Assembly: GCA_029747015.1 (NCBI GenBank)
Contig: JAKOGI010000110.1
Span: 527,233 to 591,232, forward strand
Length of the DNA stretch: 64,000 bases
Source: Carnegiea gigantea
Lineage: Eukaryota; Streptophyta; Magnoliopsida; Caryophyllales; Cactaceae
Reading direction: 5' to 3'
Made by a program: the position numbers and the translations under genes. This document shows positions 1 through 64,000 of this stretch, in pieces. The notes under the pieces are model-generated. The model did not search any database. It was not told the DNA's origin and saw only the letters and a list, made by a program, of their open reading frames with translations. The number at the start of each line of letters is the position of its first letter. Within the stretch, counting starts at the first letter, position 1.

Positions 1-321
1 AAGACATACTCATATCACACAATAATAAGTCGTACTCGGGTTGAAATAACATAGAGAGCACATGGCAGCCTCCTTAGAACTTATGAAATTTGAAGGAAGT
101 ACATGGAAGTATACTTCTGCAAACATGTAAACCAGGCAGCATGAGATTAAACCGTCAAACTGAACAATCTAAGGACTACCAGGAGTTCTTTAAAGAAAAA
201 TATAACCTCATCTATTTGAAAAACTATTACTGATGATAATGACACAAACCAAAGGAGTACATTAGAAAATTCTCATCCCCACAAGGTCAATCACAAAGCA
301 ATGTGCTCTTGATGAGTTTAT

Positions 322-670
322 CTGGAGTTCTGATCGATCACTCTCTGTCCCTCGTACCAGCAAATGATCAACTGATGTATCAATGACCCCGTTCCACAGC
401 CTTATTGTTAGAATTCCTGCAAATAGTGCATAGACGTCCTTGCCCACAGCCAATTTTGCGCTGTATTATTTAATTGCCTTTGCATCCGAAAATACCAGCC
501 CCCGCAACAAGAATAATGATTTAGATCACTTAGCAAGTTCAAAATTAAATTCCAATTTTTCACCCTAGCTCTTGACACCTTCCATAATGCAGCATAGTTG
601 ATTCTAGTTGAAAAGTCAAGTTTTTTATACAGACCATGGTCCAGAAGTACCAACTGAGGTCTTCTAGTAC
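322..670 (-). pseudogene. ABC1-family kinase pseudogene fragment (two exons)
   Basis: Two exons of an ABC1/UbiB-type atypical kinase are visible on the minus strand. Exon 579-670 encodes LVLLDHGLYKKLDFSTR and keeps the family's LDHG segment. Exon 322 to about 500 encodes VFSDAKAIK, then a stop, then SAKLAVGKDVYALFAG and TSVDHLLVRG. The TAA at 466-468 lies where relatives have a sense codon. The donor after the second exon reads AT instead of GT (near 321). The fragment is the left copy of exons seen at 26821-27169 and its upstream exons were not included in segment A. It cannot make a kinase. Confidence 0.85.
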
Positions 671-1981
671 CTGCTGATCCACAGGGAAGATCAGAGTTGT
701 GCCTACAGAATTTTATTAACAGTGTACAAGGTAAAGCAAGTTCAGAGACTGCAAGCCAAATACCACATTATGGGGGAGGATTTTTTTTTTTAATAATGCA
801 AGTAGCCTTACAGCTACAGGAAAGAGGTTAGATCCTTCATTGGAAAAGCATCACATCACCAGCTACTCTTGAACATACACATATGAAGCATATGGCCGTT
901 TAAAGAGACGTTTCCTTAGACAATCGAGGCTCAAAGACGAAAAGATTGTCTACTATCAACTCTTTTGGCTCTATCAGAACTATAAACAATTAGTGTATGT
1001 ATGTACACATCCCTGCATAATATGTATATATAAAATAATATGAAGGGATATTATAAATAGGTGAATGTACCAACCTTCCAGCCATACAGTAGCATAGCTT
1101 ACAAGAGGTAGGATAACCGATGCCCCCCCCCCCGGCGGCCACCTTTTTTTCCTCGATAGAAACAAACAGATACAAATGCAAAGAGTAGAGACCCAATAAC
1201 AGTATTTATGCAATACACTATGTTTACCACAAAATAAACTGTACAATTTCAAAATTAACCCTATTTTAATTGCCAAAACACAAAGTATTCATGTCTTCTG
1301 ATAGAGCCTTTAATTCATTAGCAATGACGCTATTATTGTTGATGCTAGAAATGATTCATAAGGCATTCCATTCACAAGGAATGACAAGCTAACTCTAGAT
1401 TGGCTGAATATTCCAAAATCATCGGAGAAGGAATGGCATATCTAATTTTGCAGCTGCTGTACATTTGTGTGGTATTTGCAAAGTCCATCAGTTTGAAACT
1501 TGAAAAGTAGATTAAGTTTGTATAAGCAAGACATATTGCTGCATATTATTAGCACTTTTTCTTTCTCCTTTTTTTTGGGGGGGGGGGGGGGGGAGGTATT
1601 GCGGTGTGAGGTTGTTATAGTAGGATGTGCAACTATCACATGTTTTAATGGTTCTTAGGTCTGAGGATCCTAAGGATACAACAATAGTAACAATACCCAG
1701 TGTGGGCCTCATTTCAGCGGGGTCTTCTAAGGATCCAAGGTATATTCTTGTAAATTTAGTTTCGTTCGGTTTCTCATAGCCCAAAAGTCAATTTTTGGGT
1801 AATTAACTCTCAAAGCTAAATTATGAAAGTATTTACCTAATAGGACAAGTTGAGGTTGTGTTTACTTTGTGTTTGCTCACTGCTTGAGGCATCTACTTAA
1901 CATTGTAAGGTAAGACTTGGCTATTAGTAGCTGAGTACAAACAAAAATAGAAGGCAGCAGAATAATTTTTCAGTGTAGACT
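671..1981. other. Non-coding part of segment A (former kinase intron)
   Basis: No gene is visible. The stretch corresponds to intron sequence of the ABC1-type locus at 27170-32350. It holds a C tract at 1126-1137, a G tract at about 1577-1594 and short AT-rich repeats. The sequence GCGGG at 1717-1721 is the single, unduplicated version of the target site that flanks the gag-only retrotransposon in the other copy. Confidence 0.7.
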
Positions 1982-2760
1982 TCACACATCTACCCATGTG
2001 GATTTCATAGAATCATAGTTGTCATGAGAGAATCTCGCATGAATCCTAGTTCTTTTATTTTTATAAGGAAAAATATGCATAATAAATAAAAGGATCAATG
2101 GAAGGATGCTAGGAAAGATTATATACAAGCTATCCACAAAGTTGACCACATCAAAAGATGAGGAGAAAAAATTCCCCTTATTCCCCCCCCCCCAAAAAAA
2201 GGTCTTGATGAAATCATCTTTTAGGCGTTGAAGGGAAGTTTCTTTTCCCTCAAAGACCCTTCGGCTTCTTTCCCTCCAAATGCTGCAAAAAATCACATAA
2301 GGAAAAGCCAGGGCCTTCCTTTTAGCTTTCCTACCACTCCCAAGCCAAAAGATGGTTTGTAATGGAGTTAGAAGAGACCCAACACATGCCTAAGCAACTC
2401 CAAGCAAGCTCCCAAAGTGTCCTAGCAAACTGGCAATGAAACAACAAGTGATCCACCGATTCCAACTCCCCCTTGCAAATATAACATCTACTCACCAAGA
2501 TCTTTCCCCTCTTTTGCAAATTGTCACTAGTTCAAAATCTTCCCATGTGATGCCCCCCAAACCAACAAAAAGAAACCTTTAAAGGGGCCAAAAACATCCA
2601 AGTGAGCTTGTGAGGGAACCCTCCTTCCAAAAGACCATATAAAGAGGAAAATTCAAATATAGGAGCTTCAAATAATATGATTTAACCATGAAGACCCCCT
2701 TAGAATCTAAGTCCCATCTCACTATATCAAGCGGAGAGTCTCCTAGGTTTTATATCATCT
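1982..2760 (-). mobile_element. LINE remnant, C-terminal reverse-transcriptase zinc-binding region
   Basis: The minus strand encodes, in broken frames, the end of a plant L1-type LINE protein. One frame has the RVT zinc-binding domain: [19 protein letters not shown], with the Cys-Cys-His-Cys spacing, at about 2410-2500. Downstream of it is [13 protein letters not shown]. Upstream frames give RWDLDSKGVFMVKSYY and HKLTWMFLAPLKVSF, typical of sequence before this domain. Stops and frameshifts separate the pieces. There is no endonuclease or polymerase domain, so it is a truncated fossil. The same fossil is at 32354-33120. Confidence 0.75.
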
Positions 2761-3091
2761 GTTTCTACTTTTAACTGCAGCCTGTAGGTATGGTTTGTTT
2801 CCACGCTTATCAATATCATCAACCATCTTCTTGCAAATGCCTCCAAACACCTCAAATTTCAGTCACCATATTCTGTCACACACCCCTACAAATCAGATTC
2901 ACACAGCATCAAGAGTAAAGACAGCACTTAATCCAGAAAATTGGTACAACGTTGTCCTGTTATTTAGCTTTTTACAATTTTATGATACCACTTGGAATTC
3001 CATAGGCATCCACCACAAATTTTGAAAATTTCTATATACAACCATTCTTAGCAAAGGCCTTTTCATCATGCTCGAGCCATGGATATCTCTA

Positions 3092-3905
3092 GGGGTGCAG
3101 CTTAGCCAAGCCGGCTCACGCCTTTTGGCTTGCCAATCGTGATTCATGGCCAGCCTTAGCTGAGCCAAGCCAAAACCTTATAAATTGGCGTTCGGTTGCT
3201 TGTCAAGCTAAACGAGCTGAGCATAATGAGCCAAGCAAAGACAGCATAACAAGCTCCCACAAGCGTTTTTAAGAAACAACAATTAGGGTTTCAATAGTTA
3301 AAAACTTTTATATTACTTTGGCCGATAACCACTATTCATGTCATAACAATGGAGTGTCAGCTTCTACCTCTCCTTTTTTCATCCCCTCTCTTTAAAAATT
3401 TAGACGTTTCTTCTGCTCACATCATTATGTAAAGTCAAAGCTAGAGTAGTCGCATCAGTCATTCACTCATACGCAAGCCTGTAACCGCAACTTTATTACC
3501 CATTTGGTTGATGCTAGGAACCCACCACGTATCTACAATAGCACATTAAAGATTAGTTTGCTAGCCACAGATTATGTCCACCAACACTTTTGTCTTTACT
3601 TGAGACTTGAGAGCCTCCTCATACATTTGGGCCTCAAGAAGCGAGATCCATATTCAAATCTAAAAACACTTATATCCAAGCCTCAAATAAGTCAAACTTA
3701 TGCTCGAAGCCTTAAAATATTCAAGCTTAGGCTTGTGTTTTGGACAAATCTTGGACAAGCCAGCCCTAGACTCAAGACTTGGGTGAGTCCAGCTCAGGCT
3801 TTACTTTGCCGAGCTCGGCAAGCCATGAGCAGAGCCCGAGCCTAAATGCAAGCTGTCGATCCAAGCTTCGAGTTTCACAAGCTGGGCTCAGCTCGGCTCG
3901 AATAC
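3092..3905. repeat. AGCC/GAGC-rich degenerate repeat, possibly a hAT-like element
   Basis: Starting at TAGGGGTGCAGCTTAGCC, the stretch is dense in AGCCAAGCC, GAGCCGAGC and AGCTCGGCTCG words. This composition is seen in non-autonomous plant hAT elements that begin TAGGGGTG. I could not find a matching inverted end or target duplication. The ORFs over it look like composition artefacts. A near-identical copy lies at about 33460-34280. Confidence 0.35.
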
Positions 3906-4304
3906 ATCATACCTCTTCCAAAGAAGGGGGAAAACCTGCAGTGAGATTTGCGAAAGCCCAAGGGACTAAAGTCTAAATAGAGTATACCTAAAAAGACTCT
4001 GCAGGCACAAGGCTGAGTGGGCAATGACTGGAGACAGATGGAGAATAGCTTCGGTGTCTGATTGAGAAACAGAGCAACCTGATATGAGGTTAATAAAATC
4101 AGGATATAAATGAACTCACAGGTATCATAATATTTTTATGTTCTATTTTATTTCATTTTATTTTAAGAAAAGGAAGTACAGCCAGGTACATTCTGCAGCC
4201 CAAGCTAAGTGTCACCCTGCTGGTTTCATAATTTGACTCCATATGTAAAGTCATTGAAGACAGCGTTAGAGGTGCTTCCTGGAAGCTCCATCATCCCACC
4301 TTTG

Positions 4305-5000
4305 TCTCACATCTAAACATGCATTCGACGCAAAGCACAAATAGAAGAGAAGAAATACGGTCACTTGCCCCCTGCTTCCCCTCCCTTTACCCATGCTTTT
4401 AAAAGAAATTACATATCAAAATATCACAGATATTCAAAGATGGAGCTACTGAAATCCAAATGATGTCAATTGACATATCAAAAAATGATAGCTTACAGAA
4501 TGCACCTTTTTTTTTTTTCCCTTTTTTTGAGGTGGACAATGGGCATGAGCTGTCCCTATGAAAATTTTTTCGTCTGAGGGAAAAAGGGGATTTTTTTTTT
4601 CTAGGCTTTCACTACAACAATATGATATTAATTTATGAATAATAATGAATATTTGGGAATTTGGAAGACTCTACTTCGTTGAAAATTTGAGATCACTAAT
4701 ATCTCTTAGTCATAATCTGTCGGCATGGGAATTGGAATAAGATCTTAGAGCATAATTCACTCAATTGACAAAACATTAGAACTCCAGCAGCGAATCATGA
4801 TGAAACCTAGTCATGTTTTTGCAAAATTATAAAACTATGAAACAAGGGCTAGGAAACCTCAAAAGCACGACCTCTAGGACTCCAACACAAACAAGCGCGC
4901 CGTGCACTATTAAGCCATTCGCAAATTCATGTTAAGGGTTAGCTTATTTAACATGTATATTGGCTTCTATTTTTTTTCATTTCTGCCATATATAATTTTT
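4305..5000. repeat. Segment C, first copy
   Basis: From TCTCACATCTAAACATGC onward the sequence matches 48075-48731. From about 4520 it also matches 9341-9811. It begins exactly where segment A ends, sharing 7 bp with both parents. It stops within an ATTTTT run at about 4995-5000, where LTR sequence of the copia element begins. No coding sequence is visible. Confidence 0.9.
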
Positions 5001-5244
5001 TATAGGAAAGGAATGTGAATCATTTATATACACGGACAACTAATTCCTGCTGATGTCTAACAAACTCTCAACTGATGATGCTGATGTGGCATAGGGAGTA
5101 ACAAACTTGTAACAGACTCCTCAACAATTTCCAAATTGAATTCACGCAGCGTGGACGACGTTCGATATGACCATGCAAAATGGAGGCGATGTATAACAAT
5201 AGAGATGCCTGGTAATAACAGATGTTTGGGTAAAAATAATTTTT
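4995..5244. mobile_element. Orphan copia LTR tail plus its genomic flank
   Basis: Positions 4995-5126 match the last about 130 bp of the 238 bp copia LTR, ending CTCAACA. Positions 5127-5243 match the DNA immediately right of the intact element (18498-18614), including its ATTTC target duplication and the first bases of the small inverted-repeat element there. The rest of the element and the DNA left of it are missing. This is therefore a deletion derivative of a third copy of the copia-bearing locus, joined on the right to segment B at a TGAGA overlap. Confidence 0.88.
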
Positions 5245-5673
5245 TGAGAAAGGCCCAGCCTCTGAGACGAGATTGACGATGTCCCGACGGTCAGGATCGA
5301 CATCGACCCGGTTATTTTTCAAGAGGGCCCTGACGGTGCTCTCGAGGGTGTACTATTGGCTGTCGCCTTCCAGTCGACGACCACTAGAATGGGCGGAGGA
5401 TGGCTGAAGTCGATGAGTACTTTTGAGTGCCCTTGGGGCCCCTTCAGCTTCAGAATTCGACCATCAAATGAGAGAGAGAGTGTGAAGCGATCGGAATCTG
5501 GGGGTTCGGCGTAGACGGCCCGAGGGGGAGGTGGGCCCTGTCCCTATCGGCAACCATGGACCCGTAGGACGGAAGAGGGATAGCTTGTCGACAGTAAGTT
5601 CCGACTTACCTGACTTCCTCTTTCCATGTCGACTCGTTTCGAGACTTGGTTCCCCATCTTCGAGATATCTCAC
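5245..5673 (-). pseudogene. Truncated CaaX-family protein pseudogene
   Basis: On the minus strand, out-of-frame pieces match the paralogue at 42828-43377 and the intact gene at 38929-39435. A piece ending NNRVDVDPDRRDIVNLVSEA (5255-5320 region) is followed by foreign sequence at the segment joint, so the C-terminal about 45 residues and the CaaX box are lost. The upstream part shares the paralogue's frameshift near 5530. It is non-functional by truncation and frameshift. Confidence 0.75.
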
Positions 5674-5782
5674 TCTGTGTTTTCTCTCTCTTTCTCAGTG
5701 TTTTCTCTCTCTACACCAGCCTTTTTTTCTCTCTCTTGATTTCCTGGGGTTGTTGCCTTGTGAAAATGATTAGCCCTATTTA

Positions 5783-5973
5783 GGCCATGTTTTTTTCGTG
5801 GGTCAATTTTAAAATACCAACCGCAACTCATTTTAACTAACTTTAACCCACTCCCATTATTTTAACCAAGTTTAATTTATTACAAAAAAATTCAACGCAC
5901 CTCAATCTACTTTAACATATCTCAATCTACTTTTTCCTTTTACCCACCCTAATTTGGCCACGAAAACAACATA
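5783..5973. mobile_element. Small inverted-repeat element (MITE-like)
   Basis: The left end GGCCATGTTTTTTTCGTGGG and the reverse complement of the right end (ATGTTGTTTTCGTGGCCAAA) form an inverted repeat. The roughly 190 bp interior is rich in ACTTTAACC/CAACC words and has no coding capacity. The same element is at 43503-43694, and a diverged relative is at 47074-47326. Target duplications are not clear. Confidence 0.55.
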
Positions 5974-7171
5974 CCATTATAGAGCAACCTAGGGTTTCGT
6001 GTTTTAATTTTGGGTAAGAGTGCAAATTCGGCTGAGGCTACCTCAAGGGGAAGGTAAGGGACCTGAGTATTTGGACCAAAATGCCCCTTGTTCTGGCTGT
6101 TTTGTGTGCTTCACATTTCACAGGCCCTTGTTTCCGTACCCTCTCATTATTACGTCTTCCTCCCCCCCCCCTCGGGTTTTGTCAGTCAAGTTACCAAACC
6201 AAATGCGTGCACCACCATGGCGCCCTGCAATCTCACCTTTTGAATACCGTCCCTCATTTGCATTTAATTTCAAGTTTTTGTCTGACTAATTTTCCGTTTT
6301 ATTCAAACCAATCTTTGCCCCAAATGCACAGTACGTACAACGGGGTGAATGTAGCATCTAACTTGAGTAAGTTAGTAACTATCTATCGTTAATAAGGGTG
6401 TAATATTATAGCTATCTAAAAAGATGTCATTGTAAATCATGCATTAAAGCGCTTAACTATTTATGGCTGTGAACATTGTAGTAAACAAATATGCTATGAG
6501 GTTTAATGGACTAGTGGTCATCATTATATATAAACATATACGGATTATGATATTTTAGCACACTTGAGTCATGACACATGGGTATTAGATACAAATGACA
6601 TGCATGCCTAATGTAACAAATAAGGAATGATTGTTATAATTAAACATCAAATGAATATATATCTGAACTAAACAATTTTGTTGATTGATTATAACTAATT
6701 TCATTAGAAGAAAAAGACAATTCGATTTTTCATGCAAAAAATCCAACATTAAATGTTTGGCATACAATAACTCTGTTCATGTGCACATTTTCTATTCGAC
6801 TAGACGTCTAAATCAGGAAATTTAGTCATGTAAAGTTCTCTTGATTTGTTTTTAGGCTATAAGTATAATACAACAATTTTCTTCTTTTAGACTGTGAAAG
6901 TATTGTTCATAATAATGTACATTTTATTCACGGAAGATTTCTTCTGAGAAGGTAATTGAAGGGGTTGATTTTGTAAGTATAAGTGTAAAATAAGTTGTAT
7001 TATGCTTGGTTCTAGCTAGGTCCAATCTGAGTCCTATAGATCTTACTAGGTTAGATGGCATTTAAACTTAGAAATTGTTTTGCTTGGCTGTGCTGCAGCA
7101 AGGTGATTAGGGTGCTAGGAGTTTGGTGCTAATTTGCAGGACCAACACATTGCCCAGGTGTTCAGGCCTAG
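5974..7171. other. Non-coding stretch of segment B
   Basis: I see no gene here. Short ORFs on the plus strand over 6020-6390 have no recognisable domain. They are only partly conserved in frame in the other copy (43730-44110), where indels shift them. The rest is AT-rich. Confidence 0.6.
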
Positions 7172-7180
7172 ATTGCAGCT

Positions 7181-7888
7181 ACAGCTGACAATAAAATCCG
7201 TCCCCGCTTAAAACCCGCAAAATCCGCCCCAATGGGTATGAGTATGGGTATGAAATTTTTTAAAAAAATGGGTATGGGGTGGGTTTTGCTAAATGGGTAT
7301 GGGTATAGGCTCCACCCACCCCGTACCCGCCCCATACCTATGTTACTAATACCCGCCCTGTTTAAAACCCACACCCATTTAGAATTGTGGCTTGTGAAAG
7401 TTATTCACCTATTGTCTTTGACTCTTTGTAGTTTCATTTAGAATTCTAGTTGTTGTGAACTGTGAACTAAGTTTGTGGTTGGTTTGAACTTTGAACTATT
7501 TGCTATGTTTTTAGACTCTTGTCTTGTCATGGAAAATTGACGATCTTGTTTAGATTACGTATTTGGAAGCTTCTACTTGTGGATGTTCTTAGACTATCAT
7601 AGTCTTATACTCTTATGAAGATAATGTATTGTTGGAACTCGAAAGCTTAATATGGATGTGGCGTGTTTTCTTTTTTGGTTGAATATGGGTATGAAATGGG
7701 TTCGATTTTTTTATATATATGTACCCGAATTAAACCCGCAATACCCGCAATACCCGATGGTTATGGGTATGGGTATGATTTTATAATACCCTGTGGGTAT
7801 GGGTATAGATATGGGTACTGATTTTCTAAATGGATATAGGTGAGGGTACAACAAAATCTGCCCCGTACCCGCCTCATTACCAGGCCTA
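7181..7888. mobile_element. Non-autonomous hAT-like element rich in GGGTAT / ACCCG words
   Basis: The ends ACAGCTGACAATAAAA (left) and, inverted, TAGGCCTGGTAATGAG (right) are related. They are flanked by ATTGCAGCT (7172-7180) and ATTGCCGCT (7889-7897), a probable 8-9 bp target duplication with one change. The second copy keeps the duplication perfect. Interior subterminal regions are packed with ATGGGTATGGGTAT and its complement. There is no transposase. Confidence 0.6.
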
Positions 7889-9125
7889 ATTGCCGCTGTA
7901 GGGTAGCACGGATGCCCAGTACTTAATTGGCCACCTTTCATGCCTTTTGCCCTACACCCTTTTCTCCCCATTGCCCGTACAGCAATATAGAAATTTTATT
8001 TATGATTCCATTACATATATCTTGAATAATTCGTAATTTAAAATTTAATAAGCCTAGATAAATCTAAATAAAACAAACCTAGATGATAGATTTATAAAAC
8101 TGGTATTATATATATCATTGTTGTTTTTATTAGGATGTCTTGCATGCTTGTATTACACGTGTTTCTTGCATCTATTAGCTAGCCATTTTAGAAAGAATAT
8201 TTTCTAAGAAAAATTTAAACTTTTTTTGTCAAAGCACAGTCATCATTTTCATTGGCATTAATCAAATTTAATAAAATTCAAAAGAGGATCAGACATATGT
8301 ATAATGAACTTAATTTCTAAATTCGTTGCAAGTTTGACTATTTTTCTGCTTGTTGTATACATACATGTATAAACATACATAAATTTGTCTTCGTTATTTC
8401 TTTCCCTTAATTTTACAGTTTCATGTAAGGAGGAGACAGCTTAATAGCATATCCCTGGCCTATGTTAGTTAGCTCAAGTTATAAATTTTTTGAATATTGA
8501 TAGAGCTTATGTGAAGTTATGTGATTATTATGCATGACAATCACAGGACATGAGCGATGGCTTGTCCTATTATTGATTTACTGTCCATGGATGATCACAA
8601 AACTCCTTCTATTTGAAAATGCTCCGTGCGACTTGAATTGGTCCTCATTCATGCAAGTAAGATGTTGATCAAGTTCAAATCAGCTAAGATGTAAGAGATT
8701 AAAACCAAAAAAAAAAAAAAAACCCCCTTGGCTTGAGAGAGATTCTCATCAAACTAAAATAATCCCTTCCATTCACTCCCCTTTTTGTCTTCTAAAGTTG
8801 ACTTTTTAAATCAAATTAATCCAACTTTGATTACATTTCTATCAACAATAGACGTTAAAAATGTGACAGAGAGAAACTTCAAAATAGTAAAAATTTTAAA
8901 TTCAAAACAATTTACTCTAAGAGTACGGTTATTTTTTTTTTTTATTGACTAACCAAAGTCACTAGAATAAAATAAATGTCATGTGACGAATTCTTATAAT
9001 TAAGAGGCAAGCTCAAGCACACGAAATGAAATGAATATGTCATAAATAGATAGATCGACAGACAGGCGGACAAATAGATAGAGAGATAGACATATGTATA
9101 CGTATAGAGATAGAAAGAGAGAGCC
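7889..9125. other. Non-coding AT-rich stretch of segment B
   Basis: No gene or RNA is recognised. It contains an A run at about 8708-8722 and short AT repeats. It is essentially collinear with 45605-46838. Confidence 0.6.

Positions 9126-9208
<83 letters not shown>
9126..9208. repeat. (TA)n microsatellite
   Basis: About 83 bp of nearly pure TA is followed by ATAG. The orthologous tract in segment B's other copy (46840-46869) is only about 30 bp. Tyr-Ile-rich ORFs over it are artefacts. Confidence 0.97.
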
Positions 9209-9211
<3 letters not shown>

Positions 9212-9340
9212 TGGACAAATAGATACATTACATCCATACTGACAAAACCCACAAATTACCTGCTAATATGCTATGATGGAAACCTCCCAGACATACCTGC
9301 CGAAAGGTGTTGAATTTCAGGCCTCAATCTGCCTTATGAA

Positions 9341-9811
9341 TTTTTTTGAGGTGGACAATGGGCATGAGCTGTCCCTATGAAAGTTTTTTCGTTTGAGGGA
9401 AAAAGGGGATTTTTTTTTCTAGGCTTTCACTACAACAATATGATATTGATTTATGAATAATAATGAATATTTGGGAATTTGGAAGACTCTACTTCATTGA
9501 AAATTTGAGATCACTAATATCTCTTAGTCATAATCTGTCGGCATGGGAATTGGAATAAGATCTTAGAGCATAATTCACTCAATTGACAAAACATTAGAAC
9601 TCCAGCAGCGAATCATGACGAAACCTAGTCATGTTTTTGCAAAATTATAAAACTATGAAACAAGGGCTAGGAAACCTCAAACGCACGACCTCTAGGACTC
9701 CAACACAAACAAGCGCGCCGTGCACTATTAAGCCATTCGCAAATTCAATTAAGGGTTAGCTTATTTAACATGTATATTGGCTTCTATTTTTTTTCATTTC
9801 TGCCATATATA
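9341..9811. repeat. Segment C, second copy (5'-shortened)
   Basis: It starts at TTTTTTTGAGGTGG and matches 4525-5000 and 48260-48731. The roughly 200 bp that precede this part in the other two copies are missing, because segment B is joined directly. There is no coding content. Confidence 0.9.
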
Positions 9812-9874
9812 ATTTTTTTTTTTTTTAGAGGGGTGTCGAGTGATACCATTGATACCATGCTGGTTTCGCCACTG
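9812..9874 (-). mobile_element. Single surviving end of a hAT element
   Basis: GAGGGGTGTCG through CGCCACTG is the inverted counterpart of the left end of the complete hAT-like element at 47643-47988. The similarity includes the T run that matches that element's A run. Only about 60 bp remain. The same remnant is at 48732-48790. Confidence 0.6.
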
Positions 9875-10393
9875 ATTTTGTGAACAATGGAATCAAAAAA
9901 GGTCATACAGCAGTAGCAGTGTTTACATAAAATGCTTCTATTTTGTGATTAATAGGTTTTTATTTTGTGAACAAGAGGTTATTGTTTACAAAAACAATAA
10001 GTTTTGGTTTTTGTGAACAATAAAATGACCTTTGCGAATTAGGTTAACGTTTTGGAAACAATAAACCCTTTTTCATTGATAATTCTGTTTAGCATATCTT
10101 TTAATGATTTTTAATTATTGGTATATGTGGCTTATATATATCTAATACCTTTTATTGACCAATTAGACATTTTTGGAGAACAATAGAAAATTAACCGTTA
10201 ATGAATAATAGTAATAATATGTACGTTAAACACTTTCATTAATGATTCCACCTAGTATTTTGATTTGATTTAATGAAGTTCCCTCACTTTATAACTCCAT
10301 AAAAATAAAAACAAAAACAAAAACAAAAACCTCCATTTCTATTCTCTAACTCGTGCAAGGGTTCTGTACTAATTCAGACTTATGGGACTTGCT
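9875..10393. other. Non-coding flank left of the copia element
   Basis: This is AT-rich sequence with repeated GTGAACAA words and an (AAAAAC)n tract at about 10303-10331, which is longer in the other copy (49217-49252). No gene is seen. It matches 48791-49315. Confidence 0.6.
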
Positions 10394-10398
10394 ATTTC

Positions 10399-10636
10399 TG
10401 TAAAATGTGAGATTATCAAAAATCGAAGCAAACACAGAGAAGAGAAGAACTGGGAGGTGAGCTTTTTAGCTCCATCCTCTATATGTTCATTATTTGAAAA
10501 GCGGTATTTTTACAGGAAAGGAATGTGAATCATTTATATACACGGACAACTAATTCCTGCTGATGTCTAACAAACTCTCAACTGATGATGCTGATGTGGC
10601 ATAGAGAGTTACAAACTTGTAACAGACTCCTCAACA
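10399..10636 (-). repeat. Copia 3' LTR
   Basis: It spans TGTAAAATGTGAG through CTCCTCAACA. It is bounded on the left by target duplication ATTTC and on the right by a C-rich stretch, TCCCCCCCTCAAGGCG, which on the element strand is the polypurine tract. Confidence 0.95.
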
Positions 10637-10652
10637 TCCCCCCCTCAAGGCG
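10637..10652 (-). other. Copia polypurine tract
   Basis: On the element strand this reads CGCCTTGAGGGGGGGA and abuts the 3' LTR. Such tracts prime plus-strand DNA synthesis during reverse transcription. Confidence 0.8.
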
Positions 10653-13600
10653 AAACTGGAGGAGAGTCCAGCAAACCAAGCCTTGAACAGAGATGATTAT
10701 GTTGGTACTCACTCAAGGGTTTAGTCATAATGTCTGCCAGCTGATCTCTGGAGCTAACATGAGCTGTTTGCAAAAAACCTTCAACAATCTTGTCTCGTGT
10801 GTAATGACAATCAATATTGAGGTGTTTGGTACGTTCATGAAAAACGGGGTTGGCTGCAATGTGTTGGGCAGCCCTGTTGTCACAGTATAGAACAATGGGC
10901 AGTGGAGGAGGAATGTAGAGGTCATGTAGAAGATGTGAGATCCATTCCAATTCAGAAACTGTGGTTGACATTGCCCTGTATTCAGCCTCAGCACTTGATT
11001 TTGCTAATGTTTTTTGTTTTTTTTGTTTTCCAGGAAACCAGAGAGTTGCCTAGGAACACACAATAGCCAGTGAGGGATCTGGCACTAAGTTTGCAGTTTT
11101 CCCAATCTGCATCACTATAAACCGCTACTTGTAGGCTTTCATTTGCAGGATAATACAGTCCTTTGTTGGGGTTACCCTTCAAATACCTGAGCACATGCAT
11201 GGCAGCTTGGAAATGACTGTCCCTGGGAGCTTGAATGAACTGACTGCGGTGATGTACAGCATAAGATATGTCAGGTCTAGTCAATGTCAAATAGAGTAGT
11301 CTACTAATGACTCTTCTATATTGCTCAGGATCAGGTAAGGGTTGTCCAGTATCCACAGATAACTTTAAGCCTTTTGGAAGAGGAAACTTGGCAGGTTTTG
11401 CACCTGTCAGGCCAGCATCCATCAGAATATCCAGAATATATTTTCTTTGGTTCAAGAAAGTCCCCTTGGAGGATCTGAAAATTTCAATCCCAAGAAAATA
11501 TCTTGCAATGCCCAAGTCTTTAATGGTGAAGGCAGCATGCAAATCCCTTTTAATTTGAGCAATACTAGCAACATCATTCCCTGTAATCAGAAGATCAACC
11601 ACATAAACAAGTACAAAGGTGAAAAGCCCTTTCTGTAGCCTTGTGAATAGAGAGTAATCACTTTTGGACTGCTTGAACCCTTTGGACTGTAAGAATTTTG
11701 TAAGCTCCAAATTCCATTGTCTGGGATGCTTGTTTAAGACCATAAAGTGACCTTTGAAGCTTACAAACTTGCCCAGGCTTTGCCTTTGTATATCCTTCAG
11801 GAGGAACCATGTATACTTCTTCATCAAGATAGCCATGCAAAAAAGCATTGTTGATATCAAGTTGATGCAAAGGCCAACTCTTAGCAGTAGCAAGAGCTAT
11901 AAAAATTCTAACTGTGATGAGTTTGGCCACAGGTGAAAAGGTATGTTTGTAGTCTTTGTCTTTCACCTGTTCAAACCCTCTAATTACTAATCTTGCCTTG
12001 TGTCTCTCTACGGAGCCATCTGCCTTGTATTTAGTCTTGTACACCCACTTTGATGTAAGAGCCTTTTTTCCTTGAGGGAGAGAAGTCAATATCCAAGTAT
12101 GATTTTGTTCCAATGCTGTCAGTTCATGGTCCATTGCCTTCACCCAATCTGGATATAGCTTTGCTTGTGCATAGTACTTAGGTTCTGGTTGTTGTAACAC
12201 ATTTACTAGTGAGGACATGTAAGAGGCTGAAAGGTGTGCCAAATTTGAAAAAGTGAACAAAGGATAAGGTGTGGATGTAGAGTGAAAGCTTTGTGATTGA
12301 GAGGAAGAACTTAAGGGTAAAGAGACCGGCTGGGTATTATTTATAGCATTGGTTTTGATGGCTGATTCTAGAGCTGTAATAAATGATTTAGGACACACAT
12401 AGTCCTTAAGCCAGGTTGGTGGTGCTCTAACTCTAGAGGATTTTCTTGGAGGTGTCTCTACAACAGGTACCTGCTTAGGGAGTTGTGAATCATAATAGGA
12501 AGGAGAAGAAGTATTATAGACTGAGTCAGAAGGGTCAAGATGAAGAGGAACATTATGAGTCTTTGAAGGGGAAGGTCTGGACTGAGTTTTTGGGGAGTCT
12601 GATATGAAATGAGGGGCCAAATGGGGCACAATGGAACCATTTGGGGCCTCCATACAGGGAACACTGGTATTGCTTGAATCTTCTTTGAAGGGAAAAACGT
12701 TCGCTTTAAACAAGACATCTCTGCTGTGAAAAAATTTCTTTGTTTGCAAATCATAAAGTTTATAACCTTTAAAACCAAAGGTATATCCAAGAAAGATACA
12801 TTCATGTGCCATGGCCTCGAATTTGTCCATCTCCCCTACATTTGCAGCAAAACAAAGGCAGCCTATGGTCCTCAGTATAGTGTAATCTGGTGGTTTACCA
12901 TAAAGCCTCTCAAATGGGCTTTTCCAAGATAAGTTGGACATAGGCAACATGTTAATGATGTGTGTTGCAGAAAGTATACACTCACTCCAGAATGATTTGG
13001 GCAATCCTGCATGAAACCTTATGGCTCTTACAGTGTCAAGCAAATGTCTATGCTTTCTTTCTACAACTCCATTCTGTTGTGGGGTTTTTACAATTGATCT
13101 TTGGTGTAAAATCCCTTTGGATTTAAAAAATTCAAGGCAAGTGGACTGAATAAATTCAGTTCCATTGTCTGATCTAACCATAAGCAATTTTGTGTCAAAC
13201 TGAGTTTCAATCATTTGATGAAAATGTTTTATGGCACCCATGGCTTGAGTTTTATCTTGCAACATTTGCGTCCAAGTAGTTCTAGTAAAATCATCTGCTA
13301 TAGTAAGAAAGTATTTGGCACCAGTGATACTGACTATCCTGTACGGACCCCCAAGGTCCATATGCACAAGCTGAAATGGTTTAGAAGTGTTAATAGCACT
13401 CTTATTAAAAGGGAGTCTATGGAATTTGGTTAAAACACAAGTTTCACAGAAAAACTCCTTGGATAAGTATGGTTTACAATCAGCAATATGCTGCATTTTA
13501 CTGAATGAAGTATGACCAAGTCTAGAATGTAATATATCAATCACTTTGGAAGAACATGCTGAATTATTGCAAGGGGTGATATCTAAACTTGGTGAATTTG

Positions 13601-16600
13601 ATGTGAGAACTTCAGAGACATTGACTGCAGGAATAGGGATTTTGTCTTTGGAAGGAGATGTGAGAGTATAGAGCCCACCAGCCTTTTTGCCAACAGCCAT
13701 AATCAGCTTAGTTGAAAGGTCCTGAAAAATGCAATGAGTGGAGTAAAAGGTTGTGCGACACGGATTGTCAGACAAAAATTTTCCAACTGATAGAAGATTG
13801 TATTTAAAATCTAGCACATAAAGGACACCATGCAGTGTCAAGGAAGATGATATTGGGATAGTACCAATTATTGTGACAGGTTTTAAAGTGCCATCTAGCA
13901 GAGTGACAAACACAGGGTTATGTAAAGGGGTTGTATTGGAAAATAGGTCAAGGTTGAATGTCATGTGATCACTAGCACCTGTGTCAATAATCCAAGAACT
14001 CAAAGCACCTTTTAACACAGCACAGCTTATAGAAGATTGAGGGTCAGTTGAGACCATACCTGCAAAATGAGCATATGCATTGGAATCTGCATTTTGCATG
14101 TCCATCCCTTGCTTACCTTTGACAAGCTTCATCATTTCCTGAGCAAGTGCTTGTACAATATTAGTATCAACCTTGCCTAGAATAGAAGATGTAGTTGAAC
14201 CTGATGCACTGCTTCCAAAGGCATCATCAAGAGGATTGTCAGAGTTACTGTCAGCATAAGAGCTGACTATGTTCGCTGCAAATCTGGGGTTTCTTCTTGG
14301 TTTGATGTTCTCTTTAGGGCCTTGATACCATTCAGGATAGCCTATAATCTTGAAACATTGATCCGTGCTGTGACTAGACCTCTGGCAATGGTCACAAAAT
14401 CTATTGCCCTTGTTCTTCTTAAAATCCTTTCTGCCTTTAGCACCAGCATTCCCAGATTTAGTCACCATTGCAGTGATTGTACTATCTGAATCTCCAAAAG
14501 AATTAGTTTGTGTCCTCATAATATTTGCAGCTATTTCTCTATTAGCTGTTAAATTTCCAATAACATGCCTTTGAGTTTCTACTCTTCGTACCATAGAATA
14601 AGCCTTGTTAACACTTGGCAATGGATCAAGCAACAAAATCTGACCCCTTATGGCCTCATAATTCTCATTTAGGTGCATCAAGAAATGCATTAATTTTTGC
14701 CTTTCTGCAAGTTCCATGGTTTTTTTAACAGCTTTGCAATTAGGATCACAAATACAAGCAGATACTCCAGAAAGATCATCCAACTCATCTGTAACGCCCC
14801 AAATTAAACATGTTTCACTATTTATATCCTCCTTAATAAATCCCTTAATTATAATCTAGATAACCCAATGATAGGGGCATTACCGCCGTCCAAAAGGACA
14901 AGGCTTGAAACATGAGTGCTATAAAGAATATAACTAAGCGTAACCTCAAACATATACACTCACATCAAGTGTTAACCCATAAAGGGTTTATAAACCATAG
15001 TAAAATAAATCATTATATAGTCTACATTTTCATCCACAGAAGAATTTAATATACAGCTTTAAGGTATACATATACTGCATTACTTCTGATCCACCTGGAT
15101 CTCCTTGCTTCACTTATTCTCTTCAGCTGATTTGTTAGCATGAGGGCAATTCTCTGAGCATTTGCCTAAAACAAAACATGAAAATATTTCGAACTGTGAG
15201 CCGAAACTCAGTACATGCATTCCTGAATTGTTAAATGATCATTGAAACACTGGTTGGGTCTGCTTTGCAATTCATTTAAGCTCAAAACAGGGAATGAGAT
15301 GAATATAAAACTGCATTGTTGATTATTATCTGATAGTGAACCCCTTGATACTGTTACGATCTATGGATAGGTATACACCTGCCAAGCCGACCGGGGGACC
15401 TTGCCTGAAGCCGCGCGGGTAACTGAAGGGCAATGCCCTGCAACTGATAACTGACGGGATCACTAATTAACTGACAAATCACTGTGTAAACTGATTCATT
15501 GATGTACTTCAAAACATGATAACGTTGATAAATACACTCTGATTTCTAAAGATACAGGCAATGCACGTACCTGAAATCTTTAAAATGATATCTCACTTGA
15601 TAATATGTATGCACAATGAAAAATGATAGACTAGGCCCCATTTCTGTTTAAGAGGTATCATTATAAATAAATGTAGTTAGTAAACCATGTTCACTCACAT
15701 AATTTATAACTTTAGTGGAAATTGATTAATGAAAAAGACTTCTACAATCCCAATACTTCAATGTAAGGCAAGTTAAACCCAAATGATCTGAAAAATAAAT
15801 CAGTAAAGTTATTAAACTTGAAATGCAACAAACTGATACAAAATAGACCAATTGGAAAGATTGAGCTATTGAAATATGAGTTTCTGATATTTCTGAAATG
15901 AATAATGAAAAGTGTAATGCTTCTGAAATGGATAATAGAATGTGTAATGATTCTGAAATGGATAATAAAAGGTTTAATGCCATGAGAGGTTCATAGGGGC
16001 TCAAATGACCTCAGTTTGGTCCGTTAAGCACTAATTTCTTTCTTCACATAATACCGCTTAATAGTCTACTTTAGAAAATCCATATCTTTTACTCCCAAAC
16101 TCTAATTGAGATATAAAACCCCAATATGAAAAGATCATAATGTCCACTAAAACTTTCCTTCAGGACACAAAGTATGATTCACATAGTAAGGTCCCCAAAA
16201 TTTGGATAGAATACAAACATACACAATTTCAGTCCCATCTGCGCAGTTGTACAAAAACGACTATAACTTTTTCCACAGAACTCGGATTAAGGCGATTCAA
16301 AAGGAATTTGAAAGATAACTCATTGATCTATCCACACACGAAAAATCACAATTTTTGAGTTACCCAATCAATACCAATTTTTTTGTAAAGTTACTGTTCC
16401 AGTTCAGTTCCCAGTTTCAATGTATTCTGCACAGTCTTGAGTAAATTGGTCATAACTTTGTCCACACAACTCGAAATTGAGTAATTCCAAAGTCTATTGA
16501 AAGCTAACTCATCAAGATATCACTAGACCAAAAATCATGAATTTTGGATGTGCCAAACAGTACCAGTTTAATCCCGAAGTCACCCCTGTTTCAGGTCTGT

Positions 16601-18073
16601 TTACAGCTCACTAATCACATCTTTGCAATCTTTTCTTCACATAACCACCCACTAAAATAACTCCATAACTTATATACATCAGCATAAACATCTGGATATA
16701 CATTACCAATGCCAACTATCACAAAATCTCATTTAAAACAAGCCAAATCCATTACTTTAACTAAACTTGCATGATCAAGAACAATCCCAACCTTAGCATG
16801 CTTTCTTGCTTAACCAACCATTTAACACTTCAAAGATAACTCTAATACTTATCAAAATAATATGATAAACAATAAAAACCAACAAGAACAAGATTCAAAA
16901 TCAAAAATCAGCATGATAGGGATTGAAGTTTACTCACTTTGTGCTTGAATATATGAAGATTGAGGTGGTGTTTGATGGCAGTAGGAGTTGGGGATGATGG
17001 CTGGTGGTGTTGGGGGTAGGGGCTGGTGGCCGGAGGTGGCGGGGAGTGGCGGCAGCAGCCTTGAACAGCAGCTGGAAGGGGGCTGGTGGTGGCTGCCATG
17101 GAGGTTGAGAGGAAGAGAGAGAAAGGAGAGCTTTGGCCTTTGCTTGCTTGATTTACTTGGATGAAAATCATCCAAGTATACTTGGCTGAGTTTATACCTC
17201 CCAAAAATATCTTTTGCTACTTTAAATTAGGGGTATAGATGGTAATTACTTAAACAAATAGATTAGGAACTTGTTAGGCTGAAATCGGCCTTAAATGAAC
17301 TCGAGTTCGAAAAAAATCTCAAACCGGGTACGATTAATTTAATTTTTTTTCCAAAGCTCGAAATTAAATGTGATATCATGAAAAATTATTTAATCTTTTA
17401 AATCATAATTATCGAGGCCTACTATCAATTTTTTCGAAATTAATATGGTAAATGAAACGTGAATTGCAAAGTGGGGCCCAAAATTGAATTCTCTCAACTG
17501 GGATGATTAAATAAGATAAATAAATGTGAAAAATGAATAACATGACTTAATTAGATAAATAAATATGATTTAGGGTCGGGCTATTACATCATCCCCAAGC
17601 TTTTTCATCTTTGTGTAATATACTACCATAGAGTCATTTTCTTGATATAATTCAGACAATTCTTTTTCCAATTGATAAAGCAGCGGGCCATTACTTTGGC
17701 CAAAGCATTCTGTGAGTTCTTCCCAAAGTTGTCTTGCAGAATTGACATACAAGAAGGCCTTAGCTAGTTCATTTATCATTGAGTTTAATAGCCAACTTAC
17801 CACCATGTTGTCACATCTGATCCACTGATTGTGCAGTGGTGAAGTCAGTGCAGGTTTGGTGCATGAACCATCAATGAATTCAAGTTTTGTCTTAGCCTTC
17901 AAGGCAATCTTAACAGCTCTGCTCCACTTTTGAAAATTTGATCCATTCAACTTGACATTAACCAGCTGCATTCCAGGAAAATCTGAACTCTGCAAATACA
18001 ACGGGTCACCGTGGTATGTTTCTTGATACCTGCCTGTATCTGAATCATTCAGATCAGGTATTTCCTCAGACAT
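10645..18073 (-). pseudogene. Copia gag-pol, broken by frameshifts, a point mutation and a nested element
   Basis: Order on the minus strand: gag N-terminus (17594-18073, MSEEIPDLND start), nested element, gag C-terminus with the zinc knuckle CDHCQRSSHSTDQC, protease DTGASDHM, integrase (DDFTRT, VRSDNGTEF, NGVVERKH), reverse transcriptase and RNase H (LYCDNRAAQ, ADIMTKPL). An extra C near 11730 shifts the frame after GLKQAS. An extra A in an A run near 11020 shifts it again before SSAEAEYRAM. The polymerase motif normally YVDD reads YVVD, which removes one catalytic aspartate. Deleting the nested insertion rejoins gag as KKLGDELDDLSG in frame. It is therefore a once-active polyprotein that is now dead. 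Confidence 0.93.
14790..17588. mobile_element. 2.8 kb probable solo LTR nested in copia gag
   Basis: The insertion begins TGTAACGCCCC and ends GGGCTATTACA, so its termini are inverted versions of each other. It is flanked by a perfect 5 bp duplication TCATC (14785-14789 and 17589-17593). Removing it with one duplication copy restores the gag frame. It has no gag, pol or transposase. Long LTRs with such ends occur in Tekay/Del-type gypsy elements, so a solo LTR left by recombination is the best reading. A non-autonomous element of another class with similar ends is possible. Short ORFs inside are not meaningful. Confidence 0.82.
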
Positions 18074-18247
18074 GATTGAGCAATTTTAACAGGAAGAGGA
18101 CAGATCCAGAATCAATATCTTGGAGGCTGGATCAAAAGAACAATCGATCAAGAAAGAAGATAGTGTTTACTTGAAGCAGCTTGATTAGTTGTTGATACAG
18201 ACCAACTAATCGAAAAGAAAATTTCAGGATGTGAATAGAATCTAGAT

Positions 18248-18259
18248 GCTCTGATACCA
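18248..18259 (-). other. Copia primer-binding site (tRNA-iMet type)
   Basis: The minus strand reads TGGTATCAGAGC, directly beside the right LTR. It is the common plant primer site complementary to the 3' end of initiator methionine tRNA. It fixes the element's orientation. Confidence 0.95.
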
Positions 18260-18497
18260 TGTAAAATGTGAGATTATTAAAAATCGAAGCAAACACAGAG
18301 AAGAGAAGAACTGGGAGGTGAGCTTTTTAGCTCCATCCTCTATATGTTCATTATTTGAAAAGCTATATTTTTATAGGAGAGGAATGTGAATCATTTATAT
18401 ACACGGACAACTAATTCCTGCTGATGTCTAACAAACTCTCAACTGATGATGCTGATGTGGCATAGGGAGTAACAAACTTGTAACAGACTCCTCAACA
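18260..18497 (-). repeat. Copia 5' LTR
   Basis: It spans TGTAAAATGTGAG to CTCAACA, 238 bp, followed by target duplication ATTTC. It presumably carries the element's promoter. It differs from the other LTR at about eight sites, including GCTATATTTTTATAGGAGAGG versus GCGGTATTTTTACAGGAAAGG. Confidence 0.95.
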
Positions 18498-18590
18498 ATT
18501 TCCAAATTGAATTCACGCAGCGTGGACGACGTTCGATATGACCATGCAAAATCGAGGCGATGTATAACAATAGAGATGCCTGGTAATAAC

Positions 18591-18955
18591 AGATGTTTGG
18601 GTAAAAATAATTTTTGAGAGGATTTTAGCTGTTTTGATCAAATCAAACAACTAAAGAATGTTTGGTAAATAGTTATTTACAATAGCTGTTTAGTTCTAAA
18701 AAGCTCTTCCTATTAACCTTTTGGGGAGAGCTTTTTGTAAAAATGATATAATTATGTACAAGTTTGGGAAAAATTACACCACATATCATTAAGAACTAAT
18801 TTATAAATAACGGTATAAATGAAAATTTACCAATAATTTTTTTAGAAACAGCCCGTTTTTAACAGCTAATTCAAACAACTAATATAAATAACTAGTTCAC
18901 ATAGCTAACGGCTAACACAAATACCTTACAGTTGTTTGCTAAACACGGCCAATAT
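18591..18955. mobile_element. Small inverted-repeat element with TGTTTGG termini
   Basis: The left end GATGTTTGGGTAAA and the inverted right end GGCCGTGTTTAGCAAAC are similar. The interior resembles 39968-40337, with shared words such as TTAACCTTTTGGGGAGAG and GCTAACGGCTAAC. It has no coding capacity. It is likely a MITE just upstream of the SAM50 gene's 3' side. Confidence 0.5.
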
Positions 18956-19129
18956 AATTAACATATCAACTTATCAAGGCTCCCTTACCATTTGCAAATG
19001 AATCGCCAAATAATCAAAATTACAAAAAGAAAATCTATAAAATAAAGAAAGAAGTGGGAAAACATATATATTTAAAAGCAAGAAAACCGCCACCCCCATT
19101 TATGTAGCCATTCTCCCCTTGGAAAAAGG

Positions 19130-21809
19130 TCAAAGAATCTTGAAGTTAACTTGTGCCGTTGTCTTCCCTTGATCCCATCCAACTGCTTGTTTTTTCAAGA
19201 CATGGCAAAAGTTGAGCTGCACGTCAAAATTAAAGACAAACATGCATCAGCACATACTATGCCCAATCATATCACCAATATACTCTATCACATGTCATAA
19301 ATCTGTTACGTTTCGGATGAATGTAACCTTAATAAACGAGCAATTGATATAAGCCCAAAATAGATGTTAACCCGGTAAGGACGCCAACTTACTATTTTAC
19401 TTACATGCTTAACGGCAACTTGAAATATTGCATTCCATAAGAATGTAGCAAACAAGGGGCCGGGACGCATAAATTAGAGATGAAGTGACGAACCTCAATT
19501 GCACAAGGAAGTATTTTAGGTGGAATAACAAGTCCACATCCAATAGAAGTCCGAAATGTTTGCAAGAAATTTTTGTAAGAGAAATTGCGCCACCCCTTGT
19601 CATGGACATTAGCAAGGTTGCCAGTACAAGCAAACACATGACCATAGATGCCTGCATCTCTTAGGGTCTTCACAGGAAGATCAAAGGAAATGTTTGCAAA
19701 TGCAGACAATGCGAGATCTCCACCAAGAGCATCCCTGTGCAAAGTTTGTCTTCGTGGCTCGGAAGGACCTAACCCTCCATACGCAAATCCGGAAAAGGAA
19801 CCTAGCTGTCCAAGTGAACCAACTGGTGAAAAAGAATTACCACCCATAAAAATTCTATCAACTATAGATAGTTTCCTCCCCCAAGGGATAATTATGCCAC
19901 CCGAAATTCCAAAATTAAGGGCTGCGTTCGCCTTGCCCAATGATCTCAAAGGCAATGCATAACGCAAATCAAACTGCTGGCACAAGAACCGCGCACTCCT
20001 GACGTCAGGGTAAAGGCCAGCCAATTGAGTGACAAAATTATACGCATATCCTCGAGTGGGCCTCAAGGTTGAGTACATGTTAAGAACTTGATCAGATGTC
20101 TCCAAAGTGACCCTCTTATCAACTTGGTAGACGTACTTGATCGAGGATAGCAAATCATGCCCTAATTGGCGTCTTACCGACTTACTTGCAATTTGTGATG
20201 GATCAGTTGTTAATGTGCGCCATGCTAAGTCATATGACAATTTATGATTCTTGATATCCAACAGACTGAGAGCAAAGCCTAACGAGTTTTGTTTGTAAGA
20301 GGACAACTTAAGCAAGTCCTGAGATCCCAAATAAGCTCGAGCAGAAACTGGGCTGACCCAATCTCCTAATCTTGGCAATGAAACCTTAGTACTGAATTCT
20401 CCTCCCTTTTTTACTCCATTATAAGTTACAGATCCTTCCCAAGTGTCAGCTAAACCTAATAGGTTTTTCCACTTCAGGTTTACTCCAGCATCAGGACATG
20501 TAGCCTGTAAGTATACAAAGCTTGTGAGTATAACAATGCCACCCTGTATAATTGCGCATGTTACATATAATTGCAAGACAACACCACCACCACCTCCCAG
20601 TGTAGGTATCGTTTTCGCGGGGTCTGGGGAGATCCAACTGTAGGCAACCTTACCTCTACCGGCATTCGTACCCGTAGAGAGACTGATTCCAAGAGACATA
20701 TAATTGCAAGACAATTGTTCTTAATTACTGAGACCAACTTCTAGAGTTTCATCTAATAAATCACAATTCCTGGTGGCAAGAGTATTGTTTTATTGAAACC
20801 TACTTCATCTAGCAAATGAGAGGTTAGGTCTTGCTCACATTGTTGAATGAAAATTAGAGTGATTAGTCTCGTAACAGAGTTAGAACTGCTTTAAATGCCT
20901 GAACAACATATAATTAGCTTAAATCAACACTTGTAACAATTGTCAAAGGCCTAGTGTCTCGGAGTATTCAAACTTAAGACCCTCTCTTATGTTTAGCTTA
21001 AATCTTATTAATCTAATTAAATCTAACAAAAATTATCAACACTTACTATTGCCAAGATAATAACTTTCCTTTGGGGGGGTAATTATGAGTGTGAATATAT
21101 GACACTAGGTGCTCCTTATTAGTAAAAATCCTTTACCAAAAACACTACGGTCCAACTTAAGTTAGTTTTAGCTTGATTATATATATTTTGTACATGTATA
21201 AAGGTAGGTACATATAGTATAGTTTTAAAACTATCAAATGAATAAAGAAGATAACGAAATTACCCCAACACTAGCATCCAACGTAACGTTGGCCTGACGA
21301 AGCTTTTCTTGAGGGAGCTCTTTAACAGAAACAACAACGTTGACAGTGTCAGGCAGCTCAATTGGGCCATGGTGAAGCGTAACTTGGATGTAGTCGAAAA
21401 CGCCTAATTGCCATAGCCGACTTGTGGCATCCTTGATACCTTCCTTAACCTCTCCAAGCGTAGAAGCACGCTTCAAGTCATCCATGGTGGCTTCGATGAC
21501 CGAATCTTTGGTCCTAGAGTTCCCTTTGATAATCACATCGTGCACTCTTAGTGCTGGTCCTGCCAAACCACCTCCTAACCGTTTTTGGTCATCTAATATC
21601 TCCTTTTCTTCTTGTGGGAGTTTTGGATCGTCCAATTTCTCCTTTTCTTCTTGTGGGAGTTTTTGATTGTCTGATTTCTCCTTTTCCTCTTGTGGGAATT
21701 TTTGGTCGTCTGATATCTCCTTTTCTTCTTCTGGGGGTTTTGGGTCATCTGATTTTCCGGTTTCTTCTTCCCCTCTCTTTGCTTCTAATGCAGATGCAAC
21801 ACCTCCCAT
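19130..21809 (-). CDS. SAM50: SAM50 / Omp85-family outer-membrane protein, three exons
   Basis: This is the core subunit of the mitochondrial sorting and assembly machinery, which inserts beta-barrel proteins into the outer membrane. Exons: 21264-21809, 19494-20504 and 19130-19216, all joined in phase 0 with GT-AG borders, giving 547 residues. The N-terminus holds acidic 14-residue repeats (PQEEKEKLDDPKL type). A POTRA domain follows (VHDVIIKGNSRTKDSVIEAT to VNVVVSVKE), then a C-terminal barrel ending VKELPQEK...GKTTAQVNFKIL. The last exon was found by phase and by its LNFCHVLKKQ segment. The length fits the family. A SINE-like insertion sits in intron 1. A plastid OEP80-type assignment is less likely because only one POTRA is seen. 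The gene appears intact. Confidence 0.93.
20582..20695. mobile_element. SINE-like insertion in SAM50 intron 1
   Basis: A 114 bp piece contains GCGGGGTCTGGGGAGATCC, GGCAACCTTACCTCTACC and AGAGAGACTGATTCC, wording typical of the body of plant Au-like SINEs. It lies between perfect 19 bp direct repeats, ACATATAATTGCAAGACAA (20563-20581 and 20696-20714). Long target duplications fit LINE-driven insertion. The tRNA-like head with A and B boxes is not evident, so the copy is 5'-truncated. Confidence 0.72.
21565..21765 (-). repeat. Coding minisatellite in the SAM50 N-terminus
   Basis: About four to five 42 bp units encode 14-residue acidic repeats built on DDQK-(L/F)PQEEKE. Units differ by a few substitutions and keep the frame. 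They lie between the start and the POTRA domain, a region free to vary in this family. Confidence 0.85.
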
Positions 21810-22214
21810 CGTATTCCTTATTCCAAACTAAAGATGTTCCTCAATTCACAATTTATCGACCTCAAGAAAGATCTCAATACCATATTTATATGTATATATG
21901 TGTGTGCATATATATATAGGAAGGGTTCAAAAACCCTTCTTGAGGTGTGGACTCATTAGTTTGTGTGAACGTTTGTTGTCAACCGTTAGATCTTAAATTA
22001 ATGGCTAAGATCAGCAATGGGGTAATTAGCCCCTCATACCGGGGGGGGGGGCCTACGAGGGGGGTCTTGGACTCTCGTCACTCTAGCGTTTCTCAGTTTG
22101 AAAACACTCCGCTCTCTCTCTTTCTCTCTCTCTGAACGAACATAAAATTTGGCTTAGTTCTGGAAAATTTCGTTTCCTATCCTGGAACGATGACTTCTTT
22201 GCCCCATCACACGC

Positions 22215-22255
<41 letters not shown>

Positions 22256-23025
22256 GTGTGTGTGTGAAAAGCCGAGGTTGGTTGTAGTGGTAGCCATTGG
22301 TCTTCCGTCCACTGCAGACAGAGGCTTCTCCAGCGAAACTTACAGGGGGCGTGACCAAGAATCGCTGGCAAGTCTGTTAATTGTCTTATTCCAATTAATT
22401 CAACGGTGAGGTCAGTGTTCCCCCAATTAAGTCTAGGGTTTGAATTAGATCTAGGTCATTCTATTTCTCATAATTGCTCCCTCAACTTGTTGAAATATGG
22501 TGTTCTTACTATAGGGGTCTGATGCTGCCTTCTGGGCTATTTTGATCATCTTTGCTTGTGTTGAAGTGATAGTTGGATTGTCTAGCACTGCTAGAAGGAA
22601 GATTGTCTTGTCTCATTGAGTGCTTCAATTGATAATGATCTACTCTTTGTTAAAATGGTGTTGTAGCTTGGAATGAAGGCTGCTTCTAGAGTTGGCTTTA
22701 AAGCATGTCAAATCTAGCTCATCAGTAAGATAATGATTTCCAAAAGCCCGATTGAGCTGATTGTGTTCTTCATAATCAGTAAGATGACTTTATTTGTTGC
22801 ACAGTTGCACTTGTTTGCGGTCTATGTGGCTCTTTTGGTTCGCTTGAGTAGTTGAATGAAAGATGTTAAATTTTACACTATTAAGGCCTTGATGTGATCA
22901 TGTGAGAGGCAACAAGGCCTCTAGTATGATCCCACTAAGACTGTTTGTCCATTTCTACGCCGAAGCTAAATGTGATGGACTTTGTTTCAGTGGCATTGCT
23001 TTGTATCTCAAAATTGCACGTGCAA
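21810..23025. other. SAM50 upstream region
   Basis: There is no second gene. It includes the likely promoter and 5' leader of SAM50, a G tract near 22041-22050, CT-rich stretches at 22110-22132 and 22220-22253, and AT-rich sequence. I cannot point to a defensible TATA box. Confidence 0.5.
22220..22253. repeat. (CT)n microsatellite
   Basis: About 17 CT units are followed by GCGTGTGTGTG, upstream of SAM50. CT-rich tracts are common in plant 5' leaders. Arg-Glu-rich ORFs here are artefacts. Confidence 0.95.
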
Positions 23026-23097
23026 AGCCTATTAGCTCAAGTGACAGAGCATTTGTGTATTTACACAAAAGATGTGGGTTTGAATCCCACACAGGCT
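23026..23097 (+). tRNA. tRNA-like sequence, probably a pseudogene
   Basis: The 72 nt stretch has a tRNA layout. An acceptor arm AGCCTAT pairs with ACAGGCT, with one mismatch. The D arm is GCTC...GAGC. The T arm GTGGG-TTTGAAT-CCCAC is perfect. Pol III boxes match consensus (TAGCTCAAGTG and GGTTTGAATCC). The anticodon region folds instead into a 7 bp stem with a 4 nt loop, so no normal anticodon can be assigned. It is likely a degenerate or tRNA-derived sequence. Confidence 0.5.
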
Positions 23098-23479
23098 ACG
23101 AATAATCTTTTATATGCCATTGTCTCCTGCCCGTAATGTTGTCACAAGCTTTGATATGAATCACTTGCATTGCGCACTTATTTTTGCCACTAGGTTACTA
23201 GCTTTGGTACTTAAAAACCCTCTCATATGTGTTTCCGAATGCAACATGTGGAAGTTGCAATCACTTCTTTTGTCAAATATTTTAGCTTAAAATAGACATT
23301 TCCCTTGATCCTACTATAAATACCTTTACAAGCTAGCCAGTTGTAAATACCCAGAAAAGCCCTGAAATTAAAAGTGTTAGTGACAGTAGCTGCATTTGAA
23401 TTAAAATCCATACAATTTAGTACATATACTAAGGCTTACAATATTGTTCAAGATGCCAGGAACTAATATATTCACCAAC

Positions 23480-23550
23480 AGCCTATGTGGGATTCGAACC
23501 CACATCACCGTGCACTATCACATGTTGCTCTACCCTTGAGCTAATAGGCT
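23480..23550 (-). tRNA. tRNA-like sequence, probably a pseudogene
   Basis: On the minus strand the acceptor AGCCTAT pairs perfectly with ATAGGCT. The D arm GCTC...GAGC and T arm GTGGG-TTCGAAT-CCCAC are intact, and both Pol III boxes fit. The five bases expected as the anticodon stem (ACATG and GCACG) do not pair. It is a close relative of the sequence at 23026-23097 in opposite orientation, so both may stem from one tRNA-derived family. Confidence 0.5.
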
Positions 23551-25166
23551 AATAACAAATGTAATCAATAAGTGTTCAAAGATAACTCCTATTCCCCACA
23601 TAATAGCAACTTAATTTAAAGCTCTACAGATGCACAAGCAGACCACACAAGTAGCCCGCAAAAGACATCATATTCTTCCACAAAGTTTGTATATTACACA
23701 AACTCATTTCAAAGTGGACTCCAAAGTCTGCATCACAACACTTAGACCACCCACTCAATTCAAACGTCCCCAATGCAACTCAATTAAATTTACTAATAGG
23801 ATTCTATTTGCCCAAATTTGATTAGCAATCACAACCCCTGATTAGACGCTTTTGTTTCTAACCATGTCTATCAAGATAGAAATCCGCATCAACCCTGAAT
23901 TAGCATCACCAACAAGACCACCACGTAAGATTCAAAGACAAAAATAGTTTATCTAAGATTATGCAATTCAATTGAAAGCTCGAAGCCTCAGTTCTAATAA
24001 AAAATAGATGCTAGCAATTACCAATCAACATTCAAGTTCCACCCAAATTACCAAACTCTAGATTTTCATGACCATTACAGCAGTCTTTCTTGGCAAATTG
24101 ATCGAATAAACCGACATTAGCCCAAATTCGCAACCCCAAGCCGAGACAGTGAAAGGAAGAATTTTTCATAGATTAAAAAAAGCCATAGATATGATTTTTC
24201 TAGGGTGGGGAGGAAAGCAAACCTGGCGTCGGTGTGGGCACTTTTCGAATCATAAACCCCGCAGGACAAGCGACAACCATGGAGAGTAGATATTGAGGAT
24301 GAATGACAAGAGAGAGAGGGTAGGGCTAGGCATTTCCTTGGGCTTTGGAAACGTCTTAATTTGCTTGGATGGCGCTCGTTCAGATCGGATGGTCTCTGGG
24401 CCGGTGCTCCATCTAGACGTCGGCGAGATGAGAGGAACAAATTTGAGACAGGGCGAGAGAATCATCAATTGAGGGGGAGAGAAATGAGGGAGTGAAACTC
24501 ACAGAAGGTGGCCCATTGTCCGTTTAGATTGACAAAGGTGGCCCAAAAGGATGTAGTATAACTATCTGTTCTCGCCTGCCCCTCTCCGGATATAAGTTGA
24601 TGAGAGTTATAAACCTCAAAGTGATCCAAACATCATTTTAAGGCTTCAAATTCCATACCTTTTCTCTCGGATGACAATCAAAATACAAACGGTACACAGA
24701 TTGTAAATTCCTTGGAACAAAAAACATTTCGCCAAAAAATCCACGTACAAGGAGAGAACATAGGCAAAAATCCTTCCTGTAGGTTGTCGTTCAAATTTAA
24801 ATCAACTATTAGGTTGTTACAATCCTAGTAACATGCAAGGACACAACGAAGAGCCCGTGGAACTGACAGGCTTGGCAGCCATGAGGCATGAATCATATCA
24901 TGTTTGTCAATTTAGAATGTAAGGTGCCCCATACAAGGGTTCATCAAATTTATCGGCAAAAAAGGATTGTCTTATGCACATATTCATAGAATGAATTTGC
25001 GATTTGCTTCAAATACTGTTGAAAAATGATCTATTGGCAGGCTAGGGGCTGCAAATTGGCTTGTTCCCTGAGGTTTGAGCCTTTGAGTGACAAAAGAATA
25101 TCACTATTAGACTGTACGTCAGAACGATAAATGAAGTTCTTACACATTGAGTGTCTACAGTGGTAC
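23551..25166. other. Intergenic region between SAM50 upstream DNA and the kinase locus
   Basis: No gene is recognised. A GC-richer patch at 24190-24480 carries overlapping minus-strand ORFs of about 70-107 residues without known motifs. It could be a leader or promoter of an unidentified transcript. The remainder is AT-rich. Confidence 0.45.
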
Positions 25167-25562
25167 TCAGCAGCCTAAAGCTCTCCTGTATTGTAACACT
25201 TCCTGCAGGTGTAGGAACCAAAGAGCTACTTGCATTGCGAGAAGGCGAGCGTTCAACAAAATCTCTTCCCACCGAACACCTATCCAACCTAGGATGGATT
25301 TCCCCTGCTGCAGCTTTGCCTCAATGACTGCTTCAGGTGAAACCTTCCCGATGATCAGGTATGTTTTCATTGATGATCCTTGCAACTGACCAAAAACATA
25401 ATTGGAAAGCCAGACTATACTGCATTCCCAATGCACAAGAAGGGAAGCACGGAAGAAACACAGAGGAGATTTGTGAAAGAAGAGATAGCAGACTCAGGGA
25501 AAGATAAATCAATGACAATTAAGACCAAAGGAAAAAGGATGAAGCATGTACAATATGGTGCA

Positions 25563-26000
25563 GATGCAGGCAACGAGCTGGATACCCATTAGGTCGAGTG
25601 GATCGGTCCGTTTAAAATATGGTCAATAAAGGGTCGGATCAATAATAGCATATCATCCTATTAAAACATATTAACAGGTCGGTTCAGCCCATTAATGACC
25701 CATTTAGTGACCCGGCATTTTTTCCCACCTACTTGCCACACTTATTTACATACTACAATTAATTCAGCTTACTACTAACACTTTATATGTAGTTATTATT
25801 AAGATATAGAGTTATGCAATTTGTTCCATTTTAAGCATGCCAAAAACAGGTCGCCCATTTACCAGCTCAACCCAACCCATTTATTTACATAAAAAAACCA
25901 GCGCAGCCCACTTCGTTAACGGTCGGCCACAACTCAACCAGACCCACACTGCAGATGGGTCAACCCTAATCCGACTCGACCTGAGTGTTGCTCACCCCTA
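25563..26000. mobile_element. Non-autonomous hAT-like element
   Basis: About 438 bp lie between TATGGTGCA (25554-25562) and TATGGTGCA (26001-26009), an 8-9 bp duplication. The right end, read inverted, is TAGGGGTGAGCAACACTCAG, a typical hAT-type terminus. The left end GATGCAGGCAACGAG is a weaker match. The interior repeats GGTCGG/CAACCC words and has no transposase. It lies in the last intron of the kinase pseudogene. Confidence 0.6.
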
Positions 26001-28215
26001 TATGGTGCAATCCGCCCTGCCAACATTTACGGGTAGTACATTCTGCATACTGCGTCCCTAATACAATCTTTTCTTGACCGTGAACCCCCAGCCCCCTCAT
26101 GGCCATGTCTGCCCCAAACAAAGAAAAACAAGTATTGCTACAAGAGCAGCAAATATGTGCCTCAGAAACCAGAACAATATGTCTCTAGCATAAAGGTTTG
26201 ACTTGCCCTTCAAGCATTATAAACCACCAAAAAGGGATTACAAAAAGGGGAAAGAAAAAACCCTCCGCAAGAACCCTGGCCAACATGTGGCCACCAACAA
26301 AAACCAAGTTTTTCTGATGGTTGAACTCTTTGAATTCATGTTATATGTGTGGTGTGAAATGCATAGTTATGCAATGTGCTCTATATCATCTGTTATACAA
26401 TATTTTTACCTGGAGATTCCAAAATATGGGCATGGATGATTGGCACTTAACTTTAAACCAAAAATATTCCAGATTTATCCCAAGTGTTTGACACTTCAAG
26501 ACATACTCATATCACACAATAATAAGTCATATTCGGGTTGAAATAACATAGAAAGCACGTGGCAGCCTCCTTAGAACTTTATGAAATTTGAAGGAAGTAC
26601 ATGGAAGTATACTTCTGCAAACATGTAAAGCAGGCAGCATGAGAGTAAACCGTCAAACTGAACAATCTAAGGACTACCAGGAGTTCTTTAAAGAAAAATA
26701 TAACCTCATCTATTTGAAAAACTATTACTGATGATAATGACCACAAACCAAAGGAGTACATTAGAAAATTCTCATCCCCACAAGGTCAATCACAAAGCAA
26801 TGTGCTCTTGATGAGTTTACCCGGAGTTCTGATCGATCACTCTCTGTCCCTCGTACCAGCAAATGATCAACTGATGTATCAATGACCCCGTTCCACGGCC
26901 TCATTGTCAGAATTCCTGCAAATAGGGCATAGACGTCCTTGCCCGCACCCAATTTTGCGATATATTATTTAATTGCCTTTGCATCCGAAAATACCAGCCC
27001 CCGCAACAAGAATAATGATTTAGATCACTTAACAAGTTCAAAATTAAATTCCAATTTTTAACCCTAGGTCTTGACACCTTCCATAATGCAGCATAGTTGA
27101 TTCTAGTTGAAAAGTCAAGTTCTTTATACAGACCATGGTCCAGAAGTACCAACTGAGGTCTTCTAGTACCTGCTGATCCACAGGGAAGATCAGAGTTGTG
27201 CCTAGAGAATTTTATTAACAGTGTACAAGGTAAAGCAAGTTCAGAGACTGCAAGCCAAATACCGCATTATGGGGGAGGATTTTTTTTTAATAATGCAAGT
27301 AGCCTTACAGCTACAGTAAAGAGGTTAGATCCTTCATTGGAAAAGCATCACATCACCAGCTACTCTTGAAGATACACATATGAAGCATATGGCCGTTTAA
27401 AGAGACGTTTCCTTAGACAATCGAGGCTCAAAGACGAAAAGATTGTCTACTATCAACTCTTTTGGCTCTATCAGAACTATAAACAATTAGTGTACGTACG
27501 TACACATCCCTGCATAATATGTATATATAAAATAATATGAAGGGATATTATAAATAGGTGAATGTACCAACCTTCCAGCCATACAGTAGCATAGCTTACA
27601 AGAGGTAGGATAACCGATGCCCCCCCCCCGGCAGCCACCTTTTTTTCCTCGCTAGAAACAAACAGATACAAATGCAAAGAGTAGAGACCCAATAACAGTA
27701 TTTATGCAATACACTATGTTTACCACAAAATAAACTGTACAATTTCAAAATTAACCCTATTTTAATTGCCAAAACACAAAGTATTCATGTCTTCTGATAG
27801 AGCCTTTAATTCATTAGCAATGACGCTATTATTGTTGAAGCTAGAAATGATTCATAAGGCATTCCATTCACAAGGAATGACAAGCTAACTCTAGATTGGC
27901 TGAATATTCCAAAATCATCGGAGAAGGTATGGCATATCTAATTTTGCAGCTGCTGTACATTTGTGTGGTATTTGCAAAGTCCATCAGTTTGAAACTTGAA
28001 AAGTAGATTAAGTTTGTATAAGCAAGACATATTGCTGCATATTATTAGCACTTTTTCTTTCTCCTTTTTTGGGGGGGGGGGGGGAGGTTGGATTGCGGTG
28101 TGAGGTTGTTATAGTAGGATGTGCAACTATCACATGTTCTAATGGTTCTTAGGTCTGAGGATCCTAAGGATACAACAATAGTAACAATACCCACTGTGGG
28201 CCTCATTTCGGCGGG

Positions 28216-29403
28216 TGATGTAGATGTGGGTGGTAAGTGAACCAAATCAAACTCCAACTCAAATAAGCCAAATTGGAAAGAGAAATGAAAGATGGATGAG
28301 ATGGATGAAGAACTTCACTACACAAGAAAAAGGGATAGAACAAGATCTTGTAATTGAGATAATCCTTCACGGAGCCACTCAATGACTTGACCTTGGGCTA
28401 ATTCTCTTATCTTAACCAAGGAATCACTCCAATTGGAAAAGATAGAGAACCTAGAACACCACTTGAATTAGCCAAATTCAAGATATAGAACTAGGAATTT
28501 TTGAGACACAAATGAGAATCACTCTCAAAGGTGCTTGTATTACTTTGGAAATCTCTTACAATGCTGAATGATTAGCTTCACATGCCCCTCCCCTTTTATA
28601 GACTCAGCAAAAGACAATCAAAAGACTCAAATAACTCCTAACAATTAAAAACTAGCTAATGAAAAGTCTAAGAAAAATGAAAAGACACATCATAAAAGGG
28701 GGTGGGGGAGGTTACAAGGAATATTCTAGGATTTTTGCAGCTGATTACATCAATCTAGAAGCATCTAAAACGTGCACAATATCAGCCACACAAGTATATG
28801 TAACCGAAGACTCTTCATATTCCCAGCATTAATCCTTGCAACTGCCTCAACTTCAACAGAGCATAACTTCCAGAATACTCGGCCAAATCACGCGTTCTTG
28901 GGCTTGTTAGAAAGCCCTGGAAGTCTATTTTCCAGAATGGGCTCATTTGCTCAATTTGGATAAGCGGTTTGAAAGTTATGGCCCAAACAATGCACCTATC
29001 TCAGACTGGACTGGATCAGCACAACGTATCTTTGAGTGATATTTTGCCCAATCAAATGATGTCCAAATTAAATAAACTTGGGCTTATTTGAAAGCTGAAA
29101 TCTTAAAATTCAAAACCATGTGGAGCCTCAAGTTGTGGGACCACTTTAGGTAGGCCAAAAGTGCACACAAAAAGCGGGAAATTTCTGGATGAAGGCGGAA
29201 CTACCTCTTCGGGTATGAACGCCAATTTCCGGCAAAGTTTTGCAACTTCTTTGACTTCTTCATGGTGTCTAAAGTCCTTGAACTCGCATAATAAGAGGAA
29301 ATATGAGAGTTCCCATGCACGCTCTTGTTTGACACTTTTCTTCTTGGAAGTTGACCTTAAATAAAAATAAAAATAAAAATGATGCATATGGGAATATGCA
29401 TCA
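28216..29403 (-). repeat. Gag-only element, 3' LTR
   Basis: TGATGTAGATGTGGG...ATATGCATCA. On the element strand the tail of the gag ORF runs about 100 codons into this LTR and stops at 29103. The short purine stretch GGGGAGTA just outside (29404-29411, read on the minus strand) is the likely plus-strand primer. Confidence 0.93.
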
Positions 29404-30524
29404 TACTCCCCGGGTGGTTTTGAGTTTGTCCTCAAACTCAATGGGTTAGCAAGCTTCTCAAGAAAGGAGTCACGCTCACAATATGGGAGCGTTTGGGGAA
29501 GGAGGTCACAGGGCATCACCTCTAGAGAGATATAGAAGAGGGTGAGGGGAGGATGAATGAGGGCTAAGGCTTGTCGGTCCTTTTGTGGCTTGAGGGGTTG
29601 GGAAGGTTGAATGGGGGTTAAGGTGAATTCTTCTTGAGTCAAGAGTTGCTCAACTTCTTCAATAACCATACAAGGCTTCATCACTTCAAGGTCTTTGACT
29701 ACATGCTCTTCAATTCTTGGGGTTATGCTCAAATTCACCTCATTATCTTCTTGGCACCCTTCTTCGGTGAAGGATTGCTCAATTTCTTGCACAATCTCTT
29801 CTTGCTTCAACTCGGATCTTTGGGTCTCAAGTTCAATGGTCTCTTCATCACCACAGTCACCAAAAACAAGAGGTAGGTCAACTAGGCTTGAAGCTTCCTC
29901 TCCTTGGATCTTTTCATCTTTGTTTGGCTTTTGAGAAACCTTCTCTAAGTGAAGTATTTCTTCTTTTTCAACCTTGAGTTCAATTTCTTCTTCAAGGCTT
30001 TCCTCCTGATCGTTCTCTTCTTCCACGGCTTTCCTTTCTTCCAAGGTAATGACCTCGTTATTTGGGCAATTCGTGGATAAGTGTCCAAGCCCTTGGCACT
30101 TGAGACACCTCCTAGGTTGTGGGGGAAAGATCATTTGTGGGGTTGGTTCTTTTTGTGGGGTGGAAGGGAATGAACCCGTGAGCTTAACGGAGATACTTTC
30201 TTTCATGGGCATGTAAGTGGATGGGTAAAAGGAACCCTTCAACTTACTACTCAATTTCTTCCAAGTTCTCACCTTTTCTTTTCCTTTCTTTTTTCGCTCA
30301 AACTTGTATTTATTCCACCACTGAAGTGCACATCCTCTCAATCTTGAAATAACCACTTTGAACTTCTCTTGGTCACTAAGGATACAACAAGCAAAAACTC
30401 GTTCCACCTTAGATAACCAACCTGTGAACTCTTCCTTTTCGCCATGAAATTTTGGAATTGCAAAGCAAGCATATCCAATATCAATAAGAGCTAGTTCTTT
30501 CTCCAAGTTCTTTGAAGATGGCAT
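29103..30524 (-). CDS. Gag-like protein of the short retrotransposon
   Basis: The 473 residues start at MPSSKNLEKE. Residues about 20-125 resemble the Ty3/gypsy gag core (FHGEKEEFTGWLSKVERVF, RLRGCALQWWNKYK). A CCHC zinc knuckle, CLKCQGLGHLSTNC, lies at about 140-153 and would bind RNA. Residues 155-300 are very rich in Glu, followed by a Pro/Gln/Leu stretch. The final roughly 100 residues (from about 374) are encoded inside the 3' LTR and end HGFEF. The protein would form particles and package RNA. There is no protease or polymerase. The frame is intact, suggesting selection or recent insertion. Confidence 0.88.
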   Translation of the reverse strand: MPSSKNLEKELALIDIGYACFAIPKFHGEKEEFTGWLSKVERVFACCILSDQEKFKVVISRLRGCALQWWNKYKFERKKKGKEKVRTWKKLSSKLKGSFYPSTYMPMKESISVKLTGSFPSTPQKEPTPQMIFPPQPRRCLKCQGLGHLSTNCPNNEVITLEERKAVEEENDQEESLEEEIELKVEKEEILHLEKVSQKPNKDEKIQGEEASSLVDLPLVFGDCGDEETIELETQRSELKQEEIVQEIEQSFTEEGCQEDNEVNLSITPRIEEHVVKDLEVMKPCMVIEEVEQLLTQEEFTLTPIQPSQPLKPQKDRQALALIHPPLTLFYISLEVMPCDLLPQTLPYCERDSFLEKLANPLSLRTNSKPPGEYDAYSHMHHFYFYFYLRSTSKKKSVKQERAWELSYFLLLCEFKDFRHHEEVKEVAKLCRKLAFIPEEVVPPSSRNFPLFVCTFGLPKVVPQLEAPHGFEF

Positions 30525-30588
30525 AAAGGATGAGGTCTAGGGTTCTTCGTGGATTGATTTGAAACGAAAGTTGGCTGTGGCAAAGGTG

Positions 30589-30767
30589 GCACGGTCGTGC
30601 AAGGGGGCACGGTCAGGCCGTGCTATGCTTCGGCTGAAGAAAATGCAGAAAAGTAGAGTGGCACGGTCGTGCTTGGCGGCACGGGGGCACCGTGCTCCGT
30701 CTCGACTTGAAGATTCCTGGAAAAAGAATATGGCACGGTCGTGTGTTGTGGCACGGGGGCACCGTGC
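30589..30767. repeat. Array of GCACGG/CCGTGC palindromes in the element leader
   Basis: Six elements are arranged as three pairs. Palindromes GCACGGTCGTGC are at 30589-30600 and 30661-30672, with a one-base variant at 30733-30744. Each is followed by a 6 bp stem with a 5 nt loop: GCACGG-TCAGG-CCGTGC (30607-30623), then GCACGG-GGGCA-CCGTGC (30679-30695 and 30751-30767). On the element strand they lie between the primer site and gag. Confidence 0.93.
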
Positions 30768-30878
30768 TGCTTCTCTGGTCTTCAAGACTTCGGATTGCCG
30801 GTTTGTGCCTCTTTTTTTTTTTTGTATTTTGGCTTTTTGGGATGTGTTTGGGTATGATGTGGGTCACTTAAAAGCCTT

Positions 30879-30891
30879 GGCTCTGATACCA
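30879..30891 (-). other. Primer-binding site of the gag-only element (tRNA-iMet type)
   Basis: The minus strand reads TGGTATCAGAGCC, two bases inside the 5' LTR (30894-32080). Confidence 0.95.
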
Positions 30892-30893
30892 AT

Positions 30894-32080
30894 TGATGTA
30901 TATGTGGGGGGGCAAGTGAACCAAATCAAACTCCAACTCAAATAAGCCAAATTGGAAAGAGAAATGAAAGATGGATGAGATGGATGAAGAACTTCACTAC
31001 ACAAGAAAAAGGGGATAGAACAAGATCTTGTAATTGAGATAATCCTTCACGGAGCCACTCAATGACTTGACCTTGGGCTAATTCTCTTGTCTTAACCAAG
31101 GAATCACTCCAATTGGAAAAGATAGAGAACCTAGAACACCACTTGAATTAGCCAAATTCAAGATATAGAACTAGGAATTTTTGAGACACAAATGAGAATC
31201 ACTCTCAAAGGTGCTTGTATTACTTTGGAAATCTCTTACAATGCTGAATGATTAGCTTCACATGCCCCTCCCCTTTTATAGACTCAGCAAAAGACAATCA
31301 AAAGACTCAAATAACTCCTAACAATTAAAACTAGCTAATGAAAAGTCTAAAAAAAATGAAAAGACACATCATAAAAGGGGGTGGGGGAGGTTACAAGGAA
31401 TATTCTAGGATTTTTGCAGCTGATTACATCAATCTAGAAGCATCTAAAACGTGCACAATATCAGCCACACAAATATATGTAACCTAAGACTCTTCATATT
31501 CCCAGCATTAATCCTTGCAACTGCCTCAACTTCAACAGAGCATAACTTCCAGAATACTCGGCCAAATCACGCGTTCTTGGGCTTGTTAGAAAGCCCTGGA
31601 AGTCTATTTTCCAGAATGGCTCATTTGCTCAATTTGGATAAGCGGTTTGAAAGTTATGGCCCAAACAATGCACCTATCTCAGACTGGACTGGATCAGCAC
31701 AACGTATCTTTGAGTGATATTTGCCCAATCAAATGATGTCCAAATTAAACAAACTTGGGCTTATTTGAAAGCTGAAATCTTAAAATTCAAAACCATGTGG
31801 AGCCTCAAGTTGTGGGACCACTTTAGGTAGGCCAAAAGTGCACACAAAAAGCGGGAAATTTCTGGATGAAGGCGGAACTACCTCTTCGGGTATGAACGCC
31901 AATTTCCGGCAAAGTTTTGCAACTTCTTTGACTTCTTCATGGTGTCTAAAGTCCTTGAACTCGCATAATAAGAGAAAATATGAGAGTTCCCATGCACGCT
32001 CTTGTTTGACACTTTTCTTCTTGGAAGTTGACCTTAAATAAAAATAAAAATAAAAATGATGCATATGGGAATATGCATCA
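30894..32080 (-). repeat. Gag-only element, 5' LTR
   Basis: It spans TGATGTATATGTGGGG to ATATGCATCA, 1,187 bp. It keeps the same open frame as the C-terminal part of gag (31780 upward), as expected of a sequence that encodes the end of gag in U3. It differs from the other LTR by about a dozen substitutions and single-base indels. Confidence 0.93.
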
Positions 32081-32353
32081 GCGGGGTCTTCTAAGGATCC
32101 GAGGGATATTCTTGTAAATTTAGTTTCGTTCGGTTTCTCAAAGCCCAAAAGTCAATTTTTGGGTAATTAACTCTCAAAGCTAAATTATGAAAGTATTTAC
32201 CTAATAGGACAAGTTGAGGTTGTGTTTACTTTGTGTTTGCTTACTGCTTGAAGCATCTACTTAACATTGTAAGGTAAGACTTGGCTATTAGTAGCTGAGT
32301 ACAAACAAAAACAGAAGGCACCAGAATAATTTTTCAGTGTAGACTTCACAAAT

Positions 32354-33120
32354 CTACCCGTGTCGATTTCATAGTTGTCATGAGAGAATCTCGCATGAAT
32401 CCTAAGTTCTTTTATTTTTATAAGGAAAAATATGCATAATAAATAGAAGGATCAATGGAAGGATGCTAGGAAAGATTATATACAAGCTATCCACAAAGTT
32501 GACCACATCAAAAGATGAGGAGAAAAATTCCCCTTATTCCCCCCCCCCAAAAAAAAAGGTTCTTGATGAAATTATCTTTTAGGTGTTGAAGGGAAGTTTC
32601 TTTTCCCTCAAAGAGCCTTCGGCTTCTTTCCCTCCAAATGCTGCAAAAAATCACATAAGGAAAAGCCAGGGCCTTCTTTTTAGCTTTCCTACCACTCCCA
32701 AGCCAAAAGATGGTTTGTAATGGAGTTAGAAGAGACCCAACACATGCCTAAGCAACTCCAAGCAAGCTCCCAAAGTGTCCTAGCAAACTGGCAATGAAAC
32801 AACAAGTGATCCACCGATTCCAACTCCCCCTTGCAAATATAACATCTACTCACCAAGATCTTTCCCCTCTTTTGCAAATTGTCACTAGTTCAAAATCTTC
32901 CCATGTGATGCCCCCCAAACCAACAAAAAGAAACCTTTAAAGGGGCCGAAAACATCCAAGTGAGCTTGTGAGGGAACCCTCCTTCGAAAAGACCATATAA
33001 AGAGGAAAATTCAAATATAGGAGCTTCAAATAATATGATTTAACCATGAAGACCCCCTTAGAATCTAAGTCCCATCTCACTATATCAAGCGGAGAGTCTC
33101 CTAGCTTGCGATCCTAGGTT
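32354..33120 (-). mobile_element. LINE remnant, second copy
   Basis: Duplicate of 1982-2760 within segment A. The zinc-binding piece [19 protein letters not shown] (32690-32877 frame) is unchanged, while neighbouring frames are broken. Confidence 0.75.
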
Positions 33121-33459
33121 TTATATCATCTGTTTCTACTTTTAACTGCAGCCTGCAGGTATAGTTTGTTTCCATGCTTATCAATATCATCAACCATCTT
33201 CTTGCAAATGCCTCCAAACACCTCAAATTTCAGTCACCATATTCTGTCACACACCCCTACAAATCAGATTCACACAGCATCGAGAGTAAAGACAGCACTT
33301 AATCCAGAAAATTGGTACAACGTTGTCCTGTTATTTAGCTTTTTACAATTTTATAATACCACTTGGAATTCCATAGGCATCCACCACAAATTTTGAAAAT
33401 TTCTATATACAACCATTCTTAGCAAAGGCCTTTTCATCATGCTCGAGCCATGGATATCT

Positions 33460-34280
33460 CTAGGGGTGCAGCTTAGCCAAGCCGGCTCACGCCTTTTGGC
33501 TTGCCAATCGTGATTCATGGCCAGCCTTAGCTGAGCCAAGCCAAAACCTTATAAATTGGCGTTCGGTAGCTTGTCAAGCTAAACGAGCTGAGCATAATGA
33601 GCCAAGCAAAGACAGCATAACAAGCTCCCACAAGCGTTTTTAAGAAACAACAATTAGGGTTTCAATAGTTAAAAACTTTTATATTACTTTGGCCGATAAC
33701 CACTATTCATGTCATAACAATGGAGTGTCAGCTTCTACCTCTCCTTTTTTCTTCCCCTCTCTTTAAAAATTTAGACGTTTCTTCTGCTCACATCATTATG
33801 TAAAGTCAAAGCTAGAGTAGTCGCATCAGTCATTCACTCATACGCAAGCCTGTAACCCCAACTTTATTACCCATTTGGTTGATGCTAGGAACCCACCACG
33901 TATCTACAATAGCACATTAACGATTAGTTTGCTAGCCACAGATTAAGTATGTCCACCAATACTTTTGTCTTTACTTGAGACTTGAGAGCCTCCTCATACA
34001 TTTGGGCCTCAAGAAGCGAGATCCATATTCAAATCTAAAAACACTTATATCCAAGCCTCAAATAAGTCAAACTTATGCTCAAAGCCTTAAAATATTCAAG
34101 CTTAGGCTTGTGTTTTGGACAAATCTTGGACAAGCCAGCCCTAGACTCAAGACTTGGGTGAGTCCAGCTCAGGCTTTACTTTGCCGAGCTCGGCAAGCCA
34201 TGAGCCGAGCCCGAGCCTAAATGCAAGCTGTCGATCCAAGCTTTGAGTTTCACAAGCTGGGCTCAGCTCGGCTCAAATAC
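33460..34280. repeat. AGCC/GAGC-rich degenerate repeat, second copy
   Basis: Duplicate of 3092-3905 within segment A, differing by a few bases. Confidence 0.35.
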
Positions 34281-35444
34281 ATCATACCTCTTCCAAAGAA
34301 GGGGGAAAACCTGCAGTGAGATTTGCGAAAGCCCAAGGGACTAAAGTCTAAATAGAGTATACCTAAAAAGACTCTGCAGGCACAAGGCTGAGTGGGCAAT
34401 GACTGGAGACAGATGGAGAATAGCTTCGGTGTCTGATTGAGAAACAGAGCAACCCGATATGAGGTTAATAAAATCAGGATATAAATGAACTCACAGGTAT
34501 CATAATATTTTTATGTTCTATTTTATTTCATTTTATTTTAAGAAAAGGAAGTACAGACAGGTACATTCTGCAGCCCAAGCTAAGTGTAACCCTGCTGGTT
34601 TCATAATTTGACTCCATATGTAAAGCCATTGAAGACAGCGTTAGAGGTGCTTCCTGGAAGCTCCATCATCCCACCTTTGTCTCACACTGGCTTATCACTT
34701 ATCGCTTGGATTCCATGACTAATTTGAGCATCAAAGGCTCTGCTTTAGGACTTTTTCCTAGGCCCAAAGTTCATGTTGCAGGTCATTATAGACTTAGAGC
34801 CACCGCTCAACATTGAAAAAAAGAAACAGGCGTTCCTGCACAAGAAAGTTCCTCAGGGAAGACAGAGTGAAGACTGGGCTAACTATCACTATAACTGAGC
34901 CAACATTGACCAACTCGATTGTTATACAGAGCAAATAAAAATAGGCAAAGTGGCATTAAGATCATCCATTCGCGGCAGTATTTGCATGCCATATAACATT
35001 GACATCATCCAGGGTTCACAACAAGAGCAGCTCCCCAATAAGAGCCCCACAAAAGATAGGTTCAGGAGAACATCTTACCTAAATGGTTCTTTTCCCTGAA
35101 GGCAACGGACGAACCAGCAGGTTGGCAGCATGCGGATCACAATGCACAAATCCATGTTTAAAAATCATCTCAGCAAAATCTTCACTAACCTGAATCATAA
35201 TAGAAATCATGCATGCAACAATTAACTCGAGTGGCTAAGTCTTTGGAAGGGGAACCAAGGATATGGTCTAGAACCAGTGGTCATGCACCATCAGATCCCC
35301 CCCCGGGCGAAAAAAGGAGGGAAAAAAAAGAGATTCACCTTAATTTAAACACTTGAAATGTTTGAACATAATAATGGAGATCATGGTAAATAAGAGAAGT
35401 GTGGATATAACAAAACACACTACTGAAAGCAATATTTTGCGTAC

Positions 35445-35490
35445 GCGTGTGCATGTGCGTGCGTGTGCGTGTGCGTGTGCGTGTGCGCGG
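35445..35490. repeat. (GT)n / GTGCGT microsatellite
   Basis: Alternating CGTGTGCGTG units in an intron of the kinase pseudogene. Confidence 0.93.
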
Positions 35491-37156
35491 TAATATAGCC
35501 CAACTAGGGGCTAATATCTCACAAGGACCACCTTAGGACGGTAGGACCTAATGCTCCCACCACCCACCTCCCTCTTGTGGAAGGTGTGACTCCTCCCACC
35601 AGACCATCCCTTTGATGGTCATCGAAAGCAAATTGGTTTGCACTGCTGACGAAGTAATTTTCAAACTCCTATGTATGTTCACAAGCCACAGTTGAAAGCA
35701 GCAAGCATTTTTTGGGGGGGGGGGTTGAATACTAAAGATCCTGGGGAGTTGAGAAGCAGGAGCATAAGACAGCTATGTCAAGCATTTAAATGTGAGTGTA
35801 ACAAGCTCGATAAATTACCAGCTTTGAAACATGATATGGTCGAATTCCCATATTTTGAATGCCCTTCACATCATCAACTCGCATGCCATCCATAAATTCC
35901 ACAGTTAACAGTATGGAGGTACTTAAATTCCAATAGACCAATGGGACATATATTCTGTCTGTATGCGGCAAAAGCTTCTGAAAATTACGCGGACATTTCT
36001 CACTGTTTCTTGCCTCCACCAATAACTCCAGTTCCTTGATCGCCACATCAAGAAAATCAGAATCAGATCTCTCACCATCCTGCGAAACCTTCAATATCAG
36101 CCTGTTTATTTACCAATTGCACTGGTCCTCTTCTCCAATGAGATCATGTTTCTCACAGCCTCCAAATTTAAAGTCAAATAGAAACACATTGACAGAATCA
36201 AGGCAGGTATGTAGGTCAGCATTGAAAGATCTATTAATTTCCTTTGTCAATCTCAGGTTTACCAAAGGAACCTTTCTCAGATAAACGGAGACTTAAACAA
36301 TCTCAAATTTGACCTCCCCAAATTTACCAGCAACCCAATGAGCAGAACAAGTTTCCATTTTGAACTTCCATCATGAGTCAACCAGAGTATGAAACATTTC
36401 TAGTCATTTGGTCAATACATGTACCTTAACTAAGAAAAGCAAAATCGTCGACTCCGATGAGAACACTTTAAACACATCACATTAACCACAGTAGAATGAA
36501 CAAGATCATGCAGACTTGTGGCACAAACTCATCTACAAACATAAATGGTTAACGACTTTCTCAGTCAAATGTTATATTAGTTTAAAGATTTATTAGCGTC
36601 AGACAAAGCATATCAGCAACAAAGCAGCACATGGACGAGAATCCTATGAATGAATAATAAAATTAGCAGGAAAACAAAATTTAGCTTGTATTACTAATTT
36701 CAAGACCAGACAACATACCTTAGGCAAGCTTTCACGGACTTCAGCAACCAACCATCTAGGCATTGCAAGTAATTCCGCAGACAGCAGTACAATGCAAGAG
36801 GTCAGGACAATGGAAAACCTTTTTTGGGGGGGGGGGGGCAGCATCCAAGGTACATCTAGGCAGAGTACCTGTAATCAAAATTGGGGAACAGCCACTCCAC
36901 AGTTGCATAATCTGCAGCCACAGTATCGGTCATGTGAGAGTGCTGAACCTGGAGATTAAACAAGCCATAGGTGTATGCAAAAATGTCCTACAGAATACAA
37001 CAGAGATCCAGGTTTCAGAGATCCAAATTGAACACTTGGTAATGAAGATTGCTTATAGACGTTCACAGCAACTTTTTGGCCATTATGTAAATGCATAACA
37101 TGAACTTGTGCAAGAGAAGCACTTGCGATCGTGACAGGATCGAATTTGGTGAAGAT

Positions 37157-38245
37157 CTGCATAAACGAGGGCTAGGTCAGTCAGAGGTTTCAATGTGCAG
37201 CAGTTAGAGTCAAACAGATGAGACAAAGATCCCTCTACTCAGATTGCCCCTTCCCTCCCTCTCTTCTCTACTCCCTCTCTCTACAATTTTTTTTTTCTTT
37301 TTTATTCCCTTATCTCTCTCATCTTTCTCCCTCCCCTCCTCCCTTTAGATGGCTAAAGCGATGAAGAGCGAGGAATACCCAAAACGAAATTAACTCTCTC
37401 ATGAATAGGAATTCAGTACCCGTATTCTGTTATGCCCCTTCAAAGTCAAAAATTGAGTTGACCTTCTCTAATTCCGTGAATGGTGGTGAGCAACAGCCAA
37501 AGCACGCCACAACAGAGAGACTAAGATGATCACCGCAGAATCCTTAAAATAAAAGGATGCTCTCCACAAAACGAGTATATTAACGGGCTAGATGCTAGAC
37601 TCTAGATCACCAAACCATACGAAAAGTCATCAGCTCTATGAATTTGATAATGAGGTAAGAGGACGATTAACACTTACAATCATGTTGAAAAGAAGAGGGA
37701 TAAGATTCATGACTATCCCTGTTGGTTGCAAGCACATGATATTGAAATCACATATATAATTAGGACTAGATTTTCATCCACACGTGATCAAGGAACTCGA
37801 CGAAATACAAAACATAAATCAATCGAGATCCAAGGCCCTGAGAAAATTCAGTTCATATCAACTCAATAGTTTTGTGGGGAGGAATGTTTGCCATTCATGG
37901 GATCCAGCCAATAGATTCAAACATATTGTGGTGAAGATCCCAGCAATAACAAAAAATCTCTGAGGCCAACATCAAAGACCATAATCAAGCCGCGATATTC
38001 CAAGCCTAACTGGCATAACTTACATATCAGCCCAACAAAGACATGTCAACTCAATAGAACATTGACCAAAAGCTGAAAATTTTCACAACAGTTTACAAAC
38101 CAATCACGTTATGATGAACAAAGCAACAAGCACATACAGGACAACCGTACAGCTTAAATGAATCAAACAGAAACTGCGCTTTTAGTCCTGAACCTAACCC
38201 TAAGGTAGAGAATTACGGAAAGTAACAAGAAGATTTTGGGATTAC
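37157..38245. other. Intron-like stretch lacking expected kinase exons
   Basis: Between the first exon and the SLAQVHV exon, relatives encode roughly 95 residues including the KxGQ signature. I translated the minus strand here and saw nothing matching. The sequence holds CT-rich and AT-rich DNA only. Confidence 0.55.
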
Positions 38246-38928
38246 CAGAAGCAATGCTAGCGGCAGCGACAGAGTCACGAAAGAGGCGGTCGGGGACATT
38301 GGTGCATAGCTTAGGAGTGGCTTGCGGATCTTCGGAGGTCAAGACGGCGCCGCCGGCGGCTCCTCCGCCGAGGATGGCGGTTGCCGCCATTAGCTTCGCT
38401 CCGGCGGCCCATCGCGCGGTGATTTCGCGATTTTGTGCAAGAAAATGCAGAGAGAAATTATTATTTAAAAAAAAAAGAATCGACCATGGGCCTACATTAT
38501 CTATCAGCCCAACAACCACGCTTGCTTTGATTTTTGAGCAACGCGCTCTCTCTCTCTCTCTCTCTCCCTCTCTCTGCTCGTTCTCCTTCTGCCATCATTC
38601 TCCTCCTTCCCTCGCCCACTGCCTGCTCCTCTCACTCTCGCTGTTCCGATAAAACCCATATAATGTCGTGATAAAAAATTTATTAAAAAAAAGAAAAAAA
38701 AGAAGAAAAGCTCATATGCAAAAATGTAAATTATTTTATATATAACTGATGAGATGGACAAAATACACATACTCTAACTGAAGAACCAAAAGTAAAACCA
38801 CTGATTAACCACAAACAAGCCAATAGTTGCTGACAGTAAACAGCTCTACATCCTACATCCTATTATTTACCTGATTAACTACTTAACTTCTTCATTTCCT
38901 TACTCCCTTGCTTCTGGCCTTCCCATCT

Positions 38929-39435
38929 TCACATTACAGTGCACAGCTTAGGAGCACTGACTTCATTTGTCTTCCTTGGAAACTTGATTTTGACCACATT
39001 TTCTTCGGTGGTGACTTCCATTCCGTCAGATATGGCATCAGCAGGAAGCATGTAATCCATGTTTAGGGGTCCCTCATCACCAGCCACGTCCACATTCAAG
39101 TCTTGATTGTTTACCTTGATAGAGTAGACACCCGTGAAACCCCTGACCATAGTTTCCAGTGAGTACGTCTTCTCATTAGCTCGCCAGTCCACCACCACCG
39201 GCGGCAGCGGCGGTGGCCTTGAATCATACAAAACTTTGGACGATCCTCCTGGGCCTTCGAGCATAAGTCTCTGGCCATCCCAGCTGATGCTCACCCTTTC
39301 ATCGCGGACTCGGTAGCTCAAGTCTTGTGTTTTCATCATGAATTCGTATGATGGAAGCATGATTGGCAAGTTTTTCCCGGCCCATTTATCCCTCCTCTCA
39401 CTCACATTGATCTTAGTCGAGATCTCAGATGCCAT
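38929..39435 (-). CDS. 168-residue CaaX-box protein of unknown function
   Basis: A single exon from MASEISTKIN to a C-terminal PKLCTVM. The last four residues, CTVM, form a CaaX prenylation box, so the protein is probably lipid-modified and held at a membrane (inference from motif). No signal peptide or membrane segment is seen. The body alternates charged and hydrophobic beta-like segments (RVSISWDGQRLMLEGPGG, VVVDWRANEKTYSLETM), with a proline stretch PPPLPP. I do not recognise the family. Two related broken copies lie at 42828-43377 and 5245-5673. The start follows a run of stops and sits in a plausible plant context (TAATGGCA). Confidence 0.8.
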   Translation of the reverse strand: MASEISTKINVSERRDKWAGKNLPIMLPSYEFMMKTQDLSYRVRDERVSISWDGQRLMLEGPGGSSKVLYDSRPPPLPPVVVDWRANEKTYSLETMVRGFTGVYSIKVNNQDLNVDVAGDEGPLNMDYMLPADAISDGMEVTTEENVVKIKFPRKTNEVSAPKLCTVM

Positions 39436-39967
39436 TACTGTTTGATTCTCTTGCTCTCTCTCTCACCTTTTTTTCTCTCTCTTCAGAAGAGATGGGGTGG
39501 GAGAGAAGGCACACGTATTTATAGGGGTGGGTTTTGGGGAAAAGGCGAAAACCGTTGTGCATTTTCTGGTTTTTGGTTTTTACAAGCTCCTTCAGGTAAG
39601 TCATCAGTGTTTCTTCATTTATTTTTTTCTGTTTGTTCAAGTTTATTCATTATCATCATCTACAAAATAGCAATCATGGCAGAGAGACAGTCAGACAGCA
39701 AAGGGGGGGGGGGATGGTGCTCGCCTCACAGGTTTGTTGATTTGTTGTACGATCAGGGATTTCGTTTCCGCCTCATTAAATGCTGCGGATCCCTTTTTGC
39801 AGTTAACTATTCTTTAAACACTTAAAATGTATGTTTTCGTGGATTGAGCAAAAAATAGAAGGGATTGGGGCTCATGTCTCTTGATAAGGTAAGTGAAGTC
39901 TACGGTAAAATTTCACCCTAATTTCTAAATTCTAACAGCTTGCTCTAAATTTAAACCTATAAATACT
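39436..39967. other. Upstream region of the CaaX gene
   Basis: A CT-rich stretch at 39447-39483 directly precedes the start and probably forms the 5' leader. No other gene is seen. Confidence 0.5.
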
Positions 39968-40337
39968 AAGGGAGTGTTTAGTAATAATTTCAGACCAAAA
40001 TTATTACTTGGGAGAATTTTAGTTGTTTCAGCAAACTCAAACAGATAATTTGATAAATAGCTGTTTGTAACAGCTATTTACCTCAAAAAGACTCTTTTTA
40101 AAAAGTTATTTCCATTAACCTTTTGGGAAGACTTTTTTAATGAAATGATAGTACCGTATATTATTTAAAAGTAATTTATAGACAATAACATTAATAAAAT
40201 TTTACCAACACCTTATTTAAAAACAACTAGTTTTACCAACTATTTTTCTGAAAACAGTTAATTCAAAAAGCTAACGGCTAACAACTAGTATAAATAGTTA
40301 ACAGCTAATAAGTAACAACTGTTTGCCAAACAGGACC
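39968..40337. mobile_element. Small inverted-repeat element with TGTTTRG termini
   Basis: The left end GGGAGTGTTTAGTAATAA and inverted right end GGTCCTGTTTGGCAAACAG are similar. The interior matches the element at 18591-18955. It is probably a MITE of the same family. Confidence 0.55.
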
Positions 40338-40406
40338 AAACTTGAATAACCCCGAATCCCTATTAATGTGATTTAGTATTCCTTTTTTTTTTGTATAAAA
40401 AGATAC

Positions 40407-42827
<2,421 letters not shown>

Positions 42828-43377
42828 TCACATGATCACACAATCGTGGTTAGATGGTGGCACCGGAGCAACCCGAGGAAAGTCGATGAGAAGCTTATCC
42901 TCGCGGGCTTTGATGACCACGCCCTTGGCAATGGTGTCGTCCGGCAGATGATAGGCTTCTGAGAAAGGCCCAGCCTCTGAGACGAGGTTGATGATGTCCC
43001 GATGGTCAGGATCGACATCGACCTGGTTATTTTTCGAGAGGCCCCTGACAGTGCTCTCGAGGGTGTACTATTGGCTGTCGCCTTCCAGTCGACAACCACT
43101 AGAATGGGCGGAGGATGGCTGAAGTCGATGAGTACTTTTGAGTGCCCTTGGGGACCCTTCAGCTTCAGAATTCGACCATCAAATGAAACAGAGAGTGTGA
43201 AGCGATCAGAATCCGGGGGTTCGGGGTAGACGACCTGAGGGGGAGGTGGGCCCTGTCCCTATCGGCGACCATGAACCCGTAGGACGGAAGAGGGATAGCT
43301 TGTCGCCAGTAAGTTCCGACCATCCTTACCCGACTTCCTCTTTCCATGTCGACTCGTTTCGAGACTTGGTTCCCCAT
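42828..43377 (-). pseudogene. CaaX-family paralogue with two frameshifts
   Basis: Reading across frames on the minus strand gives LPSYGFMVADRDR, then (shift near 43250) PPDSDRFTLSVSFDGR and VLIDFSHPPPILVVVDWKAT, then (shift near 43060) LESTVRGLSKNNQVDVDPD, and finally DFPRVAPVPPSNHDCVIM followed by TGA at 42828-42830. Gross layout, proline stretch and C-terminal CaaX box (CVIM) match the intact gene at 38929-39435. The first frameshift is shared with the copy at 5245-5673, so it predates duplication B. An unrecognised intron could mimic one of the shifts, but no good splice sites are seen. Confidence 0.72.
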
Positions 43378-43502
43378 CTTCGAGATATCTCACTCTGTGT
43401 TTTCTCTCTCTTTCTCAGTGTTTTCTCTCTCTACACCAGCCTTTTTTTCTCTCTCTTGATTTCCTGGGGTTGTTGCCTTGTGAAAATGATTAGCCCTATT
43501 TA

Positions 43503-43694
43503 GGCCATGTTTTTTTCGTGGGTTAATTTTAAAATACCAACCTCAACTCGTTTTAACCAACTTTAACCCACTCCCATTATTTTAACCAAGTTTAATTTAT
43601 TACAAAAAAATTCAACGCACCTCAATCTACTTTAACATATCTCAACCTACTTTTTCCTTTTACCCACCCTAATTTAACCACGAAAATAACATAC
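43503..43694. mobile_element. Small inverted-repeat element, copy in segment B
   Basis: Counterpart of 5783-5973, with the same GGCCATGTTTTTTTCGTGGG left end. The right end here reads ACCACGAAAATAACATA. Confidence 0.55.
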
Positions 43695-44898
43695 CCTTAT
43701 AGAGCAACCTACGGTTTCGTGTTTTAATTTTGGGTAAGAGTGCAAATTCGGCTGAGGCTACCCTCAAGGGGAAGGTAAAGGACCTGAGTATTTGGACCAA
43801 AATGCCCCTTGTTCTGGCTGTTTTGTGTGCTTCACATTTCACAGGCCCTTGTTTCCGTACCCTCTCATTATTACGTCTTTCTCCCCCCCTCGGGTTTTGT
43901 CAGTCAAGTTACCAAACCAAATGCGTGCACCACCATGGCGCCCTGCAATCTCACCTTTTGAATACCGTCCCTCATTTGCATTTAATTTCAAGTTTTTGTC
44001 TGACTAATTTTCCGTTTTATTCAAGCCAATCTTTGCCCCAAATGCACAGTACGTACAACGGGGTGAATGTAACATCTAACTTGAGTAAGTTGGTAACTAT
44101 CTATCGGTAATAAGGGTGTAATATTATAGCTAGCTAAAAAGATGTCATTGTAAATCATGCATTAAAGCGCTTAAATATTTATGGCTGTGAACATTGTAGT
44201 AAACAAATATGCTATGAGGTTTAATGGACTAGTGGTCATCATTATATATAAACATATACGGATTATGATATTTTAGCACACTTGAGTCATGACACATGGG
44301 TATTAGATACAAATGACATGCATGCCTAATGTAACAAACAAGGAATGATTGTTATAATTAAACATCAAATGAATATATATCTGAACTAAACAATTTTGTT
44401 GATTGATTATAACTAATTTCATTAGAAGAAAAAGACAATTCGATTTTTCATGCAAAAAATCCAACATTAAATGTTTGGCATACAATAACTTTGTTCATGT
44501 GCACATTTTCTATTCGACTAGACATCTAAATCAGGAAATTTAGTCATGTAAAGTTCTCTTGATTTGTTTTTAAGTTATAAGTATAATACAACAATTTTCT
44601 TCTTTTAGACTGTGAAAGTATTGTTCATAATAATGTACATTTTATTCATGGAAGATTTCTTCTGAGAAGGTAATTGAAGGGGTTGATTTTGTAAGTATAA
44701 GTGTAAAATAAGTTGTATTATGCTTGGTTCTAGCTAGGTCCAATCTGAGTCTTATAGATCTTACTAGGTTAGATGGCATTTAAACTTAGAAATTGTTTTG
44801 CTTGGCTATGCCGCAGCAAGGTGATTAGGGTGCTAGGAGTTTGGTGCTAATTTGCAGGACCAACACATTGCCCAGGTGTTCAGGCCTAGATTGCAGCT

Positions 44899-45604
44899 AC
44901 AGCTGACAATAAAACCCGTCCCCGCTTAAAACCCGCAAAATCCGCCCCAATGGGTATGAGTATGGGTATGAAATTTTTTTAAAAAATGGGTATGGGGTGG
45001 GTATTGCTAAATGGGTATGGGTATAGGCTCCACCCACCCTGTACCCGCCCCATACCTATGTTACTAATACCCGCCCTGTTTAAAACCCATACCTATTTAG
45101 AATTGTGGCTTGTGAAAGTTATTCACCTATTGTCTTTGACTCTTTGTCGTTTCATTTAGAATTCTAGTTGTTGTGAACTGTGAACTAAGTTTGTGGTTGG
45201 TTTGAACTTTGAACTATTTGCTATGTTTTTAGACTCTTGTCTTGTCATGGAAATTGGCGATCTTGTTTAGATTACGTATTTGGAAGCTTCTACTTGTGGA
45301 TGTTCTTAGACTATCATAGTCTTATACTCTTATGATGATCATGTATTGTTGGAACTCGAAAGCTTAATATGAATGTGGTGTGTTTTCTTTTTTGGTTGAA
45401 TATGGGTATGAAATGGGTTCGATTTTTTTATATATATGTACCCGAATTAAACCCGCAATACCCGCAATACCCGGTGGTTATGGTATGGGTATGATTTTAT
45501 AATACCCTGTGGGTATGGGTATAGATATGGATACTGATTTTATAAATGAATATAGGTGAGGGTACAGCAAAATCTGCCCCGTACCCGCCTCATTACCAGC
45601 CCTA
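44899..45604. mobile_element. Non-autonomous hAT-like element, second copy
   Basis: Counterpart of 7181-7888. Here the flanking ATTGCAGCT (44890-44898 and 45605-45613) is perfectly duplicated, and the inverted right end reads TAGGGCTGGTAATGAG, closer to the left end. Confidence 0.65.
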
Positions 45605-46836
45605 ATTGCAGCTGTAGGGTAGCACGGATGCCCAGTACTTGATTGGCCACCTTTCATGCCTTTTCCCCTACACCCTTTTCTCCCCATTGCCCGTACAGCA
45701 ATATAGAAATTTTATTTATGATTCCATTACATATATCTTGAATAATTCGTAATTTAAAATTTAATAAGCCTAGATAAATCTAAATAAAACAAACCTAGAT
45801 GATAGATTTATAAAACTGGTATTATATATATCATTGTTGTTTTTATTAGGATGTCTTGCATGCTTGTATTACACGTGTTTCTTGCATCTATTAGCTAGCC
45901 ATTTTAGAAAGAATATTTTCTAAGAAAAATTTAAAATTTTTTTGTCAAAGCACAGTCATCATTTTCATTGGCATTAATCAAATTTAATAAAATTCAAAAG
46001 AGGAAGACATATGTATAATGAACTTAATTTCTAAATTCGTTGCGAGTTTGACTATTTTTCTGCTTGTTGTATACATACATGTATAAACATACATAAATTT
46101 GTCTTCGTTATTTCTTTCCCTTAATTTTACAGTTTCATGTAAGGAGGAGACAGCTTAATAGCATATCCCTGGCCTATGTTAGTTAGCTCAAGTTATAAAT
46201 TTTTTGAATATTGATAGAGCTTATGTGAAGTTATGTGATTATTATGCATGACAATCATAGGACATGAGCGATGGCTTGTCCTATTATTGATTTACTGTCC
46301 ATGGATGATCACAAAACTCCTTCTATTTGAAAATGCTCCGTGCGACTTGAATTGGTCCTCATTCATGCAAGTAAGATGTTGATCAAGTTCAAATCAGCTA
46401 AGATGTAAGAGATTAAAACCAAAAAAAAAAAAAAAACCCCCTTGGCTTGAGAGAGATTCTCATCAAACTAAAATAATCCCTTCCATTCACTCCCCTTTTT
46501 GTCTTCTAAAGTTGACTTTTTAAATCAAATTAATCCAACTTTGATTACATTTCTATCAACAATAGACGTAAAAAATATGACAGAGAGAAACTTCAAAATA
46601 GTAAAAATTTTAAATTCAAAACAATTTACTCTAAGAGTACGGTTAATTTTTTTTTTTATTGACTAACCAAAGTCACTAGAATAAAATAAATGTCATGTGA
46701 CGAATTCTTATAATTAAGAGGCAAGCTCAAGCACACGAAATGAAATGAATATGTCATAGATAGATAGACCGACAGACAGGCGGACAAATAGATAGAGAGA
46801 TAGACATGTGTATACGTATAGAGAGAGAAAGAGAGA

Positions 46837-46839
<3 letters not shown>
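45605..46839. other. Non-coding AT-rich stretch of segment B
   Basis: Collinear with 7889-9125. No gene is seen. Confidence 0.6.

Positions 46840-46869
<30 letters not shown>
46840..46869. repeat. (TA)n microsatellite, short allele
   Basis: About 15 TA units at the position where the left copy has about 41. Confidence 0.95.
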
Positions 46870-46872
<3 letters not shown>

Positions 46873-47073
46873 TGGATAAATAGATACATTACATCCATAC
46901 TGACAAAACCCACAAATTACCTGCTAATCTGCCATGATGGAAACCTCCCAGACATACCTGCCCAAAGGTGTTGAATTTCAGGCCTCAATCTGCCTTATGC
47001 CCAGCCCACCCATGTTTTCTGGCCTATCAATCTGACTCAGAATGCTAGACCTCCATCACGGAATCACTCATCA

Positions 47074-47326
47074 GGCCTATTCTTTTCATTATTGGTCTTT
47101 TCTAATTTATCAACTTCAACTCACGTCAACCTACTTCAACCTAACTCCTTCAAAATTTTATTCTTACTGTTTTAACCAACTTCAAAAAATATACCAATTT
47201 TAACCTACTTCAACCCACTTCAACAAAAAATTCCGACTTCAACCCAGTTCGACACACTTCAACCTACCTCAACTAATTTTACCCTTCTACCATCCAACAC
47301 TAATTTACCAACGAAAAGAACAGATC
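47074..47326. mobile_element. Small inverted-repeat element, diverged family member
   Basis: The left end GGCCTATTCTTTTCATTATTGG and the inverted right end GATCTGTTCTTTTCGTTGG pair as inverted repeats. The interior is rich in CAACCTACTTCAACC. It is related to 5783-5973. Confidence 0.5.
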
Positions 47327-47642
47327 CTCAATGTCTGTGGAAAACCTTTTGCAGATTTGAATCACTTGCTGAATTACATAATGTGGCAAGATAACAATGG
47401 AAGCCCAATAAATGACTAAGTCTCCTCCGGGCCCGGCTTTTCACCCCAGCAGCAATTCTCTCAATCGAACTATGATAGCTCGACAATGATTTGACCCTCA
47501 GTACGCTCTTTAACACCATTAAAAATAATTTGACATTCATCTTTGCTAATCATAGCCCATGTGCAACAGAAAACTTCTCGAAACCACGCGGCAAACCCCA
47601 AACACAAATCTAGTATCACTTCCGTAGTAGTGCTGCATCATC

Positions 47643-47988
47643 CAGTGGCGTAGCCAGCGTGGGGTCAGTGGGGTCAGCCGACACCCCTCTCAAAAAAAAA
47701 AATTAATATACATCTGAGAATTAAAAAAAAAATAGAAGTTGACTATATATATCCAATGTGTTGAAAAGAGACATGAAACCTCCCTTGCTTCAATGGTCCA
47801 AGCGCCTAATTTGTGAGTTGGCTTGTCTTTGAGGTCACGGGTTCGAGTCCTCTATCCATCCCTTTTTCCGTTTGATTTTTTTCATTTTTTTTTAAAGCCT
47901 CCGATACTCTTCCTCTATTTGTTTGACAATTCGAGTCCTCAACTCTCTCTTCCGACACCCCTATTCGAAATTTCTGACTTCGCCACTG
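47643..47988. mobile_element. Non-autonomous hAT element with an internal tRNA-like segment
   Basis: 346 bp with ends CAGTGGCGTAGCCAG and, inverted, CAGTGGCGAAGTCAG, flanked by a perfect 8 bp duplication GCATCATC (47635-47642 and 47989-47996), diagnostic of the hAT superfamily. There is no transposase. Inside lie a Pol III A box (TGGTCCAAGCG, 47794-47804) and B box (GGTTCGAGTCC, 47840-47850). Confidence 0.88.
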
Positions 47989-48074
47989 GCATCATCCGCA
48001 AAGTATCAATGGATAATCAGCAAGTCTTTGCGTGTAAAATGGGAACTTTTAATGTAATCCCGGCCCATCCATCT

Positions 48075-48731
48075 TCTCACATCTAAACATGCATTCCACG
48101 CAAAGCACAAATAGAAGAGAAGTTACCCATGCTTTTAAAAGAAATTACATATCAAAATATCACAGATATTCAAAGATGGAGCTACTGAAATCCAAATGAT
48201 GTCAATTGACATATCAAAAAATGATAGCTTACAGAATGCACCTTTTTTTTTTTTTCCTTTTTTTGAGGTGGACAATGGGCATGAGCTGTCCCTATGAAAA
48301 TTTTTTCGTTTGAGGGAAAAAGGGGATTTTTTTTTCTAGGCTTTCACTACAACAATATGATATTAATTTATGAATAATAATGAATATTTGGGAATTTGGA
48401 AGACTCTACTTCATTGAAAATTTGAGATCACTAATATCTCTTAGTCATAATCTGTCGGCATGGGAATTGGAATAAGATCTTAGAGCATAATTCAGTCAAT
48501 TGACAAAACATTGGAACTCAAGCAGCGAATCATGACGAAACCTAGTCATGTTTTTGCAAAATTATAAAACTATGAAACAAGGGCTAGGAAACCTCAAAAG
48601 CACGACCTCTAGGACTCCAACACAAACAAGCGCGCCGTGCACTATTAAGCCATTCGCAAATTCATGTTAAGGGTTAGCTTATTTAACATGTATATTGGCT
48701 TCTATTTTTTTTTCATTTTTGCCATATATAA
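48075..48731. repeat. Segment C, third copy
   Basis: It matches 4305-5000 (with a 35 bp difference near 48122) and, in its right part, 9341-9811. No genes are seen. Confidence 0.9.
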
Positions 48732-48790
48732 TTTTTTTTTTAAGAGGGGTGTCGGGAGATACCATTGATACCACGCTGGTTTCGCCACTG
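48732..48790 (-). mobile_element. Single surviving end of a hAT element, second copy
   Basis: Counterpart of 9812-9874, ending CGCCACTG. It is homologous to the left end of 47643-47988. Confidence 0.6.
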
Positions 48791-49320
48791 ATTTTGTGAA
48801 CAATAGAATCCAAAAAGGTTATACAACAGTAGCAGTGTTTACATAAAATGCTTCTACTTTGTGATTAATAGGTTTTTATTTTGTGAACAAGAGGTTATTG
48901 TTTACAAAAACAATAAGTTTTGGTTTTTGTGAACAATAAAATGACCTTTGCGAATTAGGTTAACGTTTTGGGAACAATAAACACTTTTTCATTGATAATT
49001 CTGTTTAGCATATCTTTTAATGATTTTTAATTATTGGTATCGGTGGCTTATATATATCTAATACCTTTTATTGACCAATTAGACATTTTTGGAGAACAAT
49101 AGAAAATTAACCGTTAATGAGTAATGGTAATAATATGTACATTAAACACTTTCATTAATGATTCCACCTAGTATTTTGATTTGATTTAATGAAGTTCCCT
49201 CACTTTATAACTCCATAAAAACAAAAACAAAAACAAAAACAAAAACAAAAACCTCCATTTCTATTCTCTAACTTGTGCAAGGGTTCTGTACTAATTCACA
49301 CTTATGGGACTTGCTATTTC

Positions 49321-49558
49321 TGTAAAATGTGAGATTATCAAAAATCAAAGCAAACACAGAGAAGAGAAGAACTGGGAGGTGAGCTTTTTAGCTCCATCCT
49401 CTATATGTTCATTATTTGAAAAGCGGTATTTTTACAGGAAAGGAATGTGAATCATTTATATACACGGACAACTAATTCCTGCTGATGTCTAACAAACTCT
49501 CAACTAATGATGCTGATGTGGCATAGGGAGTTACAAACTTGTAACAGACTCCTCAACA
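49321..49558 (-). repeat. Copia LTR, second copy
   Basis: 238 bp with the same flanking DNA and ATTTC (49316-49320) as at 10394-10636. It therefore arose by duplication of an already occupied site, not by a new insertion. Confidence 0.95.
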
Positions 49559-49566
49559 TCCCCCCC

Positions 49567-51080
49567 TCAAGGCGAAACTGGAGGAGAGTCCAGCAAACCA
49601 AGCCTTGAACAGAGATGATTATGTTGGTACTCACTCAAGGGTTTAGTCATAATGTCTGCCAGCTGATCTCTGGAGCTAACATGAGCTGTTTGCAAAAAAC
49701 CTTCAACAATCTTGTCTCGTGTGTAATGACAATCAATATTGAGGTGTTTGGTATGTTCATGAAAAACGGGGTTGGCTGCAATGTGTTGGGCAGGCCTGTT
49801 GTCACAGTATAGAACAATGGGCAGTGGAGGAGGAATGTAGAGGTCATGTAGAAGATGTGAGATCCATTCCAATTCAGAAACTGTGGTTCACATTGCCCTG
49901 TATTCAGCCTCAGCACTTGATTTTGCTAATGTTTTTTGTTTTTTTTGTTTTCCAGGAAACCAGAGAGCTGCCTAGGAACACACAATAGCCAGTGAGGGAT
50001 CTGGCACTGGGTTTGCAGTTTCCCCAATCTGCATCACTATAAACCGCTACTTGTAGGCTTTCATTTGCAGGATAATACAGTCCTTTGTTGGGGTTACCCT
50101 TCAAATACCTGAGCACATGCATGGCAGGCTGGAAATGACTGTCCCTGGGAGCTTGAATGAACTAACTGCGGTGATGTACAGCATAAGATATGTCAGGTCT
50201 AGTCAATGTCAAATAGAGTAGTCTACCAATGACTCTTCTATATTGCTCAGGATCAGGTAAGGGTTGTCCAGTATCCACAGATAACTTTAAGCCTTTTGGA
50301 AGAGGAAACTTGGCAGGTTTTGCACCTGTCAGGCCAGCATCCATCAGAATATCCAGAACATATTTTCTTTGGTTCAAGAAAGTCCCCTTGGAGGATCTGG
50401 AAATTTCAATCCCAAGAAAATATCTTGCAATGCCCAAGTCTTTAATGGTGAAGGCAGCATGCAAATCCCTTTTAATTTGAGCAATACTAGCAACATCATT
50501 CCCTGTAATCAGAAGATCAACCACATAAACAAGTACAAAGGTGATAAGCCCTTTCTGTAGCCTTGTGAATAGAGAGTAATCACTTTTGGACTGCTTGAAC
50601 CCTTTGGACTGTAAGAATTTTGTAAGCTCCAAATTCCATTGTCTGGGATGCTTGTTTAAGACCATCAAGTGACCTTTGAAGCTTACAAACTTGCCCAGGC
50701 TTTGCCTTTGTATATCCTTCAGGAGGAACCATGTATACTTCTTCATCAAGATAGCCATGCAAAAAAGCATTGTTGATATCAAGTTGATGCAAAGGCCAAC
50801 TCTTAGCAGTAGCAAGAGCTATAAAAATTCTAACTGTGATGAGTTTGGCCACAGGTGAAAAGGTATGTTTGTAGTCTTTGTCTTTCACCTGTTCAAACCC
50901 TCTAATTACTAATCTTGCCTTGTGTCTCTCTACAGAGCCATCTGCCTTGTATTTAGTCTTGTACACCCATTTTGATGTAAGAGCCTTTTTTCCTTGAGGG
51001 AGAGAAGTCAATATCCAAGTATGATTTTGTTCCAATGCTGTCAGTTCATGGTCCATTGCCTTCACCCAATCTGGATATAG
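49567..51080 (-). pseudogene. Copia pol C-terminal part, second copy, up to the Athila junction
   Basis: RNase H and reverse transcriptase of the copia copy. It shares both frameshifts and the YVVD change with 10645-11893. Additional changes are a TAG after HHRS (near 50162) and Asp in SLDGLKQ where the first copy has Tyr. It breaks off after TCTGGATATAG, where Athila-type sequence begins. Confidence 0.93.
50362..51080. repeat. 719 bp direct repeat flanking the Athila insertion, left unit
   Basis: ATTTTCTTTGG...CTGGATATAG of copia. The same 719 bp recur at 62373-63091 and I find no difference between them. The unit to the right continues into the rest of copia, while this one stops at the element. 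Confidence 0.93.
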
Positions 51081-51084
51081 TTTT

Positions 51085-51101
51085 TGGCGCCGTTGCCGGG
51101 G
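51085..51101 (+). other. Athila primer-binding site
   Basis: TGGCGCCGTTGCCGGGG, the primer site typical of Athila elements and complementary to an aspartate tRNA 3' end. Only TTTT separates it from copia sequence. Confidence 0.95.
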
Positions 51102-51171
51102 AGCTTGTTTGTTTTCAACATCGAAAGCGATTTTAAACGCTTGAGATTAGGCTTTTTCCTTTTTCTTTTTC

Positions 51172-54093
51172 TTGTCCCTTTCCCTTTCTTTGCTTCCTTG
51201 CTTGTTTTTATTCTTACTTGAACCTGCTTATGCTTGGTATAGTTTTTGGCTTTGTATGCACAGGCGCAGTCAGGGGAGTCACCATTTGCTTCCCCTGAAT
51301 CCTGAAATCGAAGCCACTGCTCGCAAGCAAAGCGGCGCTAGAAAGAAGAAACAAGCAAAATCTGCGATGGCGGCGCATGACAACCGGGTATTGAGAGACT
51401 ATGCTATGCCTCAATCGTCGGGTATCACCTCTTCTATAGTGAACCCTACGGTCGAGGTCAACAACTTCGAGTTGCGCCCGGCCCTTATCTCGCTGGTGGA
51501 GCGAGATCAATTTGGTGGACACCCTTCAGAAAACCCCAACATGCACCTTCGCAACTTCCTTGCGAAGTGTGATACAATCAAACTGAACGGGGTCTCCACC
51601 GATGCCATCAGACTGAGACTCTTCCCATTTTCTCTACGGGATAGAGCAAGAGATTGGCTCCAAAATGAGGAGCCGAACACCTTTGCCACTTGGGACGCCC
51701 TCTCCAAGGCTTTCCTGAGTAAATACTTCCCCCCTGGGAAGACGGCCAAGCTGAGGGCTGATATCACTTCCTTCGCCCAGATGCACAGTGAATCCTTATA
51801 TGAGGCGTGGGAAAGGTTTAAGAATTTGCAGCGCCAGTGCCCCCATCATGGAGTCCCTGATTGGCTCCTCATCCAGACCTTCTACAACGGTCTGGACCAA
51901 TCCCTCAAAATGTCAATTGATGCTGCTGCTGGGGGTGCACTGATGGGGAAGTCTATCGAGGTGGCCAAGACCCTACTGGAAGACATGGCCGCTAATAACT
52001 ACCACTGGTCCAATGAGAGGGCAGCTCCGAAAAAGGCAAGCGGGGTTTATGGAGTCGACGCTGTGGACTTGCTAGCTAGCAAGGTTGATGCCTTGGCGCA
52101 GCGATTCGACAGGCTTGGTGCTCCTTCAGGGAGTTCAATGGGAAGTCCATCGGGTGCAATGTTTGAGGTCGGGGCATTTTGCGAGGTATGTGGCGTTCAA
52201 GGCCACATTTCTGCTGACTGCCAAACCGCTTTCCCAGGCGCTGAGCAGGCCAATGCAATGCAAACATATGGCCAGCGCCCACAAAACAACCCCTACTCGA
52301 ACACATACAACCCCGGTTGGAGAAATCATCCTAATTTCTCCTACCGCAACAACAACCCCATGTCTCCAAACCCTTCTCAATCTCAACCTCAGCCTCCTGG
52401 TTTCCAATACAGGGCCCCTTATACCCAAGCCCCTCAACAAACACCCCAACAACCTCCCCAACAACAATCCAAGTCCAATCTAGAAAGCCTCATGGAGCGA
52501 TTTATAGCTACCCAAACGAAGACCAATGAGGTACTCAGCGAGTCGGTCAACCAGTTGAACTCAAAGTTTGACTCGATGGCCACTCACCAAAAGATGATGG
52601 ACAACCAGATCGCTCAAATTGCGCAGCAAGTGAACCATTTGTCCAGACCCCAAGGCCACTTACCAGGTCAATCTGAGACCAACCCCAAGGGTCAGATGAA
52701 TGCAATCACATTGCGAAGCGGGAGTGTGTTGGAAGGTCCCCCAATGCCCATGCGGGCAGAACAACATGAGGTTAAAGATGGGGATGAGGTCATCAAGGTA
52801 ACCCCTAGTGATGCTGTGAGTGAGGAGGTTCCGAATGAGAAACCTAAGGAGGTCGCAACAGAAGGTATTACCCCCCAGGCGAAGCCTTACAAACCACCAG
52901 TCCCATATCCCCAGAGGCTAATAAACGCTAGGGAGGAACACAAGTACGGCAAGTTCCTCGAGATGCTTAAAAAGTTCCATATCAACATCCCTTTTCTGGA
53001 GGCCATTACCGACATGCCCTCCTATGCCAAATTCCTGAAAGATTTGCTCTCTAATAAGGGAAAGTTACTCGAAAACGCCATTGTGTCTCTGACTGAAGAG
53101 TGTAGTGCAATTATTCAGAACAAGCTCCCCCCTAAGCTATCAGATCCAGGGAGTTTCTCCATCCCCTGTTCTGTTGGGGGCATAACTATCAGCAGGGCAT
53201 TATGTGACCTTGGGGCCAGTGTGAGCCTCATGCCATTTTCTATTTGTGAGAAGCTGCAAGTGGGTGAGCTAAAACCCACCACTATTTCTTTGCAACTGGC
53301 TGATCGTTCAGTGAAGTATCCCCTTGGCGTCCTTGAGGATGTCCCATTGCAAGTGGGGAAGTTTTTCATCCCATGCGATTTCGTAGTTATGGAGATGGAG
53401 GAAGACTCCCGCATCCCTATCATTCTGGGAAGGCCCTTTTTAGCGACTGCGGGGGCTATGATAGATGTGAAGAACGGCAAGTTAACCCTTCAAGTGGGTG
53501 ATGAGAAGGTAGAATTCAGCTTGCCACAAGCCATGATCTCCCCCATTTCAGGTGACTCTTGCTGCAGAGTCGATGTCTTTGAGCAGGCCCTTAATGAGGA
53601 GGGCAAGATTGGTTCTTTTGCGGAAGACCCCTTAGAGGCTGCTCTACTCGACTGTCATGCCAGTGCCCCGAGCTCGGACGAGAAGGAGGAGTATGCCCAA
53701 CTCCTTGACACATCTACCACCTATTTGCCTAGACGGTCCCATAGAGAGCTCCTCAGTCTAGCAGAGCCAGTCTTCAGGGAGCAAGAGGGGGGCCCCACGA
53801 AGGTCGAATTAAAACCTCTACCTTCCCATCTCAGGTACGCTTTTCTGGACCCTTCCCATCGATGTCCCGTTATTGTCAATGCTAACCTAGATGGTCCCCA
53901 GTTGGAACAACTGTTGGATGTGCTTCGTAAGCATAGGGGTGCCATCGGGTATAGTATTGATGATATTCGAGGACTTAGTCCTACGTTTTGCATGCACCGC
54001 ATCTTTCTCAATGACGGTCACCGCCCCTCTCGACAACCTCAACGTCGATTAAATCCAAACATGCAAGAGGTTGTCAAAAAAGGAAATCCTTAA
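51172..54093 (+). CDS. Athila gag-protease and start of reverse transcriptase
   Basis: The 973-codon frame opens at 51172, but the conserved gag begins near residues 40-66 (PLNPEIEATARK; MAAHDNRVLRD at 51367). The capsid-like region has HLRNFLAKCDTIKLNGV, ARDWLQNEEPNTFATWDAL and RFKNLQRQCPHHGVPDWLL. A CCHC knuckle CEVCGVQGHISADC is near 52186-52230. A Gln/Pro-rich linker follows, then an aspartic protease with ALCDLGASVSLMPF (about residue 677) and IILGRPFLATAGAMIDV. The frame ends at 54093 shortly after entering the polymerase (PNMQEVVKK), because a run of six A has one base too many. Gag packages RNA and the protease matures the polyprotein. Confidence 0.92.
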   Translation: MSLSLSLLPCLFLFLLEPAYAWYSFWLCMHRRSQGSHHLLPLNPEIEATARKQSGARKKKQAKSAMAAHDNRVLRDYAMPQSSGITSSIVNPTVEVNNFELRPALISLVERDQFGGHPSENPNMHLRNFLAKCDTIKLNGVSTDAIRLRLFPFSLRDRARDWLQNEEPNTFATWDALSKAFLSKYFPPGKTAKLRADITSFAQMHSESLYEAWERFKNLQRQCPHHGVPDWLLIQTFYNGLDQSLKMSIDAAAGGALMGKSIEVAKTLLEDMAANNYHWSNERAAPKKASGVYGVDAVDLLASKVDALAQRFDRLGAPSGSSMGSPSGAMFEVGAFCEVCGVQGHISADCQTAFPGAEQANAMQTYGQRPQNNPYSNTYNPGWRNHPNFSYRNNNPMSPNPSQSQPQPPGFQYRAPYTQAPQQTPQQPPQQQSKSNLESLMERFIATQTKTNEVLSESVNQLNSKFDSMATHQKMMDNQIAQIAQQVNHLSRPQGHLPGQSETNPKGQMNAITLRSGSVLEGPPMPMRAEQHEVKDGDEVIKVTPSDAVSEEVPNEKPKEVATEGITPQAKPYKPPVPYPQRLINAREEHKYGKFLEMLKKFHINIPFLEAITDMPSYAKFLKDLLSNKGKLLENAIVSLTEECSAIIQNKLPPKLSDPGSFSIPCSVGGITISRALCDLGASVSLMPFSICEKLQVGELKPTTISLQLADRSVKYPLGVLEDVPLQVGKFFIPCDFVVMEMEEDSRIPIILGRPFLATAGAMIDVKNGKLTLQVGDEKVEFSLPQAMISPISGDSCCRVDVFEQALNEEGKIGSFAEDPLEAALLDCHASAPSSDEKEEYAQLLDTSTTYLPRRSHRELLSLAEPVFREQEGGPTKVELKPLPSHLRYAFLDPSHRCPVIVNANLDGPQLEQLLDVLRKHRGAIGYSIDDIRGLSPTFCMHRIFLNDGHRPSRQPQRRLNPNMQEVVKKGNP

Positions 54094-56702
54094 ACTACTT
54101 GACGCTGGGATTATCTACCCTATCTCTGATAGTGAGTGGGTGAGCCCAGTCCAGGTAGTTCCTAAAAAGGGAGGCATGACTGTTATAAAGAATGAGCGCG
54201 ACGAACTCATTTCTACTAGGACAGTTACCGGGTGGCGAATGTGCATTGATTATCGTCGATTAAATCAAGCCACCCGGAAAGATCATTTCCCTCTTCCCTT
54301 CATTGACCAGATGTTGGAAAGGTTGGCAAGGCACTCTTTTTTCTGTTATCTGGATGGCTATTCGGGGTTCTTTCAAATCCCTATCCATCCTGATGACCAA
54401 GAAAAAAACAACCTTCACGTGCCCGTATGGTACCTTCGCATATCGAAGGATGCCATTCGGTTTATGTAATGCCCCCGCCACCTTTCAACGCTGCATGACT
54501 GCTATATTCTCTGATCTAATAGAGAACATTATGGAGGTGTTTATGGATGACTTCTCCGTCTATGGAGGTACCTATGCCCTTTGTTTGGAAAATTTAACCC
54601 GGGTACTCCATCGATGTGAGGAAGTCAATCTAGTATTGAATTGGGAGAAATGTCACTTTATGGTGCAGGAGGGAGTAGTGTTGGGCCATGTTATATCTGC
54701 CAGGGGCATTGAGGTGGACAGAGCTAAAGTTGAGGTTATCGAGCGATTGCCCCATCCTACTTCGGTAAAGGGAGTGCGGAGTTTCCTTGGTCATGCGGGG
54801 TTTTACCGCCGCTTTATCAAGGATTTCTCCAAGATCGCCAAACCTCTTACTCAGCTGCTCACCAAAGATGCCCCGTTTGTCTTTACTGATGAGTGTCTTG
54901 AGTCTTTTTGCAGGATCAAGCAGGCACTGATTTCCGCCCCTATCATACAACCGCCAGACTGGGACCTCCCATTTGAGGTCATGTGTGACGCCAGCGACCA
55001 TGCGGTAGGGGCCGTTTTGGGGCAAAGGAAGGACAAGAAGCCCGTAGTGATCTACTACGCTAGCAGAACCCTGGACGAGGCCCAACAGCATTATACCACA
55101 ACTGAGAAGGAGTTGCTTGCGGTCGTGTATGCGATCGAGAAGTTCCGCCCCTACCTCCTATGCTCCAAGGTCGTTGTGTACACTGACCACTCTGCACTCA
55201 AGTACCTCCTTCAGAAGAAAGATGCCAAACCCCGTCTTATACGATGGATTCTGCTGCTCCAGGAGTTTGACCTGGAAATTAGGGATAAGGCAGGGGCCGA
55301 AAATGTGGTAGCTGATCATCTCTCCAGGCTCATTGTCGAGAGCCAATGTGCCCCCATTGATGATGCTTTCCCTGACGAGCATCTTTTGGCCCTCTCATCG
55401 ATTGCATCCCCTTGGTTCGCTGATATCGCCAATTACCTGGCCTCGGGAATCGTACCATATGACTTGTCACCTCATCAGAAGAAGAAATTCTTTCATGACA
55501 TCAAGTCCTACTTCTGGGAGGAACCCTTCTTGTATAAGCTATGTAAAGATGGGATTTATAGGCGTTGCCTCCCTGAGGAAGAGGTTCAGAGTGTGATTTC
55601 TCATTGTCACGACTCGCCAAGTGGAGGGCACGCCAGTGCCTCCAAAACTGCAGCCCGAATACTCCAAGCTGGTTTCTTCTGGCCCTCCCTTTTCAAGGCT
55701 GTGTCCACATATGTTCGGTCCTGTGACCGCTGTCAGCGAACCGGGAACCTATCCAGGAAGAATGAAATGCCTCTCAACTTCATTCTGGAAGTGGAGATTT
55801 TTGATGTGTGGGGGATCGACTTCATGGGTCCTTTCCCGTCTTCAAGAGGTAACAAATACATCCTAGTTGCAGTAGACTACGTCTCCAAGTGGGTGGAGGC
55901 GGTGGCTAGCCCCACTAATGACTCCAGGGTCGTGGCGAAACTTTTCAAGAAGATTATATTCCCACGTTTTGGAGTCCCGAGGGTCGTAATTAGTGACAAT
56001 GGCCCTCACTTTGTAGAGAAGAGATTGGAAGCTTTATTGAAGAAATATGGGGTGCATCATAAATTTGGGCTTAGCTATCATCCCCAGACTAGTGGCCAAG
56101 TGGAGATCTCCAATCGTGAAATCAAGGTTATTTTGGAGAAAACAGTCGCACGGTCGCGAAAGGATTGGGTGGATAGGTTAGATGACGCCCTTTGGGCTTA
56201 CCGCACGGCTTTCAAGACTCCAATAGGTACCACCCCCTTTCGCCTTATCTATGGCAAGCCTTGCCACCTCCCTGTGGAATTGGAACATAAGGCTTATTGG
56301 GCCATTAAGTACTTCAATTTTGACTTGAAGTCTGCGGGGGAAAAGCGGCTGTTACAACTGAATGAGCTGGAGGAAATTCGGCTTGATGCCTATGAGAATT
56401 CAAGGCTCTATAAGGAGCGAGTCAAGAGGTGGCATGATCGGTTCATAAACCGGCGAGAGTTTCGGGAAGGCGATTTGGTTCTCTTGTTCAACTCCAGATT
56501 GAAGCTTTTTCCTGGGAAGCTCCGCTCTCGTTGGTCGGGTCCTTTTACCGTGCTCAAAGTCTATCCTTATGGCGCTATTGAGATTGGCACGGAGGCCACG
56601 GGGTCATTCAAGGTAAACGGTTCCCGGCTTAAGCACTACATTGCTGGGGAGCGAATCGAGGGCAAGGTTTCATATGGCTTGCCTACTGCGACAGCTACCT
56701 AG
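54071..56702 (+). pseudogene. Athila pol: reverse transcriptase, RNase H, integrase (two frameshifts)
   Basis: It continues gag-protease after the shift at about 54080. Reverse transcriptase: [25 protein letters not shown] and the catalytic FMDDFSVYG near 54541. A second single-A insertion near 54410 changes frame before [18 protein letters not shown]. RNase [39 protein letters not shown]. Integrase: HHCC zinc finger ([12 protein letters not shown]...CDRCQ), catalytic [18 protein letters not shown] and [12 protein letters not shown], and a C-terminal GPF module ([14 protein letters not shown]). All catalytic residues are present. Only the two homopolymer shifts break the polyprotein, and these could be sequencing errors. 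Confidence 0.92.
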
Positions 56703-56899
56703 GTATCATGCACGGTCAAGCTCGGTGCTCAAAGTCTATCCTTATGGCGCTATTGAGATTGGCACGGAGGCCACGGGGTCATTCAAGGTAAACGGTTCCC
56801 GGCTTAAGCACTACATTGCTGGGGAGCGAATCGAGGGCAAGGTTTCATATGGCTTGCCTACTGCGACAGCTACCTAGGTATCATGCACGGTCAAGCTCG
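56550..56899. repeat. Exact 175 bp tandem duplication at the end of pol
   Basis: 56550-56724 and 56725-56899 are the same sequence, covering the end of integrase ([13 protein letters not shown] to TATAT and the stop) and the bases after it. The second unit repeats the C-terminal 51 codons out of context, downstream of the true stop. Confidence 0.97.
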
Positions 56900-57009
56900 G
56901 GACCTAAAACAAGCGCTTCTTGGGAGGCAACCCAAGTTTTATCGCCTTTCACCAAAAAAAAAAGGTGTAAATTGGAATTTTTGGGAGGTGTGTCAACACT
57001 CTGCATACA

Positions 57010-57154
57010 CACGGCCGTGCAACAGTGACACACGGCCGTGTATCCAGGCCAGTAAGCCCGCACGACCAGACGCACAAACGTGCGTCTCAGCCGTGCGCGA
57101 CAAAGAGGAAAACAAAACACGCACGGTTAACCGTGCGTTGACGCACGACCGTGC
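57010..57154. repeat. Palindrome cluster between Athila pol and ORF3
   Basis: CACGGCCGTG occurs twice (57010-57019 and 57031-57040). Then come ACGCACAAACGTGCGT (57070-57085), the perfect 16 bp palindrome GCACGGTTAACCGTGC (57121-57136) and GCACGACCGTGC (57143-57154). It lies in untranslated sequence. Confidence 0.93.
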
Positions 57155-57950
57155 GCCCCAGTTTTATACCAGCTTCTCTCTCCTCCTCGGCCAGTTTCCC
57201 CTTGCGTTTCTCTCTCCTCCCTCTCGACTCTCCCTCTCCCTTCGGTAATCTCCCTCTGCTCTCTCTCTTTATCCTTCGCCGGCGGCCACTCTCCGACGAC
57301 CGCCGTCGACTCCTGACAACCACCGCCGGCGTCCACAGCCCCGTTGCCTCCAATCTCTCCCACTCTCTTGGCCGTCGCCTCACCACTGTCGGCCGTTCCC
57401 GGTGGCGCCTCGCCGGTCGTCGTCCACCGGCGTTACCACCGGACACCACTCCCTCTCTCTCTTGCGCAGGTACGCATCCCCCTCCCCCCCGCTCTCCCTC
57501 ACTGCCACCCTCCGGCGCACACACCCACGGCCGGCGCCCCCAATTCCGCCGTCCGGCGTCTCTCTTACACAGCCGGGCCCACCTTGGTTTGCACCTAGGG
57601 TTTGCATTTGGGGCTTGTCCTTGCTCGATTTAGTTGTGATTTAGTTGATTCGGGTGGTTGTTTTGGGTAATTTGGGTGATTTGGGTCAATTTCCTTGGTT
57701 GTGTTTTGCCTAATTTGGTCACGCTCATGGTTATTTGGGTTAGTTCAATTTGGTTACCCGTTGGCATTTTTGCGGTTTGTATTTCCGTTTGCGGTTAGTT
57801 CAATTTCCTTGGTTGTGCCTGGGATTTGCTTCGGGTTCTTTGGTTGTCTTGCTTGAATACTTGATTGCATTGGTTTGGTTGATTGGATTGGGCCGCCTTG
57901 CATTGATTTAGTTAGTTGCACTCACTGTCTGCTTGACCCAGAACCTTACC
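57155..57950. other. Athila spacer before ORF3
   Basis: GC- and CT-rich, with CCGCCGGCG words to about 57600, then T/G-rich. No conserved protein. ORFs on both strands reflect composition. It may hold the leader of a spliced or internally initiated ORF3 message (inference). Confidence 0.5.
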
Positions 57951-59267
57951 ATGGCTCCAAAGAAGCGCTTGAAAACCACCGCAGCTTCCACTAGCCGGGC
58001 CTCCACGGCCCGAGGTAACCCCACTCTCCCTCGTAGCCAAAACCCGCATAACATTGTGTTTATGGATGCTGCCCATGCTAGTCGTTATGCTGCGATAGTT
58101 AGCCGTAAGATTTGTGCCCCCAGTTACATTGATATCGACATGTTGCGCACCTTGCAACTTTATGATGACGTGGTGCTTCTCTTGCGTAATTTGGGGTGGG
58201 TTGACTTTATTGCTTTACAAGAACCTGTCTATGAGCGCCTCGTTTGGGAGTTCATGAGTTCTTATGTCGTCGACTTCAAACGTAAGTTTGACGAAGTTCG
58301 GGGATACATTCGCTTCCGCTTGTTTAACCATACGCATGAAATGCATCTTGTACGGTTTAATGAGCTACTGCGCCTGCCTGTTGGGGGTGCCACCTGCCAC
58401 ACCCACCCCGACTACCAGCCCAAACAGTTTTGGACCACCCTCACCTGCTCGGGGCGTCCCTACGAGGCTCGGTCTACCAAGGCCACATGGATTTGTAATC
58501 CAGTAATCCGATATTTTCACCGCCTCCTCGCCAACCATGTCTTCCCCCGCGCCGATAGCCAAAATGGGGTTAGGGCGAGTGAACTTTTCATGATTTGGGC
58601 GGCCTTGCATCGCCGGGCCGTCAATACTGGCGCCTTTATTGCCGACCACCTGCACGAACATGCTAAATCCTCTAAGGTGGTCCTTAGTGACGGCGGTATC
58701 ATCACCGCCTTAGCCACCGCCTTGGGCTATGGCGCCCAGATCGCCTCCTTGCCCATTCTCCATCAGCCCGGCCGTCTTGACTTAGCCACATGCCTTAACA
58801 TGAAACTCTTCACCACTCATGGTGGAGGTGCGTTGTGGCTCAACCACCACGGCCGGGCACTATTTCCCTTCCCCAACCAGCCCAGGACCACTGTTACCAA
58901 CCATGAGAACCTCATCTATGACGATGAGGCGGCCGGTGAGGCTGGGGCCCATTCTGATGACGGCAGCGACCATGGGTCCACTGACGAGGCCGAGGCTCTC
59001 CCTCGGGCTCGCAGTGGTTCGCGGCGTGCCCCTAGCCCTCCTGCCGCAGGCCCCTCTCATCCATCACACCCTTCACCTGCCGGCGCTATGCGTCCTTCGG
59101 TTCTTCAGACGGTTTTAGACCGTCTCGACCAGTTACATGTCCAGAACCAGGAAATCCTTCGCAACCAGCACCACATGGCCCACCTGGTTCAATATGCTTA
59201 TGAGACCCATAACTGGCCCTATCCGCCCCCTGCCTGGCGGCCGCGAGGACCCCCCGGGCCTTCTTGA
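57951..59267 (+). CDS. Athila third ORF (ATHILA ORF-1 family, function unknown)
   Basis: 438 residues from MAPKKRLKTT, chosen over an upstream Met (57933) because ACCATGG is the better start context. A basic N-terminus is followed by a conserved globular part (FMDAAHASRYAAIVSRKI, FMSSYVVDFKRKF, FRLFNHTHEMHLVRFNELL, SELFMIWAALHRR). Then come an acidic stretch (YDDEAAGEAGAHSDDGSD), a Pro/Ser/Arg-rich linker and a coiled segment near the end (VLDRLDQLHVQNQEILRNQ). Athila elements carry such an ORF in the position of an envelope gene. I see no signal peptide or transmembrane helix here, so an envelope role is not supported. The frame is intact. Confidence 0.8.
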   Translation: MAPKKRLKTTAASTSRASTARGNPTLPRSQNPHNIVFMDAAHASRYAAIVSRKICAPSYIDIDMLRTLQLYDDVVLLLRNLGWVDFIALQEPVYERLVWEFMSSYVVDFKRKFDEVRGYIRFRLFNHTHEMHLVRFNELLRLPVGGATCHTHPDYQPKQFWTTLTCSGRPYEARSTKATWICNPVIRYFHRLLANHVFPRADSQNGVRASELFMIWAALHRRAVNTGAFIADHLHEHAKSSKVVLSDGGIITALATALGYGAQIASLPILHQPGRLDLATCLNMKLFTTHGGGALWLNHHGRALFPFPNQPRTTVTNHENLIYDDEAAGEAGAHSDDGSDHGSTDEAEALPRARSGSRRAPSPPAAGPSHPSHPSPAGAMRPSVLQTVLDRLDQLHVQNQEILRNQHHMAHLVQYAYETHNWPYPPPAWRPRGPPGPS

Positions 59268-60283
59268 CTGTCCTTTCCCTCCTCTCTCCCTTCCTTTTCT
59301 TTCATTGCGGACAATGACCGGCTCTAGTAGGGGGGGAGCGCGAGTCCGTTGCTTGTATATAGGTAGTTGCATTTTCTTTTTATTTTCCTTTCACATGCCT
59401 ATAGCATAGTGCATTTAGCATAGGTATTTGCATCGCAAGGATGACTTGGAGAGTTGGATGCGCGCAAACCTACGAGGTAATCTCTAACCCTTCCTCTCTT
59501 CCTTTTCCCTTGTATTTTTATTGCTTTCGTAGCTAGTTTTACGCTTCCTTTACCCCCCCCCAAAAAAAAAAAAAACCCTTTGAAAACCCCCTCTTATGAT
59601 GATAATCAAGGCGATAAGGATCAGTTGGATGATATGGTTGTGCATACTTGTGGATTCTTTTGCGGTAAAATGCTTTCGACTGATGATTTGAGAAATGTTT
59701 TGACCTCGTTGCTTGATTCGCATCCCTAATTGCCTTTGAAACCCCCTCACCATGATTGACTATTCTATTTAAGTAGGATATCCTTGGGGTCGATTGTGTT
59801 GTTTGGTAGTATAAACCGTGAGACTTTGAGCTTATAGACTAATCTATCATTTTAGTCTCATTTTCCTTTCATGTGTGTCTCTTCTACGATTACATCTCTA
59901 GAACTTGTTGGAATTCTCTTTGAAATCGCATCTAGCATGTGTATAACGACTGAATGATAGAGGCATTCATTTCTTTTTGAACTACATAGCCAAACTGCCA
60001 CCTGTGCTGGTATGTTTACCCTTTGCTTGCCCTTTCGAGCCTTACCCGTTTTTGTTGAGAACCTTTTATTGCTAGCCTTTGGCCCAAACATATCTCCTAC
60101 CTTCAAGCCAAGGCCAGTAGAGCAACACGTCACTGTTTTGTGGGTACTTTTTGGGATATTGTTGTGGCTCCTGTGGCGTGTAATGGGGATGTATCATGGT
60201 TATCATTCGCGAAGCGTGCCTATTTTGTTGTTGTGCGTCCCTTTCAAAAAAAAAAAAAAAAAAGGGGACAGAAAATTTTTTTC

Positions 60284-60333
<50 letters not shown>

Positions 60334-60983
60334 TGATGAACAAGAGTGTTTGGCATGTTAGCATAGTGTATTCCCGGCAACCCCTTTGGTTTAGAGAGTG
60401 CTCATAATTACATTGAGAGTGTGATATCACTTATTTCAGTGTTGGTTGCTCACTAGCTAAGGCTTTCAGCTTCACACTTCCCAAACTGTTTGTCCCTCTC
60501 TTACCTGTACCCTTAGCCCCGTCTCAACCTTGCAAAGTCCTCTTGATTGTGGTTGTGCATTTTGCATTTTAGCGGTGGAGAATTGAGAATCCTACCAAGC
60601 CTATGGTAGATTGTTGTAGTGGAAGAGGGTTGAGTGAACCACTTTACATCCAAACACATGCGAGGGAGTGCACATACTTATCCCTTCTATGAGAGTCACT
60701 ACCACGCCTTCCGACCCACTGCTTATTTGAATGCGTTTTGATTTGGGGAGGGGGGCGATATGGTTTGATGAGATGTTGATTTGGGCACGTGGTCCTCCTA
60801 ACGATTTGAAAAGATTTTGAAAACTGTGTTTATGCCTCAAACTAGCCCACCAGCTGTGCGCATCGCTGTTCGATCTGACTGATCCACTATTTGCCTTGCC
60901 TGAGGAGGCGGATAGTTGCAGGTTTTCGACTCCCTATCGCTCTATTCATGTTTCAGTCTTGCTTGGGGCCAAGCAAGCGCTAA
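59268..60983. other. Athila 3' non-coding region
   Basis: 1.7 kb without recognisable coding sequence between ORF3 and the polypurine tract. It includes C/A tracts at 59552-59576 and long A runs at 60246-60331. Long non-coding 3' regions are usual in this lineage. Confidence 0.7.
60246..60331. repeat. Poly(A) tracts
   Basis: Runs of about 18 and about 46 A are separated by GGGGACAGAAAATTTTTTTCGC. Poly-Lys and poly-Phe ORFs over them are artefacts. The true lengths are uncertain. Confidence 0.95.
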
Positions 60984-60995
60984 GTAGGGGGGAGT
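60984..60995 (+). other. Athila polypurine tract
   Basis: GTAGGGGGGAGT directly precedes the 3' LTR start TGATAAACC. This is the usual priming site for plus-strand synthesis. Confidence 0.88.
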
Positions 60996-62372
60996 TGATA
61001 AACCTCAAATTTGACCCATTTTCAACTCTAATTCTTCCCCTTTTCTCCTATAATCTTTCGACTAATCTTAGCAAAAAGGGGGGTTGAATACACTTTCTTG
61101 ACCTATTATGCGCTAAGTTGTCCTAATTCTTGATCTGCAGGTCTAAGGTTTAAAAAGTGGGAGTTTCCTGCTGGTTGTGCCAAAAATGACGCTCTGGGGT
61201 CAATTTCTGGCGTGAATGAAGCGTCGGCGAAGCCCGGGAGAACCATCTGGAGGCGCACGGCTGATTGCAGGGAGCGCACGGTCAGTTGCAGGACACGCAC
61301 GGCCGTGCCTCGTAGCCAGAAGGTGCGCACGGTTTGGCGCACGACCGTGTGCCTAAACCATGCCTACCCCCGGCACGCACGTTCCCCCGTGCGTGGGACG
61401 CACGACCGTGCGTCATTAGTTTTTGCGCGATTTAATTACTTCGCGAGGCAGTTACCTGGGGGTATTCTTTTTGGTTTTCTTTTCTCCTGCTTTTCTTTTT
61501 TTTCCCTCAAAAAGGGGGCGACTCTAGGGTTAGTTTGGATTTCAATTGGTTGTTCAGTTCAACACTTTGGTTTGGATTTAATTATTGCTTTCGGTAGATT
61601 GTTGCTACAGATTGGTACACTCTTGAACCCTTCTTTTATTCGTTGTAATTCAAGTTTCTTATTTCTTCGCATGCTATCATTATTGATTGAAGTTGAGATT
61701 AGAATTATGTTTAGCGGCTAAGTTCCTAAATCTTGGATTGGGTGTAGCCCCTATAATGTGAATTGGATATCGATTCTAGGTTTTTGTGAATTCTGCCTAA
61801 AGTATTATTGAATTCTCACTTAGCACGCCAGGTGTTCGATGAATTGCCTGAGAAGGCTTATTCATGTTCTTAAAGAGGGTTTAGGAGACTAATGAGAGTT
61901 GGGTCCTTCACCTAGAGCGGCTTTGCGAGCGATTGTAAATCTTAACATGAGAATAGTTAGGATTTCAATTGGGAATTGAGATTACTTGATCTTGTGGTTT
62001 TGTTATTCTAGTTTCATGAGAATAGATAATTAGGATAATTCAACCAGTCTGATGATCTTCGAGAGAAGGCGCAGATGCTCTTAATTGGTAATTATTCCAT
62101 TTCGATTGTTCCGCAGGCAGATTCGCATTACCTAAGTCTTCTTCCCAATGAACGTTATAGTGTGGTGAACTCCAATCCAGGACTCCTCTCATTATTTGAT
62201 ATAAACCTAATAGAATTAGAATCAGTTTACCCAAATTCACCAGACCTAGCTTAGATTAAGTGTCACAGATTGCCTCGGTGATTGAAACCAAGTTCCCTGC
62301 GGATACGACCCGTACTTGCCTCTGCTGGCTACAACCGGCACCGTGCACTTGCGGTATATTTTTAACTCAACA
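60996..62372 (+). repeat. Athila 3' LTR
   Basis: 1,377 bp from TGATAAACCTCAAATTTG to ACTCAACA. The end contains GCGGATACGACCCGTACTTG and CCGTGCACTTGCGGTATA, sequence typical of the 3' end of Athila/Tat LTRs directly before the primer site. A palindrome cluster lies within it. Confidence 0.9.
61297..61414. repeat. Palindrome cluster in the Athila LTR
   Basis: GCACGGCCGTGC (61297-61308), CACGGT...ACCGTG-type arms around 61329-61351, an 8 bp stem CACGCACG / CGTGCGTG with loop TTCCCC (61374-61395), and GACGCACGACCGTGCGTC (61397-61414, 8 bp arms around AC). They use the same GCACGG/CCGTGC vocabulary as 57010-57154 and 30589-30767. Confidence 0.93.
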
Positions 62373-63091
62373 ATTTTCTTTGGTTCAAGAAAGTCCCCTT
62401 GGAGGATCTGGAAATTTCAATCCCAAGAAAATATCTTGCAATGCCCAAGTCTTTAATGGTGAAGGCAGCATGCAAATCCCTTTTAATTTGAGCAATACTA
62501 GCAACATCATTCCCTGTAATCAGAAGATCAACCACATAAACAAGTACAAAGGTGATAAGCCCTTTCTGTAGCCTTGTGAATAGAGAGTAATCACTTTTGG
62601 ACTGCTTGAACCCTTTGGACTGTAAGAATTTTGTAAGCTCCAAATTCCATTGTCTGGGATGCTTGTTTAAGACCATCAAGTGACCTTTGAAGCTTACAAA
62701 CTTGCCCAGGCTTTGCCTTTGTATATCCTTCAGGAGGAACCATGTATACTTCTTCATCAAGATAGCCATGCAAAAAAGCATTGTTGATATCAAGTTGATG
62801 CAAAGGCCAACTCTTAGCAGTAGCAAGAGCTATAAAAATTCTAACTGTGATGAGTTTGGCCACAGGTGAAAAGGTATGTTTGTAGTCTTTGTCTTTCACC
62901 TGTTCAAACCCTCTAATTACTAATCTTGCCTTGTGTCTCTCTACAGAGCCATCTGCCTTGTATTTAGTCTTGTACACCCATTTTGATGTAAGAGCCTTTT
63001 TTCCTTGAGGGAGAGAAGTCAATATCCAAGTATGATTTTGTTCCAATGCTGTCAGTTCATGGTCCATTGCCTTCACCCAATCTGGATATAG
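62373..63091. repeat. 719 bp direct repeat flanking the Athila insertion, right unit
   Basis: Same sequence as 50362-51080, including the Asp variant SLDGLKQ, so both units come from the same copia copy and the duplication is recent. Confidence 0.93.
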
Positions 63092-64000
63092 CTTTGCTTG
63101 TGCATAGTACTTAGGTTCTGGTTGTTGTAACACATTTACTAGTGAGGACATGTAAGAGGCTGAAAGGTGTGCCAAATTTGAAAAAGTGAACAAAGGATAA
63201 GGTGTGGATGTAGAGTGAAAGCTTTGTGATTGAGAGGAAGAACTTAAGGGTAAAGAGACGGCTGGGTATTATTTATAGCATTGGTTTTGATGGCTGATTC
63301 TGGAGCTGTAATAAATGATTTAGGACACACATAGTCCTTAAGCCAGGTTGGTGGTGCTCTAACTCTAGAGGATTTTCTAGGAGGTGTCTCTACAACAAGT
63401 ACCTGCTCAGGGAGTTGTGAATCATAATAGGAAGGAGAAGAAGTATTATAGACTGAGTTAGAAGGGTCAAGATGAAGAGGAACATTATGAGTCTTTGAAG
63501 GGGAAGGTCTGGACTGAGTTTTTGGGGAGTCTGATATGAAATGAGGGGCCAAATGGGGCACAATGGAACCATTTGGGGCCTCCATACAGGGAACACTCGT
63601 ATTGCTTGAATCTTCTTTGAAGGGAAAAACGTTCGCTTTAAACCAGACATCTCTGCTGTGAAAAAATTTCTTTATTTGCAAATCATAAAGTTTATAACCT
63701 TTAAAACCAAAGGTATATCCAAGAAAAATACATTTATGTGCCATGGCCTCAAATTTGTCCATCTCCCCCACATTTGCAGCAAAACAGAGGCAGCCTGTGG
63801 TCCTCAGTATAGTGTAATCTGGTGGTTTACCATAAAGCCTCTCAAATAGGCTTTTCCAAGATAAGTTGGACATAGGCAACATGTTAATGATGTGTGTTGC
63901 AGAAAGTATACACTCACTCCAGAATGATTTGGGCAGTCCTGCATGAAACCTTATGGCTCTTACAGTGTCAAGCAAATGTCTATGCTTTCTTCTACAACTC
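62373..64000 (-). pseudogene. Copia pol, second copy, continuation to the window edge
   Basis: Minus strand: reverse transcriptase ([31 protein letters not shown]) through the linker to integrase (HIINMLPMSNLSWKS). It matches 11445-13068 of the first copy. The single-base deletion near 63260 (GAGACGG versus GAGACCGG) adds a further frame break between integrase and polymerase. It is cut by the window end. Confidence 0.92.

Follow-up and report, generated by a model that had tools for sequence, protein, structure and literature searches.

The window, a 64,000-nucleotide stretch of the Carnegiea gigantea genome, contains an Athila element that lacks its 5' LTR, retains a complete 3' LTR and lies between two identical 719-bp copies of its target. 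The target is a copia element, a paralogue of which occurs 39 kb away inside the same window. The features are as follows.

11440..12158, minus strand: empty-site paralogue of the 719 bp, in single copy and without Athila (sequence comparison within the window)
48258..50361, minus strand: left part of the copia target element, within the limits of the present comparison (48258-51084 is 97.9% identical to 9341-12162; RVT_2 in 50162-50815)
50362..51080, no strand assigned: first of the two 719-bp copies of the copia target, on the left, 0 differences to 62373-63091
51079..51084, plus strand: LTR/primer-site spacer AGTTTT, start of the element, its AG common to the target; in relatives the spacer directly follows the LTR end
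51085..51102, plus strand: primer-binding site TGGCGCCGTTGCCGGGGA, identified by sequence and found after the LTR in relatives
51172..54093, plus strand: gag-protease open frame, 973 aa (Retrotrans_gag E 3.3e-23, Asp_protease_2 8.7e-06)
54303..56702, plus strand: 799-aa open frame for reverse transcriptase, RNase H and integrase (RVT_1 7.3e-18, RT_RNaseH 4.5e-37, rve 9.4e-18, Integrase_H2C2 5.8e-15)
56550..56899, plus strand: 175-bp exact tandem duplication, single in both other copies compared (C860 and C2137)
57933..59267, plus strand: ATHILA open frame, 444 aa, downstream of pol (PF03078 ATHILA E 1.9e-18)
60986..60994, plus strand: polypurine tract AGGGGGGAG, separated from the LTR by a T, the same context as before the 3' LTRs of close relatives
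60996..62372, plus strand: complete 3' LTR, TG...CA, 1377 bp, TGATAAACC...CTCAACA, with 99% identical full-length matches elsewhere
62373..63091, no strand assigned: second 719-bp copy of the target, on the right, beginning directly after the LTR's CA
63092..64000, minus strand: copia target element, right part, running on past the window (SH3_retrovirus domain in 63244-63975)

The element between the 719-bp copies is of the Athila type of Ty3 (Ty3/gypsy) retrotransposons. It has gag, reverse transcriptase, RNase H and integrase domains, in an order and of a type that are Ty3-like, and an ATHILA open frame 3' of pol. Its first 400 internal bases match those of C860 at 399 positions, and by its sequence the copy at 51079-62372 is to be regarded as a member of the family by descent. 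The pol frame stops inside the 175-bp tandem duplication. The primer-binding site is presumably of the tRNA-Asp type. Relatives have two LTRs; here the 5' LTR is missing, and the sequence upstream of the primer site is copia instead, as the initial annotation had recognised.

That annotation had also described the target duplication as free of differences and proposed a count by alignment; direct comparison of 50362-51080 with 62373-63091 gives 0/719. This is the full length of the repeat, for the preceding bases (T and A) and the following ones (T and C) differ between the copies. Chance cannot account for an identical repeat of this length. The duplication is the derived state, because the paralogue has the 719 bp only once. 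Each copy differs from the paralogue at 5/719 sites, and the same copia sequence is unbroken there, the match to the right part of the target extending to window-equivalent position 67413, which is the edge of the comparison. Between the copia and the paralogue, 134/7127 sites differ (1.88%), while the two copies of the duplication do not differ at all; the duplication is young. In a post-hoc test, the 719-bp stretch is nearer to the paralogue (0.7%) than the remaining copia sequence is (Fisher p 0.009). When the 719 bp were compared with the genome and the 40 best of 569 candidates scored, the window's contig had three places, i.e. the two copies and the paralogue, and no other contig had two copies about 12 kb apart. 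Among the same 40, the next copies beyond the paralogue were about 3% different from the repeats, and C463 had two matches of 74% identity that lay about 5 kb from each other.

The two ends of the element are of different kinds. At the left end, the element was first thought to start with TTTT and the primer site. Yet, in 27 of the 29 other loci, the end of the LTR and the primer site are separated by AGTTTT in 26 cases and by AATTTT in one. The AG at 51079-51080 is common to target and element and may be assigned equally to either; since the spacer of relatives is AGTTTT, the start can be placed at the LTR/spacer joint, with an ambiguity of 2 bp. An overlap of this length occurs by chance at about 16% of junctions. 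The other limit of the element, a complete 3' LTR at 60996-62372, stands as first given. There the LTR is trimmed to CA and lies directly on the target, which resumes at 62373, the spacer being gone except possibly for one A at most. A 5-bp target site duplication (TSD) is not visible at this end, and the junction resembles the 3' LTR ends of copies that have one, e.g. C2137 (TGGTG), C1521 (AGTTG) and C1498 (CTTCA).

These ends bear on the nature of the inserted molecule. In textbook reverse transcription, the minus-strand cDNA that precedes the second strand transfer has the spacer next to its 3' LTR, and its opposite end begins with the primer site. The initial annotation had seen in the element the exact extent of this transcript, which is not supported by a spacer that lies on the 5' side and a 3' LTR trimmed to CA. 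Its other suggestion, opening of a one-LTR circle where LTR and primer site meet, fits better: a circle of this kind, if opened between LTR and spacer, has the inserted order of spacer, primer site, internal region and LTR. One-LTR circles are reported as major products in flies (PMC12132167, preprint) and a circular reverse-transcription intermediate is described in a review (PMC12786077); those molecules are extrachromosomal, whereas the sequence reported here is chromosomal. Plant tandem LTR-retrotransposon arrays (PMC11899658) also have a non-standard number of LTRs, and circles are named there as a possible source, but their units share LTRs and are flanked by TSDs, while the present element is short of one LTR and has a 719-bp target duplication.

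We think it somewhat more probable than not that integrase joined only the 3' LTR (U5) end of this molecule and that the other end was attached at AG by host synthesis, which copied 719 bp of target. The substrate was probably a one-LTR circle or a circular intermediate, which we infer from the inserted structure. A one-LTR Athila cDNA, most simply of one of these two forms, would have been cut by integrase after the terminal CA, giving CA-OH at the U5 end and AGTTTT with the primer site at the other. Integrase would then have joined the U5 end to copia at 62372|62373. The other end would offer no LTR terminus to integrase, and its 3' end (...AAAACT) might have been used by a host polymerase at a target AG 719 bp away. 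The target would thus be copied back beyond the insertion point, recombination would seal the gap, and the copied stretch would be the 719-bp duplication. It was initially stated that integrase does not produce long duplications. This is too strong, for HIV and ASLV events with integrase at one end and the host at the other duplicate hundreds to thousands of bp of host DNA; these aberrant proviruses have one normal end and another that is often truncated, where a short homology is usual (PMC5041404). The cactus element has comparable traits: a right end that may be of integrase type, an end short of its terminal sequence (no LTR precedes the spacer), a duplication of 719 bp that is single in the paralogue, and an overlap of 2 bp, AG. 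It differs from the HIV-1/ASLV events in being a natural plant Ty3 element, with neither drug nor mutant involved, in lacking a whole LTR and in having its left end at the LTR/spacer joint. More tentatively, the Ty3 integrase might have used the circular one-LTR intermediate itself, trimming and inserting only the U5 end, with host end-joining placing the other; this we regard as doubtful. In the same genome, apparent U5 ends with spacer and TG joined to other elements may be unprocessed. Several observations weigh against one-ended integration: the right junction by itself is also the product of an ordinary insertion, the 2-bp overlap is of a length that chance gives at about 16% of junctions, and an incomplete screen of the genome gives a single clear case.

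That screen took up the suggestion to look for other Athila copies starting at the primer site with long duplications. It covered 1407 exact primer-site cores, most of them by pattern alone, which comprised 18 in which the spacer is not preceded by A, 126 with A preceded by a base other than C, and 1263 with CA. No second clear copy starting at the LTR/spacer joint was found among the 1407 cores, with individual inspection of 17 and 20 copies. The 17 were those of the first class besides the present one, and 15 of them had LTR-like ends by eye. L073 is not LTR-like by eye, but its sequence is a repeat that recurs 10.8 kb away on the contig, as an LTR pair would give. L078 (C3062) is preceded by non-LTR sequence, the final 121 bp of which found no match but themselves, and lies in a rearranged repeat array. 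The 20 copies inspected from 100 listed in the second class all had LTR-like ends by eye. For C2359 and C267, seen only as 3' LTRs among 40 scored, the flank did not recur on its contig among the 40 best matches, and C860 had no direct long duplication within about 6 kb.

Misassembly, raised from the outset, is an unlikely alternative. It would be a chimeric join between an empty haplotype (through 51080) and a filled one (from the spacer on). Near-identical Athila copies are hard to assemble, the 719-bp repeats are identical, and some contigs are sized in round multiples of 2500, perhaps by automatic splitting. The TSDs ACTTC and ATTTT are swapped between the two elements on C3118 and C3944, as after ectopic exchange or misassembly. 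Yet, repeat-driven misassembly is expected at homologous sequence, as this swap would be, and the join considered here is non-homologous (2 bp). Furthermore, the window contains no N's and the copia sequence is continuous in the paralogue.

It is rather improbable that an ordinary two-LTR insertion at 50361/50362, with TSD ATTTT, later lost its 5' LTR to a break. By this route, the left end, terminating in the TSD ATTTT, would have primed synthesis at the matching TSD on the right; after 714 bp of the right flank had been copied, it would have been joined to the spacer at AG. The 5-bp homology would account for where the copy starts on the left, AG for its other end, and break-repair tandem duplications are the commonest insertions in a rice comparison, some being over 1 kb (PMC7971508). 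Those duplications are also long, perfect and ascribed to repair, but their mechanism leaves no retrotransposon between the copies. The route needs the LTR to be removed exactly at both ends, with the right break falling at the LTR/spacer joint by chance, at about 3 of 1377 positions. We give a similarly low probability to the possibility that a one-LTR molecule was captured without integrase at a double-strand break, staggered or resected, whose long overhangs were then filled in. Retrotransposon sequences are caught at mouse-zygote breaks, often with short overlaps (PMC4516963), and Ty1 cDNA is captured in yeast (PMC10802722, preprint); as here, an incomplete element lies in the chromosome with a short overlap. 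However, our element has one exact LTR terminus and a 719-bp duplication, whereas the mouse captures are shown truncated at 5' and 3' ends, and 40/56 of the 3'-LTR captures in wild-type yeast carry cDNA-only nucleotides, against a U5 trimmed to CA here. The integrase-independent route of fission-yeast Tf1 uses homology to the element (PMC12786077), and the copia target offers only AG.

Replacement of the 5' LTR by unequal recombination with another copia copy, also proposed initially, or with an empty homologue is very improbable: copia copies do exist elsewhere in the genome, including the one within the window, but the joint homology is AG alone, and the repeats match each other at 719/719, the nearest other copy at 714/719 and the next at about 97% among the best-scored matches, so that only an empty homologue or sister fits. 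A template switch at the birth of the copia, making Athila part of its cDNA, is rejected because the paralogous copia lacks Athila and is 1.88% different, and the copia is therefore older. Insertion into a pre-existing tandem repeat would have left a 5' LTR, as would recombination between two insertions, even if the latter produces a long duplication.

One-ended integrations are already known from drug-treated or mutant retroviruses. We found no comparable plant case in the titles and abstract openings of the open-licence literature searched. If, as we doubt, integrase used the circular intermediate itself, 'dead-end' one-LTR circles would be an alternative, LTR-losing way into the chromosome. 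If our main reading is true, this locus would be a natural, heritable plant footprint of a one-ended integration, preserved beside its empty-site paralogue, and plant LTR retrotransposons would also insert by one end, producing target duplications of hundreds of bases. It would also provide a searchable signature, LTR-less copies starting at the spacer between long identical flanks, with which to ask whether one-LTR intermediates enter the chromosome.

The window is C110:527233-591232. In it, an Athila-type element lies in a copia element whose coding strand is minus; its length is 11,294 bp if the AG of the spacer (the bases between LTR end and primer site) is taken as its start. The Athila's 3' LTR is complete, and the sequence upstream of its primer site is copia, without LTR. 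The initial annotation's description of an Athila copy lacking its 5' LTR inside a 719-bp target duplication was borne out: the same copia stretch stands on both sides (50362-51080 and 62373-63091), and the comparison of the two copies that it had proposed gave 0 differences. The element also carries an exact tandem duplication of 175 bp (56550-56899), single in its relatives on contigs C860 and C2137, inside which the pol open frame ends.

The window contains a rearranged regional duplication, in which segments of 1-13069 and segments of 26498-64000 are about 94-99% identical and differ in order and spacing. Diverged short repeats in both orientations are common to 40394-40724 and 9042-9238, in or near AT-rich stretches (40001-42000 and 8001-10000, respectively). 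In the paralogous copia (9341-16500, the stretch compared) the target is unbroken and the 719 bp are present once, at 11440-12158. The two copia copies show 134 differences over 7127 aligned sites (1.88%), and 5 differences within the 719 bp. Had the repeats flanking the Athila diverged like the remainder of the copia pair, the chance of seeing no difference between them would be about 4e-7. Their divergence has a 95% upper bound of 0.42%. Because the paralogue is single-copy and the repeats are identical, against 1.88% divergence of copia, sequence comparison places the copia insertion and the regional duplication earlier and the 719-bp duplication later, as a recent event.

The junctions were compared with those of 27 of 29 other loci, the remaining 2 being missed by the pattern. 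An LTR end precedes the primer site in all 27, with spacer AGTTTT in 26 and AATTTT in 1. The initial annotation had the element start with TTTT plus the primer site; this can be sharpened, since the AG preceding TTTT in the window is spacer and at the same time closes the 719-bp target copy. This puts the left junction at the LTR/spacer joint, where target and element overlap by 2 bp. On the other side, the LTR ends in ...CTCAACA with the target directly next, and at most a single A could be spacer. Three copies with ordinary 5-bp duplications (on contigs C2137, C1521 and C1498) likewise have the CA of the 3' LTR directly on target. Hence, the right end has the look of one trimmed in the manner of integrase, and the opposite side of the same joint forms the left end.

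A search of the genome (1.13 Gb) for the exact 22-bp primer-site core, along the lines that the initial annotation had suggested for finding other Athila copies starting there, gave 1407 cores. In 18 the spacer is preceded by a base that is not A, and among these no copy but the window's clearly lacks an LTR: 15 have LTR ends upstream, judged by eye, one (L073) has upstream a repeat that occurs a second time on the same contig, and one (L078) may be of either kind. Among 126 cores with A preceded by a base other than C, the 20 inspected have LTR ends by eye. The 1263 cores with CA were counted as LTR ends from CA alone, which an LTR-less copy is expected to show by chance about 1 time in 16. 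No second clear LTR-less copy starting at the joint was found among the 18 and the 20 cores inspected.

Possible unprocessed ends occur elsewhere in the genome. The closest two-LTR relative found, on C860, differs from the window copy at 8-9 positions across the LTR, has LTRs 1/1377 apart and lacks a target site duplication of its own. Downstream of its 3' LTR stand AGTTTTTG, AA, TATT and then the LTR of a second element, which shares the primer site. The two are flanked as one unit by AATGG, a 5-bp duplication, and AATGGCGG is single in two paralogous hosts. One reading of this joint is, in order, an unprocessed U5 end consisting of the spacer with the first two bases of the primer site, then AA, then the four bases that the second element has between polypurine tract and LTR. 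Speaking against a single event, the second element's own two LTRs share only 94.4% identity. Among other Athila copies, two (C3118:17552-29886 and C3944:22410-34759; loci L009, L014, L012 and L013) have swapped target duplications, in that ACTTC stands to the left of one copy and to the right of its counterpart, and ATTTT likewise; this is either reciprocal ectopic exchange or misassembly.

We also looked for Athila-like LTR ends plus spacer in which the usual primer-site bases do not come next, and fetched 20 of the 44 places found. At least 11 of the 44 keep an altered primer site (8 one T short, plus L121, L125 and L126). Seven of the 20 run as AGTTTTTGCAAAAACT into an inverted LTR end matching the family of the second C860 element.

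Composite and joints
C860:281590-299950, composite of Athila and second element (loci L002, L003, L099, L100, L109)
C47, C81, C188, C583, C1422, C1444, C2875, tail-to-tail joints (loci L112, L115, L119, L123, L127-L129)

The joints have the form LTR ...AACA-AGTTTTTG-CAAAAACT-TGTT... (inverted LTR) and involve two different LTR-retrotransposon families. Each arm consists of the spacer followed by TG, as an unprocessed U5 cDNA end would. Four were checked: in three (C1422, C583 and C81) the joint is preceded by a 3' LTR with its polypurine tract; the fourth was C188. We read the seven as tail-to-tail unions of unprocessed ends of different families. Three LTR-end types occur on one side, which suggests more than one event. 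Against this reading, three loci (L118, L116, L120) hold inverted elements separated by remnants of the primer site or by other bases, so that deletion between inverted primer sites is a second possible route to such joints. Applied to the window, the joints indicate that an unprocessed U5 end would be expected to read CA-AGTTTTTG; the 3' LTR there differs from this.

Which molecule was inserted? In the textbook scheme of reverse transcription the minus strand begins beside the primer site, leaving the spacer after the 3' LTR, and stops at the primer site before the second transfer. Minus-strand cDNA of that stage, whose extent the initial annotation had equated with the element, is not supported, as this layout puts the spacer opposite to where the window has it. 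Its other proposal, a one-LTR circle opened at the LTR/primer-site joint, fits better as a possible substrate: opening its plus strand behind CA yields precisely spacer, primer site, internal region and LTR ending in CA. A circular intermediate whose minus strand carries a nick close to the primer site gives the same product when opened at that place. One-LTR circles are described as major products in flies in a preprint (PMC12132167), and a circular intermediate via alt-end-joining in a review (PMC12786077).

A uniformly placed 5' break would land on the LTR/spacer joint with a probability of about 2e-4 for the element as a whole and 2e-3 inside the LTR. With many broken copies in a genome, one such coincidence might nevertheless occur. 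Since the right end is trimmed and the duplication long, we prefer a single event. In HIV-1 and ASLV, according to one account (PMC5041404), integrase may join one end only and leave the second to the host: synthesis is primed on nearby host DNA by the free viral 3' end via short homology, and the recombination that follows results in a deletion or, to the other side, in a duplication that is often hundreds to thousands of bp long. Transferred to the window, the left 3' end ...AAAACT would pair through its CT with the AG at the distal edge of the 719-bp stretch, be extended back across that stretch past the insertion point, and recombine with the left flank. Such a scheme would yield the observed order, with a one-LTR substrate as its sole further assumption. 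The chief doubts are that this is one case, seen in the assembly, and that chance may have set the position of the left end. One-ended integration of a one-LTR cDNA, integrase joining the U5 end and host repair the other and making the 719-bp duplication, is the best explanation, held with a confidence a little above even.
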